Positions 1 through 24,334 of a DNA stretch of 24,334 nucleotides are shown here, piece by piece. The DNA comes from a virus. A model generated the notes under the pieces. It searched no databases. It was given only the letters and a program-made list of their open reading frames with translations, and had not been told where the DNA came from. The first letter of the stretch is position 1, and each line of letters begins with the position of its first letter. The DNA is taken from the IMG/VR virus record IMGVR_UViG_3300033143_002852, positions 1 through 24,334 of that record. One strand, 5' to 3'. Made by a program: the position numbers and the translations under genes.

Positions 1-91
1 AGATGGGGATTTTATTGCTTGTATTTACGGGATTCCAATTAGTAGAAAGAACTGTAATTGCCGTCGCTAATGGATCCACTCCTGTAGTCAT
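1..91 (-). CDS. Partial gene after the connector, cut by the window edge (possible tail-completion or neck protein)
   Basis: An ATG at 91 opens a frame that stays open to the window edge, giving 30 residues that begin MTTGVDPLATAITVLSTNWN. It follows the connector gene and a promoter copy at 184-200. In tailed viruses the gene after the gp6-like connector is usually a neck or tail-terminator protein, so that is the contextual guess; no domain is recognisable in 30 residues. Upstream of the ATG is a weak GTGAG ribosome binding site, and before that a nested hairpin in the leader. A competing GTG start nearby runs into a stop. Confidence 0.6.
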   Translation of the reverse strand, partial: MTTGVDPLATAITVLSTNWNPVNTSNKIPI

Positions 92-107
92 TCTTACTCA
101 CATACTT

Positions 108-142
108 TATAGGGAAGGAAAAGGGGATTAACCCCCCCTATA
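108..142 (-). other. Nested hairpin in the leader between promoter copy and the left-edge gene
   Basis: The outer arms 108-114 (TATAGGG) and 136-142 (CCCTATA) pair perfectly. Inside, 123-126 (GGGG) pairs with 132-135 (CCCC) around a five-base loop, with an eight-base bulge on one side. On the minus-strand RNA the inner stem is followed by UUUUCC. It lies about 20-50 nt downstream of the predicted start from the 184-200 promoter and ends 17 nt before the ATG at 91. It could terminate read-through from the connector gene, attenuate the next gene or protect its mRNA. Confidence 0.6.
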
Positions 143-183
143 CAAAAATGGTTGTACAAAATCGCAAAGTATTAATTATTTAC

Positions 184-200
184 TTTATTTATATCAGTAT
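184..200 (-). promoter_or_regulatory. Repeated TATA-type promoter, copy 1
   Basis: The minus strand reads ATACTGATATAAATAAA, with the TATA-like TATAAATA at 186-193. It shares ACTGATATAAATAA with copies at 3710, 4864 and 14164. Transcription would begin near 160-168 and run into the left-edge gene after a leader of about 70 nt that contains the nested hairpin. It begins just past the connector stop codon, outside any supported coding frame. Confidence 0.65.
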
Positions 201-848
201 CTAAACTACTATGATTTCAGTTCGATTATGAAGAACTTTATTGATTCTTGCGTTCATTCTTCCTATTCTATCATTGTAAGAAAGTCTAGTTGGATCGCCT
301 GTTTCATTCAACATATTAGACCTATCATCTGCTTCTATGAACTGAATCGCGGCCAGCATAGCAGTTGCTTGCTGGATGTCCTTTGGAACAGCGGTTTCAC
401 CGTATCGATAAGTTAGTCTTATTGCGTTTTCTCGCCAAAAAGGATGCCACTTCCTTACGTATAGAACCCCGCGTTCACTATCAAGCCAGTAGTCTTCTGC
501 TCTTCCTTCTGTCTTATCTGCTACCCAATCTATATACTCTTTTCCGTTCCAGATTTCTATCTTATCCCCTGAATCTGTGTCGAAAGTCTTGATTCTTCTA
601 TGCCTTAGATAAACAGGGAGTCCATCTGTGTAGTGGTAGCGATAGTAGTGATTCACTCTTGGAAAAGAATAGAATTCATTCGTTACTATCTTGTTTCTCC
701 AAGCGTGCTGAGTCCTATGGTCTACTGTATCCTGTGCTTCAGCAATTGCTTCAGCTACATCATCATCAGTAGGCAAAGTAGAACCAGCGAATAAGAAATC
801 TACCTGAAGGATTCTCTTAACATCTGCGGACCCTGCATATAATGACAT
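201..848 (-). CDS. Head-tail connector / head completion protein (HK97 gp6-like)
   Basis: The 215-residue protein has the features of a gp6-type connector, which forms a ring below the portal. Its N-terminal part is helical (SADVKRI, then DDDVAEAIAEAQDTVDHRT). A beta-rich middle follows, and then the family-like stretch LTYRYGETAVPKDIQQATAM with a closing helix. The length is at the upper end for the family because of an insertion rich in Tyr, Trp and charged residues at about 60-140. A strong AGGTGA ribosome binding site lies 5 nt before the ATG. Its place after the capsid genes and before a probable neck or tail gene fits. The assignment rests on motif resemblance and gene order. Confidence 0.75.
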   Translation of the reverse strand: MSLYAGSADVKRILQVDFLFAGSTLPTDDDVAEAIAEAQDTVDHRTQHAWRNKIVTNEFYSFPRVNHYYRYHYTDGLPVYLRHRRIKTFDTDSGDKIEIWNGKEYIDWVADKTEGRAEDYWLDSERGVLYVRKWHPFWRENAIRLTYRYGETAVPKDIQQATAMLAAIQFIEADDRSNMLNETGDPTRLSYNDRIGRMNARINKVLHNRTEIIVV

Positions 849-870
849 TTTTTCACCTAAATTAAAGGAA

Positions 871-888
871 CTAAGGCAAAAGCCTTAG
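871..888 (-). terminator. Seven-base-pair hairpin over a stop codon, possible attenuator
   Basis: CTAAGGC at 871-877 and GCCTTAG at 882-888 form a perfect 7-bp stem with a four-base loop (UUUU in the minus-strand RNA). The stop codon of the 53-residue gene (885-887) lies in the stem, and TTCCTTTAATTT follows. It could be a weak terminator or an RNA-processing boundary between the capsid genes and the connector. Confidence 0.5.
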
Positions 889-1046
889 ACTTCCATGTGT
901 ATAAAATATACTGAGCCGTTGTTTGTATACTGAACTATCTGGTCTCCGCTTTTAAAAGCAAATCCAGCTAATGATGCAGTTATAGCAGCTGTTCCAGCAC
1001 TTCCTGTATTGATGGGAAAAGGCCCACGAATAGAGGCTGAAACCAT
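885..1046 (-). CDS. Small virion-associated protein, 53 residues
   Basis: ATG at 1046 directly follows the stop of the preceding gene (TAAATGG). The product begins MVSASIRGPFPINTGSAGTA and is rich in Ala, Gly, Ser and Thr with beta-prone strands, resembling shortened versions of the 91- and 105-residue products of this cluster. No family was recognised. Capsid decoration or a head-surface role is inferred from context and composition. The stop codon lies in a 7-bp hairpin. Confidence 0.7.
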   Translation of the reverse strand: MVSASIRGPFPINTGSAGTAAITASLAGFAFKSGDQIVQYTNNGSVYFIHMEV

Positions 1047-1322
1047 TTAACCCCGCCCCCATGCGAACCATTGCCCAGATTCTCCATTCAATGTAACAAT
1101 CGTTACAGCACTTCCACTTACTGGAAAAGTCTCGTTAACTGCTGCAGCAGTTGCACCAGCAGAAGCACTTCCAGCTTGAAGCATCAATCCATCGCAAACT
1201 TTTAGTCCTGTATCAATATCCCCTCCTGTGCCTCCAGCGGTACTGGTATAAGTTCCATAAGTTTGGTTAGTGTCACCTGCAACATTCTTTACTTTTCTTG
1301 TCATTACATCTGTAAATGTCAT
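1047..1322 (-). CDS. Possible capsid decoration or fibre protein, 91 residues
   Basis: This is a small, Gly/Ala/Thr-rich, beta-prone protein. The stretch GTYTSTAGGTGGDIDTGLKV is followed by VNETFPVSGSAVTIVTL and a C-terminal GQWFAWGRG. The pattern of short strands ending in an aromatic Gly-rich tail is common in small proteins encoded next to major capsid genes, which suggests a head-decoration role. A strong GGAGGAGGAT ribosome binding site precedes the ATG. It resembles the 105-residue product at 1709-2026, including the GTY(T/S) start and the Trp-containing C-terminal strand. The function is inferred. Confidence 0.7.
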   Translation of the reverse strand: MTFTDVMTRKVKNVAGDTNQTYGTYTSTAGGTGGDIDTGLKVCDGLMLQAGSASAGATAAAVNETFPVSGSAVTIVTLNGESGQWFAWGRG

Positions 1323-1323
1323 A

Positions 1324-1701
1324 TTATCCTCCTCCTACATATTCTGTAAGTAATTTAGATTCTGATCTTGTAATCTTTCTGTCTAGTTTATATCCTTGTT
1401 CTAAGTGATCCACCAGATTCTTCTTGTTAATATACAAGTCTGAAATCTTCTTGACGCTTTTAGCAAGCAATCCTAATGCCTTCAATTCGTCCTTAAAGAT
1501 TTCTTCGTCTGGTTTAGGTGGAGGTGCTACTTTGGTAAAAAGTTTTACTTCCTTAAACCTCTTGTTGCCTTTAAAAAAATCAATGTCGTCACTGTTGTCT
1601 ACCTTAAAAGGAATCCCAATGTTAATAACATAAAGAAATCCACTGGGGCCTTTGTAAGAAGCGAGTCTCGCTGCTTGTGTTAAAAATAAAAATTTAGCCA
1701 T
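1324..1701 (-). CDS. Small head/neck-region protein of unknown function, 125 residues
   Basis: The N-terminal half (KGPSGFLYVINIGIPFKVDN, then DDIDFFKGNKRFKEV) resembles the short beta module with an Asp-x2-x-Phe-Phe...Arg-Phe pattern seen in small phage proteins near the head-tail junction. The C-terminal half is Lys-rich and helical and ends in Gly-Gly-Gly. It has a clear AGGTGA ribosome binding site and sits between two decoration-like genes. No family is assigned. A virion component is the likely role from location alone. Confidence 0.65.
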   Translation of the reverse strand: MAKFLFLTQAARLASYKGPSGFLYVINIGIPFKVDNSDDIDFFKGNKRFKEVKLFTKVAPPPKPDEEIFKDELKALGLLAKSVKKISDLYINKKNLVDHLEQGYKLDRKITRSESKLLTEYVGGG

Positions 1702-1708
1702 TTTTCAC

Positions 1709-2026
1709 CTATATGGCTAGTTTAACAATAGCCCACCAGTCACCTACTTCAACGCCAGTATCAATAAGTGTTAGTCCTATTGATCCAGCTTTTACAGTAG
1801 ATTTACCATCAACATTTGATTTATTCAGTGGTATTGTAGCACTTCCTCCTGTAGGTGCACCAACCCATGAAGTAACACCTATTCCATGAGCTATAATTGC
1901 ACTTCCGCCTGTAATAATATCTGCTGTTCCAGCACTTGCACTGTATGTTCCAGAAACTAAACCGATATTACCTCTGACAATTGAACTTTCACCAGTGGCG
2001 CCCGTTGTTGTGTTTGAAAATCCCAT
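1709..2026 (-). CDS. Possible capsid decoration protein, 105 residues
   Basis: It is encoded directly after the major capsid gene, with ribosome binding site GAGGTGAAGA overlapping the capsid stop codon, which suggests coupled translation. The protein is Gly/Ser/Thr/Ile-rich with alternating hydrophobic strands (SGTYSASAGTADIITGGSAI) and a C-terminal VGDWWAIVKLAI. It resembles the 91-residue product at 1047-1322. Position and composition suggest a head-decoration protein, but no signature motif proves it. Confidence 0.7.
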   Translation of the reverse strand: MGFSNTTTGATGESSIVRGNIGLVSGTYSASAGTADIITGGSAIIAHGIGVTSWVGAPTGGSATIPLNKSNVDGKSTVKAGSIGLTLIDTGVEVGDWWAIVKLAI

Positions 2027-2034
2027 TCTTCACC

Positions 2035-3165
2035 TCACTTCAAATCCCTTATTGACCCTTGGGCCGCCAGGAATGTGCAGATTAATTCTCCTGCTGTAAA
2101 ATACATTCCTTGAGTTCCTAGCCTGTTGATTGCAAAAGGATCTGGGTTCGTTGCACTCATTCCACTCTCGAAATACAATGTCGGATACAGTAAGGCAATG
2201 AATAACCTAGGTACGCCTGTTTCCTCGTTAGTTGTCGTGTCAAGCAAGTAAATCCTGCTGATTGTATCTGCCGCAACAGCTTGTGATGCAAACAAAGGAA
2301 CACCATATACTAAAGCTACTCGCATTCCAACAGCATGACCTTCATCAGTTTCTACTCCGTTAAGTCCGATTCTTACCAGTTCGTCTCTCTTCAAGACTCC
2401 AGGATACCTTATTTGATTTTCATATAATCCGAAAATTCTCCACTTAGTATCATTTCCTGTAAGAATTACATTAGTTCTAGCTCCTGCATTCTCAAGCAAG
2501 GAAAGCGTGTCTCGAATTAAGTCGTCTGATACAAATCGATCTGTTCCTGAGTTATGGTCGACTACTGCATCTGCCCAAGAATTTGAGCTTCTATCGATTC
2601 CGTAAATGTCCTCATCTCCAGTTGTCCAGCCAATTGCCGCTTGATAAGCAGTACTTGCTGTTACTCTATCAATAGATTCGAAGTTACTTCCTGCTAGAGT
2701 ATCTCCATTTACGCAAAGTTGCTCGTTGATTCTCTTAGCGTGTAGTGTTGCAAAGTATCCTCGTAGAAATTCCATGTCACCAATTGAGTCGTCTCCTTTC
2801 TTTACTCTTCCTTCGTGGATGTAAGACACATCAAAAGTATGCACCACTTGTTTTGGAAAAGCTTCGATCTCTGCGAAAGTTGGCTTGATAGTCTCTGGGA
2901 TAGTTGCGTTCTCTGATACTCCACCACCTGCTGTACTTCCTGCGTCAGCTGTGATTGCTCTCCATCCTGAGTGATCCCAAGGCCTCTTAGGAACTAATGC
3001 GAATACATTGGCTTCGTTATTCAGTTGACTGAAAGCGAAAGCTCCGAAAACTGTGTTATGTACTCCAGTAGTAGATGTGATTACTGGTTGATTTATCTTC
3101 GCAACCATGTGTGGCCCATAGTATTTCTCAAGAAGTTGTCCGATTGTTACTAGTCTTTCTACCAT
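2035..3165 (-). CDS. Major capsid protein (HK97 fold)
   Basis: At 376 residues it has the usual length and the position directly after protease/scaffold. The N-terminal arm (about 1-40) leads into a region with an extended loop followed by FPKQVVHTFDVSYIHEGRV, as in HK97-type E-loops. The middle contains RFVSDDLIRDTLSLLENAGA and NVILTGNDTKWRIFGL, which fits the alpha/beta axial domain; a GMRVALVYGVPLFASQAV strand motif lies before the C-terminus. The fold assignment is by pattern and context, since capsid proteins of this class share little sequence. A GAGG ribosome binding site lies within the end of the protease gene. It begins 2 nt after the protease stop, so expression is coupled to the scaffold transcript. 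Confidence 0.85.
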   Translation of the reverse strand: MVERLVTIGQLLEKYYGPHMVAKINQPVITSTTGVHNTVFGAFAFSQLNNEANVFALVPKRPWDHSGWRAITADAGSTAGGGVSENATIPETIKPTFAEIEAFPKQVVHTFDVSYIHEGRVKKGDDSIGDMEFLRGYFATLHAKRINEQLCVNGDTLAGSNFESIDRVTASTAYQAAIGWTTGDEDIYGIDRSSNSWADAVVDHNSGTDRFVSDDLIRDTLSLLENAGARTNVILTGNDTKWRIFGLYENQIRYPGVLKRDELVRIGLNGVETDEGHAVGMRVALVYGVPLFASQAVAADTISRIYLLDTTTNEETGVPRLFIALLYPTLYFESGMSATNPDPFAINRLGTQGMYFTAGELICTFLAAQGSIRDLK

Positions 3166-3166
3166 T

Positions 3167-3670
3167 TTAAACAGCCTCTTTTTGGAAATCTGCCCATGCC
3201 TTATTTACTTCCATGTAATTAAGTCTCTGCTTTCCAGAAGCTAAGTCCATAGAAAGCTTGGCAAAGTCCTTATTTTTCTTTATTTCCTTTACATCTCCTG
3301 CGAAAGGAAGTGGTGTACTTGCTTTAGCGACTGCTCTATTTTCAATTTTGCCTAGTCTCTTTAGCACTTCACTCTTAAAAGCGTCTTTTTCATTGGATTC
3401 TTCAGGAGAGGGTGCCTCTGGAGCAGGTGCGTCTGTTTCACCTTCAATATCACTTGCAGCCTCTTCTTTTTTAGTCTCATCCTCTTCTTCTTTCTTTTCC
3501 TCTGGCTTTTTCTCTTCTTCGTTCTGTTTTTTCTTATCTTCTTCCTCTGGCTTCTCTTCCTCCTCTTCCTTAGGAGGAACGTCTTGCTTTTTCATAGCTT
3601 CGAAATCTGCTTTAAGACCTTTAACGGTCTCAGTTAGGTCAGAAATCGCCTTAATTATGTCTTTTGACAT
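3167..3670 (-). CDS. Nested scaffold protein (internal start), 167 residues
   Basis: Within the protease frame, the ATG at 3670 is preceded by GGAAGGTGAT, a near-perfect anti-16S match 3 nt before the start. A copy of the repeated promoter lies at 3710-3727, giving a predicted leader of about 20 nt. The product starts MSKDIIKAISDLTETVKGL, has a long acidic/basic Glu-Lys stretch and ends with a helical segment (ASGKQRLNYMEVNKAWADF). Phage scaffolds are commonly made this way, as in lambda C/Nu3, to be in excess of the protease. A separate promoter as well as an internal ribosome binding site is unusual. Confidence 0.8.
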   Translation of the reverse strand: MSKDIIKAISDLTETVKGLKADFEAMKKQDVPPKEEEEEKPEEEDKKKQNEEEKKPEEKKEEEDETKKEEAASDIEGETDAPAPEAPSPEESNEKDAFKSEVLKRLGKIENRAVAKASTPLPFAGDVKEIKKNKDFAKLSMDLASGKQRLNYMEVNKAWADFQKEAV

Positions 3671-4435
3671 TTTATCACCTTCCTTGGTTGTATTTTCTAT
3701 ATTAGACTCCTTATTTATATCAGTTTCTTTATACCATCCTTTATTTATCGCTGTATTACATACTGCAAACGCTGCTTGCTCTTTAGTTTGACTTGGATTA
3801 TCTGGCTTAAAGTTTGGATCATTTACTAATTCAGATACACAAGAATCTAACGCTTCAGGTTTTTTTACCTGAGACTTAGCTACAACTGAGTAAGCCTCGG
3901 TAAGCGCCATCGGATTACATGGATCGCTTACACTAGCTGTTTCAAATTGCTGGAATCCTTCTAACACTTTCACTTGCTCTCCTGTTACTTCGTCTTTTCC
4001 AAGAGAAACATGGGTGTTAAATCCTCCAACAGATGCGCCGACCCTTTCACCGCTTTGGATCTCTTCCCATATCTTATCATCTAGTTGATTATGGTCATAT
4101 GTCTTGTCTAAGTGAAGGACTCCTTTTGATTTAGTCTCTGGATGCTCTAGCACTTTGTAAGCTAAAGTCCTGCCAATAATTCGATTAGTATGCCCGTCTG
4201 AAATAGGCCCTCCTCTTTCAAGTAAAGTATCCTGTTGGTTTGCGATGTCGTCAATAGGAATAAGTTCTCCTGCGTTGTCTTTCATCTCAACACTGGCCCA
4301 AGTTACTGAAATCCGTTCTTCTGCGTTCTCTACTGCTTTCTTGATTTTTTCTAAGTTGTCTGTACTCTCGAAAAGCTTGAGGATTTCTTCTGTTGAAATT
4401 GATCCTTTCTTTTTTGTGCAAAATAATACTTTCAT
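3167..4435 (-). CDS. Capsid maturation protease fused to scaffold
   Basis: The 422-residue protein has a serine-protease-like N-terminal domain. His82 lies in ISDGHTNRIIGRTL and Ser135 in RVGASVGGF, the expected His/Ser pair for XkdF- or HK97-type prohead proteases. A linker module follows at about 196-235, with the pattern DSCVSEL...DNPSQTKEQAAFAVC seen in phage protease and head proteins. From residue 256 the protein is a Glu/Lys-rich, probably coiled scaffold ending in a helical capsid-binding tail. An in-frame ATG at 3670 with its own ribosome binding site and promoter marks a nested scaffold gene. The start at 4435 directly follows the gp10-like stop. The catalytic residues are inferred from motif placement. 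Confidence 0.85.
   Translation of the reverse strand: MKVLFCTKKKGSISTEEILKLFESTDNLEKIKKAVENAEERISVTWASVEMKDNAGELIPIDDIANQQDTLLERGGPISDGHTNRIIGRTLAYKVLEHPETKSKGVLHLDKTYDHNQLDDKIWEEIQSGERVGASVGGFNTHVSLGKDEVTGEQVKVLEGFQQFETASVSDPCNPMALTEAYSVVAKSQVKKPEALDSCVSELVNDPNFKPDNPSQTKEQAAFAVCNTAINKGWYKETDINKESNIENTTKEGDKMSKDIIKAISDLTETVKGLKADFEAMKKQDVPPKEEEEEKPEEEDKKKQNEEEKKPEEKKEEEDETKKEEAASDIEGETDAPAPEAPSPEESNEKDAFKSEVLKRLGKIENRAVAKASTPLPFAGDVKEIKKNKDFAKLSMDLASGKQRLNYMEVNKAWADFQKEAV
3710..3727 (-). promoter_or_regulatory. Repeated TATA-type promoter, copy 2 (inside the protease gene)
   Basis: The minus strand reads GAAACTGATATAAATAAG, with TATA-like TATAAATA at 3712-3719. Transcription is predicted near 3687-3690, about 20 nt before the nested scaffold ATG and upstream of its ribosome binding site. 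In the protease frame the same bases encode ETDINK (residues 237-242). It would let scaffold, capsid protein and the decoration genes be transcribed without the protease. Confidence 0.7.
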
Positions 4436-4437
4436 AG

Positions 4438-4845
4438 TTACACCCCGAAGTTAAATTCTGCTTTAGCTTGTTCTACTGCTGGTTGGATATACGGACTAGG
4501 TAACATTCCTCTTTGTTTTATTGCCATAGCAATAGCATAAGAAATACTTTTAATTTCACTTTCTTTAGAAATACCCAGTTTTCGCCTTACCCATTTGTGT
4601 AGTACATTAGGTGGAGGCATCGTACCAGGATGACGGCCAAACTCAATAATGTCAGCGTATGGCGCAGCATAAACAATTTCCTTATTTAAAAACTTTCGAT
4701 TTACATTCCCTGACTTAAGCAAGTTTCCTGTGTCTATTTTTTGGTCATCTATCAGTTTTTGCTGAGATAATAAAAAAACTCTGTCAATGAAATCATCCAT
4801 AAATTTATTTACTTCATTCAAAGCTATCTCAGCTGAATCTACCAT
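4438..4845 (-). CDS. HK97 gp10-like neck / tail-completion protein
   Basis: The 135-residue protein shows the gp10-type pattern. An N-terminal helix (NEVNKFMDDFIDRVFLLSQQ) leads to TGNLLKSGNV, the hallmark IVYAAPYADIIEFGRHPGTM, then VLHKWVRRKLG and a C-terminal MLPSPYIQPAVEQAKAEF. Such proteins sit at the head-tail interface. The ATG lies about 25 nt downstream of the centre of a TATA-like box and has no ribosome binding site, so its message is predicted to be leaderless. Its position before the protease, rather than after the connector, is not the common order. Confidence 0.85.
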   Translation of the reverse strand: MVDSAEIALNEVNKFMDDFIDRVFLLSQQKLIDDQKIDTGNLLKSGNVNRKFLNKEIVYAAPYADIIEFGRHPGTMPPPNVLHKWVRRKLGISKESEIKSISYAIAMAIKQRGMLPSPYIQPAVEQAKAEFNFGV

Positions 4846-4863
4846 AAACTATCAATTAGAACC

Positions 4864-4881
4864 TTTATTTATATCAGTTTC
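4864..4881 (-). promoter_or_regulatory. Repeated TATA-type promoter, copy 3 (leaderless start)
   Basis: The minus strand reads GAAACTGATATAAATAAA, with TATA-like TATAAATA at 4866-4873 and 20 nt between it and the ATG at 4845. The predicted transcription start therefore coincides with the start codon of the gp10-like gene. The element begins at the base after the stop codon of the preceding gene. Confidence 0.75.
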
Positions 4882-5064
4882 TTAAATAGCGGTAAGGATA
4901 TTCCTTAATCTGTCGTGATTAAGCTTTCCAGTAATCAAATGTCTCACTTCTCGATTAGCATGAACATGAGCAATGTAATCGAAATCTCTCATTATGTTAT
5001 GCTGTAAGATACTTGAAGAATACTCGAACATTACTATTCCTCTGTTTAAAATTTTTGAATTCAT
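4882..5064 (-). CDS. Unknown protein, 60 residues
   Basis: The ATG at 5064 is chosen over an upstream GTG at 5073 because GAGTGAT lies a suitable distance before it. The product (MNSKILNRGIVMFEYSSSIL, then a His/Arg-rich IAHVHANREVRHLITGKLNH) is basic and probably helical. It ends directly before promoter copy 3. No family was recognised; its place among head genes suggests a virion or assembly role, without direct support. Confidence 0.55.
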   Translation of the reverse strand: MNSKILNRGIVMFEYSSSILQHNIMRDFDYIAHVHANREVRHLITGKLNHDRLRNILTAI

Positions 5065-5076
5065 ATCTATCACTCT

Positions 5077-5250
5077 CTAGTGCCTAAATCTTACTGGCGA
5101 CCTAACAAAATACTGTAGTTCTTTATGTGCTGGAATCTGCGGGCCTTTGATTCTTCTTCCGCTTCCACCAGTCGTCGGCCCAGTTCCACCCATTCCTTTT
5201 GTTATAATAAGATGGTCTGGCCCGAGACCCTTTGTAATCAATCTGTTCAT
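5077..5250 (-). CDS. Small virion-region protein, 57 residues
   Basis: ATG at 5250 overlaps the preceding stop by 4 nt (ATGA). The product begins MNRLITKGLGPDHLIITKGM, continues with a Gly/Thr-rich loop and ends in a basic FVRSPVRFRH. The repeat-like ITKGLGPDHLIITKGMG module is seen in short proteins encoded in phage structural operons; their role is not known to me. Translational coupling to the 137-residue gene upstream is likely. Confidence 0.65.
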   Translation of the reverse strand: MNRLITKGLGPDHLIITKGMGGTGPTTGGSGRRIKGPQIPAHKELQYFVRSPVRFRH

Positions 5251-5660
5251 ACTGCTTCCCGTTTGAATACAGATGACTCGTTAGGATTACCGCTTTTGTC
5301 TGTCAGATTAAATGTAAACAAAGCAGTAGTTCCGTCATCATCGTAAATAATCAGTTGATTGTTTAGAATCTGCCAGTTGTTTTTCTCTACTTTTAATATC
5401 CTGTTCGTGTCTGAAGCTATCTGATTGCTTCCTACAGAGTACCTTTCTGCGACAGGTTGAGAAGCTCCACCGTCTGCACGATACACGTAATTAGTTGAGT
5501 CTACTATAGTTGAGAAATCATACTTGTAAAATCCTAATGAAACTTCTGTCATACTAGCTCCTGTGACTATTGCTGTACCATCTTCATCTGCAATATCAAT
5601 AGTAGGAGTAAGCCCTGTTTTAGGCGAACCATTCTCAGTAAAGAAAGCAAAAATTATCAT
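5247..5660 (-). CDS. Possible receptor-binding or baseplate-type accessory protein, 137 residues
   Basis: Start ATG at 5660 overlaps the previous stop by 4 nt, which favours it over a GTG 12 nt upstream. The N-terminal half (FFTENGSPKTGLTPTIDIAD, then SLGFYKYDF) is the Ig-like strand pattern found in phage virion proteins with a K(T)GLTPTI(D) motif. The second half (SDTNRILKVEKNNWQILNNQ, then LIIYDDDGTTALFTFNLTD) is a common module that follows it. This predicts a virion surface protein, possibly linking a fibre. The assignment is by motif memory. Confidence 0.65.
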   Translation of the reverse strand: MIIFAFFTENGSPKTGLTPTIDIADEDGTAIVTGASMTEVSLGFYKYDFSTIVDSTNYVYRADGGASQPVAERYSVGSNQIASDTNRILKVEKNNWQILNNQLIIYDDDGTTALFTFNLTDKSGNPNESSVFKREAV

Positions 5661-5971
5661 ATTGGAACACACCTCTCATAATTGCAGTTCCACTGTTGAC
5701 TAGACGTAGTTGTTTCAGGTATCTTTACTAGAACTCCCTTTTTGCACCAGTAATTTTCTGTGTTAGCAGAATTATACACCTCAAAGCATACTTGGAATCT
5801 TTCACCTGATTTAGTAACACACTTGTAGTATCCTTCGTGAACACCTAAATTTACATATTCCCATCCAGCTCTGCATCCAGTTTTAGTTCCACTGTCTTGT
5901 ACGTAATAAGTTATTCCAGAAGATAATAAGATCACTAAAGTTATAATCCCGCCTATTAGTTTTTTTTCCAT
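5657..5971 (-). CDS. Membrane-anchored, Cys-rich small protein, 104 residues
   Basis: An N-terminal hydrophobic segment (about 5-24, IGGIITLVILLSSGITYYV) after MEKK predicts a signal anchor. The rest contains six cysteines (near 33, 51, 62, 76, 95 and 100) in a small domain likely stabilised by disulfides outside the cell. It follows the Asp-box protein by 2 nt and overlaps the next gene by 4 nt. The function is unknown. Membrane topology and the neighbouring secreted proteins suggest a surface role such as superinfection exclusion or attachment, which is inference only. Confidence 0.7.
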   Translation of the reverse strand: MEKKLIGGIITLVILLSSGITYYVQDSGTKTGCRAGWEYVNLGVHEGYYKCVTKSGERFQVCFEVYNSANTENYWCKKGVLVKIPETTTSSQQWNCNYERCVPI

Positions 5972-5972
5972 G

Positions 5973-7742
5973 TTATTCTACCCTCATGAAACTATCAAAA
6001 AAATAACCATGACAATTAGTGACATCAAAGTTAAAGTCATTTGCCCAAATATCGTAGTAAGTAATAAAATCTCCTGCCCCTGTCATCCTAAAATCATATG
6101 GGCGGATGTCTCTTTTCCTGTCTGATCTGCAATTATCGCTGCATTGGACTACCCAATCGCTTTCGCATGGTGGAAAACAAGAGGGATGATAGATGCTTTG
6201 ATTGTCAAAAAATACATAAGAAGTTGAATTAGTCCATGTATATCTTAAAGTATCTGTCATTCTATTTGAACATGGATACCTTGAATCTTGAATAGAGGGA
6301 TAGTTACTGGCTGCTGCAAAATGTTCCCTTTTGTCCCATGTAGGTGATCTAAAGGATTTATTGGCATGGTAGATGTCAGAGAATGCATTTAAAGAGGTGG
6401 AATCTGAATATAAGATATGAATATCTTTTTGTGAACTTACTCCTATGTCTGGGTAAAAAGAGATAGTAGAATCAACTAATTGAGTACTGAAAGAAGTTAG
6501 ATCACTAGCTGAAAAATTGGCATGATATAATTGTGTAGCCAAGCCTGGAGCAGTAATATAACCTACATGAAACATATCGTCATTATCTACAGTAATTGTT
6601 GGCGCGTGCGCACTAGAAGGGATTCCAAACATTCCGATTACATCTTCATCAATAGAATGCCTAACCCAACCATCAATACTACAGAATACATCTAAATCTT
6701 TATCATCTGTGCCTAAAGCAACTATGCATACAGTATTCTTGCTGTCGACAGCTATATCACAAAAATCTGTATCATCACTAGCATTATTATTTATAATTAT
6801 TCTGTTCCAATCAGAACTATTAACGTACTGCAATGTTCCACCTCCTGAAGTATCTATAGCAGCAAAATGAAGCACGTCATTTTTGTCAGTGATTCCAGAA
6901 GGTAATTTCATAGTTGCTCCAATTGGAAAGACTGGACCCATTATAGTTCTTTGAACACTCCATGTTGTCCCATTGTCTGTGCTGTTTATTATTTGTATAA
7001 CACTAGGCAAAAAACTCTGTTGTTCATAATATATGTATAAATCATTATTTGAATTTGTTAACATACCATTTACGCCGAATGAAAATATCCCGCCCTGAAC
7101 TTCTTTTTTACTCCAAGTGACTCCCTTATCTGAAGAATTGCCATACCACAAGTCAGAACCAGAAGCTGTCCAGGATTCATGAAGTAATCCATCTGATGTC
7201 CTGACCATATTTTCATTGGGTGGATAAGCAGTAGCTAAAAGTCTTGCATTAGCATCTATGATTGACGAACCACTTCCAGTATAGATTGTAAAGTTCTTAC
7301 TTGTTTCTGGAAGGATTAGTCTTATCCTTAGAGGTAACTTATTTCTTGATGCGCTGCTGAATAATATATATCCATATCCTTCTGTCATGTTACACCAATG
7401 TTGGGGTATTCCATAATCTTCTAGGTATCCGTAATTTACAGATATATTTTGGGAATAATTAAAGCCTCCTTGAGCATCTTCGTTTTGATACATCAATTCA
7501 TCCACTCCTAATAAATTGCACAGTGCCATGTGCCATCTATAGTTTCCAGGAAGATCATTCTTAGCAGTAACATTTAATTCTAAGTAATAATCATCTATCT
7601 GATAGATGTCTGTGTTTAAATCTTCATCCTCTTGAGTATGTTCAAATTCCCATGCCACTACACCAAATTGGTCGATTGTATTAGCGACAGCAAAAGGGAT
7701 ACATAGTAAACTTATCATTATAAGATTAATTTTGGCATACAT
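5973..7742 (-). CDS. Secreted Asp-box (BNR/sialidase-like) beta-propeller protein
   Basis: ATG at 7742 is chosen because GGGGG lies just before it and a signal peptide follows at once (INLIMISLLCIPFAVA, likely cut after VAN). The 589-residue product carries Asp boxes (NSSDKGVTWS near 203-212 and NSTDNGTTWS near 255-264), typical of sialidase-like six-bladed propellers, plus other repeated blade motifs. The sialidase catalytic residues were not identified, so glycan binding is more likely than cleavage. The C-terminal part is Cys-rich (CFPPCESDWVVQCSDNC). N-x-S/T sequons are frequent. It overlaps the adhesin gene by 17 nt. The likely role is host-surface or glycan recognition. Confidence 0.75.
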   Translation of the reverse strand: MYAKINLIMISLLCIPFAVANTIDQFGVVAWEFEHTQEDEDLNTDIYQIDDYYLELNVTAKNDLPGNYRWHMALCNLLGVDELMYQNEDAQGGFNYSQNISVNYGYLEDYGIPQHWCNMTEGYGYILFSSASRNKLPLRIRLILPETSKNFTIYTGSGSSIIDANARLLATAYPPNENMVRTSDGLLHESWTASGSDLWYGNSSDKGVTWSKKEVQGGIFSFGVNGMLTNSNNDLYIYYEQQSFLPSVIQIINSTDNGTTWSVQRTIMGPVFPIGATMKLPSGITDKNDVLHFAAIDTSGGGTLQYVNSSDWNRIIINNNASDDTDFCDIAVDSKNTVCIVALGTDDKDLDVFCSIDGWVRHSIDEDVIGMFGIPSSAHAPTITVDNDDMFHVGYITAPGLATQLYHANFSASDLTSFSTQLVDSTISFYPDIGVSSQKDIHILYSDSTSLNAFSDIYHANKSFRSPTWDKREHFAAASNYPSIQDSRYPCSNRMTDTLRYTWTNSTSYVFFDNQSIYHPSCFPPCESDWVVQCSDNCRSDRKRDIRPYDFRMTGAGDFITYYDIWANDFNFDVTNCHGYFFDSFMRVE

Positions 7743-10700
7743 GGATCCCCCCATTTCCACCTGTACCAAATATCATATTGATGCAAGTGCCATTGTATTG
7801 GATTTGTGGAGCACTTGTCCAGTCACTAGAGTTAAACTTGATAGAATTTTCTACTGTTATGTTTGCCAAAGCATTGACATGACCATTTACATTCAAAGTG
7901 TTTGAAATATTAAGTGTTGGAACATCGATGTTTATTTCTGTTAGGGCCTTTATGTCTAAATTACCGCTTGAAGGGCTGGACATATTAATTTTTTTGTCTC
8001 TAACGAATATGTTCTCTCCAGTATTCATCAATATGTCATCACTAAATTGAAAGTAATCTTGTCCTGTATCACCATAGAAACCAAAAAGACCATTAGTGCC
8101 AGTAGTTTGCATAGAAATAGCCATTATAGTGCTAGGACTTATCATTGAAAATACAATAGCGTTAAAGTTAATAACAATAGCCTCAATATCTAATGTAGAT
8201 GCTGCTGATGAATATATCTTTTGGCCACTACTTCTAAACTGAATTTCTCTATTTGTTGTCATAAGTATATTTGAGGGTTGCATATCTGTATCATTTTTTA
8301 AGAAAAAATAATCAGTGCAAATTACAGTATCGCCTAATTCAGTAATCGCTGAATTTGCAGGACAGGCTGTGGGATAGTTTACATGAGTCCAGTTCTGAGT
8401 GATATGACTTACTCCCGTTCCAGTAAAATTGTAGCTTCCAAAATCAGCCACTTGGTCAGCATCATTAAATGTATGCCCTGCTACATTCCACTCTAAATTA
8501 TCTAACTCATCATGATTAGTGATAGGTGGAGCAGAAGAGCTTCCGCCGCTAGCTGTTACTTCTCCCCTTATATCAAAATGAAAATGCCCATTTAACTGTT
8601 GGAAATTTGAGCTTGTAGGTGCTTTTTTTATTATGGTTCTTGCAACTGGTACAAATGCCGTCTTTAAATTGTTATTATTTGGAAAGAAATTCATTACATC
8701 GAATCCATCTGCCTTAGCTGCAGATAATGTCAAATACTCCGTAGATGGTTCGTTTTGAACTACAGCAACTAACCTGCTAGTGTTTTGAGCAATAGGCACT
8801 ACTCCCCAAATCACGTTAAAGAACTTGTTTACTCCGATTGCTCCACCGTCTCCGTAAGTCGTAAAAATAGTATTGTCTGTAAAGTTAGTAAACTCTCCAG
8901 TTGAGTTGACAAAATAAAAATCCTCAGTATTAGTTATATTGTTCAAATAAGTCATTTCATCTATTCTTATCTTTACCGTTCCATCGGTAATATTTATCTC
9001 AGTAGCAGAAGAGAAAATAGCTAAACCTCTTACATAAATTGCCCCTTGGTCATCGAATCTGTCATGGACTAAATCTACAAACTCATCATTACTAGATGCG
9101 TGAACATCAAATAAATAAATATTATCAGTCGTATCCCCAACATATACTTTAGCAACATCTGCATGAGGAGCACTCGGGTCACTCCCTGCAATAACAAGTG
9201 AAGGATTTCCTGCTGTTTGATAACTTACATAGTTAAAAGTCGGACTGATTGTTGTCCCTGTGTTTAACGTGATTGAATCACTGTTCTCAGTTTGAATAGT
9301 TTCGTTTCCATCTATGTTAATGACAAGTGTGTCTTTTTCAGTATCGTTTATTACTAAATCTGTTCCTTCAACCGTTGCATTAACTCGATTAAATAAGATA
9401 TTCTTGTGCAAGTCATCTAAGACAGTAAGTGTCCTAGTTAAGAAACGCCAATCTCCATCTGAATTAGTAACCCAGACTTCATCTACTACCTGCATATCAT
9501 CTGAGACAAGCAAGTCTGCGCCAGAAGTAGTTGTGTTGCAGTCTATTTTAAGTGTCTCATTGATTCTATCCATATATCTTCCACAATCAGTTCTATTCTG
9601 TGTATTACTGAAAAAATCTGCATCTTCGTTTACTATCATAAAACTTCGCATTATGTAAGAGGCTTGAGTTCCTCCTCCTGGCTGGACAAGAAAGTGAGGT
9701 AACATAACACCACTAGGGCCTTTCATAGCTATACCGAATGTTTTATTCGCTGAGATTACTGAAGAAGCGTTGTAAGTTCTTAGTTGAAAATCTTGATTCT
9801 CACCGAATAATATATCTCCGCCTTCTCCATCTTGCCCTAAAACAATTCCTTGTTTTAATTGAGTCCCTTCCAACCTGTTTATTTGTATTCCAGTAGTTCT
9901 ATTACCTTTAAGAGTATCAATAATTATACCTGTTTCTTCTCTATTAGCCCTATGCCAACTATCAGAGGAAATATCAGTTAAGTAATATCCTATAAATGTA
10001 TCATTAATAAATCCTTTATCATTGGAACTACCGTCATTAATTGTGTTAAAATTAAAATAAAAAAGATTTTTTAGAGTAACATCTGCATTAGGTTGATTAG
10101 GTCTACTAAAAGAAGTATCAATACCATAAATGGTATTAGTAATGTTTTTACCTATTCCTTCTGGGGAAGATTGAAATAAAAAACTTGCAGATTGATCTAT
10201 TAATTTAGTAGTAGAACTAGCACCGAAATGAAAAACAGGATGATCTTCAATATTCCAAATACCTGCTCGTAGAATTATATTTTCGATTGCGGTAGTACTA
10301 CCATATCCTGTACCAGTAGTACCTGATGGGCGATGCTTAGTATCCAAATCCAAACTTTTTAAATCATTTCCTGTATTATTAACATTGAACCAAAATCTTA
10401 CTCTATCAACGTCATTGTTTAGAGTAGATACCCGATTATCCCTAACAAATAAACCTTTCAAATCAACATCTTTTTCAGGATAAACTGACAGTTCACCGAA
10501 TATATCTACATCACCACCACTCATATTGAAAACACTAGCAGGAATCTGCATTATTGCCTCAGCATTACTGCCGTTTCTGAATAAGTTAAATCCTTGTGTA
10601 ATATTTTTAACAGAAATATTAAATGCATCCTGAAAAAAATGAAGCGTCCAATTGTTATTGCCTTCTGAGGTTCTATTTACAGTAAAATTCATAATAAATG

Positions 10701-11226
10701 TTCCACCTACCTGGTGAATTCCAGTGTTATCTCTAGTGCAATTCCATACAATCTCTCCGCTTATGTTCTTGCTCTTTAGTATTAGATTTTTTCCACATCT
10801 GGTTATGTTTCTGTAAGCATTGAAACCATCATCAGAAAAACTTGAAAAAGATATATTGCCTTTAACATCTAAAATATTCCCAATAGTAGTGATATTATTA
10901 ACTGTGTTTACTTTAAATGGGTATACTGTTGGAAATCTTTCTTTTGAAACAAAAAAGATATCATTCAAAAAGTAACTTTCAAGACTTAAAAATTCCAATA
11001 CACCTAGTGGTCCCACATGGAGTTGCGTAGTTTCTGTTGAAAGATTGTTAAATAAATAAGCAGCTGGGCCAAGATTGAGCCTATAATCTTGATTTAGATG
11101 AATATTAGAATTATTCATAGTTAGATCTCCATGTATAGTAAGATTGTCGAAGATTTCCTGACCTGGAATTGCATAAACTATTCCGATTAACAACAAGAAA
11201 ATCAAGCTTATTATTAGTTTTTTCAT
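7726..11226 (-). CDS. Large secreted adhesin-like / fibre protein, 1166 residues
   Basis: The ATG at 11226 is preferred over an upstream in-frame start because it begins a clear signal peptide (KKLIISLIFLLLIGIVYAIP). The rest is beta-rich, with few charged clusters and about 40 N-x-S/T sequons counted by eye. A stretch near residue 930 (NHDELDNLEWNVAGHTF) resembles the repeat module of phage tail fibres, and the C-terminus (FNSSDWTSAPQIQYNGTCIN) has a Cys pair. It is probably a host-binding fibre or surface adhesin. A signal peptide on a tailed-virus fibre is unexpected, because virions assemble in the cytoplasm. Identity beyond adhesin-like is not claimed. Confidence 0.75.
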   Translation of the reverse strand: MKKLIISLIFLLLIGIVYAIPGQEIFDNLTIHGDLTMNNSNIHLNQDYRLNLGPAAYLFNNLSTETTQLHVGPLGVLEFLSLESYFLNDIFFVSKERFPTVYPFKVNTVNNITTIGNILDVKGNISFSSFSDDGFNAYRNITRCGKNLILKSKNISGEIVWNCTRDNTGIHQVGGTFIMNFTVNRTSEGNNNWTLHFFQDAFNISVKNITQGFNLFRNGSNAEAIMQIPASVFNMSGGDVDIFGELSVYPEKDVDLKGLFVRDNRVSTLNNDVDRVRFWFNVNNTGNDLKSLDLDTKHRPSGTTGTGYGSTTAIENIILRAGIWNIEDHPVFHFGASSTTKLIDQSASFLFQSSPEGIGKNITNTIYGIDTSFSRPNQPNADVTLKNLFYFNFNTINDGSSNDKGFINDTFIGYYLTDISSDSWHRANREETGIIIDTLKGNRTTGIQINRLEGTQLKQGIVLGQDGEGGDILFGENQDFQLRTYNASSVISANKTFGIAMKGPSGVMLPHFLVQPGGGTQASYIMRSFMIVNEDADFFSNTQNRTDCGRYMDRINETLKIDCNTTTSGADLLVSDDMQVVDEVWVTNSDGDWRFLTRTLTVLDDLHKNILFNRVNATVEGTDLVINDTEKDTLVINIDGNETIQTENSDSITLNTGTTISPTFNYVSYQTAGNPSLVIAGSDPSAPHADVAKVYVGDTTDNIYLFDVHASSNDEFVDLVHDRFDDQGAIYVRGLAIFSSATEINITDGTVKIRIDEMTYLNNITNTEDFYFVNSTGEFTNFTDNTIFTTYGDGGAIGVNKFFNVIWGVVPIAQNTSRLVAVVQNEPSTEYLTLSAAKADGFDVMNFFPNNNNLKTAFVPVARTIIKKAPTSSNFQQLNGHFHFDIRGEVTASGGSSSAPPITNHDELDNLEWNVAGHTFNDADQVADFGSYNFTGTGVSHITQNWTHVNYPTACPANSAITELGDTVICTDYFFLKNDTDMQPSNILMTTNREIQFRSSGQKIYSSAASTLDIEAIVINFNAIVFSMISPSTIMAISMQTTGTNGLFGFYGDTGQDYFQFSDDILMNTGENIFVRDKKINMSSPSSGNLDIKALTEINIDVPTLNISNTLNVNGHVNALANITVENSIKFNSSDWTSAPQIQYNGTCINMIFGTGGNGGIHVCQN

Positions 11227-11227
11227 G

Positions 11228-11392
11228 TCATCTCCACTCGCTTCTTTTAACATTCTTTACCCATAACTGCAATTTCTGAGTTGCGGAATCAAACACAAAG
11301 TAAGTGTTCCCATCTGAACTCATGATTAACTTAACATCATCCCCAAGTATCGGAAGCACTCCACTTCTAGTAAGCAGTACATTTCCCATCAT
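11228..11392 (-). CDS. Small protein of the fibre operon, 54 residues
   Basis: ATG at 11392 (a second ATG follows at once) overlaps the previous stop by 4 nt, and the stop lies 1 nt before the adhesin ATG. The product starts MMGNVLLTRSGVLPILGDDV and contains SDGNTYFVFDSATQKLQLWV, a compact beta pattern. This pattern is common in short fibre-associated domains. No family is assigned. Coupled expression with the Ig-like and adhesin genes suggests a virion surface role. Confidence 0.65.
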   Translation of the reverse strand: MMGNVLLTRSGVLPILGDDVKLIMSSDGNTYFVFDSATQKLQLWVKNVKRSEWR

Positions 11393-11691
11393 TCCACAAT
11401 CCAGTCTAGTTTAGTAGATAATCTTCCTGTAATCGGCTTCATGGCAGTAACCTTCGGCGTTAGCTTAAACGTTATCTGGCTTATGCTCTTAGGTGGAATC
11501 GCTTCAATTGACTCAGTTAAAAAAATATTCTCCCCTTCTAAAGTCATGTCTACATTTAGCCTAAAAGGAAGGTTATTCCTTACAAACACCGTTTTGTAAG
11601 TAGTAGTCCCTGCTTCGACTACACCGAAATTAATCTTATCAAGTACGGGCTGATTTTGCTGTAAGTCAAAAAAGAGAGAGATTTCATCCAT
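11389..11691 (-). CDS. Small Ig-like domain protein, 100 residues
   Basis: The sequence has the strand pattern of an ASPM/HYDIN-like Ig domain: LDKINFGVVEAGTTTYKTVF, then RNNLPFRLNVDM, and IPPKSISQITFKLTPKV. Such single Ig domains often occur in virion proteins and bind partner proteins or cell surfaces. It begins inside the last codons of the portal-MuF gene and overlaps the next gene by 4 nt, so it is part of the same transcript. Confidence 0.7.
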   Translation of the reverse strand: MDEISLFFDLQQNQPVLDKINFGVVEAGTTTYKTVFVRNNLPFRLNVDMTLEGENIFLTESIEAIPPKSISQITFKLTPKVTAMKPITGRLSTKLDWIVE

Positions 11692-13372
11692 GTATATCCT
11701 CTTCCAGTTGATTAAGGACTTTCTCTTTCTTCTTGAGGATGCTTACTGTCTTTTCTTTTATTAGAATGTCTAGCTCTTTTTCTGCTAACTCTGACTTTAC
11801 TTCAATTTCTTTTTCTTCTATTTCTCTCTGTTTTTTCAGTAAGTCTTGCCTTTTCTTTTGTATCCTAGTAGTAGGTAGCCTTACGAAAGTGTGCCTTGAG
11901 TTGTAATGTGAAACGGGGAAGTCTTCGTTTACTGTCCAATCTGGAAAATCCTTGGAAGCTTCGTCTTTTACTATACCAACATAATCAGACCAGACTACTC
12001 CGCTTTTAGTTCGAGCTTTAATCCTTTTGCTTGTGTTAGTTGTTCGGTTGTCATTCGGGCCTATGTGCTTAAAAAGTAAGTTGTCGAAGTCCTCTTCTTT
12101 CTGATAACTCATTTTTCTTGCAGCAGATGCTACCTTAGAAGTTTCGGTTCTTGCGATTGTCTCTGCCCTGAAATCCGAGACATCTACTATATCTCTTATC
12201 TTTCCTGTGATAGCTAGAGCAGTAAGCCCAGCTGGATTTCTAAACGCATTTTGGATCACTAAGTTAAGTTTGTTTGTTATGTCTGCGCTTAAATTTTTGT
12301 AAGCATCTGAAAGAACCTGTTGGTTAGCTAGAACATTTAAAGCGTTCTGATCTCTTACGTCAAACAATACATTAACTCCTAAGTCTTTGCCTATCTTGTC
12401 CATCTCGGTTGTGTATGTTTTCTTAAACAGTCTTTGCGCGGATGCCTTTAACTCACTTTGTAAGTCGAGGTTAACCTTAGCTATTATCTTTTGAAGTTCT
12501 GCTTCTTTAGGTCTGCGCTTGAATTTCTTTAGAAACTTCTGGATTTTGAGTTTTAGCGTATCAGCAAGCTTAGTGAAAGCTGGCCTTGATTTAGCTTGTT
12601 TTACTGCTTCTTGAAAATCAAACGCCTCAGGTTCACCTGCCGTATCAATTGTTTGGGGGGTGGTTGATGACAACATAGAATCATCCTGGGGCGCTTGAGT
12701 AGGAATAAGATCACCTTCTTTGATAAATACCTCGCTTGTATCTTCAATGTATTTTGCTTCTAGTCCCATTGAAACGGCATTCCTTCCATTTTCTAGAGTA
12801 AGCCTTTGCCTCTCTAGCTTTGCCATCTCATCTTGCTCTTCGCTTGGATTAAGAGTAAGCACGTATCCTTTTACGCCCATGGCCTTTAATAACTTAGGCA
12901 AGTAAAATTTATTGTAAATCTCTTGACCGTACTCTACTGCTCTATTAGTTACAGTGACTTGCATTCCTTCATTGTTTAACCCGCCGCCTTGAGATACGTC
13001 TCCTTGAAATAACGGCTCTACTCCATAGACTGCGCCTATTTGTCTCCTGTACTCATTTCTCATCTCTGTGTGCTGTAATTCATCCAGACTTTTCATAAAG
13101 TCAATGAACTCAACGAAATTCCTTCCGCTTGAACTATCTGGAACGCCCATTATTATAGGAAGATGAGGATTCTCTTCTGCTCTCTGCTTTGCCTCATCCC
13201 ACATCTTATTAAGCGTATCACGATTAGAAGTCTTGAAAAATAATCCTGCTTTCGGAGGTCTCTGGCCGTCATATAACTCCATTATGTACTTGTCCATGAA
13301 AAGCAATGTACTTGTCCATGAAAAGCAATGTTCTAGTTTTTTGCCATGTCGTAACGATAGGAGAGAAACCAC
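11684..13372 (-). CDS. Portal C-terminal part with MuF-like domain (downstream of frameshift)
   Basis: The frame downstream of the duplication encodes the rest of the portal (MELYDGQRPPKAGLFFKTSN, QIGAVYGVEPLFQGDVSQGG, LNNEGMQVTVTNRAVEYGQE), a linker, and a MuF/SPP1 gp7-like domain near the end (RAETIARTETSKVASAARKM, then FPVSHYNSRHTFVRLP). The extreme C-terminus is a Lys/Glu coiled coil. The residues before TLLFMDKYI in this frame are out-of-frame translation of portal DNA, so the apparent start at 13372 is probably not real; MDKYI at 13297 is the first plausible internal start. Removing one 22-bp repeat joins it to the upstream part as an 810-residue portal-MuF fusion. Confidence 0.8.
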   Translation of the reverse strand: MVSLLSLRHGKKLEHCFSWTSTLLFMDKYIMELYDGQRPPKAGLFFKTSNRDTLNKMWDEAKQRAEENPHLPIIMGVPDSSSGRNFVEFIDFMKSLDELQHTEMRNEYRRQIGAVYGVEPLFQGDVSQGGGLNNEGMQVTVTNRAVEYGQEIYNKFYLPKLLKAMGVKGYVLTLNPSEEQDEMAKLERQRLTLENGRNAVSMGLEAKYIEDTSEVFIKEGDLIPTQAPQDDSMLSSTTPQTIDTAGEPEAFDFQEAVKQAKSRPAFTKLADTLKLKIQKFLKKFKRRPKEAELQKIIAKVNLDLQSELKASAQRLFKKTYTTEMDKIGKDLGVNVLFDVRDQNALNVLANQQVLSDAYKNLSADITNKLNLVIQNAFRNPAGLTALAITGKIRDIVDVSDFRAETIARTETSKVASAARKMSYQKEEDFDNLLFKHIGPNDNRTTNTSKRIKARTKSGVVWSDYVGIVKDEASKDFPDWTVNEDFPVSHYNSRHTFVRLPTTRIQKKRQDLLKKQREIEEKEIEVKSELAEKELDILIKEKTVSILKKKEKVLNQLEEDIHG

Positions 13373-14138
13373 GCCTTTTGCTAGGTCGATATTTAGATTT
13401 GAAAACTACTTCGTCTTTAAAGTAGTAGATAGTCGTCCCGCCGTAAACTGAGAAGAAATGCGCTCTGTATGTTTTATTGCCACACTCAGGACATTCTAAT
13501 TTGTCTTTATTTAAAACCGATCTATGCACTACACAAGTAGTTAGCTCTTCGTTAGTATCTGTGTATCCTGGCCTGTCAAATCTATTTTGAATCAAACCCA
13601 TGAACTTTGGATCACCTCGGATAACCTGACTGAACTTTCTACTGTTTATATCTCCTTTAGCATCTAGAAAGTAATCGAATATAAATATCATAAACCCGTC
13701 ATCCATGATACTGAAGTCGTCTTCTATCTCCATCAACACTTCAGTTGCGCTTTGGCTGTTCTCGTTTATATTCTCTAGTTTTTCCAATATCTCTTCTCTA
13801 GTTAATCCGACTGCTTCGGTCTCCTCTTCACTGCTAGTATCGTCTAGTGATTCCTTTGCTTCAGAGAGATCGTAGCCGTTTCTAAATAACTCTCTTCTTA
13901 GCGCATTATGAACTACTGTCTGAACATCTGAGTTATAAGCAAGCTCGTATAGAATTTGATTCCCGTATGGATACCTCGGGTAGACCATTGAACCATGGCT
14001 AAAGTGATAACCACTAAATGGCCTAAGCACACCATCCATCGCTATCTTTAGCTTTTTTGTTACTGCCTGAAGTTTAGTTCTAAGAGAAATCGGATTAATC
14101 GCACTTACGCTATTCTTGAGAACATTCCAGGCTTTCAT
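13269..14138 (-). CDS. Portal N-terminal part (truncated by a 22-bp duplication)
   Basis: The 289-residue frame encodes the portal N-terminus: VVHNALRRELFRNGYDLSEA, DDFSIMDDGFMIFIFDYFLD and RKFSQVIRGDPKFMGLIQNR. A Cys pair occurs in LECPECGNKTYRAHFF, possibly metal-binding. The frame ends TRTLLFMDKYI followed by 11 residues that do not belong. The same TLLFMDKYI reappears in the downstream frame, showing that a tandem duplication shifted the frame. The ATG at 14138 lies about 28 nt below promoter copy 4, with a weak AGGTAGT before it. As written the portal is not one continuous protein. Confidence 0.8.
   Translation of the reverse strand: MKAWNVLKNSVSAINPISLRTKLQAVTKKLKIAMDGVLRPFSGYHFSHGSMVYPRYPYGNQILYELAYNSDVQTVVHNALRRELFRNGYDLSEAKESLDDTSSEEETEAVGLTREEILEKLENINENSQSATEVLMEIEDDFSIMDDGFMIFIFDYFLDAKGDINSRKFSQVIRGDPKFMGLIQNRFDRPGYTDTNEELTTCVVHRSVLNKDKLECPECGNKTYRAHFFSVYGGTTIYYFKDEVVFKSKYRPSKRRGFSPIVTTWQKTRTLLFMDKYIAFHGQVHNGVI
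13286..13329. repeat. 22-bp perfect tandem duplication that shifts the portal frame
   Basis: The unit GTACTTGTCCATGAAAAGCA plus AT occurs twice without a mismatch (13286-13307 and 13308-13329); period-22 identity extends to 13284-13331. Because 22 is not a multiple of three, it moves the portal from one minus-strand frame to another. Deleting one copy gives a continuous 811-codon gene. Confidence 0.95.
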
Positions 14139-14151
14139 TGGTGCACTACCT

Positions 14152-14268
14152 TTAATTATCCCTTTTATTTATATCAGTTTCCAAAAATTCATCCAGTTTG
14201 GACATTTTAATATCAAATAAATTATACTTTTTATCAATTCTGACTAGTTCAGTGTTTATGTATCTCAA
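14152..14268 (-). CDS. Tiny gene between terminase and portal, 38 residues (TTG start)
   Basis: A TTG at 14268 overlaps the TerL stop (TTGA) and opens a 38-residue frame with a natural-looking composition: RYINTELVRIDKKYNLFDIK, then MSKLDEFLETDINKRDN. GGGTG lies upstream of the TTG. An internal ATG at 14205 would give 17 residues. Its last codons contain promoter copy 4. The frame overlap and charge pattern argue for coding, but its shortness keeps confidence low. Confidence 0.4.
   Translation of the reverse strand: MRYINTELVRIDKKYNLFDIKMSKLDEFLETDINKRDN
14164..14181 (-). promoter_or_regulatory. Repeated TATA-type promoter, copy 4 (portal and virion genes)
   Basis: The minus strand reads GAAACTGATATAAATAAA, with TATA-like TATAAATA at 14166-14173, 27 nt before the portal ATG at 14138. 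The transcript would have a leader of only a few bases. It separates the terminase-containing operon from the virion genes, and this class of element is absent to its right. Confidence 0.75.
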
Positions 14269-15569
14269 AAGAACGCACCCTTTTTATCGTCTAGAAACAC
14301 ATAGCCTCTGTTTACGCCTAAGTGTGAAAAGAGTACATACCTAAGCGCATCCATTGCATGGTCGTTTACTTTAAGAGGCTGCTCTTTTGCTTCCTTGTCT
14401 TCTTTCACATCTAAATATCTATACTGGTTTATTTCCTCGATTAAGTGATTGCAGTGCTGGTTTATGAAAATTCTAGGTTTGTTATCCTTCTGAACATCAA
14501 ACATAGTGTAAGTAAAGTGAATCCCTGGCATTACCTCGTTTTTTGCTCTCATAGCAGGTAATCCTAATTCACAGAGTTCGGCAATAAGCATCGGCTCAGA
14601 AGGATCGCAGTAAATATTGTTAAAATCAAATGGCTCAATTTGAATATTTAGATTAGAATATGCCCCTTTCTTTTTATTTAACCATTCAGCTAAGTGATCC
14701 ATGTTTTTCTTTGAGTGATAGTATTCTTCTAAAACGTATGCTCTGTCATCTGAATCTATGCCTACGATTAAGCAAGCCATAGCATTAGTAAAGCCGAAGT
14801 CTACTCCACAAACTATCTCTTTGAATAACTCTACATTTGGGTTCTCCTTGATTATATGAACGTCATGCTTGAAATTATCGTATACTTGCCCTTCGAACCC
14901 AACTACTTCTCCGTATATCTCTTGCCTGGCGAATTTACCTGCTAATTGATTTAATAGATTTTGCTTATAGCTTTCTGGAGTAAATGGATTCAGAAGAGTT
15001 GACGAACCGAACCAAGCATACTCATCTTTATTCGGAAACTCTTTTTTAGTCCTAGGGTGTTGTGTCTTCATAAACACATAGTACAACCAATCATGGCCAG
15101 AAGGCGTGGTTGTGACAATTCCTCTTAACGGCCCGTATTGGTCTCTAAGTCTAGTTAGTAAAATATCCCAAATATAACTAGGGTGAAACCTTGTCTCATC
15201 AGCCCAGAAGCCTCCGATTTCCATGCCCCTTAATCTATCTATATGTCTTTCGTTGTCTGCTGTTAAATAGAATATAGTCCCTCCTCCTTTTAACTTAATA
15301 GTTGTCTTACTCTGTGAATGTGAGTCAACTATTTCCCTAGGGCAGAACTTCCAGAACTGCGCTAAAGTAGCGAAGTTCATTATCCTTGAGTTTGGAGCTA
15401 GAATAAGAAATTGAGATTTAGGGTAAGCAAGCGCCATCTTAAGAATTTCATTAGCTCCTGCCGCAGACTTTCCCGATCCCACGCCTGCGATAAACGCCCT
15501 AAACTTCTTGTCAGAATTATGAAAGTTTAGCTGTCTATCATAAGGTTCGTAACCGTTAGCTATTTGCAT
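14265..15569 (-). CDS. terL: Terminase large subunit (TerL)
   Basis: This is the ATP-driven packaging motor and nuclease. The 434 residues include a Walker A (GVGSGKS, 29-35), a Walker B (GGFWADE, Asp124/Glu125) and a coupling motif TTTPSG (153-158). The RNase H-like nuclease domain has acidic residues in CGVDFGFTNAMA (Asp257), IYCDPSE (Asp322) and NDHAMDALRY (Asp403/Asp407). Length and motif order are those of complete TerL proteins. Its start lies within the last codons of the preceding 276-residue gene, and its stop overlaps a tiny gene before portal copy 4 of the promoter. The small subunit is not certain; an HTH protein at 17724-18137 is a candidate. Confidence 0.97.
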   Translation of the reverse strand: MQIANGYEPYDRQLNFHNSDKKFRAFIAGVGSGKSAAGANEILKMALAYPKSQFLILAPNSRIMNFATLAQFWKFCPREIVDSHSQSKTTIKLKGGGTIFYLTADNERHIDRLRGMEIGGFWADETRFHPSYIWDILLTRLRDQYGPLRGIVTTTPSGHDWLYYVFMKTQHPRTKKEFPNKDEYAWFGSSTLLNPFTPESYKQNLLNQLAGKFARQEIYGEVVGFEGQVYDNFKHDVHIIKENPNVELFKEIVCGVDFGFTNAMACLIVGIDSDDRAYVLEEYYHSKKNMDHLAEWLNKKKGAYSNLNIQIEPFDFNNIYCDPSEPMLIAELCELGLPAMRAKNEVMPGIHFTYTMFDVQKDNKPRIFINQHCNHLIEEINQYRYLDVKEDKEAKEQPLKVNDHAMDALRYVLFSHLGVNRGYVFLDDKKGAFF

Positions 15570-16386
15570 CGGCTGTACCTGCGGTATTGCCTAGCATTTG
15601 CTTTAGAACTTTCCTTCCGTCTTTATTGTCCTTCCTTACTTGAATCATTTTATACATAAACCGATTCATTCCCTTCATGAATTCTTTCCTTGTGTAAGGG
15701 TCTAGCTTAGCGAGTTTATCTACTACCTGCTTGTCCATCTTCAGGTTTACTTTCTTTTTATCAGGAACGTACTTCTCTTTGTCTTCATCAGGCTTAATGT
15801 CTATCATCGCTTTTCCGCCACCCTGGATCTTCATGTATTCTACGAAGTAAGGAAGAAAAGTATCGTATTGGCTCATATACAAAGGTACTTTATGCTGGAT
15901 CTCTGGGTTATAATATCTGTTCATTTTCTCCTGGAGTTCAAATAAAAAGAATTTAAGCTGCTCTCTGTAATGCGTATCTTCTAAAGCAATAGTAAGCAAG
16001 ATCCTAAGAAAAAACTTAGGTATACCGTACCAATGGGTATTATCCCGATTATAGTATTGGTTAATATTATTATAATCATGTGGTGTAGGGTTGTCTATGT
16101 CTATTCGCTTATATGTAAACCAATGCTTTCTAACAGACTCTTCGAACGCGTCCCAGACTACAAAGAAATGAGTGTTGTATACTTCGTTAGGAATGCCTTC
16201 TCTTCCCTTTATTATATGCTGGTCTGCATTGTATTTCTTAAGAAAGTATTGGACTAATTTCATGGCAACTACATGGAGTCTTAGCTTTAGAACTATCTTC
16301 ATTACTCTAAACTTCTTCCAGTGGAATATGTCTTCTCTTGCTGTCACGATGAATCCCCTCGATTTTTTTATTACTAGCATAATCAA
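15556..16386 (-). CDS. Unknown protein before TerL, 276 residues; reading frame extends upstream
   Basis: The first standard start is TTG at 16386, with an ATG at 16380. No ribosome binding site precedes either, and the frame stays open with protein-like sequence (FRPYDDIEHKSDRHHKIHFD) to 16485, where an ATT follows GGTGAG. The protein is rich in Lys, Tyr, His and aromatic residues. Near 217-255 is a segment KKVNLKMDKQVVDKLAKLDP followed by a helix, which resembles a ribbon-helix-helix DNA-binding unit. It overlaps TerL by 14 nt. No family was recognised. Position alone would allow a packaging-related or DNA-binding role. Confidence 0.65.
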   Translation of the reverse strand: MIMLVIKKSRGFIVTAREDIFHWKKFRVMKIVLKLRLHVVAMKLVQYFLKKYNADQHIIKGREGIPNEVYNTHFFVVWDAFEESVRKHWFTYKRIDIDNPTPHDYNNINQYYNRDNTHWYGIPKFFLRILLTIALEDTHYREQLKFFLFELQEKMNRYYNPEIQHKVPLYMSQYDTFLPYFVEYMKIQGGGKAMIDIKPDEDKEKYVPDKKKVNLKMDKQVVDKLAKLDPYTRKEFMKGMNRFMYKMIQVRKDNKDGRKVLKQMLGNTAGTADANS

Positions 16387-16480
16387 AGGGCAGAAGAACT
16401 TTTCTTTGAAATCAAAGTGGATCTTATGGTGTCTGTCTGACTTATGCTCTATGTCATCATACGGCCTGAATATGCTGAAT

Positions 16481-16846
16481 CTAATTTGTTCTCACCTTAT
16501 CACTCACATCTATCCATACAAAAGCTTCAATTAAAAATTCTCTTTGGCATTTAAAACAGAAATCCCACTTTTTATACAATTCAGTTACTTTATCGAAGCG
16601 AACAGTTTCAAATCTCCAGACTGAATGCTGTGTTTTGCATATCTTATGCCAAGTATTAGTGCTCTTACAAAAGGGGCATTTATTCGTTGGCATGGTAATC
16701 TTTCGTTTACAAAGTGTTGCTCCTTTCTTGCCTTCTCTATAGATTTCGCCTTCTTTAACCCAGTCTCTTGCACTTTCATTAGCGTGATTCTCCATAGAAT
16801 CAAGATTATTCATGAAATACTTAACTTTCTTTTTCCAGAATCTCAA
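16481..16846 (-). CDS. Zinc-ribbon protein, 121 residues
   Basis: The protein has a basic N-terminus (MRFWKKKVKYFMNNLDSMEN), a CPFC pair at about 57-60, CKRK shortly before, and a second pair CFKCQREF at about 97-100, consistent with a zinc ribbon. It overlaps the upstream membrane-protein gene by 4 nt. Its C-terminus overlaps the possible ATT start of the next gene. Nucleic acid or protein binding is likely; the specific role is unknown. Confidence 0.7.
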   Translation of the reverse strand: MRFWKKKVKYFMNNLDSMENHANESARDWVKEGEIYREGKKGATLCKRKITMPTNKCPFCKSTNTWHKICKTQHSVWRFETVRFDKVTELYKKWDFCFKCQREFLIEAFVWIDVSDKVRTN

Positions 16847-17247
16847 AGTTCTTCACCTTCTTTTACTATCCTATCATATACTTCCTTCTGAAATGGGCTT
16901 CTCTCTAAGGCAAGCATAGCCTCAACTTTATCTGCTTTTAATACAATCGCCCATATAAAACCGATTATTATGACAAGCAACTGGCTTAAGACAATAATCC
17001 AGATGATGAATGATACTGAAAGACTTACACTAGTGAACTTCTCTATAAAAAGTAATATCCAACCTAACTCTGGGATCATCTCAGTGAACCTTCCTATTAC
17101 TTGCCCTTGGCCTACACTTCTAAGGTACATTAATTTAAAGTAATAGTAGAAAACTTTTGCTTTAGTTGTCTTTACATCTTTCGGAGCAAAGAAAGCATCA
17201 TTCAGGCTTCTCCTTCCTAAGTTCTGGATTTTTTCCTTGAATCCCAT
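16843..17247 (-). CDS. Two-helix membrane protein, 134 residues
   Basis: Two hydrophobic segments at about 66-88 (WILLFIEKFTSVSLSVSFII) and 84-105 (IIVLSQLLVIIIGFIWAIVL) predict a hairpin in the membrane. It has a basic N-terminus and a charged C-terminus (KADKVEAMLALERSPFQKEV). The ATG shares a base with the preceding stop (TAATG). It could be a holin-like or membrane-remodelling protein, but archaeal virus egress genes vary widely and no signature confirms this. Confidence 0.65.
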   Translation of the reverse strand: MGFKEKIQNLGRRSLNDAFFAPKDVKTTKAKVFYYYFKLMYLRSVGQGQVIGRFTEMIPELGWILLFIEKFTSVSLSVSFIIWIIVLSQLLVIIIGFIWAIVLKADKVEAMLALERSPFQKEVYDRIVKEGEEL

Positions 17248-17411
17248 TATTCTACCTTTTTCAATAAATTAGTAACGAAACTGATTCCTGCCAATTGATT
17301 GCAGTTGCACTGGTAAGTTGTCTTATCTCCTTTATTCATAGCTTTCTGGTTTTCTTTTCTAAGGGAATCAATCTTTTTTTCTATCTCTCCCCTGAATTGC
17401 CTTGAGTTCAT
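17247..17411 (-). CDS. Small protein, 54 residues
   Basis: ATG at 17411 overlaps the previous stop by 4 nt (ATGA) and the stop shares one base with the next ATG. The product MNSRQFRGEIEKKIDSLRKE starts with a charged helix, followed by KTTYQCNCNQLAGISFVTNL, with a Cys-x-Cys pair. No family was recognised. The tight coupling in both directions supports coding. Confidence 0.65.
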   Translation of the reverse strand: MNSRQFRGEIEKKIDSLRKENQKAMNKGDKTTYQCNCNQLAGISFVTNLLKKVE

Positions 17412-17737
17412 TCGCAAGTCTCGATTAGCTTAGTCTGGTTCACTTCAATCGGTTCACCGAAACAAATGTACTCTGCTATATTCTCAAGCAAACCTCTGGA
17501 AACACCTGACATTCGATTAAATGTATATAGCCACTTTACATCGCCTATTGTCGTGTCATCTGACATATATTGAGTTACAAGCGAATGTGGATTATCGAAT
17601 ATCATATACTCTATTCTATCTGCTATCTGAGAAGCAGAGAGACTTTCTGCTTGAGAAATAACAGAATAACCTAATCCATAGCCTACGATGAAAGTAATAA
17701 CAACAATAAGCAAAATATATGATTTACTTATCTCCAT
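17408..17737 (-). CDS. Small membrane-anchored protein, 109 residues
   Basis: A short charged N-terminus (MEISKSY) precedes one hydrophobic helix (about 8-28, ILLIVVITFIVGYGLGYSVI). A soluble region of about 80 residues follows with two cysteines (near 92 and 108). Topology suggests a signal anchor with the C-terminal domain outside, or a cytoplasmic domain tethered to the membrane. It overlaps the HTH gene by 14 nt. The function is unknown. Confidence 0.65.
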   Translation of the reverse strand: MEISKSYILLIVVITFIVGYGLGYSVISQAESLSASQIADRIEYMIFDNPHSLVTQYMSDDTTIGDVKWLYTFNRMSGVSRGLLENIAEYICFGEPIEVNQTKLIETCE

Positions 17738-18137
17738 CTTTCTCTCCCCAAACTACTACGATATTGGTTTCTGAAGCTGGCTTGAAGTCTTTTAATCCGA
17801 ATCTCTCTAGGAAATCTATGTGTTTTTCTTCTACTGCAAGTAAAGCATGAGCTATAGTGGCTTTGTCTTTTCCTTTTGATCTAAAGAATTCTGCCTGTAA
17901 ATCTGTAAGTAAGGCCCTGTTTAGCATATCAAAGTTTACTTTTACTTGTTGCAGACAGTTTTTATCTATGCCCCTTTTATAGATCATCTGAATGTCTTGA
18001 TAGATTGTTCTCTCTGAGACATTATATTTTTTACCCATCTCTCTCCTGCTTATATTCCAAAGTCCTATCTTTTCAGCAATTCTATGTATCTCCATTCTTC
18101 TAGTCTGATAGTCTGCTCGAATTATTTCAGAAGTCAT
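17724..18137 (-). CDS. Helix-turn-helix protein, possible terminase small subunit
   Basis: Residues about 29-54 (NISRREMGKKYNVSERTIYQ, then DIQMIYKRG) form a typical HTH with the recognition helix starting at SERTIYQD. A helical C-terminal region follows. Terminase small subunits of phages often have this layout and length, and the gene is upstream of TerL in the same operon. However, five genes intervene, and a transcription regulator is also possible. It overlaps the methyltransferase gene by 4 nt (ATGA). Confidence 0.6.
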   Translation of the reverse strand: MTSEIIRADYQTRRMEIHRIAEKIGLWNISRREMGKKYNVSERTIYQDIQMIYKRGIDKNCLQQVKVNFDMLNRALLTDLQAEFFRSKGKDKATIAHALLAVEEKHIDFLERFGLKDFKPASETNIVVVWGEKDGDK

Positions 18138-19399
18138 GTTATTTTCTCAACTTTTTTATTAGTGAAAGATTCATATCTTTTAACTATTACATCGCAGTAT
18201 TTTGGGTCTATCTCCATCATGTAGCATACTCTTCCGACTTTTTCAGATGCGATGAGGGTTGTGCCAGTTCCACCAAAGGGATCAACTACTAATTCTTCTT
18301 CTTTACTGTTGTTTTTTATAGGGATAATCATACAATTTAATGGCTTTTGTGTTGAATGTCCGTATGTCTCTTCTCTTTGTGGGTTTGTCATATCATTTGA
18401 TGGTATTTCCCAGACAGTAACCTCTTTCCTGCTTCCTTGCCAGTTATGTTTCTCTCCTTTTTTTACTGCATACCAGCATGGTTCATGTTTCCAGTGGTAA
18501 TCTCCCCTCCCAAGGGTAAAATTAGATTTGTTCCAGATTATATTGCTTATTACCTCATATCCTTCCTTTTCTAATGATTCCTGAACCTTTGATGTGAACC
18601 AAGAGGCGTGCCAATTATATATTACTTGGGGATTAAATAGTTTGTATGTGACAGACCAATCAACTCTATTATCATTATGTACTTCATCATAATTTTCCGT
18701 TTTGGTCTTGCCCCTGTATGATTCTCTCCATTTAGGCTTATAATTTACTCCATAAGGTGGATCTGTTACCATTAAAATTGACTTCTTTCCGTTCATTAAT
18801 TTCTTTACATCTCCTTCTTTAGTAGAATCTCCGCACATTAGCCTGTGTGGGCCTAACTGGTATATGTCACCTGGTTTAGTAACAGGTTGAGTTATTTTAT
18901 CTAGCTCTGCTTCTGCATCGAAATCTTCTTCTTTATTCAGTAATTCTTGCCTTCTCAAGTGTTTTTCTACTTCAGTTAAACTTAAACCTGTGGCCATTTT
19001 AAGCAGTTCTTTTTCTTCAGAATCGAGTATCTTAAGGTATTCTTCTGCGTCTATTTTAGGATCATGTAATCCGTGTATTTTATTTGCAGCTTGCCTGTAT
19101 AGTCTTCTATGTGCATCATTTTTAAAGTCTACTAGAATAGAGGGAATAGACTGTTTGCCTTCTTTTATGTATTTTTTAAGCCTGTGCTCTCCATCTGCAA
19201 GAATAAGGGTGTTTTTGTCAACGATAATCGGTTGAGTGTTTCCAAACTCCTCCATAGACTTAAAGAGCCTGTTTTGCATTTCTTTATCCATGATGTTTGG
19301 ATTGCTATTATCTAGCTTTATTTTACTTATCTCTAAATCTTGTATTTTGTGTTCTTTCATTTTTTTCCCAGAGTTCATCGAATATTTTTTTAACTTCAT
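18134..19399 (-). CDS. ParB-domain / DNA methyltransferase fusion
   Basis: The N-terminal ParB/Srx-like domain (about 20-120) contains ILADGEHRLKKY. The C-terminal part is a beta-class amino-methyltransferase with motif IV DPPY (213-216), the HSTQKP element (348-353) and the AdoMet-binding DPFGGTGTT (373-381) in circularly permuted order. Methylation of viral DNA (N6-A or N4-C), perhaps against host restriction, is expected. The ParB-MTase fusion is common in phages. The listed start overlaps a 59-residue gene by 77 nt; a later ATG at 19360 (MKEHKIQ) would also keep the ParB domain intact and may be the real start. Confidence 0.85.
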   Translation of the reverse strand: MKLKKYSMNSGKKMKEHKIQDLEISKIKLDNSNPNIMDKEMQNRLFKSMEEFGNTQPIIVDKNTLILADGEHRLKKYIKEGKQSIPSILVDFKNDAHRRLYRQAANKIHGLHDPKIDAEEYLKILDSEEKELLKMATGLSLTEVEKHLRRQELLNKEEDFDAEAELDKITQPVTKPGDIYQLGPHRLMCGDSTKEGDVKKLMNGKKSILMVTDPPYGVNYKPKWRESYRGKTKTENYDEVHNDNRVDWSVTYKLFNPQVIYNWHASWFTSKVQESLEKEGYEVISNIIWNKSNFTLGRGDYHWKHEPCWYAVKKGEKHNWQGSRKEVTVWEIPSNDMTNPQREETYGHSTQKPLNCMIIPIKNNSKEEELVVDPFGGTGTTLIASEKVGRVCYMMEIDPKYCDVIVKRYESFTNKKVEKIT

Positions 19400-19502
19400 C
19401 TAAAGTAATTCCCTGAACTTCTAGTTGTTTTTCTTCGATTACCTGGTCATTTGGGAGTACTTTTTTTGTGATTAATCTAATGTAAGGTAGTACTTCAGTC
19501 AT
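19323..19502 (-). CDS. Small protein, 59 residues, overlapping the methyltransferase start
   Basis: ATG at 19502 overlaps the previous stop by 8 nt (ATGACTGA). The product MTEVLPYIRLITKKVLPNDQ contains a helical tail LEVQGITLDEVKKIFDELWE typical of a small domain. It runs 77 nt into the ParB-MTase gene in another frame if the upstream MTase start is used, or 38 nt if the ATG at 19360 is used. Its protein-like composition and coupling suggest both are real. Confidence 0.6.
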   Translation of the reverse strand: MTEVLPYIRLITKKVLPNDQVIEEKQLEVQGITLDEVKKIFDELWEKNERTQNTRFRDK

Positions 19503-19710
19503 TTTCTAAACATTTCCATAATTCAGCTTGTTGTCTTTTTGTCAGATGTTCAATAAATGCGGATTTCTCAATAGCTTTCTTTACTTTGATTTTGTCTAAG
19601 CAATGCGCCTGTATAATCTCACTCCATCCTTGTAATTCTAGATGTTTAGCATTACTTTCACCAAACTCATCCTTTTCAGCTAATTTTGGGAATTCTTCTT
19701 CAAACGTCAT
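19495..19710 (-). CDS. Small paralogous family member A, 71 residues
   Basis: The product begins MTFEEEFPKLAEKDEF and carries IQAHCLDKIKVKKAIEKSAF. The same pattern (M-x-F-x-E...then H-C-L-D-K-x-K-V-K) is found in the 89-residue product at 22188-22457 and, more distantly, in the 59-residue product at 20498-20677. It is a small helical protein of unknown function. It overlaps its neighbours by 8 and 11 nt. Confidence 0.65.
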   Translation of the reverse strand: MTFEEEFPKLAEKDEFGESNAKHLELQGWSEIIQAHCLDKIKVKKAIEKSAFIEHLTKRQQAELWKCLEND

Positions 19711-19819
19711 TTTTACTCATTGCCCAGTTATCTAGTTCATACTTAGACAAGTTTTTTTTATTGAGTAAGTTACCTATTACTTCTCTTCCTGTTATTTGAT
19801 CATAGTAAATTGCAGTCAT
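19700..19819 (-). CDS. Small protein, 39 residues
   Basis: ATG at 19819 overlaps the previous stop by 4 nt (ATGA), and its stop lies 11 nt into the next gene. The sequence MTAIYYDQITGREVIGNLLN continues with KKNLSKYELDNWAMSKNDV. No family is recognised. Tight coupling on both sides supports it as a real gene. Confidence 0.55.
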   Translation of the reverse strand: MTAIYYDQITGREVIGNLLNKKNLSKYELDNWAMSKNDV

Positions 19820-20400
19820 TCTGGCCTGGCATCTAATAGCTTTTGTCTTCGTTCTAGGAATTTTTTATCAATATCTATCTGCTCTTTTAACGGTTCGATT
19901 TTTGAAGAGGTTTCTTCTATCTGACCTCTTAATGTGATTTTCTCTATGTTTTGCTTTAATCTTGCCATTTCTGAGGTAATTGCTGGTGATTTTCCAAACT
20001 GATCTAGTTTCTTCTCAAGGGATTCTAACTGTGCTTCACTCTTTTTTATCCTTTCTTCTACTACTTTCATCCCGCCTAGTATGTCTTCATAGCTTGCTTT
20101 AGTTTTGATTTCCTCTGTTTTTACTCCTACTACGTTTCCTTTGGAATCCTTTAGCTCTACCTGTTCAGATAAATGGACTATCGCTTCGTTTTTATTTGTC
20201 CAGTCGATTCTTTCTATTGGTTCTTTTGACATTGTAATATACCTCTCTATATTTATTCCAATTGAGTGTAAGTATTTTTTACATGGTTCGCAGGCGTAAG
20301 GTCTTTTCTTTTCGGTACGGAAGATTTTCTTGCATCTCGGGCTAAGTTTTATCCTGCAGTACCTTATCCTAAGCTTTTGCTTTTTTCTATTTTTTCCCAT
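19816..20400 (-). CDS. Zinc-finger plus coiled-coil protein, 194 residues
   Basis: The N-terminal part has Cys at about 15, 23, 37 and 40 (YCRIKLSPRCKKIF and YACEPCKKY), a small zinc-finger-like unit. Residues about 57-100 are beta-like (RIDWTNKNEAIVHLSEQVEL) and 110-190 form a long coiled coil (KVVEERIKKSEAQLESLEKK). An internal ATG at 20232 (MSKEPIERID) is preceded by GAGAGG, so a 138-residue product without the finger may also be made. It overlaps the upstream zinc-ribbon gene by 37 nt. The function is unknown. Confidence 0.65.
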   Translation of the reverse strand: MGKNRKKQKLRIRYCRIKLSPRCKKIFRTEKKRPYACEPCKKYLHSIGINIERYITMSKEPIERIDWTNKNEAIVHLSEQVELKDSKGNVVGVKTEEIKTKASYEDILGGMKVVEERIKKSEAQLESLEKKLDQFGKSPAITSEMARLKQNIEKITLRGQIEETSSKIEPLKEQIDIDKKFLERRQKLLDARPE

Positions 20401-20501
20401 AACTCTTGAGTGGCGTTAAGTGCACCGCATTCGCACTCATATACTGTATCATAACTGCGGTACTTCTTTTTTAGTTCTTTGTGACATTTAAAGCATTTCA
20501 T
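20364..20501 (-). CDS. Zinc-ribbon mini-protein, 45 residues
   Basis: ATG at 20501 overlaps the preceding stop by 4 nt. MKCFKCHKELKKKYRSYDTV and YECECGALNATQELWEKIEK give two CxxC-type pairs, CFKC and CECG, typical of a zinc ribbon. It is too short for a catalytic role and may be a DNA-, RNA- or protein-binding adaptor. Confidence 0.65.
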   Translation of the reverse strand: MKCFKCHKELKKKYRSYDTVYECECGALNATQELWEKIEKSKSLG

Positions 20502-20677
20502 AATCCTAACTCTTCTTTTAAATAATCACCTAATAAACCCCCTAATGCAGGATTTTTCTCCATAGCTTCTCTAATTTTCTGTTTACTAATGTAATGTTGA
20601 TGTAAATGATGTTTTCTTCCCTCAACGGAATACTCTAGACTCAAAACCTCAGATTCAAGTGCTTCTTCAAATGTCAT
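20498..20677 (-). CDS. Small paralogous family member B, 59 residues
   Basis: The product starts MTFEEALESEVLSLEYSVEG and contains HLHQHYISKQKIREAMEKNP, which matches the H-x-(L/I)-x-K-x-K-(V/I)-(K/R) pattern of members A and C although the LD of the other two is replaced by IS. It overlaps the winged-helix gene by 11 nt upstream and the zinc-ribbon gene by 4 nt downstream. Family membership is a judgement by eye. Confidence 0.6.
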   Translation of the reverse strand: MTFEEALESEVLSLEYSVEGRKHHLHQHYISKQKIREAMEKNPALGGLLGDYLKEELGL

Positions 20678-20861
20678 TGAGTTTATACCTCACGCCTCTC
20701 TCACCGAAAAATTGTATTTTAATTATCTCTTTTCTTTTTTTCAAATTAGCGATGTTTTTCCAAACTGAACCATGGCTTAATCCTGTTATTTCCCTTAATT
20801 CTGCGATAGTTAGTGGTTTGTTCGCCTCTTTCAAGACATGGTATATATCGATTATACTCAT
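20667..20861 (-). CDS. Winged-helix DNA-binding protein, 64 residues
   Basis: Almost the whole protein is a winged helix: YHVLKEANKPLTIAELREIT, GLSHGSVWKNIANLKKRKEI (turn and recognition helix), and wing IKIQFFGERGVRYKLND. It resembles MarR/IclR-type minimal regulators. It overlaps both neighbours by 4-11 nt. It may regulate this operon or other viral promoters; the target is unknown. Confidence 0.75.
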   Translation of the reverse strand: MSIIDIYHVLKEANKPLTIAELREITGLSHGSVWKNIANLKKRKEIIKIQFFGERGVRYKLNDI

Positions 20862-21253
20862 ATTCTAATCGTTACGCAATCTTTTTTTGATATGGCTTTC
20901 GATGTTTCAAACTCTATCTCATCTGAGTTTACAAGGTCAACTAAATCAACTCTCCTTTCTTTTCTGTCATTTGGGACAGCTTCACTTATGAAATCATGGT
21001 GATTATGAGTAAACCCGAAAGAATTAACCTGGTATTCTATATCGATTAAAGCGTCAATTATAAACTGATTGAATTTTAGATCTCCGAACCTTGAAACCAT
21101 TATCGCACCGAGACACTTGCCTAACTCGTGTCTTATAGAATTATGCCTTGAAATAAAAATAGCGTTTTTAGCTCTTCGGATGTAATTTCCACAGCCAGGC
21201 GTATGATATTTTTTAATAGTTGCGATTGCCCTCTTTTTATCTAGAAGATTCAT
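20858..21253 (-). CDS. Possible PD-(D/E)XK nuclease, 131 residues
   Basis: The C-terminal half contains RRVDLVDLVNSDEIEFETSK, with Asp103/Asp106 and Glu114-x-Glu116...Lys119, which fits a divergent PD-(D/E)XK core. An upstream RHELGKCLGA (Glu43) could supply the first acidic residue, as in Holliday junction resolvases. Such enzymes act in viral recombination or packaging. It is the first gene of the long central operon, with a TATA-like box at 21304-21311 upstream and no strong ribosome binding site. The identification is tentative. Confidence 0.5.
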   Translation of the reverse strand: MNLLDKKRAIATIKKYHTPGCGNYIRRAKNAIFISRHNSIRHELGKCLGAIMVSRFGDLKFNQFIIDALIDIEYQVNSFGFTHNHHDFISEAVPNDRKERRVDLVDLVNSDEIEFETSKAISKKDCVTIRI

Positions 21254-21303
21254 TGTGAAATTATAGCGTAATTTTACTTACAAAACACTTCTGAGTGAAC
21301 TAG

Positions 21304-21311
21304 TATTTAAA
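21304..21311 (-). promoter_or_regulatory. Candidate TATA box for the central operon
   Basis: The minus strand reads AAAATTTAAATACTAG. Transcription would start near 21282, about 30 nt before the ATG at 21253. The sequence differs from the repeated ACTGATATAAATAA class, so this operon may be controlled separately, for example as early genes. Confidence 0.5.
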
Positions 21312-21342
21312 TTTTGTTATTAGAATCAATCAAAAAAATTGG

Positions 21343-21416
21343 TTTCTCTCCTTTCTCTTCTCTCTCTCTCTTTTTTAACTTTTTTTTATTATATTTGTAA
21401 TTAGTTAAATTACAAA
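21343..21416. other. 34-nt polypyrimidine tract and a 9-bp inverted repeat in the intergenic region
   Basis: Bases 21343-21376 are pyrimidine only on the plus strand (polypurine on the minus strand). At 21394-21402 and 21408-21416, TTTGTAATT and AATTACAAA form a perfect 9-bp stem with a five-base loop. A run of T lies between. Such a combination can unwind easily or end transcripts, so it is a candidate origin or terminator element. No function is shown. Confidence 0.6.
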
Positions 21417-21738
21417 AAAGCAAAAACAAACGCCTACACCCACAACCTAAATCCATTGGAAACGATGTGGAAGGTGATCCACTTAGAATCAATATGTAGT
21501 ACCTTCTTAATGCTCCCTTGTGGACACCCGAGACACAGTGCCAATCATTGACGGTTTGAACCATCTATGGTGAGGTGTTTACCCCTTTAACCTGCCCCCC
21601 ATTAGTGCGTGCGATTTAGGATCTCTCCCTTCGTTGAACAGCCGAAGCCGTCGGGTTCTCAGCAAAGCTTACAGTGAACTGATCCCCCTTTACCAGGAAC
21701 ACTAAGAAGTTGTTTTTGCCCTTGAACTAGCTATAAAA

Positions 21739-21754
21739 CCGAAAAGTTTAAATA
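21739..21754 (+). promoter_or_regulatory. Plus-strand BRE/TATA-like promoter
   Basis: CCGAAAAGTTTAAATA has a purine-rich BRE-like part followed by TTTAAATA (21747-21754), the form of strong archaeal stable-RNA promoters. Transcription would begin near 21776 and reach a hairpin at 21811-21835. It is the only good plus-strand transcription signal seen, and no protein gene follows it. Confidence 0.5.
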
Positions 21755-21810
21755 GTTTAGTTGTTTTGTACTACATACGGTATTACCTCACAAACGGTAT
21801 ACTATATATT

Positions 21811-21835
21811 GGGAACTCAGCGGTCGCGACTTCCC
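21811..21835 (+). terminator. Hairpin with pyrimidine tail, possible end of a short plus-strand RNA
   Basis: GGGAA (21811-21815) pairs with TTCCC (21831-21835), with TC/GA continuing after one mismatch and a GC-rich loop. On the plus strand TTTCTATTCTTATTCTCT follows. Read on the other strand, the same hairpin would be the 5' end of the minus-strand RNA. Both readings are possible. Confidence 0.45.
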
Positions 21836-21854
21836 TTTCTATTCTTATTCTCTA

Positions 21855-21868
21855 CTTTATTTAAATAA
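21855..21868 (-). promoter_or_regulatory. Candidate TATA box for the intergenic minus-strand RNA
   Basis: The minus strand reads TTATTTAAATAAAG. Its centre lies about 27 nt from the GGGAA at 21835, an archaeal-like spacing. It overlaps the last codons of the zinc-ribbon gene at 21857-21985. The element is nearly palindromic, so direction is not fixed by sequence. Confidence 0.4.
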
Positions 21869-21985
21869 GTTGCGTTTTAGACTCAACACGAATTTATTGC
21901 ATTTCAAACACTTGAATTTCTTCTGTGATTTAAGCGAAGTCTTAACTGGCATTAGCATATTTGAGCCGCAGTAAATACAGTTCAC
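21857..21985 (-). CDS. Zinc-ribbon mini-protein, 42 residues (GTG start)
   Basis: GTG at 21985 is preceded by AGGTAA at a suitable distance. The product reads MNCIYCGSNMLMPVKTSLKS and ends KKFKCLKCNKFVLSLKRNLF, with CIYC and CLKC pairs that make a compact zinc ribbon. It begins 5 nt after the preceding stop. Nucleic-acid binding is likely; the role is unknown. Confidence 0.65.
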   Translation of the reverse strand: MNCIYCGSNMLMPVKTSLKSQKKFKCLKCNKFVLSLKRNLFK

Positions 21986-21990
21986 TTTAA

Positions 21991-22191
21991 TTACCTGTAA
22001 TATATAATTGCATAAGCTACTGCCCCCATGAAAATACCCGCAATTAAGCCAAACGCTAGAAACTGCAAGGACCTATAAATCATCCAATCAGATTTTAAAG
22101 ACGCAGTTTTCTTTTCCACTTCCTCTCTGAAGTCTGTAGCTAGGTCAGTGTAATGCTTGAATTCTTCCTCAGTTAAAATTACTCCTTTCAT
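21991..22191 (-). CDS. Small membrane-anchored protein, 66 residues
   Basis: ATG at 22191 overlaps the preceding stop by 4 nt (ATGA), which favours it over the longer frame. A charged N-terminal helix (MKGVILTEEEFKHYTDLATD) is followed by one hydrophobic segment (LQFLAFGLIAGIFMGAVAYA) and a short basic tail. The N-terminal domain would be cytoplasmic. The function is unknown. Confidence 0.65.
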   Translation of the reverse strand: MKGVILTEEEFKHYTDLATDFREEVEKKTASLKSDWMIYRSLQFLAFGLIAGIFMGAVAYAIIYYR

Positions 22192-22457
22192 TCTAACCCC
22201 ATCTGTTTTTTTATAACACAAACAAAATTATGTAAATGTATGCTTACCTCACTTGAGAAACCCAAATGTATTTTTAAATTATTATCTATAACTTCCTTCA
22301 CTTTCTTCTTGTCTAAACAGTGTTCTTCGATATCTCTCTTCATACTTGTCAAATCAGATAAAGCGCCTTGTTTATCCCCTGTTATTATATGACTAGCACA
22401 TACCATTTTGTGATGGTTGAACCATTCTAAACTCGGAAACTGTTCTTTGAATTTCAT
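22188..22457 (-). CDS. Small paralogous family member C, 89 residues
   Basis: It starts MKFKEQFPSLEWFNHHKMVC and contains IEEHCLDKKKVKEVIDNNLK, matching member A (19495-19710) in the N-terminal F-x-E-x-F-P-x-L and the H-C-L-D-K-x-K-V-K motif. The region between is longer than in A. It overlaps its neighbours by 4 nt on both sides. The function is unknown; the repeated occurrence suggests a role in host interaction or regulation. Confidence 0.65.
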   Translation of the reverse strand: MKFKEQFPSLEWFNHHKMVCASHIITGDKQGALSDLTSMKRDIEEHCLDKKKVKEVIDNNLKIHLGFSSEVSIHLHNFVCVIKKQMGLE

Positions 22458-22651
22458 TTTCTCACCGTTACTTTCTTGTTCTGCTTTCCGACGTAATAAA
22501 TCGCGTAGATAATTCCGCCGAGGAGCATAGAAATAGCCGACCAGAAGATAAACCAGCCGAAATTAAACCGCTTTTGCTTCTCCAAGAAAATATAATTGTC
22601 GCTTTCTCCTGTAACTTCATACCCTTGCTTTAAGTATTCTTCTAGTTTCAT
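22454..22651 (-). CDS. Membrane protein, 65 residues
   Basis: A strong GGGAGG ribosome binding site precedes ATG at 22651. The N-terminal 25 residues are charged (MKLEEYLKQGYEVTGESDNY). They are followed by a hydrophobic stretch (FGWFIFWSAISMLLGGIIYA) with a Gly-Gly hinge and a basic tail (GKQNKKVTVRK). The function is unknown. It begins a short operon of four genes (22651 to 21857). Confidence 0.65.
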   Translation of the reverse strand: MKLEEYLKQGYEVTGESDNYIFLEKQKRFNFGWFIFWSAISMLLGGIIYAIYYVGKQNKKVTVRK

Positions 22652-22904
22652 TTTTTACCTCCCTTATAGACAAATCGAAAAAATCTTAAAAAATCTAAGT
22701 ATAGGTGTATTAGTTTTTCCATTTTGAATCTCGCCCAGCCAACCAAACAAAAGCTATGTTTTACACCATTAGGATATCTCCTTTACCTCATTCAAATCGG
22801 TAGCTTCTTTTACGAGAGTCTGGTTGTTTTACTTGAACAGGCGACCAATGTTAGCCATTGGTTATGGAGCCTCTTCAAATTCTGTCTAGCGGTTCATTTC
22901 TTTG
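22652..22904. other. Intergenic stretch with hairpins, no supported gene
   Basis: No minus-strand frame looks coding. ACCAATG (22844-22850) and CATTGGT (22856-22862) form a perfect 7-bp hairpin. It is less AT-rich than its flanks. Another stem, at 22955-22973 just upstream, pairs better on the minus strand. It may be a leader, a small RNA or the remains of a gene. Confidence 0.5.
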
Positions 22905-22982
22905 TCAATAAAGCGAAAGGATTTTGCACAATTGAGTGTTGTTTGATAAAGTGTGAACCCAGAGATGGAGTTCCTCAATCAT
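22905..22982 (-). CDS. Possible 25-residue peptide
   Basis: ATG at 22982 overlaps the preceding stop by 4 nt (ATGA) and has AAGGA before it. The product would be MIEELHLWVHTLSNNTQLCK plus five residues. The start signals look real, but the shortness and the hairpin-forming sequence leave it uncertain. Confidence 0.25.
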   Translation of the reverse strand: MIEELHLWVHTLSNNTQLCKILSLY

Positions 22983-23080
22983 TTGCATCCTTGCGCCTCA
23001 TCTTCCTCAAACAGTCTTTTATAAAAGCCTTCTTCTGTTAATTGCTTTCTTCTTTCTTTGAGCCAATCTTGATAATTCAT
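22979..23080 (-). CDS. Small charged protein, 33 residues
   Basis: ATG at 23080 overlaps the methyltransferase stop by 4 nt. The product MNYQDWLKERRKQLTEEGFY continues KRLFEEDEAQGCK, a single charged helix. The function is unknown. Confidence 0.5.
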   Translation of the reverse strand: MNYQDWLKERRKQLTEEGFYKRLFEEDEAQGCK

Positions 23081-23532
23081 TTCGTCAATGCCTCGTTCAC
23101 AGTAGGTTTTCTTCTCCAATATAGGATAGGGATATTTGCTCTCTTTTTTGATCTGTTAAGTATAATGAGGATACTTGCAAAATTGGATCTTGAGGCTTTG
23201 CCATTTTGATTTATGAAATGTAAACGATCTTCAAATATTTTTATTTGTGCATTTGGGAGTATGAGATCCCTAAACCATATAGTTGAAGCATCCAATCTAA
23301 GAAGCATTACTATAAGTTTTCTCTTTGAATGTTCTATCAATGCTTTTCTGACCCATAGTTCTGTTTGTGAATAGGGTGGATTAACAAAATTCCTTTTTCC
23401 CCATTCTATCTCAAGACCATTGAAATTAGGTTTGGGATATGGGCACGGATCAAAGTCAAATCTATAGCGTTTGTCTAACATTTGATATATCACTTTGGGG
23501 GTTCTCCAAAGGTCACTTTTCTTTTCCTTCAT
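23077..23532 (-). CDS. Phage-type adenine DNA methyltransferase (Dam/DUF-like family)
   Basis: The 151-residue length and the motifs fit the compact phage N6-adenine methyltransferase family. DLWRTPKVIYQMLDKRYRFD is followed by FDPCPYPK and the catalytic FVNPPYSQTELWVRKA (Asn-Pro-Pro-Tyr). It probably modifies viral DNA against host restriction. It overlaps its neighbours by 4 nt on both sides. It is the second methyltransferase in the window, and no partner restriction enzyme was recognised. Confidence 0.85.
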   Translation of the reverse strand: MKEKKSDLWRTPKVIYQMLDKRYRFDFDPCPYPKPNFNGLEIEWGKRNFVNPPYSQTELWVRKALIEHSKRKLIVMLLRLDASTIWFRDLILPNAQIKIFEDRLHFINQNGKASRSNFASILIILNRSKKRANIPILYWRRKPTVNEALTK

Positions 23533-23714
23533 GGCTTACTTGCCTCCAATTGCGAACCTAAGTGCTTTTTCTTAAACTCTTTTTCTGATATGACATTACC
23601 AGATGCAATATCTTCAAATCCTTGTTCTAAGGGAGTTTTCTTATCCTTTTTACAGATATGACAAAAGGATTTGCCTCTCGTATCTTTATAGCAATAATTA
23701 CAATAGCTTGGCAT
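23529..23714 (-). CDS. Zinc-ribbon protein, 61 residues
   Basis: MPSYCNYCYKDTRGKSFCHI begins with CNYC and CHIC pairs spaced as in a zinc ribbon. It is followed by a helical tail (LEQGFEDIASGNVISEKEFK). It overlaps the methyltransferase gene by 4 nt. The role is unknown; it may bind DNA or the adjacent enzyme. Confidence 0.65.
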   Translation of the reverse strand: MPSYCNYCYKDTRGKSFCHICKKDKKTPLEQGFEDIASGNVISEKEFKKKHLGSQLEASKP

Positions 23715-23846
23715 CTATTTCGCCTCCGTTGCCTCAATAGGATTTAATCCAAAAACTCTAATCAATTCCTTCTGCAATCTTCTTTCTGATAGAGATAAAT
23801 CAGTCTCATCAATATATCCAATACCGTTGCAGTTGTTACATATCAT
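23715..23846 (-). CDS. Small Cys-containing protein, 43 residues
   Basis: ATG at 23846 shares one base with the preceding stop (TAATG). MICNNCNGIGYIDETDLSLS has a CxxC with CNGIG resembling half of a DnaJ-type zinc module. The rest is helical (RRLQKELIRVFGLNPIEATE). The stop is directly followed by the next ATG. The function is unknown. Confidence 0.6.
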   Translation of the reverse strand: MICNNCNGIGYIDETDLSLSERRLQKELIRVFGLNPIEATEAK

Positions 23847-24052
23847 TATTTCCCTCCCGTTGCCTTCTGGGTAGGTTTTTTGAAGGGTCTATGCTTTGTA
23901 TCTTCTTCCAACGCTTTGTCTCTGCGTGGCTTTAAATCCTGAATCTCGTTTCTCAAGTAGCCTATGTAATTTCTCAGTCCGTTTTCATTGAGCTGATTCA
24001 TCTTATAGGCTCTTTCCAGTTGGTCTTTTTCTTTCATTTTTTCATGTATCAT
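23846..24052 (-). CDS. Small helical protein, 68 residues
   Basis: The protein MIHEKMKEKDQLERAYKMNQ, followed by LRNYIGYLRNEIQDLKPRRD, is charged and predicted helical, with a Lys/Thr-rich C-terminus. It overlaps the preceding gene by 11 nt and shares a base with the next. No family was recognised. Confidence 0.6.
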   Translation of the reverse strand: MIHEKMKEKDQLERAYKMNQLNENGLRNYIGYLRNEIQDLKPRRDKALEEDTKHRPFKKPTQKATGGK

Positions 24053-24221
24053 CGTATCCCAACTTCTCTAATATCTCCTGACCTAGTTTTGTGTCTTGCG
24101 ATATTTCTAACCAACAAACATTTAGAGACATTGGTTTAATAGCGAAGTTGTAAACTAGCTCAGATCTTGCTTTTTCAGGGAGCTTGTAATACATCTTGAT
24201 AAATTTGGTTTTAGCTTTCAT
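24042..24221 (-). CDS. Small protein, 59 residues
   Basis: ATG at 24221 is preceded by AAGGTG at a suitable distance. The product MKAKTKFIKMYYKLPEKARS continues with NFAIKPMSLNVCWLEISQDT and a helical tail. Composition is natural for a compact alpha/beta protein. No family was recognised. Confidence 0.6.
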   Translation of the reverse strand: MKAKTKFIKMYYKLPEKARSELVYNFAIKPMSLNVCWLEISQDTKLGQEILEKLGYDDT

Positions 24222-24245
24222 TTCACACCTTCTTGATTCTTTGAC

Positions 24246-24334
24246 TTACAATCTTTTCAATTCTATAGCTGAGTTCTTGTATTTATTACAGAGATATTTA
24301 ACTATTTCAACTTCATCTTTATGAGTAATTGATT
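24246..24334 (-). CDS. C-terminal end of a gene entering from the right edge
   Basis: The frame from the window edge to a stop at 24246-24248 encodes SITHKDEVEIVKYLCNKYKN followed by SAIELKRL, a natural-looking helical segment. The start lies outside the window. The next gene begins after 24 nt. Confidence 0.5.
   Translation of the reverse strand, partial: SITHKDEVEIVKYLCNKYKNSAIELKRL

Follow-up and report, generated by a model that had tools for sequence, protein, structure and literature searches.

Why does one short sequence recur, letter for letter, four times among the virion genes of this virus, and what might it do for the genes that follow it? The window analysed here is a 24.3-kb viral contig (24,334 nt, IMG/VR record IMGVR_UViG_3300033143_002852) in which the 14-mer ACTGATATAAATAA has exactly four exact matches, all on the minus strand (185-198, 3711-3724, 4865-4878 and 14165-14178). 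It is the sole 14-mer with more than two occurrences in the window, and no 14-mer exceeded two copies in shuffled or Markov versions of it. Every gene in the window is encoded on the minus strand, so the four copies likewise stand on the coding strand; exact matches are absent from the plus strand and from the accessory half. Alignment of the copies extends the element to GA(A/T)ACTGATATAAATAA(A/G)N6TAAT, beyond which the flanks are unrelated. A sequence-only reading had described four copies of an extended promoter element preceding the left-edge, scaffold, gp10-like and portal genes. The four copies were borne out, with ranges that had been off by 1-3 bases only, and all four gene assignments hold. 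That reading had seen no copy in the accessory half, which is true of the exact element; one weak look-alike, AACTTATTTAAATAAAGTAGAGAAT, is found there at 21857-21870, with a score that is equalled in 0-7% of random sequences.

Two small features adjoin this look-alike. Downstream of it, about 300 nt (21565-21870) are without a convincing gene and could possibly encode a non-coding RNA; no Rfam or tRNA match was found in 21565-21870, nor any tRNA or Rfam family elsewhere in the window. A tiny CxxC zinc-ribbon reading frame (21875-21985) ends in the look-alike and matches the A2L zinc ribbon below threshold (E=0.005). At the opposite edge of the window, the near-identical contig L080/L116 places the beginning of the left-edge gene at about window position 91, and the 2.4 kb past the window edge that it supplies hold no further copy of the element.

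The putative promoters and the genes around them are as follows, with transcription starts predicted from leaderless spacing.

14165..14181, minus strand: promoter P (BRE-spacer-TATA, GAAACTGATATAAATAA), in front of the portal gene; start predicted at ~14145
13269..14138, minus strand: portal gene, N-terminal part, putatively served by promoter P (phrog_18178, E=1.2e-16)
4865..4881, minus strand: promoter N, in front of the neck (gp10-like) gene; start predicted on or beside the ATG at 4845, giving a leaderless mRNA
4438..4845, minus strand: neck/gp10-like gene, putatively served by promoter N (phrog_5, tail completion or Neck1, E=2.6e-4)
3167..4435, minus strand: head maturation protease-scaffold gene (phrog_3017, E=5.6e-5; homologues in relatives)
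3711..3727, minus strand: promoter S, within the protease-scaffold gene and ahead of the in-frame ATG of the scaffold at 3670; start predicted at ~3691
3167..3670, minus strand: nested scaffold reading frame (167 aa), putatively served by promoter S
2035..3165, minus strand: major capsid protein, downstream of promoter S (phrog_24667, E=1.4e-57)
201..848, minus strand: head-tail adaptor gene, ending at promoter T (phrog_442, E=8e-10; phrog_17057, E=2.9e-43)
185..201, minus strand: promoter T (GATACTGATATAAATAA), directly 3' of the head-tail adaptor stop and before the left-edge tail gene (ATG ~91, from L080); predicted start ~165

Several of these genes carry features of their own. The portal gene contains an exact 22-nt tandem duplication (13284-13327) that shifts the frame and leaves two overlapping reading frames; portal homologues in relatives are single frames, and the duplication is either a real frameshift or an assembly artefact. 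A comparable change, a tandem duplication of 17 nt, affects the neck gene of L116/L080 (L116 668-701); the window is free of it. A G-rich hairpin followed by T's (122-139, minus strand) separates promoter T from the start of the left-edge gene, the whole leader folding at -18.4 kcal/mol. At the same place, L122 has a strong hairpin (-31.4), L139 and L144 have weaker ones, and L119 and L124 have none; leader control or termination are possible roles.

The window has recognisable genes for terminase, portal, protease, neck and adaptor, and its capsid protein is 35% identical to the major capsid protein of HCTV-1. Among 50,697 phage records, the capsid matched only haloviruses of the HCTV-1/HVTV-1 type, at 35%, and, at 29%, a Methanofastidiosa virus. 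A three-member capsid alignment used as query retrieved 39 related loci from the viral collection, where the terminase as bait retrieved no relatives. Most of the related sequences are incomplete fragments. One relative with 74% capsid identity to the window, L119, is also a contig of a Candidatus Pacearchaeota metagenome-assembled genome (MAG), and the hosts of this virus group are likely to be DPANN archaea, Pacearchaeota, on the basis of the binning of this one related contig. A further contig, L163, was binned as a candidate division TA06 bacterium and encodes a capsid protein 41% identical to the virus group; it is probably misbinned.

Among the relatives, the place of the element is kept and its letters change. 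Six of them, with major-capsid identities of 66-78%, have retained promoters at the genes that carry them in the window, which brings the comparison to seven viruses and 28 sites at homologous places, conserved in both position and orientation. These places are before the portal gene (L117, L118, L119, L121 and L124), before the neck gene (L118, L119, L121, L122 and L124), inside the protease-scaffold gene (7/7 viruses) and just after the adaptor gene (L118, L119 on MAG contig C53, L121, L122 and L124); some viruses have an additional site before the adaptor gene. The relatives are without the window's exact element, each having its own version at the same genes.

L119 version: ACTGTTATAAATAA
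L121 version: A(G/A)TCATATAAATAA
L124 version: AATGTTATAAA(T/C)(A/G)A
L117 version: AATGATATAAATAA
L118 version: CAATCTTATAAATAT

The copies of L122 are far less uniform (0.72 within-virus identity). Distances from element to ATG are conserved at 18-21 nt for neck, 18-22 nt for adaptor, 18-28 nt for portal and 40-52 nt for scaffold, and the scaffold site is followed in 7/7 viruses by an in-frame ATG 41-53 nt after the octamer TATAAATA, with 156-182 residues remaining. All copies fall within the virion module in the window (4/4) and in the two 38-kb contigs L121 (5/5) and L124 (5/5), in whose accessory regions the class is absent save for a few weak look-alikes. Strong promoter-like sites are scarce in these accessory regions, and since the best of them are spelt otherwise (AGAAAnnTTTATATA), each virus seems to have at least two promoter classes.

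The spelling also links pieces of a single virus. With up to one mismatch, the L119 version occurs in only two contigs of the Pacearchaeota MAG, both viral; the second, C53, opens with the end of an adaptor gene and has the element directly after it, the expected next place. Another L119 relative, L266, has the L119 version only before portal and neck. Relatives farther removed (40-50% capsid identity) carry repeats with other TATA-containing spellings at some of the genes concerned.

L139: TTTATAAATTCTATT, four copies
L144: TTACATTTATAAAA-like, three copies in the virion block and one further copy
L128: TATGATGTTCTTTGTATTTAA-like, four copies

Judged across these viruses, the arrangement predates the spelling. 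The class is not universal, because the TATA-containing repeat of the Methanofastidiosa virus vir519 (L114) differs and marks mainly accessory genes. That repeat, CTTTATAAGGTACTGATCA, stands at 2308, 3341, 26581 and 28100, 11-24 nt before mostly accessory starts, and a weaker copy precedes the portal gene.

In an effort to identify the element independently of any virus consensus, a promoter motif was learned de novo upstream of the Pacearchaeota MAG's own genes. This host motif consists of an A-rich BRE, [A/C][A/G]AAA, then 2-3 free bases and a TATA resembling TTTATAAA; in most cases it starts 36 nt upstream of the ATG. When the model was applied to homologous virion-gene starts, its best site was in 18/18 cases a BRE-TATA element of the viral kind, lying 36-46 nt before the ATG as in the MAG's own promoters. 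Promoter P is the best host-model match at -44 from the portal ATG, and promoter N a match at -37 from the neck ATG. The viral AGAAA aligns with the host BRE, with one off-consensus base each in L118 and L124, and TATAAATAA starts about 28 nt before the neck ATG, in agreement with a TATA position of about -27. The window's elements score 7-9 bits under this model, which is fair and not exceptional; the model, though, is taken from a relative's host. Element-to-ATG spacing at neck and adaptor fits leaderless mRNAs of the kind inferred for the MAG; the portal leader would be a few bases long, and that of the scaffold in the window about 20 nt.

From sequence comparison, the four copies are very probably archaeal core promoters that divide the virion block into four units. 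The conserved homologous positions, the host-model match, the start-codon spacing and the near absence from accessory regions support a promoter class for virion genes, and this part of the sequence-only reading stands; the late timing that it assigned to the class is what the gene content suggests. Host TBP, TFB and RNA polymerase would start transcription about 20 nt downstream of each element, yielding leaderless or short-leader mRNAs for portal; for neck and protease; for scaffold, major capsid and following genes; and for tail genes. Internal promoter S would give the scaffold protein its own transcript. The idea of an added recognition sequence beside the TATA box fared less evenly. The element does have more fixed letters than a TATA box needs, but for the most part its GAAA is a BRE of the usual archaeal type. 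What is truly added, as far as the letters tell, is the short BRE-TATA spacer, spelt differently in each virus.

The statistics of this spacer bear directly on the reading that the core promoter doubles as the site of a virus-encoded regulator, either an activator or a repressor lifted late, which reads the bases between BRE and TATA, perhaps together with those 7-12 nt after the TATA box. Regulator and sites would have drifted together, and the regulator would add to promoter function. The 28 sites of the seven viruses were first located with virus consensus sequences, and the analysis was repeated without consensus. In the first analysis, the 8 nt upstream of TATAAATA had 88% identity among the sites of one virus, as against 60% across viruses (0/2000 label permutations; sequences within groups are related, and the permutation counts given here are strong indications and not exact probabilities). 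Positions +7 to +12 after TATAAATA were also virus-dependent (0.533 within against 0.341 between, 0/2000), as the regulator reading would have it. Same-gene sites across viruses were no more alike than different-gene sites. With the site choice unbiased, at 18 sites picked by the host model, spacer positions -31 to -28 were 93% identical within a virus and 52% between (0/5000), as compared to 0.78 and 0.67 for the BRE proper (79/5000). The spelling is near-constant among the virion copies of a virus and different between viruses, and it is not common to accessory promoters. Host promoters are nearly free at the spacer positions, and none of 78 (0/78) carries the viral spacer and TATA pattern NT[G/C][A/T]TATAAAT. 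From like patterns, the authors of the HF2 and SIRV2 studies infer virus-encoded factors (PMC8707807, PMC11065993).

The search for such a factor weighs on the other side. No TFIIB family protein, such as a viral TFB, was found in 15 virus records. The 64-aa winged-helix protein (20667-20861), which the sequence-only reading had put forward as a possible reader, finds no support: none of 17 related sequences, among them both 38-kb contigs, has a reading frame homologous to it at E<=1e-3, and it is thus lacking, as far as can be detected, in relatives that carry the promoter class. The sole shared DNA-binding protein (17724-18137, HTH_11; in the window, L117, L121 and L124) is encoded upstream of terminase and may be its small subunit; its model has an HTH and two long helices (pLDDT 68), a shape that would fit such a subunit, with a best PDB match no better than E=0.36. 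It stays a candidate for the regulator. Moreover, HF2 promoters are active without viral factors (PMC8707807). On balance, a regulator of this kind is a distinct possibility, short of being probable.

The HF2 observation, made in a heterologous host without viral proteins, fits with tuning to the host alone, in which each spelling is best for the TBP and TFB of the virus's own host and strong selection on virion expression keeps the copies alike. The BRE and TATA parts do match the host consensus. Set against this, the promoters of the probable host of L119 show no preference for the viral spacer, CTG at -31 to -29 (with TATAAAT, 0/78), within-virus identity in five viruses exceeds that in all 5000 random sets of host promoters, and other spellings are used by the accessory promoters of these viruses. 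We consider host tuning unlikely, though a serious alternative.

Near identity of copies within each virus could also come from recent duplication, recombinational homogenisation or a mobile repeat family. The flanks refute this, as they are unrelated between copies (positions -20 to -9 are 0.348 identical within viruses and 0.343 between, that is, without difference), and the copies keep to the same genes across viruses with capsids that are between one quarter and one third different. In the viral collection, exact longer elements are multi-copy only in the virus itself and in near-identical or closely related contigs. The 109 contigs with the window's 17-mer have mostly single, unrelated matches, and L062 has two element matches, both at contig ends. 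A common origin of this kind is improbable. Much the same goes, more strongly, for a role in coding or as an RNA element. One reading frame common to the four copies spells (E/D)TDINK, and the scaffold copy is truly translated, but copies N and T sit outside genes, immediately behind a stop codon or spanning one, and relatives encode different letters there while keeping the TATA and its distance from the start. The repeated-peptide reading was rejected because of these two copies; in relatives the peptide is not conserved at any of the four places, and we consider this reading highly improbable. Finally, although the phage T4 late -10 box is the same octamer as TATAAATA, a T4-type late promoter (bacterial host, gp55-type sigma factor, start 5-7 nt after TATAAATA) is extremely improbable, since the capsid relatives are archaeal viruses, one of them in an archaeal MAG, the 18-22 nt from element to leaderless ATG is the spacing of an archaeal TATA and not of a -10 box, and a BRE is present. 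A bacterial sigma-70 scan of the window gave 57 matches against 47.5 expected and does not bear on the question.

A spacer-reading factor is plausible, and we propose a specific form of it tentatively: a code word between BRE and TATA, proper to each virus, stands at all virion operons including the internal scaffold promoter and is read by a co-evolving viral or virus-modified factor. The shared spelling would let one regulator act on all copies. If this code-word reading is true, each virus would co-activate its particle genes in a manner distinct from its host's genes and from its own accessory genes. Firing of the promoters, late timing and control by one regulator through the shared spacer are what we infer for the infected cell.

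Gene timing in archaeal viruses is poorly known, and for those of DPANN archaea we came across no paper on the subject. A virion promoter class that is readable from sequence, with exact predicted starts, makes late regulation testable, and its short virus-specific part offers a handle for finding the regulator. The spelling can also join contigs of one virus, as with C53 and L119, a link that the adaptor gene on C53 supports. The conserved internal scaffold promoter gives a clear prediction of how scaffold comes to exceed protease in amount.

Some of this has precedents. The nearest is halovirus HF2 (Haloferacalesvirus), with two C-rich 29-bp class II repeats found only in the late morphogenesis region; their promoter activity was demonstrated, with a TATA at about -26, and among related viruses their positions are kept and their sequence is almost invariant across the genus (PMC8707807). 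The window virus is likewise a tailed archaeal virus with near-identical repeats confined to the virion module at positions conserved in relatives. Unlike HF2, it and its relatives carry four or five copies each, of which one is intragenic, and at constant position the spelling changes between viruses (0.60 between viruses at -8 to -1, against 0.88 within) instead of staying nearly invariant. In SIRV2 and other Sulfolobales viruses, virus-specific sequences surround a similar BRE/TATA core of early genes, and the authors infer virus-specific regulators (PMC11065993). Here, too, a core is common to one virus's genes and the neighbouring sequence differs between viruses; the genes, however, are virion genes and not early anti-defence genes, and the variable part lies between BRE and TATA and does not flank the core. 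SIRV1 and SIRV2 promoters also have a GTC element downstream of the TATA, the same in both viruses, according to Kessler et al. 2004 as cited in PMC5569661. This resembles our element as an extra virus-specific sequence near the TATA box, but ours is mainly upstream of it and different in each virus. In phage lambda, the scaffold Nu3 is in frame with, and forms the C-terminal part of, the protease gene C, and is made by internal translation initiation on the same mRNA. The nested in-frame scaffold is alike here, with the difference that a conserved internal promoter precedes its start. Virion-specific repeated promoters (HF2) and virus-specific early promoters (Sulfolobus viruses) were thus known already; what sets the present case apart is the copy number, the promoter inside a gene, the spacer as the variable part, and its re-spelling virus by virus at constant positions.
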